From assembly GCA_037833965.1 (NCBI GenBank), contig AP031354.1, positions 22,856,001 to 22,920,000 of the forward strand: a stretch of 64,000 nt of DNA, written 5' to 3'. Numbering within the stretch: position 1 is the stretch's first letter; every line of letters begins with the position of its first letter. The DNA comes from Marchantia polymorpha subsp. ruderalis (taxonomy: Eukaryota > Streptophyta > Marchantiopsida > Marchantiales > Marchantiaceae). The notes beneath the pieces are model-generated. The model did not search any database and was not told the origin of the DNA. It saw only the letters and a list, made by a program, of their open reading frames with translations. The translations under genes were made by a program, and so were the position numbers. Positions 1 to 64,000 of the stretch are shown piece after piece.

Positions 1-1051
1 ATTCCACCTCAATGCCTTTGGTTCTAGACAATGAGTCCGATCTAGTGAATAGACTCCTTATGCCTAGCGAGCTTTTGCCTTGATTTATCCTCATCAAGGT
101 TTTACGCACTTGAGTCTTGCGTGCATTTTGGAAAAAAAATCATAAAATATAAAACTTGTTATTACCGATATCTTCACATAGGCTTAGATATGATATTCTT
201 TAAATTCAATATGACACGATATTATTTTTAATGTGTAAAGATAAATTTGTTGAAAAAATGTAGAAATCATCAAAACAATTGAACTTATATAATTAATGAT
301 TTACATATTTGAAATTCTTTTGTTATGTTACTATTTGTATCCACACATCAATATATCGAGATCAAAATAGCATTTGTTGTGTCAATTTTAGTTTTAGAAA
401 AGTTAAACCATAGATGGCTATATGGCGTCCATTCAGGAAAAAACTGAGAATTTACAGCGCATCTTACCTGCTCTAGGAGAGCCGCACAAGAAGAGTCGAC
501 CAGCTTTTGCATCTCCAAATGGTAAGTTGGCTTCTAGGAACACGGACATGTAGACAGCCCGCTTCTGGTTCTGCTGTAACGCCTCTTGAATCTGCGCCGC
601 CTTTCCGTCTCTTGCCCACGATGTTCCTGAGACGTCGATTTCCTGGAGAGCCAAGTTCACTCGCAGGACCCCCATCAGGTCCTGAACGCCTCCTCGTCCG
701 ACAAATCCAAGTGAGTGAGGTGGCTCCCTCGCATGCACCGAAGCATATCCTCCCATACTCCCTTCGAAATATATTTGCTTCGAACAGATAATTCCAGGCT
801 CTTCGGGATTGAAGTTTCTCCCGTTTTCCCATTCATAAGAAGTATCATCTTAAAAGTACTAAAAGTGTTGGCTGTGTGAACATACACTTTCAGAAGGAGA
901 GACTTTAAGGATTTGATTTCCCCGTGCAGTACCCTACCTAATAGGTTTAATGATAACATCACTTCATGGTCTTTCGTAGGTTGGAGTTCAAGATCCACTG
1001 TGGGGTTCTTCACTTGAGCAAGAGCTTCTATTGACTTCCAATCATCGTTTT
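1..1051 (-). pseudogene. LRR-ROCO-like gene, 3' portion (broken; continues off left edge)
   Basis: This is the downstream part of a minus-strand leucine-rich-repeat protein with a Roc-type GTPase domain. Reading down from 1051, the frame continues that of 6469-7416 exactly once the 5.4-kb element and one copy of its GTTTT duplication are removed. LRR-like text such as SLKSLLLKVYV and LTHLDLSDEEAF runs to a TGA at 675. A single-base loss near 682-685 shifts the frame, and the sequence then carries on as DLMGVLRVNLALQEIDVSG to the P-loop start GSPRAG. A GT donor (467/466) opens an intron of about 347 bp. The next exon (120 down to 1) starts with codons for KTQVRKTL, which completes the Walker A motif GSPRAGKT. 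The intron ends in AC rather than AG. Family knowledge: LRR-Roc proteins with this P-loop are abundant in bryophytes and lycophytes. The insertion, frameshift and odd acceptor together argue for a pseudogene. Sequencing error could explain the frameshift alone. Confidence 0.75.
1047..1051. repeat. Target-site duplication, left side of copy 1 (GTTTT)
   Basis: GTTTT directly precedes the element's first base (1052). The same five bases directly follow its last base, at 6469-6473. The duplicated bases belong to a coding exon of the LRR-ROCO gene. Confidence 0.85.
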
Positions 1052-1399
1052 TGTGGTACCCCACTTTTGGCAATTTTGAGAAAATTAAAACATTTTTGGA
1101 AAACTGTACCCTGGCAGCATTGTAAATAGCCTTCGGTACATCAAAACAGAGTGAATCCGGAAGATCGCGGGGATTCTCGAGGGATCTTGTAGAATCTGGG
1201 ATTTGGGGTGCAGCAGTAAGGACAGGCACCACCCTCCCTGCGAGCTCTGCAGTTAGGATCTCTACGGCGCAAGGCGCAAAACCCGCCTTCGGAGGTTGCG
1301 TCCGCGGCTGTAGGGAAACCCTCCATAATTAGGTCAACCCTCGGGCGCCTTGACCAAGTTAGGATCCCGTTGGAAAGAGCTCGACGCACTGATTCCAAC

Positions 1400-2290
1400 G
1401 AGTCCAAGAACGCTTGGAACGGATGAGGACTTAGGGAGTTATCACTATTGGAAGAAACGGAGGCGGTCGCCTACGGCGGAAAGAGTTCGCCACCGGCGCG
1501 AATTCCGCCTACGCGGAAGGGGGAATCAAGTTTTGTCCTATGCGCGGACGAAGGCGTTCGCCTGTGCACAGGCGAAGTAGGGTTAGGGAAGGCGCGAAGT
1601 GCGCCTACGCACAGGCGCTCGCCTGTGCACAGGCGCTTCGGCGTCGGCGGAAAATCCGCCTTGGGCCCTAGAAATGCGCCTTGTGAGGTAGAAAGTGTAC
1701 GGCGCCTTCCGCGCCAGCGCGGCGCCGCGTACGTTGGAAGAGCCGCCAGAGTAATCAAATCGGTACGGACCATGCGGACGGGAAGGGTGGATGCGCTCTT
1801 GGACGGACGGAGTTGCGGCGGCGGAAGCGCCGACGAAGAGACAAGGAACGGACAGACTGGACGGAGACGGCTGACCACGGTCAACGCCTTCCGCGCCAGC
1901 GCGACGTAGCGCACGGAATTCGCCTGCGCACAGGCGAACGCCTGTGCACAGGAGGATGAAGTTCCGTGCCGGCGGAGAATCCGCCGAGGCTCCTGCCTGC
2001 GCACAGGCAGGAGTTGAACTTTTGTCCGACATGCGGACACACGCGTCAAGGCAGGGGGGGATTGGCCGAGGGGCGATACGAACAAGTGTACCGCGCAAGG
2101 CGGAAAACTCGCCTTCGGCGCTACGCCCCCATGTCCGCAGGGTAATACGCTCGCGGAGTTCAAATCCGCCAATTCGAGCGTGAGAGTTTAATCGACGACG
2201 GCGGAGCGTGAAGCCGCGCGTGAGAGCGGAGACCGTTCCAGCGTACAGCCGGCGCGGCCATCAAGTGAGACGTTCTTCACGAGCAAGAGC
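1400..2290. repeat. Palindrome-rich 5' region of element copy 1
   Basis: The region is GC-rich and crowded with short palindromes and inverted pairs. CCTGTGCACAGG occurs at 1561-1572, 1622-1633 and 1941-1952, with variants such as CCTGCGCACAGG. GGCGGAAAATCCGCC-type and TTCCGCCTACGCGGAA-type hairpins lie between them. The same layout recurs in copy 2 at about 8800-9690. The role is unknown: possible protein-binding sites, or simple expansion of a self-complementary word. Confidence 0.6.
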
Positions 2291-2295
2291 CGACC

Positions 2296-5200
2296 ATGAC
2301 CTTCGACCGGGCGGCGGAGAACGTCCCGTTCTTGAATTTGCGATTCCAATCTCTTGTGCGCGCTGCGCGCATCCATCTGCTGGCTGCGGAACATTCTCGA
2401 CGTCGTCGCACAGGAGATTTCTTGTTGATTGAGGGAGAAGTGAGTGCGAGTGATTTGGAATTGAGGGCGATTAGAGTTTGCCGAGAGAGAAAGAAACCCG
2501 GGCGGTGCGGAATTAGAATGAGCGGGCGAGCGAACCCCAGGAACGCAATGACGAGACCGAGCAGATTGCGGATGGTGCCACTTCGCCTACCGCAGAACGG
2601 GCTGCGCGCTTTTGAGGAGCGCTTAATAGCAAGAAAGCTCGATTTCTTGCTATGGGGATGGAATTACATCTGTGCGAATATGGTGCGCGAGTGGCTAGAG
2701 CCACAGGGACCACCCTCGCGCGGATTGCGTCCGCATGTTGACCGGTGGACAGTCCAAGATTGGGCGCAGGCGTTGGGAAGATGTGCTGGCATGCCAGGGC
2801 ATCTCCTTTTCGACAGTGAGAGCATCAAGGTGACCAAGCAAGAAGAGGCGCAATTTGTGGAGCTGTTCAAGACCGGGAGGTCTACCAAGAATGGGTACAG
2901 GACCCGTGATTACAAGGATCGATTTCGCCGGACTTTGTCCGCGGCGCTGATGCAATTACTGCAGCCGCACCGCGCCTGCTACATCACATTGTGGCAGGTC
3001 TCTTTTGTGGAGTGCGTCATCGAGGGAACTCCAATTCACTGGGCGAGCATCCTACACAGGGTGATGCGAGAGCACGCGTTTGAGGAGAAGGGGGGAACTC
3101 TAAACCACCTTTCTCCTTTCCTCATCAATTTTTATCGACAGCGGAATTGTTTGACAGCGGCGGAGCTTGAACATTTTCCGCCATTGTCCATCGACCATCC
3201 CGGGAAGTATGTGCGGGAGAACGAGGTCGACACTGATGCAGAGGAGTCACCGACTTCTACCCCATCAAGACGGAGGGACGAAGGGAGACACACTCCTGCA
3301 GCACGAGTGCCGCGGAAGCGGCGATGGAGGGAAGAGTCTCAAGAGGAGCAGCATCAAGAACCCTCTGCTCCCATTCGACCGCGGCCGCTGTGCGAGCCAT
3401 ACAGCCGGCCGAAGCAGAAGGCACGCAGACTGGTGTTACCAGCCGACAGTGCGGACACGGCGACAATTGCGACGGAGATAGGAAGTGCGTCGCCAGAGGA
3501 GCATGAGGAAGCGCGGACGACCGCAGGAGCAACGGGCCACGCTGCAACCTCGACGGGAGAGAGGCCGCCTACGGGCCAAGGGCCTCCGGAGTTACCACGT
3601 GCGATGCGGACAGATGTTCCGTTTGCGCACAGACGAGCCTCCGCGGACGGACGAGCCTCCGCGGACCGGCGAACACAAGTGGACGTGGATCTACGCTTAC
3701 GCGTGGGAAGGAGCAGTCCGCCTGTGCACAGGCGCTCACCTGTGCACAGGTCGCCTGTGCACAGGTCGCCTGTGCACAGGACGCCTCCACACGTGCCGCC
3801 TGTGCACAGGCAAGAATCACCCCCGTTCCAACGTAGGAAGGGGAAGGAGCCGGCGGAAGAACCGCCTACGAGACACCGGCCCTCGGGGCCAGACCCTCCG
3901 GCGCACCACGCGCCGCAATTTGCGCCTTCGGCGCCAGGGCCTTCGAGCCGAGGAGATACGAGCAGAGAGCGTGCGGAGGCCGCACCATCGGCGGGAAGTC
4001 CACCGATAGATGCGCCTTCGGCGGTAGGGCCTATAGGCCAAGGAACATCGGGCGTGCGGCCCCCGGCCATGTCGCCTTCGGCGATAGATGTCCGCGGCGC
4101 TACGCCTGCGGCGGACAAGGCGCCGGCAAATGCGCCTGCGCACGGGCCGGGCACAGCCCCCACGGACCGATCAAGGGAGCAGCAACAGACGGAGGAGCGG
4201 AGTGACTGTCCGCGGGATGAAATCTCGATGCGCGATGCGCAATCAAACCCCGCGCAGTCACCCTCCGCTTGATCGCCTTCGGCGGCGGACGACGGCGGCA
4301 AAGAGGATGCGGTAGACAATCAACAAGCGAGCGACGGGGATGCCGCACGGGTACATTTGCCTTCCGCCTTAGACATTTTGGCGACGAGCAGCGAGGCTGC
4401 AGCCGTGCCTTCGCAGGCAGCACACGTCGATGACGTGCAGCCCCACTCGGGGCAGTCGCCGACGCAATCAATGGCGACTGAAATTCTCCACTCGGATGAT
4501 GACGACGGAGGCTCCACGGAAGAAATGTCAGGAGCAGAAGACACCGAGGAGGAGGAGGAGGAAATTGTTGGAGCACCGGCGGCGGCGCTCTCTGAGCAGG
4601 TGATTCCGTTGCTGCGGTACTTGGATCGCAAGGTCGATAAATACGCCGACCCACTCCAGCCGGGATCTTACATCGAGTTAGTGCGCAGGCGGACTCGCAC
4701 TAAAGTCCACACCAGCAAGCTATTAGCTAGAGTGGACCAGGAGTTGAAGGAATTGAAGGAGAAGCATGCGTGCTTGTGGGGTCAGTACAAGCTTAATCAG
4801 AAATTCTACAAGCACTCCGAGAAGATGAAGGATGAGAAACTGGACGAGCTCACCAAGGAGCAGGTGAAGGTCAAGGAAGCACTCATTTCTGAGCAGGCCC
4901 AGAATCGGATTTTGTCAGAGGAGCTCGTGCGACAGACGCGGTTGTTGGAACAATGTCAGCTCGCACGGCAGGCGGATGAAGAGTTAATCCGCAGGTTACA
5001 GTCAGAGTGTGGCGAATTGAGAGCGCAACGTGCTGAAGCCGAATCGCAATTAGTGATAATTGAAGAGGATCGCAGGAAGGAGGCGGATCGCACGAAGGTG
5101 GAGACGGCGAGGCGAGTCGCCCACTGTCTCAAGGGCTACGCCCACTGGGAAGTGAAGGCGCAGGAGAAACTCACACTGCGTGAGTTTGAATTGCGCGCAG

Positions 5201-5451
5201 CCGGGTTGTTGTCAGGCGACAGTAGGAGTCGGCGGAAGGTAGCAAAGAAGCTCGATGCCTTTCTGTCGAAGGCACAGGATACCATGTCCGCCCTCGAAGT
5301 GGAGGTGTCCGCGGCGTTGCAGCGGTTGGGACTGCGCAGTCGAGCGGAAGATTGGCAGGGTAGGGAGTTAGTGCGCGGCAGTCGGCCGCGCAGGAGACGT
5401 AGTACAGGTTCCGCGGAGTGTAGTGTAGCGTGGTTCCGTGCAGGCGTGTAG
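2296..5451 (+). pseudogene. Long element ORF, copy 1, with one premature stop
   Basis: This is the counterpart of the intact 1041-codon ORF of copy 2. It is open from the ATG at 2296 to a TGA at 4270-4272, where copy 2 has CGA (Arg), so a single C-to-T change truncates the product at 658 codons. Beyond the stop the same frame stays open to 5451. Reading through would give 1051 codons, ten more than copy 2, because the proline/histidine repeat PVHR has two extra units (30 bp). No other frame-breaking change is visible, so the inactivation looks recent. A protein starting at the internal ATG at 4357 would still contain the acidic stretch and the coiled coil. See the copy 2 ORF for a description of the protein. 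Confidence 0.75.
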
Positions 5452-5487
5452 CGTAGTGCAGTGTAGTGCTAGGTAGGACTTAGAAGG

Positions 5488-5496
5488 TATAAAATA
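5488..5496 (+). promoter_or_regulatory. TATA box of element copy 1
   Basis: TATAAAATA lies 37 bp after the ORF stop and about 980 bp before the element's 3' end. It is conserved exactly in copy 2 (12857-12865). A promoter this close to the 3' end and pointing outward is the arrangement expected of an LTR (U3-R-U5). It could also drive transcription into the DNA to the right of each insertion. No transcript evidence is available. Confidence 0.55.
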
Positions 5497-5869
5497 GTTC
5501 CATGTGTTTTGCCTGGGGTTCTTTCCCATCAGAAGTGCAGATCAGGAACCCATTTCCTTTGCGTGTTTGTGTCCTTGAGTTCTGTCACCACGCACGAGGA
5601 GTTACAACTTAGCGTTCCGCATTTTGTAGCTGAAGGCCTTCGGCCGAATGTTCAGAGCTAGTACATTGGTTAGAGACTTGAGTAGTTCGGATCTGCACCT
5701 GCGGGTGACTGCCGATGCTCAGAGCCAGTGACTAGTTAGATACTTGAACAGTTTCGCCCCTACACCTTCGAGTGTTTCTTTCTGATTGTACTCCTTGGGA
5801 TTTTTCCCCTGAATGCCAAAGTGAAGTTTTGCTACTTCGTGTAAGCCTTGGTTGTAAATTCAGGTTACG

Positions 5870-6242
5870 CTGCAGCAGGTGCCTTGAGGGTAACCCCTGT
5901 AGTATTTCTGGGAATGACAAGTGCCTGAGAATTCAAACTCTTCAATAGACTGTTGTTGTGTTACTGGAATGTTTCTCAGTAAGTCCTTCAGTGCGGACCT
6001 GTGTTCTCTGCGCGTTCTGTGAGTTGAGAGTGTTGTTCACCGCGTAGAAGTGACTTCGATCCGAAGTAGGCAGTCCAAACCGGGTTTCCTACACTAGCAG
6101 CAAGCTAGTGGAAGCGTTGTAAAAGCCGGAGTTGGAAGTCACTGCCCGCAGCTTTGCCGAGTGTGCTCGTGAGAGACATTCCCCCTGAAATCTTGAAGTA
6201 GAGGTCCTAACGGATCTCTGGGTTGTGTTTCTGTAGTTTCAG

Positions 6243-6273
<31 letters not shown>

Positions 6274-6372
6274 GCTGCACTATGCGACCTCCGAGTGCGC
6301 TCCGAGTGGACACTTGCAGTATTTCTGGGAGTGACAGTTGCCTGAGAATTCAAACTCCTCAATAGTCTGTTA
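5870..6372 (+). repeat. Internal direct repeat in the 3' non-coding region of copy 1
   Basis: A block of about 55 bp around 5900-5955 (GTATTTCTGGGAATGAC, then TGCCTGAGAATTCAAACTC) recurs with few changes around 6317-6372. Each copy is preceded by GTTACGCTGCA. The same pair is present in copy 2. A (GT)14 tract at 6243-6270 precedes the second block; copy 2 has (GT)10. Confidence 0.6.
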
Positions 6373-6468
6373 AAACGTGACACTTTGTACCCTGTGTGTT
6401 CCTCTGTCCCTGTGGGTTCGACCTTTCTACCACTATATTGCAGTTTTAGCCTTTAGTGGGTTATTACA

Positions 6469-7416
6469 GTTTTCGAAGTGACGCAACACAACATGTATAC
6501 GTGTCGTTATAACATTGTCACGTATGACTTCGCCGAGCTGGTGCCATTCCTCAGGACTCATCAAAAAGTGGAACAACACCACTTCCTTCAATGATGTGTT
6601 GGAAATAAGAATTTCCCTTATACAGTCTCCGAGTCCATCACTGTCATCCAGCCAAAGACGTTCAATGGATCGGTTGCGATCGTCTCCGGCCAATGCTTTC
6701 AGCAACAAGGACCCTACCCAATACACAGTATCTGTGCCAAAAATTGACGCCAAGGTCAATTCTTTCAACGACGAGCTCCGGATCAACGCCTGGGATAGGA
6801 TTCCAACGGTCTCGTCCTCCATGTCATAATCCCTTAAAAGCAACGTTTCTAATAGAGGAGCACTGTAGATCATGTCAGCCACATGCTGCACCGAACTCGA
6901 GTCTATACATACTTCTAAAGATTTGAGTTGTCCTCGCAGTCCTGAGGCGAGATTCAAGTAACATCTGGCACTCAATCCGTAATTGTCTATAACCAAATCT
7001 GTTGCGCTAGAGGTATTCAGAATTCTCCCCACATGTAAACACAAGCTCTCCTTTTCCGCATCTGAACCGTCGAGGGCCCAAATCTCTATCCGTTGTAGAA
7101 TGGTGCTATTCCTGAAACCTCTTAAGACTAGGTCCCACTCGCTTGCCGTTAACCTCGATATCTCTCCCCCACACAAATCAGACTTGGCTAGAGTAAGAAC
7201 GTTGCTGCAGTTGCCGATTGCCTCCAGCACTCGAAGGCGCACTTGGCTTCGCCATCCTATGACCGTCGAGAGCGATGCACGCTCCGGAAAGAACTCTCGA
7301 AATTCTGGCTCGCTTAAACTGGGAAGCCGCGTTATAGGCTCGCCTTGTCCTTCCAGACGCTGTACAAGGTCCTGGATGGCGGAGGGAAGCTCCGGTTCCT
7401 CGTGTGCGGAGTCCAT
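6469..7416 (-). pseudogene. LRR-ROCO-like gene, 5' portion (interrupted by the 5.4-kb element)
   Basis: This is the N-terminal part of the LRR protein. The start is taken as the ATG at 7414-7416 (MDSAHEEPELPSAIQDLVQR). An in-frame ATG at 7477-7479 is an alternative that would add 21 residues. About 316 codons stay open to 6469 and contain irregular leucine-rich repeats, for example LETLLLRDYDMEDETVG, SLKELTLASIFG and SLKEVVLFHFLM. There is no signal peptide or membrane segment, so the protein would be intracellular. At 6469 the frame runs into the end of the inserted element and would append about 11 foreign residues before a TAG. Without the element, ...RHFEN joins ...DDWKSIEALAQVKN in frame, which shows that the insertion hit a coding exon. 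Function is inferred only from family resemblance: LRR-Roc GTPases, possibly signalling or immunity related. Confidence 0.72.
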
Positions 7417-7479
7417 TTCCCGTGTCGCCAGTTCAGTAGTGCGACTGACGATGTACACACCTGCACCTTCCTTTCTCAT

Positions 7480-8444
7480 CTCCTCTCTCTTCTCTCCTTC
7501 TCTTCCTTCTTCTCTTCTTCCTATCCAGATCGAGCGCTGCCGCTGGGCGGAGTGAAGATGCGGAGAACCTCGTGTCCCTTCCGACGCTGACTGGGAAGAA
7601 GAATATCAAATATGCCGAGCTCTTGCACGGCCTCTCTTCTTCTGCTCTGCCTCTCTCTGAACGCAACAACGTCGTCGCAGCGTCAGCAGCGGCAGCGACC
7701 TAGCGTCTGACGAGCGAACCAGCGAGTATCCGAAATCAAGTTCTTAGCAAAGATGGCGCGATGTGAAAGCTAAATGTCATAGAATGCATGATATAGCAGA
7801 TTATCAGATGTGACGAACTCTGAGTAGTGTAAAAACTGGATGTAAACTTGTACTGGGATACTGCGAGTCTAGCTGCATCAAGACCAACGGGAAGACAGAC
7901 ACTACGATGGCTAGCACGGGGAAAAAGCATGCATCCTCTTCAATCAGATCTTCTCGTTGTATGGTGTGAGCGATCAAGGTAACGACAACGTTCGAACACA
8001 AAAATCGTGTTCTTTCATACTCTGTGATTGGAACATGGTGTTAGAAGGTCATATTAGATCTTGACTTTGTTGTGCAAGCGGAGAGGAAACGTGGGTGATT
8101 GCGTCAGTGTGATTATGTACTCGATGACGTCACATTGACAACTTCCATTACATCTTTCTTCTTTATTTATCCATTTATCTGGGATGTTCGATCTGTTCGA
8201 GCAAGTGGACGTATTTTGACAGCTGAGTGGCACATGCGTAGTCAGCTGTAATAAGCATGTAACGTTTTTTCTTACTTTTAACCCAGAACAGTTGTGTACA
8301 TTATTGTAAATAACTTGTAGGTTCAGGAAAAACTGATAAGATTTTTGGGATTTTACTAACTATAATATCGAAGAACTTTGTACAGAGGATACCTGCACTC
8401 GAGGTTATCAACTGCTGGTATGATTGTTCTTCTACCCCAGCTGT
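7480..8444. other. Intergenic DNA between the LRR gene 5' end and element copy 2
   Basis: This holds the presumed promoter and 5' untranslated region of the interrupted LRR gene. It includes a pyrimidine-rich CTTCTC tract at about 7480-7525 on the plus strand. No further coding region is supported and no clear TATA box was chosen. Confidence 0.4.
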
Positions 8445-8449
8445 CAAGT
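8445..8449. repeat. Target-site duplication, left side of copy 2 (CAAGT)
   Basis: CAAGT precedes the first element base (8450) and is repeated directly after the last one, at 13833-13837. It differs from the duplication flanking copy 1. Confidence 0.85.
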
Positions 8450-9694
8450 TGTGGTACCCCACTTTTGGCAATTTTGAGGAAATTAAAACATTTTTGGAAA
8501 ACTGTACCCTGGCAGTATTGTAAATAGCCTTCGGTACATCAAAACGGAGTGAATCCGGAAGATCGCAGGGATTCTCGAGGGATCTTGTAGAATCTGGGAT
8601 TTGGGGTGCAGCAGTAAGGACAGGCACCACCCTCCCTGCGAGCTCTGCAGTTAGGACCCCTACGACGCAAGGCGCAAAATCCGCCTTCGGAGGTCGCGTC
8701 CGCGGCTGTAGGGAAACCCTCCATAATTAGTTCAACCCTCGGGCGCCTTGACCAAGTTAGGGTCCCGTTGGAAAGAGCTCGACGCACTGATTCCAACGAG
8801 TCCAAGAACGCTTGGAACGGATGAGGACTTAGGGAGTTATCACTATTGGAAGAAACTGAGGCGGTCGCCTACGGCGGAAGGAGTTCGCCACCGGCGCGAA
8901 TTCCGCCTACGCGGAAGGGGGAATCAAGTTTTGTCCTATGCGCGGACGAAGGCGTTCGCCGGTGCACAGGCGAAGTAGGGTTAGGGGAGGCGCGAAGTCC
9001 GCCTACGCACAGGCGCTCGCCTGTGCACAGGCGCTTCGGCGTCGGCGGAAAATCCGCCTTGGGCCCTAGAAATGCGCCTTGTGAGGTAGAAAGTGTACGA
9101 CGCCTTCCGCGCCAGCGCAGCGCCGCGTACGGCGGAAGAGCCGCCAGAGTAAATCAAATCGGTACGGACCATACGGACGGAACGGGTGGATGCGCTCTTG
9201 GACGGACGGAGTTGCGGCGGCGGAAGCGCCGACGAAGAGACAAGGAACGGACAGACTGGACGGAGACGGCTGACCACGGTCAACGCCTTCCGCGCCAGCG
9301 CGACGCCGCGCACGGAATTCGCCTGCGCACAGGCGACCGCCTGTGCACAGGAGGATGAAGTTCCGTGCCGGCGGAGCATCCGCCGAGGCTCCTGCCTGCG
9401 CACAGGCAGGAGTTGAACTTTTGTCCGACATGCGGACACACGCGTCAAGGCAGAGGGGGATTGGCCGAGGGGCGGTACGAACAAGTGTACCGCGCAAGGC
9501 GGAAAACTCGCCTTCGGCGCTACGCCCCCATGTCCGCGGGGTAATACGCTCGCGGAGTTCAAATCCGCCAATTCGAGCGTGAGAGTTTAATCGACGACGG
9601 CGGAGCGTGAAGCCGCGCGTGAGAGCGAAGACCATTCCAGCGTACAGCCGGCGCGGCCATCAAGTGAGACGTTCTTCACGAGCAAGAGCCGACC

Positions 9695-12600
9695 ATGACC
9701 TTCGACCGGGCGGCGGAGAACGTCCCATTCTTGAATTCGCGATTCCAATCTCTTGTGCGCGCTGCGCGCATCCATCTGCTGGCTGCTAAACATTCTCGAC
9801 GTCGCCGCACAGGAGATTTCTTGTTGATTGAGGGAGAAGTGAATGCGCGTGATTTGGAATTGAGGGCGATTAGAGTTTGCCGAGAGAGAAAGAAGCTCGG
9901 GCGGTGCGGAAGTAGAATGAGCGGGCGAGCGAACCCCAGGAACGCAATGACGAGACCGAGCAGATTGCGGATGGTGCCACTTCGCCTACCACAGAACGGG
10001 CTGCGCGCTTTCGAGGAGCGCTTAATAGCAAGAAAGCTCGATTTCTTGCTATGGGGATGGAACTACATCTGTGCGAATATGGTGCGCGAGTGGCTAGAGC
10101 CACAGGGACCACCCTCGCGCGGATTGCGTCCGCATGTTGATCGGTGGACAGTCCAAGATTGGGCGCAGGCGTTGGGAAGATGTGCTGGCATGCCAGGGCA
10201 TCTCCTTTTCGACAGTGAGAGCATCAAGGTGACCAAGCAGGAAGAGGCGCAATTCGTGGAGCTGTTCAAGACCGGGAGGTCTACCAAGAATGGGTACAGG
10301 ACCCGTGATTACAAGGATCGATTTCGCCGGACTTTGTCCGCGGCGCTGATGCAATTACTGCAGCCGCACCGCGCCTGCTACATCACATTGTGGCAGGTCT
10401 CTTTTGTGGAGTGTGTCATCGAGGGAACTCCAATTCACTGGGCGAGCATCCTGCACAGGGTGATGCGACAGCACGCGTTTGAGGAGAAGGGGGGAACTCT
10501 AAACCATCTTTCTCCTTTCCTCATCAATTTTTATCGACAGCGGAATTGTTTGACAGCGGCGGAGCTTGAACATTTTCCGCCATTGTCCATCGACCATCCC
10601 GGGAAGTATGTGCGGGAGAATGAGGTCGACACTGATGCAGAGGAGTCACCGACTTCTACCCCATCAAGGCGGAGGGACGAAGGGAGACACACTCCTGCAG
10701 CACGAGTGCCGCGGAAGCGGCGATGGAGGGAAGAGTCCGAAGAGGAGCAGCATCAAGAACCCTCTGCTCCCATTCGACCGCGGCCGCTGTGCGAGTCATA
10801 CAGCCGGCCGAAGCAGAAGGCACGCAGACTGGTGTTACCAGCCGACAGTGCGGACACGGCGACGATTGCGACGGAGAAAGGAAGTGCGTCGCCAGAGAAG
10901 CATGAGGAAGCGCGGACGACCGCAGGAGCAACGGGCCACGCTGCAACCTCGACGGGAGAGAGGCCGCCTACGGGCCAAGGGCCTCCGGAGTTACCACGTG
11001 CGATGCGGACAGATGTTCCGTTTGCGCACAGACGAGCATCCGCGGACGGACGAGCCTCCGCGGACAGGCGATCACAAGTGGACGTGGATCTACGCTTACG
11101 CGTGGGAAGGAGCAGTCCGCCTGTGCACAGGCGCTCGCCTGTGCACAGGACACCTCCACACGTGCCGCCTGTGCACAGGCAAGAATCACCCCCGTTCCAA
11201 CGTAGGAAGGGGAAGGAGCCGGCGGAAGAACCGCCTACGAGACACCGGCCCTCGGGGCCAGACCCTCCGGCGCACCACGCGCCGCAATTTGCGCCTTCGG
11301 CGCCAGGGCCTTCGAGCAGAGGAGATACGAGCAGGGAGCGTGCGGAGGCCGCACCGTCGGCGGAAAGTCTGCCGATAGATGCGCCTTCGGCGGTAGGGCC
11401 TATAGGCCAAGGGACATCGGGCGAGCGGCCCCCGGCCATGTCGCCTTCGGCGATGGATGTCCGCGGCGCTACGCCTGCGGCGGACAAGGCGCCGGCAATT
11501 GCGCCTGCGCACGGGCCGGGCACAGCCCCCACGGACCGATCAAGGGAGCAGCAACAGACGGAGGAGCGGAGTGACTGTCCGCGGGATGAAATTTCGATGC
11601 GCGATGCGCAATCAAACCCCGCGCAGCCACCTTCCGCTCGATCGCCTTCGGCGGCGGGCGACGGCGGCAGAGAGGACGCGGTAGACAACCAACAAGCGAG
11701 AGACGGGGATGCCGCACGGGTACATTTGCCTTCCGCCTTGGACATTTTGGCGACGAGCAGCGAGGCTGCAGCCGTGCCTTCGCAGGCAGCACACGTCGAT
11801 GACGTGCAGCCCCACTCGGGGCAGTCGCCGACGCAATCAATGGCGACTGAAATTCTCCACTCGGATGATGACGACGGAGGCTCCACGGAAGAAATGTCAG
11901 GAGCAGAAGACACCGATGAGGAGGAGGAGGAAATTGTTGGAGCACCGGCGGCGGCGCTCTCTGAGCAGGTGATTCCGTTGCTGCGGTACTTGGATCGCAA
12001 GGTCGATAAATACGCCGACCCACTCCAGCCGGGATCTTACATCGAGTTAGTGCGCAGGCGGACTCGCACTAAAGTCCACACCAGCAAGCTATTAGCTAGA
12101 GTGGACCAGGAGTTGAAGGAATTGAAGGAGAAGCATGCGTGCTTGTGGGGTCAGTACAAGCTTAATCAGAAATTCTACAAGCACTCCGAGAAGATGAAGG
12201 ATGAGAAACTGGACGAGCTCACCAAGGAGCAGGTGAAGGTCAAGGAAGCACTCATTTCTGAGCAGGCCCAGAATCGGATTTTGTCAGAGGAGCTCGTGCG
12301 ACAGACGCGGTTGTTGGAACAATGTCAGCTCGCACGGCAGGCGGATGAAGAGTTAATCCGCAGGTTACAGTCAGAGTGTGGCGAATTGAGAGCGCAACGT
12401 GCTGAAGCCGAATCGCAATTAGTAATAATTGAAGAGGATCGCAGGAAGGAGGCGGATCGCACGAAGGTGGAGACGGCGAGGCGAGTCGCCCACTGTCTCA
12501 AGGGCTACGCCCACTGGGAAGTGAAGGCGCAGGAGAAACTCACACTGCGTGAGTTTGAATTACGCGCAGCCGGGTTGTTGTCAGGCGACAGTAGGAGTCG

Positions 12601-12820
12601 GCGGAAGGTAGCAAAGAAGCTCGATGCCTTTCTGTCGAAGGCACAGGATACCATGTCCGCCCTCGAAGTGGAGGTGTCCGCGGCGTTGCAGCGTTTGGGA
12701 CTGCGCAGTCGAGCGGAAGATTGGCAGGGTAGGGAGTTAGTGCGCGGCAGTCGGCCGCGCAGGAGACGTAGTACAGGTTCCGCGGAGTGTAGTGTAGCGT
12801 GGTTCCGTGCAGGCGTGTAG
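9695..12820 (+). CDS. Element-encoded 1041-aa protein of unknown function (intact copy)
   Basis: I recognise no named family with certainty. In order: an Arg-rich N terminus (about 1-95); a compact, apparently folded region (about 95-290) with many Trp, Tyr and Cys, including LWGWNYICANMVREW, FVELFKTGRSTKNGYRTRD and LSPFLINFYRQRNCLTAAE; a long low-complexity Pro/Arg/Ala/Glu region (about 320-700) with SPVHR-type repeats near 475-500; an acidic run DDDDGG near 723 followed by E-rich sequence; and a charged coiled coil (about 780-985) before a basic tail. The 95-290 region vaguely resembles the 'putative plant transposon protein' domains found beside plant retroelements (inference, unverified). 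No DDE, RNase H, reverse-transcriptase or zinc-knuckle motif is visible. A degenerate relic at 48157-48219 keeps part of the FVELFK...DYK motif, which supports a real protein family. Codon use is GC-rich, unlike the surrounding DNA. Confidence 0.7.
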   Translation: MTFDRAAENVPFLNSRFQSLVRAARIHLLAAKHSRRRRTGDFLLIEGEVNARDLELRAIRVCRERKKLGRCGSRMSGRANPRNAMTRPSRLRMVPLRLPQNGLRAFEERLIARKLDFLLWGWNYICANMVREWLEPQGPPSRGLRPHVDRWTVQDWAQALGRCAGMPGHLLFDSESIKVTKQEEAQFVELFKTGRSTKNGYRTRDYKDRFRRTLSAALMQLLQPHRACYITLWQVSFVECVIEGTPIHWASILHRVMRQHAFEEKGGTLNHLSPFLINFYRQRNCLTAAELEHFPPLSIDHPGKYVRENEVDTDAEESPTSTPSRRRDEGRHTPAARVPRKRRWREESEEEQHQEPSAPIRPRPLCESYSRPKQKARRLVLPADSADTATIATEKGSASPEKHEEARTTAGATGHAATSTGERPPTGQGPPELPRAMRTDVPFAHRRASADGRASADRRSQVDVDLRLRVGRSSPPVHRRSPVHRTPPHVPPVHRQESPPFQRRKGKEPAEEPPTRHRPSGPDPPAHHAPQFAPSAPGPSSRGDTSRERAEAAPSAESLPIDAPSAVGPIGQGTSGERPPAMSPSAMDVRGATPAADKAPAIAPAHGPGTAPTDRSREQQQTEERSDCPRDEISMRDAQSNPAQPPSARSPSAAGDGGREDAVDNQQARDGDAARVHLPSALDILATSSEAAAVPSQAAHVDDVQPHSGQSPTQSMATEILHSDDDDGGSTEEMSGAEDTDEEEEEIVGAPAAALSEQVIPLLRYLDRKVDKYADPLQPGSYIELVRRRTRTKVHTSKLLARVDQELKELKEKHACLWGQYKLNQKFYKHSEKMKDEKLDELTKEQVKVKEALISEQAQNRILSEELVRQTRLLEQCQLARQADEELIRRLQSECGELRAQRAEAESQLVIIEEDRRKEADRTKVETARRVAHCLKGYAHWEVKAQEKLTLREFELRAAGLLSGDSRSRRKVAKKLDAFLSKAQDTMSALEVEVSAALQRLGLRSRAEDWQGRELVRGSRPRRRRSTGSAECSVAWFRAGV
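11118..11179 (+). repeat. In-frame CCTGTGCACAGG repeats in the element ORF (copy 2)
   Basis: The palindromic 12-mer occurs at 11120-11131, 11138-11149 and 11168-11179. It encodes PVHR units. Copy 1 has five (3721-3732, 3739-3750, 3754-3765, 3769-3780, 3799-3810). The same word occurs in the untranslated 5' region of both copies. Confidence 0.75.
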
Positions 12821-12856
12821 CGTAGTGCAGTGTAGTGCTAGGTAGGACTTAGAAGG

Positions 12857-12865
12857 TATAAAATA
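12857..12865 (+). promoter_or_regulatory. TATA box of element copy 2
   Basis: TATAAAATA sits at the same relative position as in copy 1, after the ORF and about 1 kb before the element's 3' end. Confidence 0.55.
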
Positions 12866-13837
12866 GTTCCAGGCGTTTTGCCTGGGGTTCTTTCCCAAAC
12901 TCAGAAGTATAGATCAGGAACCCATTTCCTTTGCGTGTTTGTGTCCTTGAGTTCTGTCACCACGCACGAGGAGTTACAACTTAGCGTTCCGCATTTTGTA
13001 GCTGAAGGCCTTCGGCCGAATGTTCAGAGCTAGTACATTGGTTAGAGACTTGAGTAGTTCGGATCTGCACCTGCGGGTGACTGCCGATGCTTAGAGCCAG
13101 TGACTAGTTAGATACTTGAACAGTTTTGCCCCTACACCCTCGAGTGTTTCTTTCTGATTGTACTCCTTGGGATTTTTCCCCTGAATGCCAAAGTCAAGTT
13201 TTGGTACTTCGTGTAAGCCTTGGTTGTAAATTCAGGTTACGCTGCAGCAGGTGCCTTGAGGGTAACCCCTGTAGTATTTCTGGGAATGACAAGTGCCTGA
13301 GAATTCAAACTCTTCAATAGACTGTTGTTGTGTTACTGGAATGTTTCTCAGTGAGTCCTACAGTGCGGACCTGTGTTCTCTGCGCGTTTTGTGAGTTGAG
13401 AGTGTTGTTCACCGCGTAGGAGTGACTTCGATCCGAAGTAGGCAGTCCAAACCGGGTTTCCTACACTAGCAGCAAGCTAGTGGAAGTGTTGTAAAAGCCG
13501 GAGTTGGAAGTCATTGCCCGCAGCTTTGCCGAGTGTGCTTGAGAGAGACTTTCCCCCTGAAATCTTGAAGTAGAGGTCCTAACGGATCTCTGGGTTGTGT
13601 TTCTGTAGTTTCAGGTGTGTGTGTGTGTGTGTGTTACGCTGCACTATGCGACCTCCGAGTGCGCTCCGAGTGGACACTTGCAGTATTTCTGGGAGTGACA
13701 GTTGCCTGAGAATTCAAACTCCTCAATAGTCTGTTAAAACGTGACACTTTGTACCCTGTGTGTTCCTCTGTCCCTGTGGGTTCGACCTTTCTACCACTAT
13801 ATTGCAGTTTTAGCCTTTAGTGGGTTATTACACAAGT

Positions 13838-14485
13838 ATGTGAATGCATGCACAGTTTGGAGGTCTTTAGACCACAAACATGAAATCGTTATCGAATTTT
13901 GATCGTGCTAAGAACACTTTTGCTTGCTTATCGCTTGGTACACAAAACGACACAAACAGCATGCTCTGGTAATTTGCCATGTACTGTGGTTACTTTGTTG
14001 TGTGTTTTCACCGTTGTTACCGCCAAAACATGTTTTGTTTTGTCTGGATATGCTCGCTGAGGTTTATATGCAATTGCCAGCACTAAGTTCACGACTTTTA
14101 CCTGCAGTGTCTTTCGGTGTCGTCTTCCGCTAAATTTTCCAGGCCCGACAATAGACCCGATCCTGTTCTAATACGTGGATGTGTCCCATTATCCATTTTC
14201 TCAGCTGTGTGCCCTTGTCCACAATCGATAAACAGCTGCAGGAAGAAGAGTAAATGCCGCTAAACAATAACTGTTGATTGGTGACTTCCTGCAATGCACT
14301 GAAGTGAGAAGTCCGTCTGACAGTGTTATTCAAAATGATATAGTGGAAACAACAGACCTTTCTCGAATCTTGCCCGCATTTTCTTCTTTTGTCTTTCCGG
14401 TTGTCCATGGCGGACCCACTGATTTTGTTGAATCCGCAAAGCCACAATGTTAGAACGTGCATACAGAAACCACCTAGTCAATTGA
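13838..14485. other. Intergenic DNA right of element copy 2
   Basis: Unique-looking sequence with only short, unconvincing open frames. I see no gene, and no repeat shared with other parts of the window. Confidence 0.35.
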
Positions 14486-14725
14486 TGGCAGGCTGTTCAC
14501 CAGTTCAAAGCTCACCGCATCACCAATCTCGCCAGGTATGCTGCCGTTTCTGCAGACCTGCACGACGTTGCCAGCAAAGCAATCTCAAGGATGAAGAATC
14601 AAATACGTCACAAACTAAATCGTGAGCACAACAATGTGCTCAAAATCATGGCTATGAGAAAACACATAATCTTCATGTTTGGCGAAACTTACGGGGACCT
14701 TGATGAAGAATTTGGATTGTTGTAG
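14486..14725 (+). pseudogene. Open 79-codon fragment without a start codon
   Basis: The frame between a TGA (14483-14485) and a TAG (14723-14725) stays open with plausible amino-acid composition, for example FKAHRITNLARYAAVSADLH and MRKHIIFMFGETYGDLDEEF. It has no upstream ATG in frame and no obvious family. It lies just left of the dispersed duplication at 14754, so it may be a fragment of an old coding exon. Chance is possible. Confidence 0.25.
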
Positions 14726-14753
14726 AAATCTATGTACTTTTGAAAATAAATTA

Positions 14754-15922
14754 ATTACGGCTTTCATGCACGTACCACTTGTCTGATCGATAAAGTCCTT
14801 GTATTTTCTCAACAAACTGTGAATACCCAGATTTTTGTTTATCAAATCTTCACCCCTTTTCTTCTTTGGCACTGTACACTGCTCAGGTCTTCCCACAGAA
14901 CGGCTTCCTTCCGCTTTATCCTTCAAGTTCTCTTTTGCACAGCAAGTTCACGTTCTTCAATAACGTTTTTCCTTGTCGTATCTTCCAGGCAGAAGTACTG
15001 AGCAGTCTCCAGTACAAGGCTAGACATTCTCCTCCAGATAGGTAAGAGGTGGACATCCAGAATAGCAGGGTTTATCAATGGAAGTCTGGAACAAAAGCGT
15101 TTCGGGCTTTACCTGAACACAGATATAGGACCCTTACCTGTTAATTTCGTTGGTAATTTCGTGTGAGCAGAACATTTGACCATCAGTTTCGGTGTATTTT
15201 CACAAAAATCTAAACTGATTGATCACCCGTACATATGTGGAATGGCTGTGGAATCTGCGTATAGGTGAGCCACACCGGTGACCACTCCTGATGCTAATTT
15301 TCTAAGTCTTTATACTGTTGGATGTACGACTTATCTTGCTTATAGTCTAATTATCAACATGGGCTTTTGGGTAGAGTAAAATAAGATCAACGCATTGTAA
15401 TACTCGTCGTCTTATGGTTTCTAGCATCCTTTCCAGTCTGAAGTCTCAAAATTCACTGAGTGGTACCCAGTGTGATCAGAGGCATTATGCATCGGTGATA
15501 ATCATCATGTTTTACCACCGTGGCATCAAAACTCCTAGCGCAGGCGAAAGCAACCTCGTTGCAAATTTCTGGAAGGCATTAGTTTTGGAAGCTTACTTGC
15601 AGAAGAATTTGCAACGACTTTGCTTCCGCAAACAGACCTTTACCAGGTCCAAGTAACTGGGCAGGTATGTCGTTTTGTCCACATAAACAATAGCTAATGG
15701 TATGAGCCTGAAAATACTTGAGGACCATATCTCTCCTGATTGAGTTCTGCTGCTATGAGTTATGCTAGAATGAACAGAATGAGTAGTAGAAGAAGAGCCG
15801 ATGGGAGGAAAGGAAGAAACAGGAGGAATAAATTGATGACTGCTTGAGAGTCCAGTGGGAGATTCTCCAAAAACTAAACCGGTTCGGAGTTTCTTATCAA
15901 CAATAAAGAAACCCTGAATCAA
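14754..15922. repeat. Dispersed duplication, copy A
   Basis: The segment is closely similar to 19529-20407. The match starts at ATTACGGCTTTCATGC and ends near AAGAAACCCTGAATCAA. Copy B lacks about 290 bp corresponding to 14948-15238. Minus-strand frames inside both copies read like eroded coding sequence, e.g. LRTGLVFGESPTGLSSSHQF, with no intact gene. I could not assign a family and found no terminal repeats or target duplication. Confidence 0.6.
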
Positions 15923-18900
15923 GTGTCAAATGCAGATATATTGCCCAGGTCAAGTTCCACAATTAAAGGATTTTAAAATAGGATCCCTCTTCACGTTTTC
16001 TGATAAACTTCTTATGGTAAAGAGAATGATTTTGACAAACATTCCAGCCAAAACAAATCCACTTTGAACAGAAGCAGAAGATTTTTCATCCAGCATCTAG
16101 AATTGTGTTCTTCGAAATCAAAAATGAGAAGAAGAAAACATGGTGGGGCGCTTCAAAACCATAGCCCCTGTTTTATCACACATCAGTGTAAGTGCAGCTT
16201 GCAGAGAAAATTCAAGCTCATTCAACATTCTTCTTGACCAAATCAGGATTTCAGTGGCTAATGAAGAATTAAATGTCTCAGCTTCTGCTGAAATTAGAGC
16301 TAGTGGTTTTCTCTCGAAAGATTTTATAATATCTTTGAAATGGGTTGAATTAGAGTCTTTACAAAAACTTAACATTAATTTACATCAGTCCAATATTACT
16401 GGTTATAATATATCTTTTCTATGTTCAAAAGCTACTTGTTGTCATCGTACAAAGATATGAAATGTGAATAACAGTTCAACGCAGTATTATCCATGTTGGA
16501 TCTTTGAATTCGGGGTTACTCGGTGAAGAAACTAATCTAGATGCTGCTCGTTTTTTTTTTTGGCTTGAACTTGACTGTTGCACCAAATCAAACTTCAGAC
16601 TTTTTTTATCTATTGGACTATTGCCAGTTCAACAATGTCCTAAGCATGAGGAATTGCAATGCAAAGGCTTAAACTACACCGTCCAAGCTGCACTACCTTA
16701 GACGAAGAAACTGTGGTTACCTGTGCGTGCGCTATTTGCTTCCGCATTCTTCAGCCTGTAACTTCATCCACCACACCACACGAACCAACTGTACCCCTGC
16801 AAATATACAAAAGAAATGATTACATAAAGTTAAATGCATGACATATGAATAAAGTGTTGCATGAGTTTCTTACTAATTTTGTACAAACATAAGTATGATT
16901 ACTTTTCACTAGAGGAATTATAAATAAATTGAGTCACAAATATCTCATTTATTTATATAATAGGTTTATATTAAAAAAAACTATACTTCATATTATTATC
17001 ATTGATATGAATTATATAATTCAAAGTATACTCAATAGGATCTAAAACTTACACTTCATCTTTATCGGGAGGTCAGTTTGAGACCACTGCTTTAAAGAAG
17101 AAGAAGATTATACCTTTTAAAAAACGTCAAAATAAGAGGGTTCTTTCTTTCATTTTGCTATAACGTCCATTCTTGGCAAATGTGAAACCTGATCAATCAA
17201 AAATTCTAATGGCATGTCCACTTCTATTGGCTTGCAACTTAACCTGAGCTTCTTGATAACCGAAAACGGCGCGTTTCCCGCCCTTTTGTCTAGCTGGGTG
17301 GCTGTCCAGTTCCTTTGACACCTAATTGTATAGCCTCCAATACTTTTGAGCGCTGCTGGACAATCCTCATAGATTGGATTGCATACTTGGTTACCCGATG
17401 CTATGGACAATCGAATACAGCTTTCTGTTTTTCACTAAACTTTTTTAAAACGCTTGATACTGATATTAAACATTTGGCTTTAGTCTTTGATGAAAAGGTT
17501 CCTTGCCGAACATGTTTACAGCCAAGTTAGGAAGGTTTTAAAAAACATCAGAAACAAAAAAAAGATTAAAATTAAAAGAAAAATACGTATAGAAAAATAT
17601 TCAAACAATTATGCATCATACCATCAATCTTTTTTGAAAGAACAATTGCTAAATATACATTCTGATTGAGCATATAAGTTATATAATATATTATAATTGG
17701 CAAAGTGAGTAGAAAATACAATAATGATGATTGATTCACAGCGCTTAAACTATAAAACAATTATTGGCCACGAAATCACGATTATAGAAAATGATGCACA
17801 ATATTTTTTCTAGTAACCAGCACAATATTGAAAATTCAATCAATCTTTCAATTTTCATTAAATTTTTGTTTTAAAAATAATTATCTCATTAGAAAAATAC
17901 TCAAATACATAACAAAACATTTAGTCTGAATTTTTCAAACCATTTAAGGATTTATTTCAAACAAATTTTGAATTGAAAATCAAATAAAAAATAAATTTGA
18001 AGATTGAAGATTTAATACTTCATTGAACTTATAAAAATTTGCTGCAGGATAGATTATGCTCAAGATTTTCCCCACGTCACATCAACGAACTCATAATTAA
18101 GAAAGTTTAATAGGATATCTCATTCGTTTTGTTTATTAAATTCGGTTTTCATCTCAATATTACCTCAAAGGAAGGTAATCTATGAATGTTCTAAACCACA
18201 AAGATGATTACAAGTTGAGACGCAGTAGAGAGAGGCCACAATTGCGTTTCACAATGTTCGAGTTGAGAAAACCGAGATGGTGTACTGGAGATCTGAGATA
18301 AGCATCCACTTGTCCCTTTTGCAAGGGACAAGAGGATAGCTTCAATCCGAAGCATGTCAAGCGCGTTGATTGTGCAATAGTGCCACTTGTTTTCTGAAGT
18401 TGTACGTTGCATCTGTTTCTGTATATATTGATTTTTTAGGGTTGATTGACACTGGCCACCTAACTAACAAAAATTGAATCTCAACTAGGACAGATGAAGG
18501 CAACAACAGATATATATACTTGTATATATATTAGTCAGGAGTGTCACAGACAACCTTTTCTTTTAGTCTACACATCGATTGATTGATCGTGAGATATCGA
18601 AGGTCCTTTACTTGTATGTAGCCCCAGGGACGGTTGAGAACTTTTCAGAGAGCTACAAGTAGAAACAAGAGAAGAGGGAGGGAATAATGATTTGTCGAAA
18701 GATAACAAGTTGCAATTTAGAAATATATTCCCTACATTGAGTTCCAAGAAAGTTTGACCTTTAGCTGCTGAGCATGAACTTCCTCAAGAGTGTGGCTGGA
18801 GATCGAAAATTCTGGTAGATGCTCGAAGAGAAGACGCAAATGTGAGATCGAAGCGATTTATCGCCTCACGTTCATGTCGTCATTGAATCAGCATTACATG

Positions 18901-19528
18901 ACAGCAACTACAATAGGCTGGCAAACGAGTACCCTTCACAATTCTACAGACTACAAGTACATTAGTAACGTCGTGCCTTTCATCTCTCACATCACGCCTG
19001 CATGTGTAGAAACGTAAGCCGTATAATCCAAAGTTGGAATGACGTGTTTCCTTGAGTGCATGGTGCTCAGGTAAACAATGTACTGGCTGTAGTGACACTA
19101 TGCTGAACCTCTTCTTGTTGCCTGCAGTACTAGTGTTCGCATGATTATCTTGGCCGTATTGCACAGGAAGCTACTGTGGTTTAGTTCATCCTGCTGTAAG
19201 AAACAAGAAAGTGTGATTCTTGAAGAATATTGACTGCTTGCTTTAAGAAAGCTGTCGTCAGCCATCTGTGCAACAAAGTTTCTATCTGTTTATTTTTTAC
19301 TTCCCACCAGAGTTTAGCCTTCTATGTAAGGTATTGAGAAGTGACGTCTATCTGTAGGCCATGGTTTCGATCGTTTGCTTTTGCGTGCAGTTCATGGTTA
19401 TTTTGAAACTGTCTTTGCCTTTCTCTTTCAGTCCTATCTATACTTTTATTATGTCGATGGCAATGAACCTCTGTGAGGCTCTGTACTTCTGTTCCGTTAC
19501 TTCCTATGTTCTTTTGCTCACTTACTTC
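15923..19528. other. Intergenic DNA, AT-rich, no supported gene
   Basis: The sequence is AT-rich with short scattered frames. The longest, at about 16118-16460 and open on both strands, has no recognisable motif. About 100 bp near 18770-18900 is a diverged relative of 23170-23285 (both begin GAACTTCCTCAAG and share GAAGAGAAAAGA-like text), indicating an old dispersed repeat. No RNA gene was recognised. Confidence 0.35.
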
Positions 19529-20407
19529 ATTACGGCTTTCATGCTCATAACACCTGTCTAATCGACAAAATCCTTGCATTTTCTCAACAAACTGTCGATG
19601 TCAAAACCCAGATTTTTGTTTATCAAATCTTCACCCCTTTTCTTTTTCGTTTCTGTACAGTGCTCAGGTCTTGTCACAGAACGGCTTCATTCCGCTTTAT
19701 CCTTCAAATTCTCTTTTGCACAGCATGTTGGCTGTTGATTCTGCATATAGGTGAGCCACACCGGTGACCACTCCTGATGCTAATTTTCTAAGTCTTTATA
19801 CTGTTGGATGTACGACTTATCTTGCTTATGGTCTAATTATCAACATGGGCTTTTGAGTAGAGTAAAATAAGATCAACGCATTGTAATACTCGTCGTCTTA
19901 TGGTTTCTAGCATCCTTTCCAGTCTGAAGTCTCAAAATTCACTGAGTGGTACCCAGTGTGATCAGAGGCATTATGCATCGGTGATAATCATCATGTTTTA
20001 CCTCCGTGGCATCAAAACTCCTAGCGCAGGCGAAAGCAACCTCGTTGCAAATTTCTGGAAGGCATTAGTTTTGGAAGCTTACTTGCAGAAGAATTTGCAA
20101 CGACTTTGCTTCCGCAAACAGACCTTTACCAGGTCCAAGTAACTGGGCAGGTATGTCGTTTTGTCCACATAAACCATAGCTAATGGTATGAGCCTGAAAA
20201 TACTTGAGGACCATATCTCTCCTGATTGAGTTCTGCTGCTATGATTTATGCTAGTATGAACAGATTGAGTAGTAGAAGAAAGCCGATGGGAGGAAAGGAA
20301 GAAACAGGAGGAAAAAATTGATGACTGCTTGAGAGTCCAGTGGGAGATTCTCCAAAAACTAAACCGGTCCGGAGTTTCATATCAACAATAAAGAAACCCT
20401 GAATCAA
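19529..20407. repeat. Dispersed duplication, copy B
   Basis: This is the partner of 14754-15922, with an internal deletion of about 290 bp at 19727/19729. To its right (about 20400-20525, minus strand) two overlapping frames, SVDELWKAINDSFEE and DSYKGPNFDLHEDDLIQGFF, read as one eroded coding segment broken by a frameshift at a run of A. It is probably a pseudogene piece of an unidentified gene. Confidence 0.6.
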
Positions 20408-20933
20408 ATCATCCTCATGAAGATCAAAATTTGGTCCCTTGTACGAATCTATTTTTTTCTTCAAAGCTGTCATTGATGGCTTTCCACAGTTCGTCGACAC
20501 TTGTCTCTCGTGCAACTGCTCTATCTTCTTCCTTTTATTTCCTTGATATGCGATAGTACATTAGCTTAACTGATTTATTCTCTCTACACACGCTTTTGAC
20601 GTCTCTATCTCCCCTATGGGTGCCGCGAGTTCCAGGGAACACAAAATAATATTCCCTATTGTAACAGAATTTTTTTTCCCAACACAGATCTTGGTGGCAC
20701 ATCTAAGCTGTCGCCAGCAGTCGAGTACTTGGGCGATTCTGGAACGGTAGTCATGGCAGGATGTAGATACTTCGACCGATTGGTGATTTTCTTTCAAGTT
20801 CTCTGGACGCTTGACTCCATCTGTCTCCGTGCAAGTTGTTCTAGGAGATGTTTATTCCATCATTTGCTGATTACTCTATTCCTAGATTTTGATGGAAAAG
20901 AAAGGTATAAATTTTGTGTTCAAACTCATGGAC

Positions 20934-21012
20934 TCCATGCCAATCTGATTTAGAATGTGAGTCCAGTCGCCTGGTGTTTCCCTGGCTTTCAACTCATCAA
21001 CAGCTGGTGGCG
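20934..21012 (-). pseudogene. Aspartate aminotransferase gene fragment (about 79 bp)
   Basis: The sequence from CATGCCAATCTGATT to CAGCTGGTGGCG matches 24961-25038 of the aminotransferase gene closely. It corresponds to residues about 361-385 ([20 protein letters not shown] onward) on the same strand. Similarity stops abruptly at both sides. A short direct repeat (CCGAATCAACTCATCAA, twice) follows at 21015-21060. It is a captured or leftover piece with no independent function. Confidence 0.65.
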
Positions 21013-21099
21013 GACCGAATCAACTCATCAATCTTTAATCCGAATCAACTCATCAACAGCATGGCGGACCGAATCAGTTCTGATTTCGTGTGGGATTTT

Positions 21100-24000
21100 A
21101 ATGTATCTCTTTTAAAATAAAATTAATAGGAAAAAATCTATATTCAAAAGGTATATGTTGAAATGCGTATTATGAAATAGTATATATTTCAGAAACACTT
21201 GTAAGAGTACACTTCTTACGGATGATACTACATCTATTATACAATTGACTGTTTAGAAGTAAAAACATGTGATCGAGTGGATCATCTAGTCAAGATTTTT
21301 ACAATAGAAGAATGATTAGATGAATCTTGAATATGATTCAGTATTAACAACCTGTTGTTAACTCATGAGTTAAATATAAAATAGCAAACAATGATGCTAA
21401 TGAATCTCAAAACCAGTGTTACGATTTTGAAAAAAACAAAGGATTTAATCACTGGCATGATTTTGCAACAATATATATAGTCTTCAAAATTAATGTTAAA
21501 CATGTACACACAAATTTTTAAAAAATTAACATTTTGATTTTTCAAATAACCACCAAACTAGCCTTATTTACACATATCATCTATCTATCACGATATAAAA
21601 CTCATTTTTTACAATTGATAAATACAACACCTGATTATCAAAAGAATTCAACAGTAAATTAGTAGTAAATAAGATTTAAGGTAAATTAATTATATTTATT
21701 AAATGGATGATTAACATTGTTAACTTATGATTGAAAGTCACCAACCATTTGTAATTAGACTTTTGGATTTCTGAATGAACTTTGTGCAAACACTCATGTC
21801 AAGAAATTCAAATGATCAATAATATTCGTTTTTGATATCGATACGACTATTGTATTATGGGAGTTTTTAGTGTATTTGTGATGTAAGTAATATGATTTAA
21901 TCTTTTCATAAGATACGCATCAAATGGGGAAATATTAAAAAAAATATTTAGAAGTTTTCGAAGGCTATATCAATTTTATTCAATTTATGGCAAGTGGAAA
22001 ATATATCTCTGAAGACTTGTTATGTTAAATACATCATGTAGAAATTATCTGTGTATCTCCCGTGTTTGAAAATCAAGAGTTTTTGTTTATTACATTCTTG
22101 CATTAAATCAATGAGATTGATTCACAACCCGATGAATTTTCCGGCGGTGCGTGGGCCGGTGGTGCAAAAGTTGGAATAGAAAATTTCCAACTTTTGCACA
22201 TGAAACTCTACACCACGAAATAAATACAATTTTGAACAAGCTTATACAATATACATGTCATACATCTGATGCGGATTAAATGGACGGTGTGCAGGTCACC
22301 GTGTGGTTAATATTGACATTTACTAATGAATGTCATATTAAACGAAGAAAGTCTTAACTGATTCATCCAACTGGCAGTTACAGATGGTCCAGTGCAATGG
22401 CTCAAAATTATATAAAGAGTACAGTTGCAGTGAAGGTTCAAGTAAGTGAGAGCTGAGATGCAATGCTCTACTAAGCTGTGACAAAAAACAAGTTATGGGG
22501 GATCCTTTAGTCGAGAAACATGTGAGAATGCGTTTATTGTACAGTAAGTAACTTCAAAGTAGCAAGTTGCAACGGTTGTGAAGATTTTGACCATGTTGAC
22601 TAGGCAGACAACCAGAAGCATGACTTGGATCTTTAATATGATAAATGAAGGAAACAACAATTCTAAAGCAGGTGCAACATAGAAAACCGATATAGTGTGT
22701 ATGTAGTACACAAGTGTACACTACATATGGCGATTGAAATTACTAATTGAATATGCGACATTTGAGAATCATGAAATCTACTTGCAGTAAAAAGGACAGA
22801 AAAGGGGAAGAAATGATCTTTTAGATGAACAAAATATGAATAAAACCAGATATATTTTACAATCAACCCCATTTTATCAAAGGAAGTTTCTTGATGGAAC
22901 CCGGGAAAACTCAAAATATTTAATGGGACAACAGGTTTCATTTTACCCTATGGACCCATACACTTCCCACTCTATACAGCAAATCAGTAGGTTATAAGAA
23001 CATGGACTCCGGTGGCCGTCGAATGGGTCCCATGGGGTAAAGGGAAACCTGATGGGTCCTTCAAGACCCCATAGGGTAAAGCGAAACCCAAAGGGTCCGT
23101 TCAAGACGATTGAGTTTCCAACAGGTCCATCAAATAATTTCCTCCATTTTATCATGAAAGTCTCAGTTCTTATGCATGAACTTCCTCAAGGGATGTTGCC
23201 GAAGATCGAAAAATCTGGTACTCTAAGAGAAAAGAAGCAAATGACCTGAAATTAATGTCTGCAATGACTCAGCACTACCTCCAGGCAAATGCTATCTGGT
23301 CGTCAAAACTCGCAATCTCTGTAAGAACAAAGTAGAGTAAATTGATATCACTCCATCCCTCCTTCATATCTAGCATGCATATGCATAGTGTCTTTATCTT
23401 CGCACACATGTAGTATCTCTTCACTAAATTGTTCCGGAGACTTTCTACTATCTTTACATCATAGTTAGAACATTTCAAATTAGCCCTTCATGTCACCTTC
23501 TAAGCCAGCAAAATTCTAAATATTTAATCGAAAGCCAACTTGCAGCCAATTGCTTTTGGCGAGTTTTATGTGTGACTTAGTTCCCAGGGCCTAGACATTG
23601 AATGGTGTCGACGAAACTTGAAGATATTCTATTTCACTTTTCGTTAGATCTTTACACTTGGTGAAGTATTATCAGACATTTTAGAAGGTCCGACTAAGTA
23701 TTTCGCTTGCACCACCTAGGATGCATGTTTACTTATTTGCTACTCAATCACATTCGTATCTTATTCATATTGATTACGGGGCAAATAGTTAAATGGACAT
23801 ATCTTCCATAGTTAGATGTACACTGCACTCCTTGAATGCATATACAAAGGGCACTTTCTCATCGAGCGCATACGAGGTGCGTCGTATGTACAATACACAC
23901 ACTTTATGTGTATTATACATTATCCACTGATTCACCAGGCTGTACTACGGACTATATCATTACTATCGGCTTGAATTCTACTCGGTAGTGGTCTAGCCCC

Positions 24001-24615
24001 ATGTTGTAAGTGCCCCAATATAGAATTAAGTAACGGCGCGAGCAAAACCAGTTCATTCGTGCAGGGCTTTTAATGCTCTCAACTTTGCAGCAGTCGAGTC
24101 ATTCGAGATTAAAAAGTATGATCATATACTCGTTTCAAGCTCGAAAGCTTGTTACTTCATGCATGTGTCTTTTCTTCTCATACTCATTCACAAAAAAATA
24201 GGAGCTGTCGAAGAGTACACTTTGCATGAACAAACTATCCATCTCTTTCAAAACAGTACTGATTGACTCAAATAACTCAAGTTATTTCAGTCGTGATCGC
24301 ATAAGAAATCAGAAGTACCCTCTGGTGCACAATGAACAATGGATGTGTAGGTTGCAAAACCATAAGCATTCGGCAACTGGTCGTCAACTCGCAAATATAC
24401 CTGCTTATAGATTGAGCTCTATGCAGTAATTCTTAAACATATGAACATATGGACATAATGTAAAGGCACTGATCGCAGCCTCTAAAAAAATGAACTCGCA
24501 ATTGTTAGGCTCCTAAGGGGCGTCAATTACAAGCAAAAAAATGAAGAACTAGTTTTGGTGGGGAGTTGACTCTCACTGCAACATGGTCTTGCTTTCGCAA
24601 GGCCCAAGCAACACT
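21100..24615. other. Intergenic AT-rich DNA with small inverted and direct repeats
   Basis: No gene is supported. It contains a 15-bp perfect inverted repeat (22162-22176 and 22185-22199, 8-bp loop). It also holds a degenerate 39-bp direct repeat around 23030-23105 (CCAT.GGGTAAAG.GAAACC) and the diverged dispersed repeat at 23170-23285. The remainder holds nothing I can name. Confidence 0.35.
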
Positions 24616-24888
24616 CAAGAGGAAAATTTGACCACTGCGCTGTGGATGGCATCGGCAAGTTGAGGAACTGTTCGTGAGCTGAGGCCGGCCATACTGATCC
24701 GCCCGTCAAGAGGAAAATTTGACCACTGCGCTGTGGATGGCATCGGCAAGTTGAGGAACTGTTCGTGAGCTGAGGCCGGCCCTACTGATCCGCCCGTCAA
24801 GAGGAAAATTTGACCACTGCGCTGTGGATGGCATCGGCAAGTTGAGGAACTGTTCGTGAGCTGAGGCCGGCCATACTGATCCGCCCGT
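24616..24888 (-). repeat. Three tandem 91-bp copies of the aminotransferase 3' end
   Basis: Units start at about 24616, 24707 and 24798 with a period of 91 bp and are almost identical (A/C difference near GGCCGGCC.TACTGATCC). Each encodes [10 protein letters not shown]...AVVKFSS followed by TGA. Only the unit nearest the gene body (24798-24888) is used. The other two lie in the 3' untranslated region. Because 91 is not a multiple of three, readthrough would change frame. Confidence 0.9.
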
Positions 24889-26116
24889 CCATAGTCATGT
24901 AGATGTGGTATTCCTTGGTCATGTACTCCACTTGCTGCTTGTTCAAGCCGGTAAACGTGAACATGCCAATCTGGTTGAGAATGTGAGTCCAGTCGCCTGG
25001 TGTCTTCCTGGCTTTCAACGCATCGAACAGCTGGTGGCGCATGCTGATGATTCGGTCGGCCATCGCTTTCAGCTCCACTTTCCACTCGTCGTAGAGGGCC
25101 GGGTTACTAAGAATGGTCGACACGATGGCAGCTCCGTAGGTAGGAGGGCTAGAGTACATAGGTCGAATCACGAGCTTCAGCTGGCTTTCCACACGAGCTG
25201 CGACCGAGGGGTCCCTCACCACAATGCTCAGGGCTCCGACTCGTTCTCCATACAAACCCATGTTCTTGGCGTAGCTCTGGGCGATGAAGGTTTCCCCGCC
25301 GTCGTTGACAAATCTGCGCACGGCAAACGCGTCGGTGTCCAAACTTCCGCTGGCGAAACCCTGATAGGCGCTGTCGAAGAAGGGCAGCTGCTGCTTGTCA
25401 TTTCGAATCACCTTTCGCAGGCCCTCCCACTCTTCCTGAGTGAGATCCACGCCGGTGGGATTGTGTGCGCAAGCGTGCAGCAACACCACCGCTCCGTTGG
25501 GCGCTGCTCTCAAATCCTCGATCATGCCCTCGTAATCCAGTCCGCGGGTCTTGGGGTTGTAATATCGGTAGGTTCTGGTTTCCAACCCAGCGAGTGGGAA
25601 AATCTTCAAGTGGTTGCCCCATGTTGGAGAAGGAACGTAGATCACCTTGGGCCCGCTGTAGTGAGTGGCAAGGAACTCTCCGCCGACTCTCAAAGATCCA
25701 GTCCCAGACAAACACTGGGCGGTGATAACTCTGCCCTGTGCGATGGCCGGGCTATCGCGGCCGAGAATCAGCTCTGCGCTGAGTTTGTTGAACTGAGGAA
25801 TACCCGTAATTCCCAAATACTCCTTGTTCCTAGCCCTATCTGCAAGAAGCTGCTCCTCGGCTTTCCGGACGACATTGAGCACCAGAGGTTTGCCCTCCTC
25901 CGTTCGGTAAGCGCCGACGCCCAGATTCACCTTCACGGGGCTCGGATCCTTGTTGTAGGCAACAGTCACGCCAAGAATCGCATCCTCCGGAGCTTGCTTG
26001 ACATGAGCGAAGGACGATGCGGTCGCACTGGTGGGAGAAAACGCGATCGACCCGCCCTCCTCCATGCGGAAGTGCCGCGCAAGAGATGCAATTCGTCTAT
26101 GGTGGACGGACTTCAT
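24797..26116 (-). CDS. Aspartate aminotransferase (plastid/cytosolic type), intronless
   Basis: This PLP enzyme interconverts aspartate + 2-oxoglutarate and oxaloacetate + glutamate. The 439-codon frame covers a full class I aminotransferase. Visible are the substrate/cofactor-pocket Trp in SPTWGNH (W166), HACAHNPTG (N219), [12 protein letters not shown] (D248, Y251), the PLP-binding lysine in AQSYAKN (K284), GERVGAL (R292) and the carboxylate-binding Arg in GRISMAGL (R412). The text [20 protein letters not shown] resembles plastid/cytosolic rather than mitochondrial plant isoforms. The N-terminal extension of about 45 residues could be a weak targeting peptide; a start at M18 is possible. 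The family usually has many introns in plants and none is present here, which suggests a retrocopy. All catalytic residues are kept, so it may be functional. The stop is the TGA at 24797-24799, inside a 91-bp unit that is tandemly triplicated downstream. Confidence 0.88.
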
Positions 26117-26991
26117 CTTCGTCCAACAACACTTCTTCTACTTCTACTTCACTCACACCGCCGCCGCCCCTGTCCCTCGATGTGGATCGTCGTGGGCCGA
26201 TAGGTATCTTCTGCTCGAGATCTGTACAATTCCTCCTCCCCCCGCTGGCGGATTGGCACTGCTTATGTAGGAATCGCAGAATGGATGCCAGTCGCGCTGG
26301 CTATCTTGGATCGGGGCGTTCTTATCCCAATGAACATCAATAGGAAAGTGGACTCAACTGCCGCCCGTGTTCTTTGACGATCCGAACAAACACTTCCCCC
26401 TTTTAAGCTCAGCAGTTGCGTTATCTACAATTAATTTTAGCGCGGGTGGAGTTTCCAAGCGGCCACCCTGCTTCCAGCAACTCGTCTTTCGTCGCACAGA
26501 GGAGTGTGCGATGCTTTGATTCGCGGGAATCTGGAGCGGGCACAGGGCGAACGGCAAGGGGAAGGGGAAGGTGAAGCGTGCACACATCGATGGGGAACCA
26601 GCGCAGGAAAGGTTGCGCCGCGATGGCCCCGCTCAACGTTTTCCGAGGCTAGTCTACGTGTCGCTTTCCGATCGGAGTCAGCGCTCTGTCCCTCGGTAGA
26701 ACTGAAATGTCGTCGCTTGCTCTGTTTCTGGGATGAGTACGGTAGGCGCCCGTGCCCGTGCCCATGCCGGCCGTTCGTAGTCGATCGCCGGTGAGGTGTT
26801 TCCCCAAAGAGGTCCGTAACTTCGTGTCGCTTTCGGACACTGGGGTTCGGGTTCTTGCCACCTGGCCTTGAGCTCATGATTGCAGCCGTGCGAATGTCTT
26901 CACTCGAAGGCTTGGCATGTTCTGCATATATATATATACAGTAAGTACTACGACAGAAAGGGGACGGGAAGACCCCATCCCCTCTTAACAT
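26117..26991 (-). other. Upstream region of the aminotransferase gene, with an unassigned frame
   Basis: GC-rich sequence upstream of the aminotransferase start. A minus-strand frame (26991 down to 26437), which from the ATG at 26875-26877 reads MSSRPGGKNPNPSVRKRHEV and continues Arg/His-rich, is open for about 147 codons from that ATG. It could be a first exon of an unrecognised gene, or only GC-rich untranslated sequence. No domain is recognisable, and I have not treated it as a gene. Confidence 0.25.
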
Positions 26992-29190
26992 GGGCTAGGT
27001 GCCATAGGTGCCAGTATATTTTATTTCACATATATAGGTTTAGATATGTGTGTGGTTATTCTATATTTCCGATTTTCGTTGGTTTTTTTTTCATGCGGCT
27101 CTAAGTCTGTCTGGTTTCCTTCGAGTAAGTTTGATACTTCCTTTTACACTCTCGTCAAGCTAAATGTATAATATTCATTTCGTTCAATGAGCACTTGACA
27201 AATCCTACTACATATTTTGAGTGTCATTGCAAAGAAATCAAATTAATGAACATTGATGTATGTATTATTTTGAAATTTTATTATCTTTAGAAAGATAGAA
27301 CTTCCTATTGCTAAAGTTTGAACATATTATATATTATAAAATTTACTTTAAATATAAAAATATTGATAGTTCGATATCCATTTATATTCCCACTTAAACA
27401 TCACTTTACGAGAATTATCATAAATCACTTAAATATTACCATACTCTATTCTACTTTCAAGACATCCCCCAAGATATATCAATTATCATCACCCACATAT
27501 TAGGCTTGAGTCAAACTCAGATCTTTGGCAACTTTTTAAAATGACATAAATCGAATTTTTCACTAAATCAAAATACATTTGATTCAACAAATCCATTTAA
27601 TTTTACTTGATTTTTTATTAAAATTTATAAAATATCAAAGATTTATATCCAAATTTTGATTTTGAATTTTGATGAAATAATTCTTATGTTCAATTAGAAA
27701 TTCAATTCATCCTTAAAATATAAATTTAATAGTTAAACTTAATAATTAATATAATCACAATATAATATTTTATTTTTTTTATTTTATTTTATTCAATTCA
27801 ATTCATAACATACACATCCATGAGTCATACAAGCATATTCATGTTTTTCGAAATTTAGTAATGAAGATTATGAAGCATGATGCATTGATTTGTTACATAT
27901 CTCATACATATTAAAATTATGATATTTTTCTCATACTTTATAAAAAAAACTGCAAATTCATGTTAGACTATGACCATGCTTATTATGGAAATAAAAAATA
28001 CAATAAAATACATTTTTATACTTAAAAATGAATACATATATTAAAGCTTTATTATACAAAAGTGCATAGCTCAATGTATGTAATAGCACTATACGTGTTA
28101 AGAAAAAAGTAGCAAAGAAGTCAATTTGGTTAAAAAAATTTACTATTTTGAATATCATTTGAAATACTTTTGAAAGTTATAATTTTATTTCAAAAAATAT
28201 TAATCAAAATTTTCAAAACTCACATAATTTTTTGTGAAACATTTGTCATCTGAATGTAATCTATATTTGATAAAAAAAATTGCAAATATTTTTTGCATAA
28301 GTTGCATAGTATATTAAATCATCTAATTTAATGTACAAATTTGAGAATAATTATAAAAAGATTTTTTGATAATAGTTTTAATAAGCTTAAAATTATGCAT
28401 TGATTATAATAGTTTGTTCGTAAGATTTATCATTTTGCATCTAAGAATAATGATTAAAAAAGTAATCTTATGTTCAAAACAATCTTCAATTTGCAAGTGT
28501 AGTAAAATTTAAAATTGAAGTTCTGTAAATTGTAATTTGATTATGTATTAGAGTGGACTTTGTATGAAATCTTATTATTTTAAAAAAAGGAAAGATTTTT
28601 CAAATTTCTCATAAAGACATTGATAAATCTTCATACAACTATGTTGTTGAAATAATTTCTGGTTTTTACAAATCAACTGATACAACATAGAAAAATACCT
28701 TTAATACAATTTGAGTAGATTTGAAATAAAACAATTTTTTAAAAAAAATTTAATTTTTGACAAATCTCAAGAAGTTGCGTCAAAGAACAAAATCTAAGGA
28801 GATTACTTAAAAAAATCACAAAATCAAATAGTTATAGACTTCATAAGCTGTAAAATATAGGTTCATTTATGCATTTTTAAACTAACAATAGCGATATCAA
28901 TATGTTTTTCTTGAAAAAATACCTTAAATCTATAAAATAGCCTAAAATTCTATTAATAAAATTGAGTAAAATATTGATATCAATACAATTTTTGATGAAT
29001 ATTAACCTAATGAAACTTCTAAAACATCAACTTTGTCAATCCGAGATATGTTAGACAGTGATAGACAAACATGCAAATCTACCAAAACAAATACACATAG
29101 TCGTAATGTGATTCATACCTTTTAGTACTTCGTCCACAAGAAAATATATTACCATAGTGAAAAGCAACATTGATACATTCCCGAAGCCTT

Positions 29191-29223
<33 letters not shown>

Positions 29224-32200
29224 CAACACAGGCAATAACCTAGCTAAAAACAGTTAACACTTGAGTTTACACCTTAATCGGAGTTAAATTTAACAAATCT
29301 TTAATCAAATACAAATGAGTACAGTAGTTGAAGAATATCCAACAAGTAAACATGATTGTATCTTAAAATTCATGTTCACATTCAAAACTATATATAAAAA
29401 AGAATAAAGTGTTTTCATTTATAACAAAGTTTATCACAACTTGATTTGTGTTAAAATATGTTTCAAATTTTTGATCCACTTAAATATGTTGACATAATAT
29501 TTTACTATGTAAATTTTAACTTAAAATGTACATAAGAAACTCATTTTCTTTAAAAATAAAATCATAAAAAACTTGTTTGTAGATTACTAAAAATTTTATG
29601 TGGGTTGATTAAAAAATTTAATTTAGTTCAATATATTTGAATAAAACTAACGTAAGATATGTTATATGTATATTATGATAGTCAAAACACATTACATTCT
29701 TAAACAGATCAAATGATGAATAATGAGAATAACCACATCAAAATCCTATATCACATTATGAAAATGTATTTTGTGATAAAAAATTAAACTAGTAAAGATT
29801 GATGAACAATTAAATGTACTTTATGCATCAATCAAGATTATTGCTTTAGGAAAATTTAACAAAAATTGTGTATTTTTGTAGTTTTCTAGTAAATACAATA
29901 AATAAAACTATTTTAAAAATTTTAAGTTATTTTCTTAAGTAATTTTATTATGATTATTTTTTGAATCTACTTAATTCTAATTTATAAAAATAATTAGTTT
30001 AGATTTTTTCAAGAATATTTTTCATAATTATCATATTTTTTTAAATGTATATAGATTCCAAAACATGAATCAAGACAAAGATTTTCATATATCAATTCAA
30101 GTATTGTTGAATGAAGTTATTGTTGCTCTAGTAACAAAAACCAAAATCTGTTAATAGTCTTTAAGATAATCCATCATAGTTTTCAATGACATATATTTTA
30201 GGATTATTATTTAAGTTATAGCTCTTTTAGCAACAAACCAGATTTTTTTTATCAAGTTGATTAAATTTTTGCCTAGATAATATTTAAATTTCTATCCAAC
30301 ATTTTGTGGAGGTCAAATTTTTTTATTTTTTTTCCTTGTTGTTAGATTAAAAAAATCAGTTGGTTGCTCATTATATTGACTTTTGATAAAAATAAATTAC
30401 ATCAGAGTAAATTTAGCTTGTGAAGGTATAGTAAAAAAGTCATTAATTAAAATGACAAATAACTCTTTTAGCTGGATTATGTGAGTAGATTAATTATCTT
30501 GATTTGACTGACAAAGAAAATTACTTGATAAGATACCTGGAAAACTCAAATTACTTGATGGTTTTATTTAATCCGATGGAACTCCACTCTACGGCCAAGC
30601 AATTCATCATGAGCAATGTTCCAATAAATTTTTGTATAACCTGATAATTTTCAATATAGTGTGGAGAGTGTCTGCTATAGGATTTTGTCATAATTGCAAC
30701 CAAGAAAAACTTTAAGAGCTTCCTATCCGAAATAAACCCCATATCCTATTGGAACATTGCTAACGGTGGGTTGTAGGGCCGTCAAGTGTGTACCATCAGG
30801 TAAATTGAAACATGTTGGATCTCATCAAGTTTGTTGAGTTTTCTTGGGGTCCCATCAAGTAATATACTTTTTTTTCTCATGAGTAAGAATATTCATTTTG
30901 TATCTTATAAATTTCTCTTCATTCTTAGAAGTACATTGATAAGTGGACATACATTTCAATTTTTATTTTTTTCTAAAATACCTATTTGTTACTAAGTCAA
31001 GTATTATGTGATTAAACAGATCATATATTTCAAATCAATCAAATCAAATAAAAATTAAGGTGTGATAAAAAATTAAATGTAAATTTGATTAAAAAAAATA
31101 ACTCCTAGCATTTAAAAAATTTGTAAGATATTATGCTATGATATTTAACTGAAGATTTAATAGCTAAATCCAGTTTTAATTATATAGATGACTCATCATT
31201 AAAATATCAAAGTATAAATTATAGTTATTTATACAACTAATGCAATCATACAATCAAATATGTTAGAGTTCAAAGTGATGATTTAATTTTGCTACAAATG
31301 ATACAAATTAATTTTGCAACTGTAAATCCAAAGTGATGAAAAAATTTATATAAGTGTTGTTACAAAGTGATTTGATTAAAAAAATAAAATTTGAAGTAAT
31401 TTTCAAGCAAATACTAAAAAAATTTGCTCAAAAGGTTAAAAATGAATAACAGTTGTGTGTAATAAAATAATGAGTACATAAAATTTATAATAAAAATATG
31501 AAAAATATTAAATAAATTAAATACAAAAATTGACAGTGTTATAAAGATTGATGAAATGATAAGATCCAAGATTGATGAAAAAAGTTATAAAAAGAGTTAA
31601 AAAACAAAGTTACAAGGAGCTTTAACTGATAACAAATTATGTCAATTTTTTTTATCAAATAAGTTAGAAAACAAAAACTCATCAATGAGAAGTCAAAATT
31701 TCATTTTGACATGAACTAGTTAAAAAGAAGAATTACATATTTTTTAAAAGGAAGGAAAAAAATTCACACAAAGTGGAAGGTAAATTTAAGGGCTTTGAGA
31801 ACATTTTAAAAGATTACAAAAGCTTTGTAGAAATTTTGAATGACTTAATGTTATTACTTAATATTTAGAGATTGCAGTTTCATCTCTCTGAATAAAATCT
31901 AAGTGCAAGCTAGTAGTATCGAGTTGATAAAAATTTAAAATACAAATATTACAATCGATCGTGGAAGAGTTTAATTATGAAATTTGGCAAGAATTTTCTT
32001 TCTAAATAATTTTTTTTAAATAAAATTCAGATTTTAAAATATATTAGTGGGATTAAATAAAGAAATTTAAAAAAAATTCAACATATTTTATTTAAAAAAA
32101 TTCAAAATATTTCAATATGTGATACGGTGAATGATTTGAAAATGTTGAGGGAAAATATAAAAGAAAATATTAACGATAAACTATAATAGTATGATAGAAT

Positions 32201-33035
32201 AAAGTGAAATTTTTGTGAAATTTGGTTGAGATAAATTGAATCAAATAAAAAATTTCACATATTAATTTTTCTTTTTTTAAAAAAATTTCATGACAAAAAA
32301 ATTCGAAAAAGACAAGTATACAAAGAACCCAAAAGAATGTTTAACATCCAGAGATTCAGATTTTGTGTGAGTGCCGTCTCACTTTAAATTTAGTTCAGAT
32401 GAATTTTGATAGCTCATTAGATCTAGATTGACAATATTTCATTTTCATTTTCAACTTGTACACGAATCTTTTCAATCATTACTCAATACAAAATTTCAAA
32501 TACAGTCAAACTTACAAAGCAACTTAATTAATTAACTTATGAAAAGAATTTGTAGACCATTTTTTTTGTAAATTTAAGTGACAGTTGATATTTAATTTTC
32601 TATATGTGTGATTTTATGTATATATTCTATAATTATATATATTATATAGTATTATATATTTCATAATTAATTATCATTATCATTTCATTTCATTTCATTG
32701 AAAACAATTAATATCATGAATTACTTTAAAAAATATTAATTTCCACTAAGTCAAACTAATATATAATCAAATCAATCAAATTCTAATATTTATGATTAGG
32801 AATCTAATATCTGATTCTTTCATAATTTTGCAAAATATTTAAAATACACTCAAGTTATATTGCCAAATAAAGATATAACAACTCAACTTACTTGGTATCA
32901 TAATAACCATAGTCATTTCTTAAATTTATTTACAACAAATAGATCATATAACTAGATGCATTGTCATTTAAATTGACTAAAATCATAAAAAAAATAAAAT
33001 TCTTAGCAGTCTAATATACAACTGATAATGGATTA
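26992..33035. other. Very AT-rich gene desert (left part)
   Basis: Dense runs of A and T with stop codons in all frames, and no convincing coding region. There is a (TA)n tract at about 29193-29220. Short text around 30540-30860 (GGAAAACTCAAATTACTTGATGG; GGGGTCCCATCAAGTAAT) resembles the degenerate repeat at 22880-23100. It is probably decayed repeat DNA. Confidence 0.5.
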
Positions 33036-33040
33036 CTCTT

Positions 33041-33293
33041 TGTTGAGGTTAACTTCAATTAAGGAGTAACCTCGGGTCCTAGCTATAAATAACTTGGACG
33101 GTCGTCTGGACTAGGGATAAATACCTCGGGGCTCACCTTGTACAATGATTCTTTCGTGACAAGATCTAAAGAGAAGATGTTCGTGTTCTTGGTGACGTAA
33201 CCCTCTCCCCGAGGGTGAACCATGTTATATTGTGTGTCTCAAATATGGAAATATTTGAGACACACAATATAACATGAGGATTTTACTATGACA
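33041..33293 (+). mobile_element. Probable solo LTR (253 bp)
   Basis: The segment begins TGTTGAGG and ends TATGACA. It is flanked by a perfect 5-bp duplication, CTCTT, at 33036-33040 and 33294-33298. Inside are a TATA box (TATAAAT, 33084-33090) and text ending GAGGGTGAACCATG, reminiscent of plant Copia LTR ends. It is less AT-rich than its surroundings. Near its 3' end is a perfect 26-bp inverted repeat (33221-33246 and 33251-33276) with a 4-base loop. No partner LTR or internal domain is nearby. Confidence 0.65.
33221..33276. repeat. Perfect 26-bp hairpin inside the solo LTR
   Basis: The two 26-base arms are exact reverse complements around GGAA. The unbroken pairing in decaying AT-rich DNA is unusual. 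Possible explanations are a duplication-inversion at the LTR end, or an RNA hairpin such as a transcription-stop or small-RNA precursor structure. None of these is demonstrated. Confidence 0.85.
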
Positions 33294-33298
33294 CTCTT

Positions 33299-36240
33299 GA
33301 TGTTTTAATTGCAACCTAAAACAGAGATTTATGTTTTTGTATTTGCTGCTTCCATCGAAGACCATTTATTAGTTTTCAATGACTCAATCACTTTATCTCA
33401 TAATTTCCACAATGCATTCATTGAATTATTTCGCATACATGAGTAAAATCTGCATACTGGCTCCTTAGTCTTACACAAAATCTGAATCAACTTCCCAATC
33501 CAATTCGAGTCAAACTTCCAACCAATGTACTTTCATCATGCTAATAGGCAATCATAACTATTTTTGAGACAATATTGTCAACCATTATGGCTGTTCAATC
33601 TTCAACTTTTAATTTGGGTTCAAATTGCACTAAACGATTTACCAAGAGATAGTTCTTGGAGACTTGACTTGTAACCTGGTATTTGAAGCTTATAATTACA
33701 CAAAAACAATATGGTTTTACTTTAAAGTAAAATATGATGTGATCCTCATATATTTTCCAAGACATTCGTGATCAAATATCAAGATTTTGCATTGATTTTT
33801 ACAAGATTTGGACTTTTTGCTTAATTTAATTCTGTTACCATCAACAACACTCATGACGTTTACATTTAGAGACTACAAGTCATCTAGATTTTTTTATATA
33901 ATGCAAGGAGTTTATATTTTAAGTTTTGTTTATAAGATCCAATATTTAGAGAGTTTTCCATGTTGACATAGGCTTAGATGGTTACAAAATGTTAGTAATG
34001 TTGTAATGAAATTTTAAAGAAGTTTAAGAGTTGTTAACTTTAAATATCGATTTTTAAAGTAAATATACATTTTTATTAAATATACATGTGTATTCCTATA
34101 ACGTTAAGTATCGATTTTTGTACATGTGTATTCCTCGTTAAATTACAATAGTTTGTACAGAACTATTTTTCTATCCATACCATATGCAAGGAAACTTTCA
34201 AATTTGAAAGTGTTACATGATTGTGTTGAGCCATTTATAATGAATAAGACTTCAATGAAGAGAGATAGTGGGAGCTATCAATTAACAAACATACTACACA
34301 CCTAGACAAAATTGTATACTACTCCTGAGTTTGTTACTTGAAGACAAAAATATGATCATAAAGGAGAGAAAGATGCAAATAAAGTCACGAAGTATTTATT
34401 GTCATGAAGTATATCCAAATTTGCAAGATTTGTGAAAATGAGAAAGTCAGAGATGGTGAGATTGTTTGCTTTCAGTTTTCACAAAGCCTTGGTGTAGAGG
34501 ATGAGAATTATGCGACCTCTTTAGCTGAAACTAATAATCATTGTGATTGGCAAATATGAACTCTAAGTCTTGAATAAATAATAAAGCTAGTGAATCCAAT
34601 CCACACCATCACTAATATGGTTAAACTTGTGGGAGGCAAAGGAGTGTTTGTTACAATGATGGTAAGATCTCTAAATACAGATAAGACTTGTGATTAGAAG
34701 TGATGCAGTCATGCACTGAGCTTGAAGACACGCCGTGCGGTATGATAGATTTAATGGAATGTATGTACTTACAAAATCCTGAAGTTGATAGAATGGCACA
34801 GTAAAAACAAAGTTTGTCGATGTTGTTATAGCATGGTCTTGATACAAGTTGGATACTAATGTAAATATAGAGGTCAGTGCAAGTTTAAGTTATGAATGTA
34901 AACCTCAATTACAAGCTAGATGCCTCAATACGGACAGATCCATGTATGACGAGCCTCAAAACATGTTGTATCTAAGTATGGAGGATTCCTCATTACAAGG
35001 TCGTAAGAATGGTGATCATGAACATGTATCTTAGTCAAGCATAATGAGGAGGAAATTTCCATTTTAGGTGTGTTTTAGATGATCCTAACCTCACCGGCAG
35101 AACATTGCCATTTTTTTGATTGCTTATGACATCAATGTGAAGTTTGAAATAGAGGACCTTGATGTTGTCTCATTTTGTCTAAAATTGCATCTCACTCAGA
35201 TTTTAGAAAGAATTTCTGTTCATCAAGATATATTCGGGTTAAAATACATCAGAGCCACTTTCTTTACACATTTCTCCGCTGTTGGATTCACACATGGTGG
35301 TTTGTTGTTCAAATCTACATAAGACAGAATACGTGCGTTGCGATGAAGGGTTTGGATGGATGTGTATGACCTGCGATTCCACACTTAGAATGGATTAAAG
35401 CACGTCGATGAAAATTCTTAGATTTTTCGAATGTTCTAACCTTGATGATTAAGATATATCAAGTTATGTAAGACATACAAATAACTGTGACGCTATTGGG
35501 GCCTAGCCTTGTGTTAACCGTGGGACTGGATGGTTTTCTATCCTTAATCCCTCGATTAGTATGTAAAATAAGAAAATGGACGCCTCTGGATGCGAACTCT
35601 AACGCTCTCCTTTTCTACATTTGGTCCCAAAAACCACCCAACCCCCAGATGGCCCAGATCGCTCCATCCCTGTCGTCCAACGCATGTACATCATCGCCCG
35701 AGGTTTAACTCTACCTTCGGTTTGGGATTCCTCAACTCAATCTAATCAGACAGATTATTAATTTTCTGTGTATGTAATTTTCTGCGCAGCCTTACATTTA
35801 GAACAGAACCCCAAGCTCTTCCTGCGGATGATAAGAATTCAGAGTGGACAAAATCTTACGAAAGAAAATCTTCCAGCGATATGAAAGAAATCATAATGTC
35901 AACAAAAAATGTCGTCGCGTTCTTTACAGACGAGGAGACCGCGATAAATGGAGTAGTTACACCAATCCCTGGAAAAGAAGGCAACGAAGAAGGGCCTGGT
36001 AAAAGTGGCAAGGCCGGGAATGGCTGTGGGCACTTTTTACCTTCTGCATTGGGAATTCCTCCGTCCGCTGTTTCTGACCCAATCAGTCAGTGAGATTAGC
36101 TTTCTTACACGAGCTCCTCCCTTCTTAACGCCTAACTAATGCTCTAATCTGTGTAGGAAGCGATTCCTTCGATGTAACTTCTTCGCCGGGGCCGTTCATT
36201 TGTTGTGCTTAATTCGGGTTGGAATCGCGTAATTAGTGTA
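33299..36240. other. AT-rich intergenic DNA left of FabG
   Basis: AT-rich to about 35.4 kb, then more balanced. Short plus-strand frames at 35487-35708 and 35881-36093 (the latter reads NVVAFFTDEETAINGVVTPI) have no recognisable family and are not supported as genes. From 36240 the sequence becomes GC-rich and is probably the promoter and 5' untranslated region of FabG. Confidence 0.35.
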
Positions 36241-36492
36241 ATTCTAGATGCAATGTCGGCCCGGTCTGCCCGGCCTCGTAATGCCCGCCCGCCCTCTCGC
36301 CCGCCCGCTCCGTTGGAGCGTCGAACGTCTGTTCGCTGCAACGGAGCCATTTGAAGTGGAGCTCGAGCTTCAGGTGAAGGAGTGCGCGTTCGGCAGGGAA
36401 CGAGAGATTTCATCGGCAGGAGCTGCGGCAGGCAGATTGACCGATCGATCGAGCGATTTGGCGTGCGAGTGAGTGAGGGAAAGATTGGAGCT

Positions 36493-40005
<3,513 letters not shown>

Positions 40006-42565
40006 AAGAACGTAACTTGTTGTCGTCAAAGAGGAAAGAGGTTTGCACGTGCTGCGTCATCTATTGAGAGGGAGTCTTACCTTCCGGCGAGGAAGTTACA
40101 CACTTCGAAGAATCCTGAAGGACAACTTCACGGGAAAGATCAATTTTGGAGAAAGTAGACTGACGGACGTAGGGTCAGCTAGTATCGTCTTCTCTCATTA
40201 GACTAGTTGGTACCATTGTACTGTCATACACCCGAGTAAAACTTGGTCATGTATTAGGAACTAGCCATTATTACTTGTGCTATTGCACGAATGTATTTGA
40301 CCGGTGCCGCGAACGAACCTTTTCTTGGTTTCGAGTACAATTCCTTGTGTTAATCTACATTCAGCGCCCATGAATGGTGCAAAAAGTATTGAAACTTTAT
40401 ATCTCCTCTGGCTCGGGCTGTGTGATGCATGCAAGTCAGTTGTTCTCAGTGGTTTTTTTAATGCGACAGCGAACTTGGTGGATGAAGTTTTGTCTCAACA
40501 CTTAACAGCTTTTAAGACTGATGGATTCTTTTCATCAATGTTATACACGTTCGACTTCGGTGAATAAAGGTGCTGTCGTACTCGACGAGTCGCAAGAAAG
40601 GCTGGGTTCGGAGTGTCAAGAGGAAATTGTTTCAAGTGGTTCTTGTGCGCTGGATGGTCCGTGTCATCATCACGGTAAATCGATACTTGGAAATCCAACC
40701 GACAAGCTCTACAGTACTGGTTCTGCCCAATTTTGTTCGTCAGGAGGGAGTGGTTTCCAGAGCCTCCGAACGAAGCCATAATGAACCCTATCCAAATGCA
40801 GAAAAAAAAAATGGTTAGCTTACATACTGTCGTAAACCAGCCTGTTCCAAATCGGAGAAAGCGTCTCAGTACCAGATCTCCAAGATAAACCCCTCTGTCC
40901 CTACAGTCTAGGATTTATCTGATTGGCATAATGCGAATAACTGACTAGTAAAGTTATCCTGTATATGGGGAAAAAGTAAATGTATTCGAATAGCCGAATA
41001 TCGTATGGTAGATGTCATTGTCAAGTCTAAGGTGGATAGGATTATATATATGTATGTATGTATGTTTGAGCTACACACGAAAATAAATCGAAAAATGATG
41101 AGAGTTGAAAATCCTTGTCACTTTATCTAAAAAACGGGTACCCTATTCATAACAACAACGAAAAATTTGTACATCTGAGGCCCCAATTACCATTTGCTTT
41201 GATTACTGCAACTCCCTTCAAGTCTTTGACAATGACCAACGATTGTGTTGATCACTAACTGAGTTATGTCATGCATTGACTTTTGGTTTGCTTCCGGTAA
41301 GCTTGATGGTAAGCTTTTCATCTATTTTGGAAAATTAGATTGGCCTGTTCAATCTTGTAATCTCTTGCAACGTACATTTATTTATTTATGTTGTTCTTTA
41401 TTTGCAATAAGTCTTTCAAGAGAACATGATTTTCAACATTTATTTCGCCGCATGTAAGTCTCCACAGTCATTTGTATCTCATATATCTGCTCCATCATAC
41501 TCAATTATAGCATCGCTTATTGCCGAAGTGGATTCAATATGGTAAGAATCATCTTCCGCAGACTCACGGGTCACCGTTCAGCGAGAATATGATCCCATAG
41601 TTTTGCCCAATGATTTTCGAGCACCCTGCTCTCCAGAAGCTTACAAATGCAATTCAACCACGATTTAATGAATGCGTTCCGTAAAGAGGTCAAAAGCAGC
41701 AGTTTACCGACTGAGATCAGCCCTGGCAAACTTGTCTTCCTTTCTAAGTCGAATCACATCCACGAGCAAAAGATTCCTCATTTGTCCATCAACATGTTTG
41801 TTTCGGCTGTTTCCCAAAGAGCAGATGTCGTCAACGACCTGCATGTTTGCCTAATGACAAGCCAGCGTGAGCAGACGCTGAAGGTTTCCCATAGAAGTTG
41901 CACAACAGAGTGCCATTTCCTACAAGAACATTGACAAACGAACAGAGTCAACCGGGACACCACGATGCAGTGTCCGGGGCCAGAGTAGGACGACTCTGTA
42001 ATCGGTGCAGAGGAGGACATCGATTTGTCGATTGTAGTAGGTTTGTAGGTCGTTTTCAGCTTCGGAATCTGAAGTTGCCCATTTTGAATCATCACTGTTT
42101 TTCAGCCAGACTGATTCATACTCTCGAGGACAAGATTTTGTGGACGAAATTTCCGAAATTGCTTGTGTAGGATTGGTGGCATAGAATTCCTCTTGCTCCA
42201 TGTCTTCAGCAGAGCTTTAGTTGGAGGAGTTTGGACACCTACGAAAGATCACGAACTAGCCTGGTGACCGAAGATTCATTCTTATCGTAAGTAGAAGCCT
42301 TACATGGTCTCTTCCTCTCAGGAGACTCCTCAAGTACTCACATTTTGATTTCCTGTTGAATATTTCTCTTTCTTCTCGTCAGTTCCTGTAGAATTTCTCT
42401 TATTCTCTATCGGTCCTTATTTTACATTCACTTGAAGACGTTTCTAATTTTAGGACACAGCATTGAAAATTGCAGATGTCGAATTATGCCTGTACTGGCA
42501 TAGCTCATTCAAGCCAGTCATGGTAGATATTTGACGAATCCTTGGATTCTCCTTCGATTTGAAAG
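40006..42565. other. Intergenic region between FabG and CTU1
   Basis: It contains the FabG 3' untranslated region and the CTU1 promoter. Open frames at 40495-40818 (both strands), 41647-41934 (plus) and 41920-42201 (minus, MEQEEFYATNPTQAISEISS...) have no recognised domain. The last has coding-like composition and could be an exon of a divergent gene, but I cannot support it. A TATG microsatellite lies near 41045-41070. Confidence 0.35.
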
Positions 42566-45500
42566 ATGGGGCGCTCTTGCGAAGTTTGTCAAAAGAATAG
42601 ACCGGCTCTTCGGCGGCCGAAAACGGGACAGCAGGTGAGATTGTCGAAGTGAGGAGTAAGCATGACATACCCGAAAACTTGCCTGGCAGACCAGATCTCC
42701 AGGCTGGACTTGCACTAGAAGGGTTTTTGTAATACTCAATGATATGTTTGCGGATTCCATGGTGACCTTTCATTTTTCTGCATGCGGAAATGACAGAGAA
42801 TGCCAACGTTTTAATATCGTAATAATTATCCTTGCAACTGAGTCATACGGTTCAGCTGATTTCCTTACCTCGTTGAGTTTGTTGAGAATCTTAGAACTTT
42901 TGGATTGGTAAGAGTCTGAACTCCTCACGATTTCAGACGTAACATATGACGCTAAACTAGCGAATTGCTGATCACTGGGTCTTGCGGTCATTGGCAGGTG
43001 TGTCGCGAATGTTTCTTCTGTGCTTTCGAGGATGAGATTCACAGGACTATCGTTGAAAATCGTCTTTTTAAGAAAGGGGATCGTGTAGCTATTGCTGCAT
43101 CTGGTGGGAAAGGTCAGTATTTTATGCATGGAGTAAACGTTTGAGGGACAAGATTATAGTTATCCATGCTTCCTTGTCCCCAGTAGTCTGCATGCTGTTC
43201 GCATGTTTCATGTCAAATACTCCGTCCTCTGATACACTAAACCCTGAGAATAAACTGGTCGTGCTTTGCTGGGAAAACACGAAACCACCATTTTTCCTCC
43301 TGAATTAACGAAGGAAATTCCCGATGTTATTTCTTCTGGCTTGAGATTCAGCTCTGGATGATCTGCTGTGCCTGAAATTCAGAAGCCAGTTATAGAGGGT
43401 TCAGGGTTTAGGGTTTAGGGTTTAGGCCATCTGTCATGTTGTTCAGGTTATTGTGAAATGTGTGCTTGTTTCAATTGAAGTTCCTAGTCTTTCTCTCAGT
43501 TGTCCTTGTCGTGCAGTCTCTTATTTTCATCGAATTCAAATGACCTGTGTCGTTGTGATGTGCAGATTCCACTGTGTTGGCTCATATCATGACTCTACTT
43601 AACAAGAGGCACGATTATGGTTTAGATCTTTTCTTATTATCAATAGACGAGGGAATTACAGGTTACAGAGACGACTCTCTGGAAACCGTAAAGCGTAATG
43701 AAGTGCAGGTACATTACATCTTACTGTTCTCATATCTGACTTCGTTGTATCTCATATGTCGATGACAGAATAGGGTACTCTCAGTAGTCACTCTTACGAG
43801 ATTGAAACGTCATGGAATAGTTTATAACTCTGCCTTTGAATCTTTTTATTTCAGTACGGCATACCCCTGAAAGTTGTGTCTTATAAAACTTTGTACGGAT
43901 GGACCATGGATGATATAGTCCGAGAAATTGGCCGCAAGAACAATTGTACATTTTGCGGTGTTTTCCGGCGTCAGGTGAGTTTAGCAGACGACCACCTTTG
44001 TTGTCTTCACATCTTTTGCGGCTCTAGTTTCAGGCAATCAATCCATCACAGAGGTTGAAATCATGATTCATAATATTGACTATTACTTACAGGCTTTGGA
44101 TCGAGGAGGTGTAGTAATGAAAGCAGACAAGATGGCGACTGGTCATAATGCTGATGACATTGCTGAAACTGTGCTGCTTAATATTTTGAGGGGAGATATC
44201 GCTCGGTAAGCAGAGTTGACGTCTTTATGTGTTCACTTGTACTTAAGATCATGCTTTTATGGCCGCGGAAAGTTGATTCTTCAATGTAGTAATACTACGG
44301 TAGTATCACTTCTGTATAGCTCTGTCTTTCGACGAACTTTGACAAAGATAAGAAATTGGTTTGGCAATGCTTGTATTGACACGTAGGTAAGTAGTGTTTG
44401 ATTGTGAACTTGGTGAGTTGCATTTTGCAGTCTTGCGAGGTGTACTGCAATAACTACTGGAGAAGACAGTGTTCTACCGAGGTGCAAGCCTTTCAAGTAC
44501 ACATACGAAAAGGAGATCGTAATATATCCTTTTTCTAACTAAGTTAACACATTGATTTCGGCAGTGTGGAGAGCTATTAGATACACAGTAATGGATTGCG
44601 CAAGCTAGGACCGGATCAATCTGTACTTGGAGGGTGATCAATATCTATTGCTTAAAGATGAACCTTGTTCTCATCGTGGACTCTTGGTAAGCAGAGGGTG
44701 TGACACTGGATTCTGTTTAACTATTTGAAGTACTTAAGTCTACACTGCCTTCAAATCCCTTTCCCAAATGTAAATATCTGTCTATACATATCATTGTCGT
44801 TGTCGACGTGTTACGTAAAGAGCTGTAGGCAGAAGACGGTTTATCAACTCTAGAATGTTCATACAATTCCATCAGTGTCCTTGACTGACTTTCACGTATG
44901 CGTACTTCAAAAAGCTGGACTATTTTTCTACTGAATGTAAGTAGCTGAGCATTCCTGGGCTCTTGGTTTGCTGGCTTTCCAGTATTGAATTTTAATTTTG
45001 TCTCAAATGGCTTCTTTGCTTGTTCACAAGTAGTCTGTGAAAATTGGATTTTAATTGGGGGTTGCTTCTCGTGCAGGTATATACTCACCAAATGCATATC
45101 GTGGTTTTGCTCGGGAGTTCATAAAGGATCTCGAATCTATCAGGTGCTTCTCATGTGACTGTGCATGTGACACCCAGGATAGATGGACTTCAGACTGAAA
45201 ATGTATTTAGAACCATCTGAACCATCTGAACCATCATCCATCTGATCGAGGCTTCCAAATTATTTCTCTATAGTCCAATTGTCTTAGACTTTCCGACTTA
45301 CTCTTCACTTGTTCCCGTTTTGCGCACATGGACGGTCATTTGTAGACCTCGAGCAATTCTCGATATAATCAAGTCAGGAGAAGACTTCAGAATAGCATCC
45401 ACAGCGAAAATGCCCGAACAAGGAATCTGCAAGCGCTGCGGATATATATCGAGTCAGGTACAATCATTTGCCTCCTCGTACTTCGACATCTTGAGCGATC

Positions 45501-45850
45501 AGTAGCTCAGCTGATTAAGCAGATCCATGAGGCGAGTCAACTCAAATGATTCCTGTGTTCAGATCTGAGATTTATTATGCAGAGAGAGCAAGAGCTAAAA
45601 GGGCTAAGACTGGTGACTGGAGCACTCAGATTCTCAAGGCACACGTGGTCCAGTCGTGTCTTAGTTGTATTCTAATCGGTGTCTGACGTGGACACAGGAG
45701 TGCTGCAAGGCGTGTGTTCTGCTGGAGGGCCTGAATCGAGGATTACCTCGACTGGGGATCAGCAGGACCAGGGCCTCGAACAAGGAAGGTCCAAAAGCCG
45801 AATCCAACAGGGCGAAGGAGAGACCGAGAAGTATTTCTCTGGACTTTTAG
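42566..45850 (+). CDS. CTU1: Cytoplasmic tRNA 2-thiolation protein 1 (CTU1/NCS6)
   Basis: This is the ATP-dependent enzyme that, with CTU2, transfers sulfur (from URM1) to the wobble uridine of Lys, Glu and Gln tRNAs in the cytosol. Exons: 42566-42634, 42998-43112, 43566-43708, 43855-43974, 44093-44205, 44431-44523, 44896-44936, 45077-45143, 45346-45457, 45698-45850, giving 341 codons. Exon 1 encodes a CxxC pair and RRPKTG. Residues 58-63 are the PP-loop SGGKDS, split by intron 2. [12 protein letters not shown] and [20 protein letters not shown] follow, then [17 protein letters not shown] with the C-terminal zinc cysteines. The frame is continuous across all junctions and family-conserved. 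Intron 6 (44524-44895) is AT-AC (U12 type); the others are GT-AG. Only the tail (RASNKEG...) is unusual. A polyadenylation signal AATAAA lies at 46003-46008. Confidence 0.95.
43396..43426 (+). repeat. Short interstitial telomere-type repeat in CTU1 intron 2
   Basis: Three to four units of AGGGTTT, the first imperfect (AGGGTTC). This is the plant telomeric repeat or 'telo-box' word, here inside an intron. Confidence 0.8.
44524..44895 (+). other. U12-type AT-AC intron (CTU1 intron 6)
   Basis: The donor is ATATCCTTTTT (44524 onward), an exact match to the U12 consensus. The branch-site-like TCCTTGAC is at 44878-44885, with the presumed branch A at 44884. The acceptor is AC at 44894-44895, eleven bases downstream of that A. 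Splicing here restores [19 protein letters not shown], which is conserved in the family. No GT-AG alternative gives this continuity. Confidence 0.9.
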
Positions 45851-47146
45851 TCTGTGACGCGGAGACCGGGAATCCGAGAACAGCCGTGGGATGGCCCTGG
45901 ACGGGACGGTGGCCCACCGCCAGTCCCCTGGCCCCCTGGCCCCCTGGCCTTGAGCAGTTACATGTGTAATGTTTCTCAGTCATCCATGAAAATTGTATTC
46001 TAAATAAAAAAACGGAAATGGAAATATAAATTTCACATTACTCATTTGTGGATTCCATGGACCAGAATTCTAGATGGTTATCCTGTTGATCTACAGTTTG
46101 CAGTTGTATTTGTGTCTTTTTGGATGGATTACTCGTCAGCAAGGGACGCCATGAATAAAAATCGCTGCAAAGGTTCGCATATTTTGGAGTCTGTTTCATA
46201 TGACCGGTCGAATTTTAACTGTTTTTGTTGACTCCTGACTGACTTTCTTCAGCTTTTGGCACTTCACAAAATATTCTGGGCTATGAAACCAAGGACTTAT
46301 GACAATAGACAGGTGCATTTTCAGTATTAGTACAAGATTCAATAATGAACTTTATATTGTCTTTTTTGCATACAATATGGATTTATGGGATGTATAATCT
46401 TAGTAAAAAACTCCTTATTTGTAATATATGTATTCAAAGCTTTCGTCGATTCATATTTAAAACTTCAATGGTGATAACGCCACTATGGACTTTCTGTAAT
46501 TATCATTTATAAAACTGCTGGTTTTGATAGGAGAATGATATATGGACATAGCAATCCTTTATTATAAGAAAGACAGAGAGACTCTCAATTAACTTGTTAT
46601 CTACATTGTGCTAGCTTCCATTTCATTTCATTGCGAAAATACATGTTTTCAATTTACAATAATTATGCACTTGAAATTACATGAAATGAATTGAAAAACA
46701 GAAATATACTCATATCACAAAGATACATTTGACTTTGAGTTGACAATACTAAACACTTCTTCTTTGCAGTCTTATTCATATTTTAGTTTTATTAGTTTAG
46801 ATGACTAAGAACATGAAGATTCTAATAGAGAGATAAAACTTCTCTATGAAAGTTTCATTTCAAAAGAATGATATCTATGGACATATATTTACTAAATATA
46901 GTTTTTTAAAACATGTAATATGCAGATGAAATGTATTTGGTCTTGTCTATCTCCCGTCTTCACATGCATTTACCTTCATTCTATAATTTGGTTTATTTTC
47001 ATACAAGTTGAAATTAACTAACATGTAGTGTAGGATGCAATCTTGTATGTATATTGTTTTAAAATTAATTCATGGAATTATTAGTTATCCTTCAATTTAT
47101 GTTAATTATTTTTCACCTTACACAAATTATATAAATAAATAGCTAG
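45851..47146. other. CTU1 3' region and AT-rich intergenic DNA
   Basis: The first 150 bp are CTU1 3' untranslated region. The rest is AT-rich with no supported gene. Confidence 0.4.
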
Positions 47147-47151
47147 TTTAG

Positions 47152-47341
47152 TGGAAGATTATTCAATCTGCCTGCACCTCCCCAGTAGTTTGGGTAATCT
47201 CCTTCCTCGTTGAGGGTCTGCAATGTCACGGGTTATGCGACCTGGATACGACATAGCTCACATGAAGATCCAAAGCATAGAGTAACCTACCTGAGTGGTC
47301 CCGAAATTCTTCGGAGTGCCCAAATTAGGCAGCAGCTTTCA
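47152..47341. mobile_element. 190-bp TG...CA insertion with 5-bp target duplication
   Basis: This GC-richer island sits in AT-rich DNA, beginning TGGAAG and ending CTTTCA, with TTTAG directly on both sides (47147-47151 and 47342-47346). The ends are near-inverted (TGGAAG against TGAAAG). This is the signature of a small solo LTR or TRIM-like remnant. No coding capacity, TATA box or similarity to the other elements is apparent. Confidence 0.6.
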
Positions 47342-47346
47342 TTTAG

Positions 47347-48150
47347 TAACTAATTCAAATAATTTTTTTTGGTTGAGAGATAATTAGGATAAATAGAATT
47401 ATAACTAGCCCTGTTCTTTAATTTATCATAAACATATAATTCTAAGATAGAATGATCTTCAAATATATTGATGATTTTTACCTTTCTTCTTCAACATCTA
47501 ATTTGAACATGTCATAAATGATAAAGGTACTTTTCCTGATTAACATAGTACATAAAAATTAAATCTTATAATCTATTTGTGAGTTATTCTATTTTTCACT
47601 ATGTTCTTCTCATTTATAAAAGTTTGAAAATAACTAACCTGATTGAATTGTCTTGCAAGATTCTTTGTAGTGTAAAGTGTGCAATATATAAATAATTATC
47701 CTTTAATTATTTTTATTTTTTCTCTGCTATTATCATATATTTTATGAATTAAAATCATCATCTCAAAGTCCATTGTAGATAGTACCAAGAAAATCATTTG
47801 GAAATTTTTGAATTTCGAGATGAATATAAAAAATTTTAATCTTTAATTTAGTAGTGAGATTGTGTTTCATAATAAACCATAATGTGAATCGATCGATCTA
47901 TCTATTAAGAATTTTTTACTAGAGTAAACTCTTTTCATATGATAGTGAGATTATTCTTGGTTTAATCGAGCCTCATGATTTATACCTGAGTTTTTATTTG
48001 TTGATGTTCCGGGAAATATAACTAGTTTCTGATGTGATTTGAATTTGGAAAAGAAAAGTAACAACCTAATATGCTATTATGTATACCACATAAACATATT
48101 GGGTTGACTAATCATGTGTGTATGTATATATATATATATATATAATTCTT
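47347..48150. other. AT-rich intergenic DNA
   Basis: No gene seen. A (TA)n tract lies near 48126-48143, just before the element relic. Confidence 0.4.
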
Positions 48151-48156
48151 TATTTA

Positions 48157-48219
48157 TTTGTAGTCATGGGTCATGTACCCGTTCTTGGTGGACTTCTCTC
48201 TCTTGAACAGTTCCACGAA
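48157..48219 (-). pseudogene. Relic of the 5.4-kb element's protein motif
   Basis: Translated on the minus strand, these 21 codons read FVELFKREKSTKNGYMTHDYK, then TAA. The intact element protein has FVELFKTGRSTKNGYRTRDYK at residues about 187-207; 16 of 21 positions are identical. DNA similarity is lower than protein similarity, so this is an old, independently diverged member of the family. Flanking sequence shows no further clear match. Confidence 0.65.
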
Positions 48220-51200
48220 GGAGGCTCGTGTCTCGACTCGTGGATTCACCTGAGATCGATCGCGCTATCCAGCAGATGTGCTCACCTTGCTGCTCCTCGT
48301 CAACCCATCTGTTGATCGAGTTGCCATGTCTGCCTGTCTCTCTATGACCGAACCTTCTTTCTTCCTTCCTTCCTTCCTTCCCTTCCTCGAAGCCCCGGGA
48401 GCCATCGCGGCTCGCGGCTCTCGAGCATCACGATCTGAAATCCAGTCGACCTCTCCCACTCGCAGCACTCCACCGAGCGAATCACCGAAGAACAACGTGA
48501 ACGGGCGCACTTAATGTGAAAGGCGACCGGAGGGGCCGGTCCCTCGACGTGTGTTCGGACCGCGCAGAGATTCCGTCATCCGCGATTCCTCGCCATTATT
48601 ATCATCATTATTCTAAAGCCCCGAGGGGTCTTAGGGGCCGGCGAGGTGGTGACCTCTGGGCATCTGACCCCAACTGTGGATGCGTCCCCTGATCGGCCTC
48701 GACATCGACCTCGACCCGACCCGAATTCAGAATTGGTCCAAAGTCCAAATTCAAGATTATCTTGTGGGAATGGAGTGGAGGGAGATATGGCACTCCAAGC
48801 TCTTTGGACTAGTTGCAGGAAGGAAGGCAGGCAGGCAGGGACACACAATTCTCGCAGGACATGAGAGAGAATGAGAATGTGAATGTGGAGAAGAGACGAG
48901 CATTTGGGCTCACGGGTCATGTCATGCAAGAGTTGGCTCGGTCCGGGAAGCACAGCCTCGAGCTAATCTTGTCCGAATTCTCTGGGGGAGCAGGAAGAGT
49001 CCGATGAGGATCTGTGCGCTCTGGGATCGTTGATGGCGCGCCTTTTCAGGCAGCAATGACTGATCATGTGTCCGTGCTTTGTCGGTTCTCAGTGCAGGTG
49101 AGCTTAGAGCACAGTGTACCTGTTGCCCCAGCCCTGTAGTCCGAGCTAGCCGACGACTACAGGAAGATCTGGACACAGACTTCACCGACCGAGTGGTAGG
49201 GACCAGACAGAATCCATGTTCCCATAGGTCATGAGAGAACATTCTGGAATTCAATTTTCCGAATACATTCTCCTCTCACGGGGAATGTAGTCGGAAAGTT
49301 GTTGCTCCGTGGAGCTGGCAGTGCCCTCCTTTGATTGCGATAGAGATAGAGATTCCGAGTCGGCGGAATTGTGAGCTCAGATGTTTTCCACTCTCCTCAC
49401 TCCGAGCAAGAATGAGCTTCACCTTGCTCTTGCTCTGACAACAATGGCTTCCCATTCCCTATCGTGGTCCTTTGCGAGATGAACGCAATACTGTACTTTC
49501 AAGCACCAGCCCTGCGTTCCAATCAGAGTCAGTGATCCTTCTCGCTAGAAGCATTTCCAGCTCGATGTGACTGTGAGTCAATTGAACATTTGAATTCCGA
49601 GAACATGCCAAGATTTTCGTAAGTACAGGAATTGAGAAGATTTTGGAAAACATTCTTTCAAGATGAAGAAAACTGGATGGGTTGCTGAACCACATCCACG
49701 ATCAGAGACCAGAACGCTGATTGCTTGGTCCAGCCTCTGTCCAGTAAACAGTCCATTCCAACTAATGATGGCAGAGATTTTTCAAACGGGTAGAGGTTCT
49801 GAAATCTTCGTGGTTTGTTTCGTGACCAGTCGACGTAGTGTTTCCAGATTTATCTCGAGCTCCACAAGTACAGGAATGACCCAGAGACTGACTGCAATTT
49901 GAGAGCACAGGGAGTACATATTGTTCGAGCGGATGGAGTTGTTCAGTTGCATATTCCGAGCAGTGAAGCTGTACAGACGGATAATCAACGAGTAGAATCC
50001 ACTGATTTGCATGGAGGAGGCAGATGGATACTTTGGAGACGCATGATAATACGATTGGGAGGTCGTGACAAATGTGAGATGAGGATGATGATTTACTGAA
50101 AAAAAATCAGCAACTGCTGAAATTGCAGCTACCTATGGGTCACCAGGGGCCACGGTGGGACAATGTTTGTTGAATCTCTCTATCTGGCTGGGTCATGAGC
50201 CTCATCTCATCTCGAAATATGAGCAAGCAAGGAAGGCAAAATTACACTGCTGCCGTTACAGCTGATAGCTCGCTTGACGTAGTAGTAGATAACTTCTATT
50301 ATGTGAAGAAGCTTCTATTACATCAATGTATCTCAATCGCTTGAATAATATTTAGCTTAGGACTAGTTCATCCAAAAACGAATCACTACTTGAATGCTAC
50401 GAGTGGATTACAACTCGGGGCAAATTCTGAGATTAATAGTTATATGCCTGGCTTTTCCTGTTAGATGATGCCTCCTCCCATCGTTCGAAGAAGAGCACCT
50501 GCTTAGGCTGCAATGGTTCACAATGAGTTTCATTGCAGCTGCAACAGCAGCTTAGCTCCTGCCATGTAGTCCTTCCGATCACCACGGCCGTCACTAGGTC
50601 TGCTGCTGTTGGTGTTCATCATGATCACTCTCCGAACGTGTTATCGATCGGTCCATTGCAAGAGCCACATTTCACTCGCCCCCATGACCAGACCCTGCAC
50701 GTAGAAGGTGAAAAAGCTTAAAAGCAGCACACGCCATGAACTGAAAAATGATGAAACTGTCACAGATTCCTGAGCTCAGCAAGCCCAATCCACTCAGATT
50801 GCATGCCTTGTGCTGTTGTGTACCCCTTACGAAGGCAACGACGGGATTATACAGAAGTCTCGAAGTGGAATACCGACCACCATGTGTAGCTCGAGTGAGA
50901 GAGGTACGTCTCGTAGCTCTGGCCCCGATTAGTCAGAGAGTCTGATAATACAAGAGAGGATGATAGAACGACAGCAAACTCTCGGAGCGAGCCCAACCAG
51001 AAAGGACAATGAACACAGAATAGACTATACCTGCAGCAGCAGCAGACAGACTCCTGAGGCTCAAAAGGTACCGCTGGTGGTGGGGCTGGATCATTCGGAG
51101 CTCTGATCGGCATTGGGGCTTATAAGCAAGGGGCGAGGCGAAGGTGGGTCGGAGACGTACTAGGTATGTAAATTGACACCCGGGTCTTCGTCGGCTGTGA

Positions 51201-52447
51201 AAGATACTCGGCCACCTGCAGGCTATATAGACCCCGCAGCGCATGCACAGTGTTGGAATTCATGATGAGCCCTGTGAGGCCTCTCGTGATCGATCTTGGC
51301 AGGCGTAACTATTTTACAGCATTACCTGTAAAGGCTAGCTAGCTACTCGTGATAGTCGTTTCCATCCCCGGACTTGTCAACAAGTAGTGAAGTGCAAGCA
51401 TGAATGGAGGGGAGGGGAGGTGAGGGCAGGCAGGAAGGAGGGCTCGAGGGAGGCAGGCAGGCAGGCCCAGGAAGCTAACCGACGCATGAAGTGAAGCGCA
51501 AGCTCAGTGAGTAAGTGAGTGAGTGAGTGAGTGAGTGATTGAGTGAGTGAGGGAGTGAGAGATCTGGAGAGAGAGAGAGATAGGAGTACAAGTATGTACG
51601 TACCAGTCTGAGATGGCGCTGCCATCCACGTAAACAAGGTCCAGGGGCTCGTGTACATGAGGAGGACATATACTAGTATTTGTCTACAGACGCTTTGTCG
51701 TTTAATAGCCTCGAGAGAGGTTCTTATAATCGGCTGACAGCTAACAGAGCAAGCAGGATTATATACATGTTCATATTCGCCCCGGTCATGACCAGCTACA
51801 GGAGCAATCTCGTGCACCGACTGCTGAACACCAAAATTGGCTGCTGTGATGATGATTGACGGGGTCCAAGCTAAGTACAAGCCGTCTCGGACACTTGCTC
51901 TACTCAGCGCGCATAAATGCTCACGCTGTCGAGTCATGTTGATTCGTTTGACTCTCTGAAGGTCGCTTTCGGGTTCCTCAATCTTGCTTGCTACCTTTCG
52001 GTCGCTCAGTGGCTCGGTCCCTCACACTCTCGCACACTCGCACACTCGCTCATGACCGTCGTCGGGACGAGCTTCCGTTTCCTGCGAACATTCAAAGCTC
52101 AGGAGATCGCGGCTTTCGACCACATCGTCCAGACATTGGTGGCTATAGTGAAAAGTGGAACCCTCGTACATCGTTGCCCGAAGGCGGAAAGTTCAAGGAG
52201 CAGATATTTCGATGCATAATATTACGTGAGGCTCTGGCCGACGGATGCCATGATCTTGCGACAGCCCCGACGAGTGAAATGTCATCAAGCTTGAGCTCAG
52301 CTTGCTGCCATGCCGAGTTTCGAGATTTGCCATGCCAACATTCGGCGCTGGTCGGTAGATTGTTTAATGGCACGCGCTGTAGCGGCTGAGATCTTGCTGT
52401 TGTACTGGACCTCGTACACCAGTGCCAGTGTCAGACCTAGTACGTAA
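48220..52447. other. GC-richer region without a recognisable gene
   Basis: Balanced base composition with many short frames on both strands, none with a known domain or consistent codon pattern. It includes simple repeats: CTTC units near 48357-48390, GGCA units near 48825-48840 and 51440-51470, and a GAGT tract at 51508-51560. It might contain promoters, long non-coding RNA or small-RNA precursors; I could not identify any. Confidence 0.35.
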
Positions 52448-52669
52448 GACCATCTCGTAGACCCTTATCCCAGCGCATCACGTAACAGTTCCATGGCTCT
52501 CATTCCCAGCAAAAGTGATTTGGAGGCAATCTCAGATTTTACTGTCATTTCGAGAATTGACCATCTCGTAGACCCTTATCCCAGCGCATCACGAAACAGT
52601 TCCATGGCTCTTATTCCCAGCAAAAGTGATTTGGAGGCAATCCCAGATTTTACTGTCATTTCGAGAATT
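52448..52669. repeat. Tandem duplication, 111-bp unit, two copies
   Basis: Units 52448-52558 and 52559-52669 differ at only a few positions (for example CGTAAC/CGAAAC, AATCTCAG/AATCCCAG). The period is 37 codons, so an open frame on the plus strand repeats SSMALIPSKSDLEAI. No protein family is recognised. Confidence 0.85.
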
Positions 52670-53100
52670 ACACTGTCATCTCCTTTTGCAAACCGCAGTT
52701 GTGTCACCGGTTTCTTCTAATGAAGTCTCTCAAGCTTGAACCTGTAATATGGCGAGAGCCCAACTTGAGCTACGTCATCTGTGCACTGTCTTCGCATTCC
52801 ATATAGCCTTGGTCTCCGGAATCTCTGATTATATTGTGATTGTGTGTTCTGTGTTGACAGTTCCACAACTCATTACATTGGAATTGTCTTTGGCCGGGAC
52901 TGCTCAGCTTATCTACAGACAGCTCTTCTTGAGTTCAGAATCTAGAACTCGTTGCGACAACTTGGTGGCAGCTTGAAAACTTTGCTATCTCATTAAGAGG
53001 CCATCTTAGAGGATGACGTACACAGAATTCACCAGAATCTGGAGTAAGCTTGAAAATTTTCGTGCATAAGATAACATACAAGACAAGTTGATAAAATCTG

Positions 53101-53250
53101 AGATGTCTACTGCAACAAGAGAGGCAGTGAATGCAAGTATATTGCTGCTTCATCAGAGCAAAAAAACTTTCCGATAGATGTCTACTGCAACAAGAGAGGC
53201 AGTGAATGCAAGTTTATTGCTGCTTCATCAGAGCAAAAAAACTTTCCATT
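53101..53250. repeat. Tandem duplication, 75-bp unit, two copies
   Basis: Units 53101-53175 and 53176-53250 are nearly identical (AGATGTCTACTGCAACAAG ... AAAAAAACTTTCC). Confidence 0.9.
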
Positions 53251-56200
53251 AGAGAATATGGGCTGTTCGCCTTACAATCATATTGGGAACATGGAGACAC
53301 TGAAGATCAAATTTACAAAGTAAATCACAAAGATCACCTAAAGATGTGCGACTTTCAAAATTATTGACGATGAGTAAGGCAGAGTTTAGGATAAGTTCTC
53401 AAACTGTCCTTTTCGATCACTCGGGAACAATTGATTTATACCAGTTGACTAAAACATCTTACTTTGTCTCAAAGTTCAGAGCAACAACTTCATGTCTTGC
53501 CTAATATAATGTCCTTGTTACATTGGTCAAAATGGGCCCCATGTTTAGAAGCCGGTATCTATTATAAATGAGTAAATTTAAAGCTAGGGAAGTTATCGAG
53601 GTTACGAATCGATGCTGTCTTCTTAACTACTTCTTGAAAAAGAATATTTCGAAATCGAGTTCGAGAAACTTACCTCGAGGATTGAGATTATGGAACTACT
53701 GATTTAGTTACCAGTATTCTGTCCAATTTAATAGCATTTATCAACGCCCGAGGCTGGGGATTATCTGCAATTGACGTCAGATTAAGATCATTATCGATAA
53801 ATAATCCCTCTGACTGCAAGCAACATTCCAACATGTGCTAATGGCCTTAGACGACCATATTACCGCATATCGGCACAAAGTGCCAAAATCTATTACTAGT
53901 AGGACAATTATGTCCATGGGAAGGCCAACACTGGAGAATGCAGATACTAATTATGATTTCCACACAGTGATGCCATGATCACGCTGCTTAGCGTTAAGTT
54001 AGCTGCAAATAGATGCCAACTTCCAATTGAATACGACAGTAACCTCTCTCACATCAATTTCTACTTTTAACCGCGAGGCCTTAGATTTCTTCAATCCTCC
54101 TCCAAGCTGATAAGCCTGTGCATGATATCCAGCTGCGGGGAGAAATCTGCAGCTGGGATAATATGCCGTGGCACTGTGAAACCCGATAATGAGCGTTTAC
54201 CTCATAATTCAATTCGGACATCTTCAGATCAAGATAGAGGGCACGAGGACGAGCTGTATACGAGCGGAGTGGTTACTTCAATTCCTTCGAAGATCGTTGT
54301 CGACCGAACTGCGTGACAGTGAATGTTTTTCGATGGAAATCTGCAGTGATAACTAGTATTCAATCAGCAAATTAACAGCAAGAGAGGTCCTTAGTAGCGA
54401 TATACTATTTTAGACCAATCTTGTCATACACATCTAATATGATGTCAAACAGGGCATCACGAGGCAGATCAGACAAGACTTACGCTCTGGACCTCGCCCA
54501 ATACTAGCATCACAAAGAACTGCACAAACAACTACCTTCAGAAGTCTCTGATCTATAGGCACGACTGTTCGAATATTATCTGCGGCGTGCAGCGAAGTTC
54601 GCATGCATGACATGACTAAACCTTAAGAAAGAGAGGCCATGGCAAGTCACTGAAGCATATTGTACAAGTGAGAATCGACTCTGATGCCACAAACATGAGC
54701 AGGGAAGACACGTCACTTGTGAGCTCCTACGATCACAAACTTACTGCATAAATTAGTCTATCTCTACCGTCAGCATGGGCATAGCACCGTTGGAACTTTC
54801 AAAACTTTGTTTTCAATTCTAGCTATTTGCTAAATCACCTCCTCCGCTGTGTCTGCACAGGGAAAAAACAGAAGTTCACTTCTGAACACTTCTTGACTGT
54901 CTTAAGGTGCCTGAAATTGCTCTCAGCGGAACTCTGCGCACTCGTTTGTGTCTACACTTGGGAGATAGGAGGTCCGAAACTTCTAGCTCGATAATGGAAG
55001 CATCGAGTGGCTACTAGATTAAAGTATACGCAAATACTGAAGACTAAACCATTTCTTGGTCATCTAAATCTCGAACTGTCATGATTTCCATTTACCAACA
55101 GCTCAAAAGGAGAGGTCACCATTGTACTAATAAGTTATCAATGTAGTTTCACAAGAGTGTTTAGATATGTATAAGAAACGTGTGGACGGTTGAAGTCATC
55201 ATAACAAATCTAGATGGAAATCGGATCGTTCATCCTGAAACTGAAGGGACAGCAATAAAGTGGGTAAACTTTCTCCTCAGATTCAACTGATTTACAGACC
55301 GAATCATAGCAGGAAGATCAAATCATAAACTGTTGCAACTTGAACTCTGAAACGCTAAGAATACCATGTTGTCACAGCTATTTACATGCATGATGGAACT
55401 GTAAATCAAAGAAATGCAATAACTTCCTCTAGATGCTCATCTCCACTAAGACACGCCTACGTATTCGGTAGATTTTTATACAAGCAACATTTTAATACGA
55501 TATACTTTGCGGTTCAAGTTATGATAAATATTCAACCCCTCAATTCCGTACAAATTTTAGGAACATGAAAGTACATAGTTCTAGATTGCTTCTTGTACGT
55601 TATATATCTTCACTGTTGTCAGTCAGTACGTTATGTTATGCGCTAGAAGGTTGACTAATTTCTTGAGATAAAGCAGGTTGCTTGAGCCATAAGCCAAGAA
55701 ACTAAAGGAAAGAAGAACCAATCCCAAGATTCAAGTGTTGCATACAGTTTGTCCTTATCCCACACGGAAAGTAGTCACTTCCACTTCATCTAAGCTCCAA
55801 TCTGGCCCTGAGAAGAGGTTACAATCTCATAATAGTTACCTTTGCTTTATCAGTGAGCCTCATTTTCATATTTCTTCGTTCACATGTTAATCTTGGAGTG
55901 GACTTGTTAACACTGTCGTTTCATGAATACTACATACGATATTGTCAGAGTCTACCTTTTAGGTAACTTTCCAATTGATGGAAAAGATTATCGACGCGAT
56001 TCGAGCTTTATATCGTATAAATATTTCCTCTGTCCGAGCGAGTGTGTACTGTTAGACTTGAACACTCTTTCAGGTTGTTTTTGAAATGTATAGCGGAAGT
56101 AGTGAATAGAAGAAACAAGACTCAAAAGTCCGTATTAGTGGTCAAGATTTCTTATTTATTACTACTGATCATATTTCAATTACACCAGGTCTCTTCGTTA

Positions 56201-59200
56201 GTCTTCATCATCATGCACAAGATTATCTACAGATTATCTCGCGAGGACAAGACTGTGGCCTAAATAAGCACAGAAGCAATGGGTTAGGCAGAATGGATGG
56301 AGCACACAATATATCTCACGATCAGCTCGACAGACTTTCTGAATGTCATATAAGAAGATCCTTAGTCTAAGTATCAAAACCGGTCGTTAATCGGGCAATA
56401 CACAATGTGTGAAATGAGTACCTGCAAGGCATGTACAAATGTTAATGATGCTGATACTCATGCAGGTCAACGCAGGATGTTGGTTGCCTCTTAAAAGTGT
56501 TATGTTCAATCCTCATACAAATTAGATGCTTACTTATTTCAAAAATAACATGAAGATGGTATAAACCTGTATTTTAGTGTTCGATGGAAAAGATTGATTA
56601 CAGAAAGATCATTCAAATTGCACGGTGTCATTAGAAATTTTATTTTTGTGTGCTGACCTGAACGATGCTGTCAGACGTATAATCTTCACCGCTTTAAACA
56701 ATCATGACACCATGAACAGCTTCTTCGTGCTATTTCTGTTCCCATCCCACCTATTTTAAAGTTTCGAATTCTACATTGCAGTGTTTATTATGGATAATAC
56801 TGACTTGAGGTGTTCCTCAATCAAGAGTAAAAGCCCGAATAATATTGTAAGGTCGAGAAGAAGAATTCTTACTGCTTCTCAAGATAGAGAATCAATTTGA
56901 CTTTGTGATCGTGATCTACAATTAGCAGAAGACTTATGATAAAAAGTAAACTAGACAACATATCCCTACTAGCTCTGGTGCTACAACAGAATGAACACAC
57001 ATTCGAGGTCCATACATTGTGAGGTTCCTATCTACGAACGAAGTCATCCCCGCTTCCGATATCGCTTCAAACCCTCTTTAGCTGTTTCAGCGGGTATAAG
57101 CAGGAGCTATTACGATACATATAAAAGTAGCATTGGTTCATAGCTATAAGTCGCTAGCTTGCTATTGTCGATAATTGTTTTCTGCCACATCTGGGATATT
57201 ATTAAGCATTAAGAATACTTCTCCTGAATAGCCGCTGTTACATAAAACGCATCCAACCAAAGATTCTGACAACTTCTATGCTAGCTTACTATTGAGCAAC
57301 GGTGTAAAGCTGATTTTCACGTAGTCCGAGTGGCGAACAAGACCTGGTTTTGATTGATATTCAATTTGCAGTTCATTTGAAATTTATAAAGCTACTGTCA
57401 ATCATGGAAAAATTTAATCTTCTCACTTCGGTAGGACATTTAACGTGCCACTGGAAGGGCTGTCATCGATGCTCTAATAACACATCGTGAAGATCAATGC
57501 CTTGACTTACACCTTGTCAGAACAATGAGCAGAGATGCAACTGGAGTCAAAGGACATCTACAGTCTGAGGGCGAAGAAAGATAGAACCTTTTAGAATAAG
57601 CAGAAGTCAGCAGGTCTTACAGAAACAGGAGATGGTAAGCCGCGTCAAGATATAGAGTCCACAAGCAAGCTTCAAGGTGCCAGCTCGATTGGTTCCATCT
57701 GTACTTTGAGAGGTTTTTCAACTATTTCTCTGCAGAAACAATTCTCAGTCCAATCAGTTCCTTTCCAAGACGGCAAGCTCAAAAAATTCACTCTCTCAGC
57801 CAGTACGCAGTCAAACAGTCTTCTCACGTAATGTGTTACCTGCCCATACTGCTGCTGGAATGCTCATCTGAATTTTCGTTGGTCCCCCTTGTGAAGCTCC
57901 AAGCCCATATACTCGACAGAAAGCAGAGTACAGTCTCCTTTCGAGCAAAAAGGAACTGAAATGTCTTGTAGCGGTTTGAATCTCGATATATTTTGACTAC
58001 ATCCCCGCACCTCAAGGAGCCGGACATATATGGGGAGGAGCTCGAGGTCCGCAGGAAGGAGAGCTGCAAGTGGGAAAAAATGAGGTTCTGTTTCCAATCA
58101 CGAATTCGGAACAGCATCTAATTCAGTCCTGTTTGTTAATATGCGGAGAACATATGACAAGATCTCGGTGAACAGTAAAGCCTAAGCTTTATGAACATGC
58201 AGGGATTCCATCATGATCAGAGATAGGACAGTTCGCAACTGCAGCTCATCTCACTTTCAAATACAATTCAATGCACACAAAAGATGAGACCAACAACTCG
58301 AAATGTCTCTTTCAAATGTATAGGCCTACGTGGTTCTTTGAGATTCTGTGACAGACGTGTTCATTTACTGGGATTTCTCCAGGAAATAAATTATCATCTG
58401 TCCTCATGTATCTTTGCAATCGTTTTGACTGACGTCGAGAAAGGCTGGTTGTTGCAGTAAATTTGAACTCCGAGCTCGATTCTCCATATGCTTGTCTCGT
58501 GCACTGACTTCAGCGTAACTCTTCTTTGCTCTTCCATTGGCAATATCTGTATATTTCAACAGTAAGGCAATAGCTTCAAGATCATGGCAGGGAATATTAT
58601 CGCCACTCTGCTGAGCAAGTCATCATGTTAAGAGACAGTACTCAGTTCTTAGAAGTCTCTATTCAAAACCACTGTATTTTGACCGCCAAAAGCGATGTAT
58701 AGCTTGAAAATATCCTATTATCTACAATATGTTATTGTCTAAGAGAACAGTAATCGACGTGATGGAAACCATCTTAATTCTGCAGGGAATGGAAATAAGA
58801 TAGACATTCGGTTCAACTTGGGGTCCTTTAACGCGTGGCCATGCTTTGACCAAACCGGCTGTTGCATTGTAATTGAAGTTCGACTTCAGCATGTTTTGAG
58901 ATAGTTTTTAATCATGATCCATCTCCATTCAAAGTTTTCCTATCAGAGCTAGATGAACCTCATTTTTCTTACTTTGCAACATCAAACCATTGGGGTTTCT
59001 AAAGCCTCTGATCTGAAGTTTTTCTTTTCTTTTCTTTTGTGGGTTTCTTGTCAGTTGTCTGCTGTTTTTAAAAATATTTTTTTGGGTCTCACAGTACCCC
59101 GCGCTACTGGCCATTGCTGTATACGAATTTCCAAAGACGAGAAACCGACATAACCATGAAAAGTCTCCACGAAATAAACTTGACTCTTTACCATTTGCGT

Positions 59201-62200
59201 TTCGAAAAAACAAAGACATGGCGTTCCACAGCTTAAGTTCGATTCGAGCATCCAATGTCTTGTCTAACAAATCAATCTCTGGTACAATTTGTTCTCTTCT
59301 TGTCGGTGAATAACAGTCTCAAGAACCTTCAGTTGTCCAAAATTTAGGGCTTGTCTTACCTCGGAGCTTGACTGTAGCATTGGTTACCGTTTTGTCTGCA
59401 AACCAGCTCAATATGCTACTAATCTGCAAAACAAAATGCCTAAGATGTTAACTCTTAAAATGCACACAAGAAACATCAAAATGAAGTGAATGCATTATAA
59501 CATCTTCACTTCAACTTCATAGATCTTAGCTTCACCATCATGCCACACTACGGTAACGAGAAAGATAAGAATAACAATTCCAGCAGTTCTGAAAGCTTAT
59601 AACACATTGCAAGGGGTGATACGGTTACCACCAGGATCGATATACATCTCTTAAGCTATATAGCACTAGGCCATCATGACTACATATAACCAACATAAAA
59701 TTGTCACTAACTTCATGCCATTAGGCCCTAATGGCTAATACGTAACCGGATGACGGTGCATACTGATCGAAAGGACAAACAACACTTATGATGAGGGTCG
59801 TCACCTTTCGCTGTGAATGGATCGCCATCAACAGGTCTGTCTGAATTTCAAAATCGTGGTGTCCGGACGCAGCTTCCATATCTTTCATTGGACTTATCAA
59901 GCTCTTCGACTGTTCCAGTAGAAAACAATTCATGTGATGTTGAGCTTTCCAAACACTGTTTTGAATTTGAACTGACTTTTGTTTTCTGAGCTTCGAGACT
60001 CGTGCGCAAGACTCCATGCAACTGTGCACTAAATCGTGAGTTATTGTGGCGTTCAGTTTAGCTCTATGTGATATTTGTCGATCTATCAGTTCGAATATAT
60101 TTAAAGAGAAATAAATGACGTGGTTATATCGAATCTTGCCCTTAATTGTATTTATTTATTTGTGGTTATTTTGATTCATCTCTCCTGTGGTTTGTGCTTC
60201 GTCTTATTCATCGTTGTCGGATATTCCAAACACCAATATCAGTGGATTATTTTTAAATCGCGTTGGAATATGAAGACAAGTGATTATGTTTTTGTAATCA
60301 AATTGCTCAGATTTTAGATAAATTTCATTATTCGATATTTTAGATACTGCTTGGCATATTTCCACCACTCAGATTCTTGAGAACGGAAGAGAGTGGATTA
60401 TTCTTAATGAGTAAGAATCAAAATTCCTTTAAATTGTACGTACTAAGAAAGTCACAGTTTCAATATTTATCAGCATGAGAAGAATCATATTGTTCTGATA
60501 GGCCAGCTCGTATACAGAACCTAAGAGAGAACAATGGGTCTTTGTGGATATATGACATTGGAATGTCAAAACTATAATTTAGTTGGATATGCACTGCATG
60601 ATAACACGAGTAGACATAGAAATATCAAGATAACATTTATTATCTATAGGATATAGATAGGTTTGAAGGCTCCAGAAAAAGCATCCCGACTCTCTTTGCA
60701 AAACTATGATTTAATTACAACCTTGCATAATACGTAGCAATTCAATTTATCTTGAAGGTTTACTTACATCTTTCCGATGCCCTTCTTATAAGGAATAACT
60801 CCTCTTCGTTGTACAAGCTGAAAAAGTAATTCCTTTACTTTGGCCCAGCATCTTCCAAGCCTTGAAATGACCACCATCTCCTCATCGATTATTACTTCTT
60901 TGAAATGTCCGAAAACTCCCTCAATTTCGTAGGAGATATGAGATCCATCTTTGAAGATTCAAAAGATCGAAGATATGGAAAGAAAGAAGACTATAAAAGA
61001 AGACGATAGTTTCACAAAAGTAGGTCAGTGATAAGATAATCAAGTTCCCAATTGGTTGATAAGCAATAAATCTGAAGACCCTTCTTGGATTGAATCTTCT
61101 TTCGTTACAAGCCCGAAATGCTTACAGCTAACGTCGTCAGCTGAGCCTGTCGTTTATCAGAGTTTAGAAATCTAGTACAGAATGAACTTTTGAGGGGAGA
61201 GAATGTTGTCACAGATTGAGCAACAAAGACTTCACAACTACGCCTCGATGTAAATCCAAGTACATGCTCCCCAGGCAAGTTCTGTCACTCATGCGTAACT
61301 GAAGAACGTCAACTTTCGCATGCAATGGATTTGAGGCATCATAGAGAGCTATATAGAGCATATGATCATATGGTATGTTTTTAGAACTTCATAAATCGAC
61401 CTGAGGATACTTCTTTATTGTAGACGGAATGTTCTACTTGTGAAAATTGGGTTGCGCATATGAGAAGAAACCTTTTTGTCTAATGGTTGCAAAATATGTT
61501 CCAAACTGATCGCATGGATATTATATAACTCTTGAGACAAGTACATGTCGTAATGAACGTGAAATACCAACCATAACACATCTCCCGAACATAGCCGCAG
61601 ATCCAAAAGTTTACCATCCTTTTTGCATGATCCTCTCAAACTATGGGTTGACTGTACGAGTTGACTTTACTTTCAGCTGATGCTTGAAGACGAAAGTCTA
61701 CTTTTGAAGGGAAAAATGATGGAGTCAAAGCCTAGGAGTAGGAAGTTCAGCCAAAAAGTTCCCGATGACTTCCTATCGTACCATAGATAATTGAATCTTG
61801 GAGACGGGACAAAAGAAGTAAGTTCTGGGATAGGTCCAATCTTGATCAGATTATTGGAGAACAATTAATCATTGGTTGTTTTGAGAATCAAAGCTGCATA
61901 TGTACAAGCAAACGAAGATCATATATTTCCGGAAGTGCCTCCTCATATGCCAGAAATTTGTATCTTACAAGGATCATAAACTAATATCATGCTAAAAATC
62001 TCTCATCTTCATCAAACAGGATAATCTTACGAGTTTAATACTTGGGATTTGGCTAGAATTCGCCGCCGGAAGGATTTGACCTCTGTTGTATATAGGACAC
62101 ACAAATGAATCACAATCCCAATCGAAAGATGTTAAAGTTCACAAACCTTGCATGCTGTGGTGGCCACAGTCAAGATAATCGAGTATAAAACTTTGATGAC

Positions 62201-63059
62201 AATAATCCTTCACAATTTTTTAGGAACAGTGAGAAGGAAGTTTACTTTCAGGCTCTAAAGGTCACTAATCACCCGGTTAACGATGGCGAACGGAGGCGGC
62301 GGTGGCTCTGCGGATGGATATCCCTCACTCATCGGTCTACCACCGTTGTGACGCGACACAAGCAACCGCTCTCAATCCGTTCTGTGGTGGCAAGAACTGT
62401 GGTGCAGTACTCAGTACTACTACGTCACTCGCAAAGCGAGAGTGTTACCTTTAAGAAGTGCACGATGTTTTGGTCATTGTCTTTTCACCTTGAGAGAATG
62501 TCAAAATACTGCGAGTTTCCTTAAACATGAAAACTAACGGTTAAAATGTTTGACCCAATGTTTGTGCTTAAAATTACGTAGATATAAATCTTGGCGTAGA
62601 CAAGTTTCGTAAAACTTGTCGACGAGATTCTATGGAGTGAAGTTGCATTCCTGGAGGGTGGATGCAACAAATAAGACGTGAGTGTCCATCCAAATGAATG
62701 GAACCTGATTTGATGTTACACAAGAATCGACCAGAATAGTATCTCTCGCATTGAAGAGAATAGTTACTTTTATCATCAACCTGTTTACTAAATTCAAGTC
62801 TCTGCTCTCAACGAACAAAGAGAAGCTCGAAGCTCCGAGCCCAACCGAAAGGTTTATGAACAACAAGAAATAACGATGAACTTGACGACCGTATTTTGAT
62901 TAAAGACGGATGGGGACGAATCAAATTACAGTGAAGACACTCTTGGCATGCGCGCGACGTGTATATCAATCAGTCTTCAAGACGAGGTTATATTTCAGGT
63001 CCGACGCTACTACATTAACATACATTATCACGCACAAATGTAAGAAAAGTGGAAATATC
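53251..63059. other. Intergenic region with no supported gene
   Basis: About 10 kb of mixed composition with only short frames, such as 57836-58117 and 58929-59270 on the minus strand, none with a recognisable motif. A 23-codon frame with a Gly-rich start (MANGGGGGSADGYPSLIGLP, 62284 onward) ends quickly. I saw no RNA gene, large repeat or element end here. Confidence 0.35.
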
Positions 63060-64000
63060 GAGCGCCTCTTTGGCGGTGTTCTCGTCCTACTCGTCCATCT
63101 CTCGTCCCACCCCGTTTGAAAGTTCCTTCCAATAAATGAGTCAATTTCGCCTTCTTCCTTCGAGTCCACTTGCTCGGCACAGATTAGTAACAACATCCAA
63201 AGACAGTTGCAACACACTTCTGGCCCGACATACACATCGATATCTAATTACCAAGAGAAAAGGGGAACCCTCTCGCTTTGTACAGATTCACGAGAGGTTC
63301 TGTCGGACACCTAGGAGAAAAAATCGAATAACTCAAGGGGATCGAAAACGTCGAGCCCGCCCGAGTGGAGCAGAATAAGAGCGCCGTCCATCGCAGCAGA
63401 CCAGAGGAGCTCCGACTGCGTAAAGCTGAATCAGCACACATTGCAGTCCACAGGGAGAGAGAAGAGGGAGCACGCAGCCACTGTCGAAATGCCATCGACC
63501 CGACCCGCTCGTCCGAACGAATGGGGTCCACGAGCAGCAGCAGCAGCAGCAGCGCGGACGAGGCCATGGCGAGAGAATCGGAAGCAAGGGCTTTGTCCGA
63601 TCGTGTCCATGTGCGCGCGAATCTGAGCTCCAAATCCAGGAGCTCTGTCTCGTCATGTCCCGGAGGAGTTCCTGCGGCCGGCGTGAGCATGCGTGCGTGC
63701 GCGCGCGCCCACCCACCCACGTTCAAAACTGCATGAGCCGTTGGTCGAAGCTCATAATTTCCCGCGAACTCATTTCCCCAGCCAGCGGGCGCGGGCGGGG
63801 AATCTTTCAACTGCCCCGGCCCTGGCTATGGCCCGGGGCTCGGCGCGTCGTTCCTCCGTCCAGCTCGGCCCCCGTCCGTCGCCTCGTCCGTCCGTGTAGG
63901 GCCCAACGTGGCCGTGCCCACGCTACCACGTCACCCTAACTCGCGCCCATCACTGCCGGTCGCAGATTCTCCCTCCGGAGAGCTCGAGAGCTCGAGCTCT
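63060..64000. other. GC-rich right edge, possible 5' region of a neighbouring gene
   Basis: GC content rises sharply. Open frames on both strands (63365-63736 plus, Ser-rich; 63244-63810 minus) are what GC-rich promoter or untranslated sequence gives by chance. There is an (AGC)n tract near 63533-63555 and CTCGAG-rich text at the very end. It may be the upstream region or first exon of a gene beyond the window. Confidence 0.3.

What the first reader, a model, noticed from the sequence alone, without database searches (positions are those of the whole stretch)
1047..13837. Two independent insertions of an undescribed-looking 5.4-kb element, not a tandem duplication
Both copies share exact outer ends (TGT...ACA, a 20-bp terminal inverted match of 14/20) but have different perfect 5-bp duplications, GTTTT and CAAGT. 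Their size difference of 34 bp is fully explained by four indels. They sit in the same orientation only 2 kb apart and contain no recognisable transposase, integrase or reverse transcriptase.
Basis: seen in the sequence. Interest (0 to 1): 0.88.

Follow-up and report, generated by a model that had tools for sequence, protein, structure and literature searches.

The report
Solo retrotransposon LTRs carrying a gene
The two 5.4-kb repeats are leftover ends (solo LTRs) of an abundant liverwort retrotransposon; what makes them unusual is that the end repeat itself carries a long protein-coding frame, which can survive when the rest of the element is lost.

Summary
In detail: window 1052-6468 and 8450-13832 are two separate insertions with shared exact ends and different perfect 5-bp duplications. 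They are not a complete element: each is a solo LTR of a Ty3/gypsy retrotransposon. Elsewhere in the same 241-Mb genome the repeat flanks a 5.8-kb internal region with a PBS-like site, gag, RT, RNase H, integrase and a purine tract. The genome is Marchantia polymorpha or very close. Patterns find 2,961 LTR starts and 1,386 LTR-internal junctions. Copy A interrupts a host reading frame.

The unexpected part is inside the LTR: a sense ORF of about 1,050 codons in U3, open (at least 1,010 codons) in 16 of 25 LTRs, with a deficit of amino-acid changes and mostly in-frame indels. The 55 relatives found are from M. polymorpha, bar one of unnamed source; one diverged relative also sits before an LTR end. 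MMTV sag is a similar arrangement. Four paper searches aimed at this found no plant precedent. The ORF's function is inferred only. Pol follows a leaky-type UAG-CAA-UUA stop.

The parts
1047..1051 (.). left 5-bp target duplication GTTTT of copy A
1052..6468 (+). copy A: solo LTR (5,417 bp), TGT...ACA
6469..6473 (.). right 5-bp target duplication GTTTT of copy A
2296..4272 (+). U3 ORF of copy A, ends early at 658 codons (broken copy)
3719..3810 (+). 15-bp tandem repeat (unit CGCCTGTGCACAGGT, 5.9 copies) inside the ORF; the aligned 30-bp A/B length difference lies here
5488..5494 (+). TATAAAA, candidate core promoter of LTR A (U3/R boundary just downstream; inferred)
   Evidence: one such motif in each of 25 LTRs
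8445..8449 (.). left 5-bp target duplication CAAGT of copy B
8450..13832 (+). copy B: solo LTR (5,383 bp)
13833..13837 (.). right 5-bp target duplication CAAGT of copy B
9695..12820 (+). U3 ORF of copy B, open for 1,041 codons (conserved N-terminal region, proline-rich variable middle, C-terminal coiled coil)
12857..12863 (+). TATAAAA of LTR B, 36 bases after the ORF's stop codon
6474..7605 (-). upstream part of a host reading frame (leucine-rich by eye, no Pfam family above cut-off) interrupted by copy A
678..1051 (-). downstream part of the same host reading frame; leaving copy A and one GTTTT out gives one frame open for 502 codons (stop to stop)

Best explanation
The two repeats are solo LTRs left after two independent insertions of one Ty3/gypsy LTR retrotransposon family of a Marchantia liverwort. 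Each element inserted by integrase, making a 5-bp duplication; later the two LTRs of each recombined and the internal gag-pol region was lost, leaving one LTR between the duplications (the loss step is inferred from the anatomy). The LTR is about 5.4 kb because its U3 carries a sense ORF of about 1,050 codons that ends 36 bases before the TATA box in copy B. The ORF is therefore present twice in a full element, lies downstream of pol at the 3' end of the genomic RNA, and stays behind in a solo LTR. The ORF looks like a real gene kept by selection. My best guess for its role is an accessory nuclear protein of the retrotransposon (coiled coil, basic clusters by eye), helping nuclear entry, integration or escape from silencing; that last step is inference only, at about 0.3.
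For: Exact 5-bp duplications in 12 of 13 copies with flank on both sides; 40 copies examined (38 of the 39 other places plus the two window copies), 13 dropped because the 3' end was not recognised in the stretch; of the other 27: 13 flank-flank, 5 flank-internal, 5 internal-flank, 3 internal-internal, 1 with the right side only. Unit on contig C4: LTR 5,445 bp, internal 5,796 bp, next LTR differing at 3 of 5,445 positions. Internal region: PBS-like TGGCGCCGCTGCCGGGGACA, gag (PF03732, 1.1e-12), two zinc knuckles, aspartyl protease (1.2e-4, just under its curated cut-off), RT, RNase H, integrase, purine tract before TGTGG. Genome patterns: 2,961 LTR 5' ends, 6,087 3' ends (shorter pattern), 1,386 LTR-internal and 786 internal-LTR junctions; reversed-pattern controls 0. 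Copy A splits a host frame. ORF: at least 1,010 codons in 16 of 25 LTRs; longest + strand frame in 300 shuffles of LTR B 288 codons, in 300 of its ORF segment 299. Non-synonymous to synonymous, relative to expectation: 0.47 for shared variants (43:42, one-sided binomial p 5e-4), 0.71 for singletons (136:89, p 0.007); nonsense variants 8 against 13.6 expected; indels in frame 8 of 13 in the ORF, 2 of 16 outside (p 0.008). 30 of 42 full-length genome matches have no internal stop (44 best of 13,091 candidates scored). 55 related proteins at E<=0.01. A diverged relative (57% to P0007, C4:17934898-17935869) is followed by TATAAAG, 77-79% identical R/U5-like sequence and the same LTR terminus.
Against: Solo formation itself is not observed. 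No transcript or protein evidence for the ORF. The selection test pools 25 young LTRs, some of them not independent (L020, L021 and L052 come from tandem units; L032 and L040 share the same downstream flank), counts variants and not events on a tree, and treats them as independent. Protein identity between diverged families (about 40-60%) is not by itself more than their 77% identity in R/U5 might give under neutral drift; long open frames and the codon pattern carry the argument. 9 of 25 LTRs have a broken ORF, copy A included; the 42 genome matches are the best-scoring ones, include copy B itself and five from one tandem array, and 12 of them have a stop. Most diverged matches contain stops. 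For the diverged relative only 1.4 kb on the 3' side could be fetched, so its LTR start and duplication were not seen. L022 has flank on both sides without a duplication.
Confidence: 0.9

Rival explanations
1. An independent 5.4-kb non-autonomous element that moves by itself and is only sometimes found beside gag-pol.
For: Many copies have exact ends, 5-bp duplications and no internal region; the 3'-end pattern is commoner than the LTR-internal junction (6,087 against 1,386, with patterns of different stringency).
Against: The repeat sits in direct orientation on both sides of a PBS...PPT internal region with gag and pol, junctions are regular, and ends, duplication length and TATA position fit an LTR. 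Solo LTRs explain the lone copies without a new mechanism.
Confidence: 0.04
2. The long ORF is a by-product of high G+C and short repeats with no coding role.
For: The LTR middle is about 60% G+C, contains 15-bp repeats, and antisense frames of up to 415 codons also occur there.
Against: Dinucleotide shuffles never exceed 299 codons; fewer amino-acid changes than expected and in-frame indels; related frames in M. polymorpha gene models and in diverged copies; start codon context GACCATGA.
Confidence: 0.1
3. A local tandem duplication of a 7.4-kb segment made the second copy.
For: Same orientation, 2 kb apart, 97-98% identical; B's nearest of the 25 LTRs compared is A.
Against: Different flanking duplications; no repeat family of 100 bases or more outside the two copies in window 1-16000; A is closer to copies on other contigs than to B.
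Confidence: 0.01
4. The U3 ORF is an env-like or captured gene used for movement between cells and not a nuclear accessory protein.
For: Position downstream of pol is where env-like extra ORFs of plant elements sit (PMC7264820, PMC6317226).
Against: Nothing decisive. No Pfam family is shared by the 56 members scanned: five families hit one member each (RNase H in P0057 at 1.4e-12, the others weaker); no solved-structure relative. Membrane segments were not tested, and the N-terminal model is too poor to decide (pLDDT 37).
Confidence: 0.15

Closest known systems
Plant non-chromovirus Ty3/gypsy LTR retrotransposons (OTA superclade: Athila, Tat, Ogre, Retand)
   Same: gag-PR-RT-RH-INT order, 5-bp duplications, very large LTRs (PMC6317226, section 13 read: LTRs up to about 5 kb in non-chromoviruses), tRNA-Asp-like PBS (tRNA-Asp is listed there for non-chromoviruses; that this PBS fits tRNA-Asp is recalled), no chromodomain seen.
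   Different: The extra ORF lies in the LTR and not in the internal region; Pfam reported no second RNase H in the one element scanned, whereas Tat elements have one; gag-PR and pol are separated by one in-frame UAG. No RT tree was built, so the lineage is not assigned.
MMTV sag (superantigen gene in the U3 of a betaretrovirus LTR)
   Same: A gene located mostly in the U3 of the LTR, so that solo LTRs keep it (PMC4667437, passages read: LTRs 'ordinarily non-coding'; 490 of 527 shortlisted sag contigs had no hit to other retroviral genes, taken as solo LTRs).
   Different: Unrelated element class, host and protein; the ORF here is about 1,050 codons and lies wholly within the LTR; no immune function is implied.
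Extra ORFs of plant LTR retrotransposons (eORF/aORF; Grande gene23, Retand ORF4, SIRE and Athila env-like ORFs)
   Same: Long non-gag-pol ORF, unknown function, mostly no known domain.
   Different: In the review (PMC7264820, parts 1-2 of 3 read) and the survey (PMC6317226, section 13 and passages read) such ORFs are placed upstream or downstream of gag-pol in the element; I saw none described within the LTR.

Membership tests
Ty3/gypsy LTR retrotransposon | direct terminal repeats with TG...CA ends flanking an internal region | tested here: met
Ty3/gypsy LTR retrotransposon | gag, protease, then RT-RNaseH-integrase in that order | tested here: met
   Pfam; the protease matches (1.2e-4, 0.001) are below their curated cut-offs, the gag, RT, RNase H and integrase matches above
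Ty3/gypsy LTR retrotransposon | PBS after the 5' LTR and PPT before the 3' LTR | tested here: met
   the PBS-like site starts 22 nt after the LTR end in the three distinct junctions printed (L041 differs after TAAGAAGCC); the fit to tRNA-Asp is recalled, no tRNA gene was compared
Ty3/gypsy LTR retrotransposon | short target duplication of fixed length | tested here: met
   5 bp in 12 of 13 two-flank copies
solo LTR | one LTR between the target duplication, no internal sequence | tested here: met
Tat clade | additional RNase H domain | tested here: inconclusive
   none reported by Pfam in one element; a diverged domain could be missed
chromovirus | chromodomain after integrase | tested here: not met
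   no chromodomain at E up to 0.1 in the one element scanned
OTA superclade | position in an RT/INT tree | not tested
   no reference set was at hand
MMTV-like sag arrangement (works like) | complete coding frame inside U3, kept by selection | tested here: met
   with the limits given under evidence against
MMTV-like sag arrangement (works like) | expression of the LTR gene | not testable with these tools
   no RNA or protein data

The most novel reading that the evidence does not exclude
A plant retrotransposon lineage has placed its accessory gene wholly inside its LTR, so an insertion doubles the gene and LTR-LTR recombination, the usual way a genome disposes of such elements, leaves an intact gene behind. 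The many solo LTRs in this liverwort would then be a dispersed gene family able to act in trans on the element (or be taken over by the host), kept across long-diverged Marchantia families.
Probability: 0.4. Interest if true: 0.8.

Novelty: new variant of a known kind. Interest (0 to 1): 0.6.

Why it matters
LTRs are taken to be regulatory and non-coding, and solo LTRs to be dead remnants. Here most of the LTR is a reading frame, in an abundant family (2,961 LTR starts) of what appears to be a model plant. If solo LTRs express the protein, removal of the element by recombination does not remove its gene, which changes how element-host conflict and co-option should be modelled. There is a practical side: LTRharvest's default maximum LTR length is 1,000 bp (PMC2253517, Table 1 passage), so a 5.4-kb LTR is missed at that setting, and ORFs of this family can be annotated as host genes: 54 of the 55 relatives found are called 'hypothetical protein' in M. 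polymorpha subsp. ruderalis.

Tried and rejected
Considered a transposon with terminal inverted repeats: rejected, the 14/20 match is what LTR ends can give and the repeat is direct around gag-pol. Considered a non-autonomous LARD/TRIM: rejected, the copies have no internal region of their own. Considered a tandem duplication: rejected on the flanks. Structure prediction of the N-terminal region failed (pLDDT 37), so no fold search was run; the C-terminal model is mostly long helix/coiled coil (mean pLDDT 77, pTM 0.31), for which a fold search would mean little. Pfam on the 56 family members gave five families in one member each; PDB by sequence and Rfam on the window gave no match. RNA folding of the PBS spacer and of the stop-codon region was no better than shuffles (z 0.63 and 0.56), so no pseudoknot is claimed. 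Genome-wide full/solo ratios were not computed; only 40 copies chosen by likeness to copy A were classified. One predicted M. polymorpha protein (P0057) joins an RNase H domain to part of the ORF family, but its RNase H is only about 35% identical to this element's, so I drew nothing from it. Papers: ten searches ran; four were aimed at an ORF inside an LTR or at extra ORFs (41, 51, 88, 102; one search found no paper), and their listings showed no plant example; most subscription papers are not in that library. PMC11963269 (Retand) was only searched for six terms; one irrelevant passage came back. PMC3441728 (passages) describes a fungal element with a gag-pol stop that lacks the CARYYA signal.
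Full report
1. What was claimed and what is there. Two 5.4-kb repeats lie at window 1052-6468 and 8450-13832, flanked by GTTTT and CAAGT respectively, each duplicated exactly. They differ at 107 of 5,379 aligned positions (77 transitions, 30 transversions) plus four indels of 1, 30, 3 and 8 bp that add up to the 34-bp difference. The terminal inverted match is 14/20. The stated facts check out.

2. What the repeat is. The window is contig C5:22856001-22920000 of a 241-Mb, nine-contig genome. A published M. polymorpha subsp. ruderalis protein model (P0007) matches that genome at 100% over residues 340-638 and 93% over residues 71-314, so the genome is Marchantia polymorpha or very close. A 1,001-base query (the GTTTT and the first 996 bases of copy A) had 2,836 candidates, of which 40 were scored; these gave 40 places at 99-100%, the window itself among them, and seven shorter matches at 82-93%. 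Several places are pairs 11.2-11.4 kb apart in one orientation. Between such a pair on contig C4 lies a 5,796-bp internal region. It holds a PBS-like TGGCGCCGCTGCCGGGGACA, a 943-codon gag-protease frame (Retrotrans_gag 1.1e-12, two CCHC knuckles, aspartyl protease 1.2e-4 and just under its cut-off), an in-frame TAG, a 946-codon frame with RT, RNase H and integrase (8.4e-27, 9.5e-33 and 2.8e-12), and GAGGAGGGGGGCA directly before the next TGTGG. The LTRs on either side differ at 3 of 5,445 positions; the left one is itself preceded by internal sequence, so this unit is part of a tandem array. This is a Ty3/gypsy LTR retrotransposon and the repeat is its LTR.

3. Solo LTRs. I fetched 38 of the 39 other places and added the two window copies. 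In 13 of 40 the 3' end was not recognised in the stretch and these were dropped. Of the other 27, 13 have ordinary DNA on both sides, 5 on the left only, 5 on the right only, 3 have internal sequence on both sides (tandem units), and 1 gave only its right side. Twelve of the 13 two-flank copies have an exact 5-bp duplication; the exception (L022) measured 5,598 bp and may end in another copy. Pattern counts over the genome: 2,961 LTR starts (29 bases, up to 2 mismatches), 6,087 LTR ends (20 bases, up to 1), 1,386 LTR-internal and 786 internal-LTR junctions (up to 2), controls 0. A variant LTR end (TTTGG for TTTAG) joined to TAAG occurs 1,839 times with up to 2 mismatches, in part the same places. 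The patterns differ in stringency, so they give no exact solo ratio. The internal region has no blastn match in the window. Leaving out copy A and one duplication gives a minus-strand frame open for 502 codons across the site (the script left out both copies); copy A therefore broke a host reading frame (leucine-rich by eye; no Pfam family above cut-off).

4. The gene in the LTR. Copy B has an open frame of 1,041 codons at 9695-12820. Of 25 LTRs of 5,300-5,500 bp (two of the 27 were left out for length), 16 have at least 1,010 codons: 15 between 1,041 and 1,061 and one of 1,015. The frame begins about 1.24 kb into the LTR, and in copy B ends 36 bases before TATAAAA, a motif present once in each of the 25 LTRs. 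Because transcription of such elements starts just after that box (established knowledge), the ORF lies in U3, in the sense direction, downstream of pol on the genomic RNA. In 300 shuffles of LTR B and 300 of its ORF segment the longest frame was 288 and 299 codons. Among the 25 LTRs, broken ones included, shared variants are 43 non-synonymous to 42 synonymous where 208:96 is expected from the same mutation spectrum (relative ratio 0.47, p 5e-4); singletons 136:89 (0.71, p 0.007); nonsense 8 against 13.6 expected; indels are multiples of three in 8 of 13 cases in the ORF and 2 of 16 outside (p 0.008). These tests ignore the tree, and some LTRs are not independent (tandem or co-duplicated).

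5. Relatives of the protein. One-sequence searches of 5.8 billion proteins found 2 (E up to 0.01) and 3 (E up to 1) proteins, all M. polymorpha subsp. ruderalis. A profile of five found 55 at E<=0.01 among the 7,994 candidates scored: 54 M. polymorpha hypothetical proteins and one from an unnamed source. The conserved parts are an N-terminal region and a C-terminal coiled coil; the middle is variable. No Pfam family is shared and no solved structure matched. In the genome, P0001 gave 13,091 candidates of which 44 were scored; 42 matched over their full length at 98-100% (copy B itself included), 30 with no stop and 12 with one. P0007 gave 12,092 candidates, 69 scored, 166 matches; listed identities run from 35 to 100% and most carry stops. 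For one of these (C4:17934898-17935869, 57%, no stop in that stretch) I could fetch 1.4 kb on the 3' side: after its stop come TATAAAG, sequence 77-79% identical to the matching part of the window LTRs, and the terminus ...GGTGGGTTATTACA followed by AT-rich DNA with no match to the LTR. So the LTR position of the ORF is not limited to the young family, on one example.

6. The gag-pol stop. It is UAG CAA UUA, which fits the CAR-YYA signal that directs leaky termination in tobacco mosaic virus (PMC2194720, passage read). No unusually stable structure was predicted there. Read-through itself is inferred.

7. Mechanism. Shown: LTR retrotransposon, solo LTR anatomy, ORF inside the LTR with coding signatures. 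Inferred: loss of the internal region by LTR-LTR recombination; expression of the ORF from a 3' subgenomic RNA or an internal promoter; a nuclear accessory role. No TATA[AT] motif lies on the + strand in the 1.24 kb upstream of the ORF in copy B, which does not help the internal-promoter idea.

8. Against what is known. Plant elements with extra ORFs are well described, with the ORF upstream or downstream of gag-pol (PMC7264820 parts 1-2 of 3 read; PMC6317226 section 13 and passages read). LTRs up to about 5 kb are known in non-chromoviruses (PMC6317226). A gene in an LTR is known from MMTV (PMC4667437, passages read). The combination in a plant did not appear in the listings of the four searches aimed at it. 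In PMC9985172 (passages read) 222 full-length LTR elements are reported for M. polymorpha subsp. ruderalis, far fewer than the 1,386 LTR-internal junctions here; LTR length limits may be one reason (LTRharvest default 1,000 bp, PMC2253517), but which settings that study used was not checked, and junctions are not all full-length elements.

9. Verdict.

Noticed in passing
L010:2990-3020 (C4:11309989-11310019): gag-protease and pol are separated by UAG CAA UUA, a TMV-type leaky stop context, shared across the family (742 sites with up to 3 mismatches; the 100 listed are exact).
   Followed up: partly
L010:86-107: 22-nt spacer between the LTR end and the PBS-like site with a small inverted repeat (AAGAAG...CTTCTT); solo copies end exactly at ACA, so the end left by reverse transcription would have to be trimmed by about 22 nt (inferred). 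Folding was no better than shuffles.
   Followed up: partly
G000:C2:31345294-31390058; also C3:20847437-20880739: Head-to-tail arrays of LTR-internal units at constant spacing (11,184 bp four times; 11,092 bp three times), as if amplified by unequal exchange.
   Followed up: no
G000:C1 around 2.34, 2.74 and 3.10 Mb: A pair of LTR-internal junctions about 6,966 bp apart recurs three times with similar neighbours, suggesting large segmental duplications on contig C1.
   Followed up: no
window 24797-26116 (-): 438-codon frame with an aminotransferase class I/II domain (PF00155, 8e-87) and a 432-codon open frame on the opposite strand.
   Followed up: partly
window 24615-24889: Three copies of a 91-bp tandem unit (98% matches) overlapping the end of the aminotransferase frame.
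   Followed up: no
window 28001-34000: A+T-rich block (21-26% G+C) between G+C-richer stretches.
   Followed up: no
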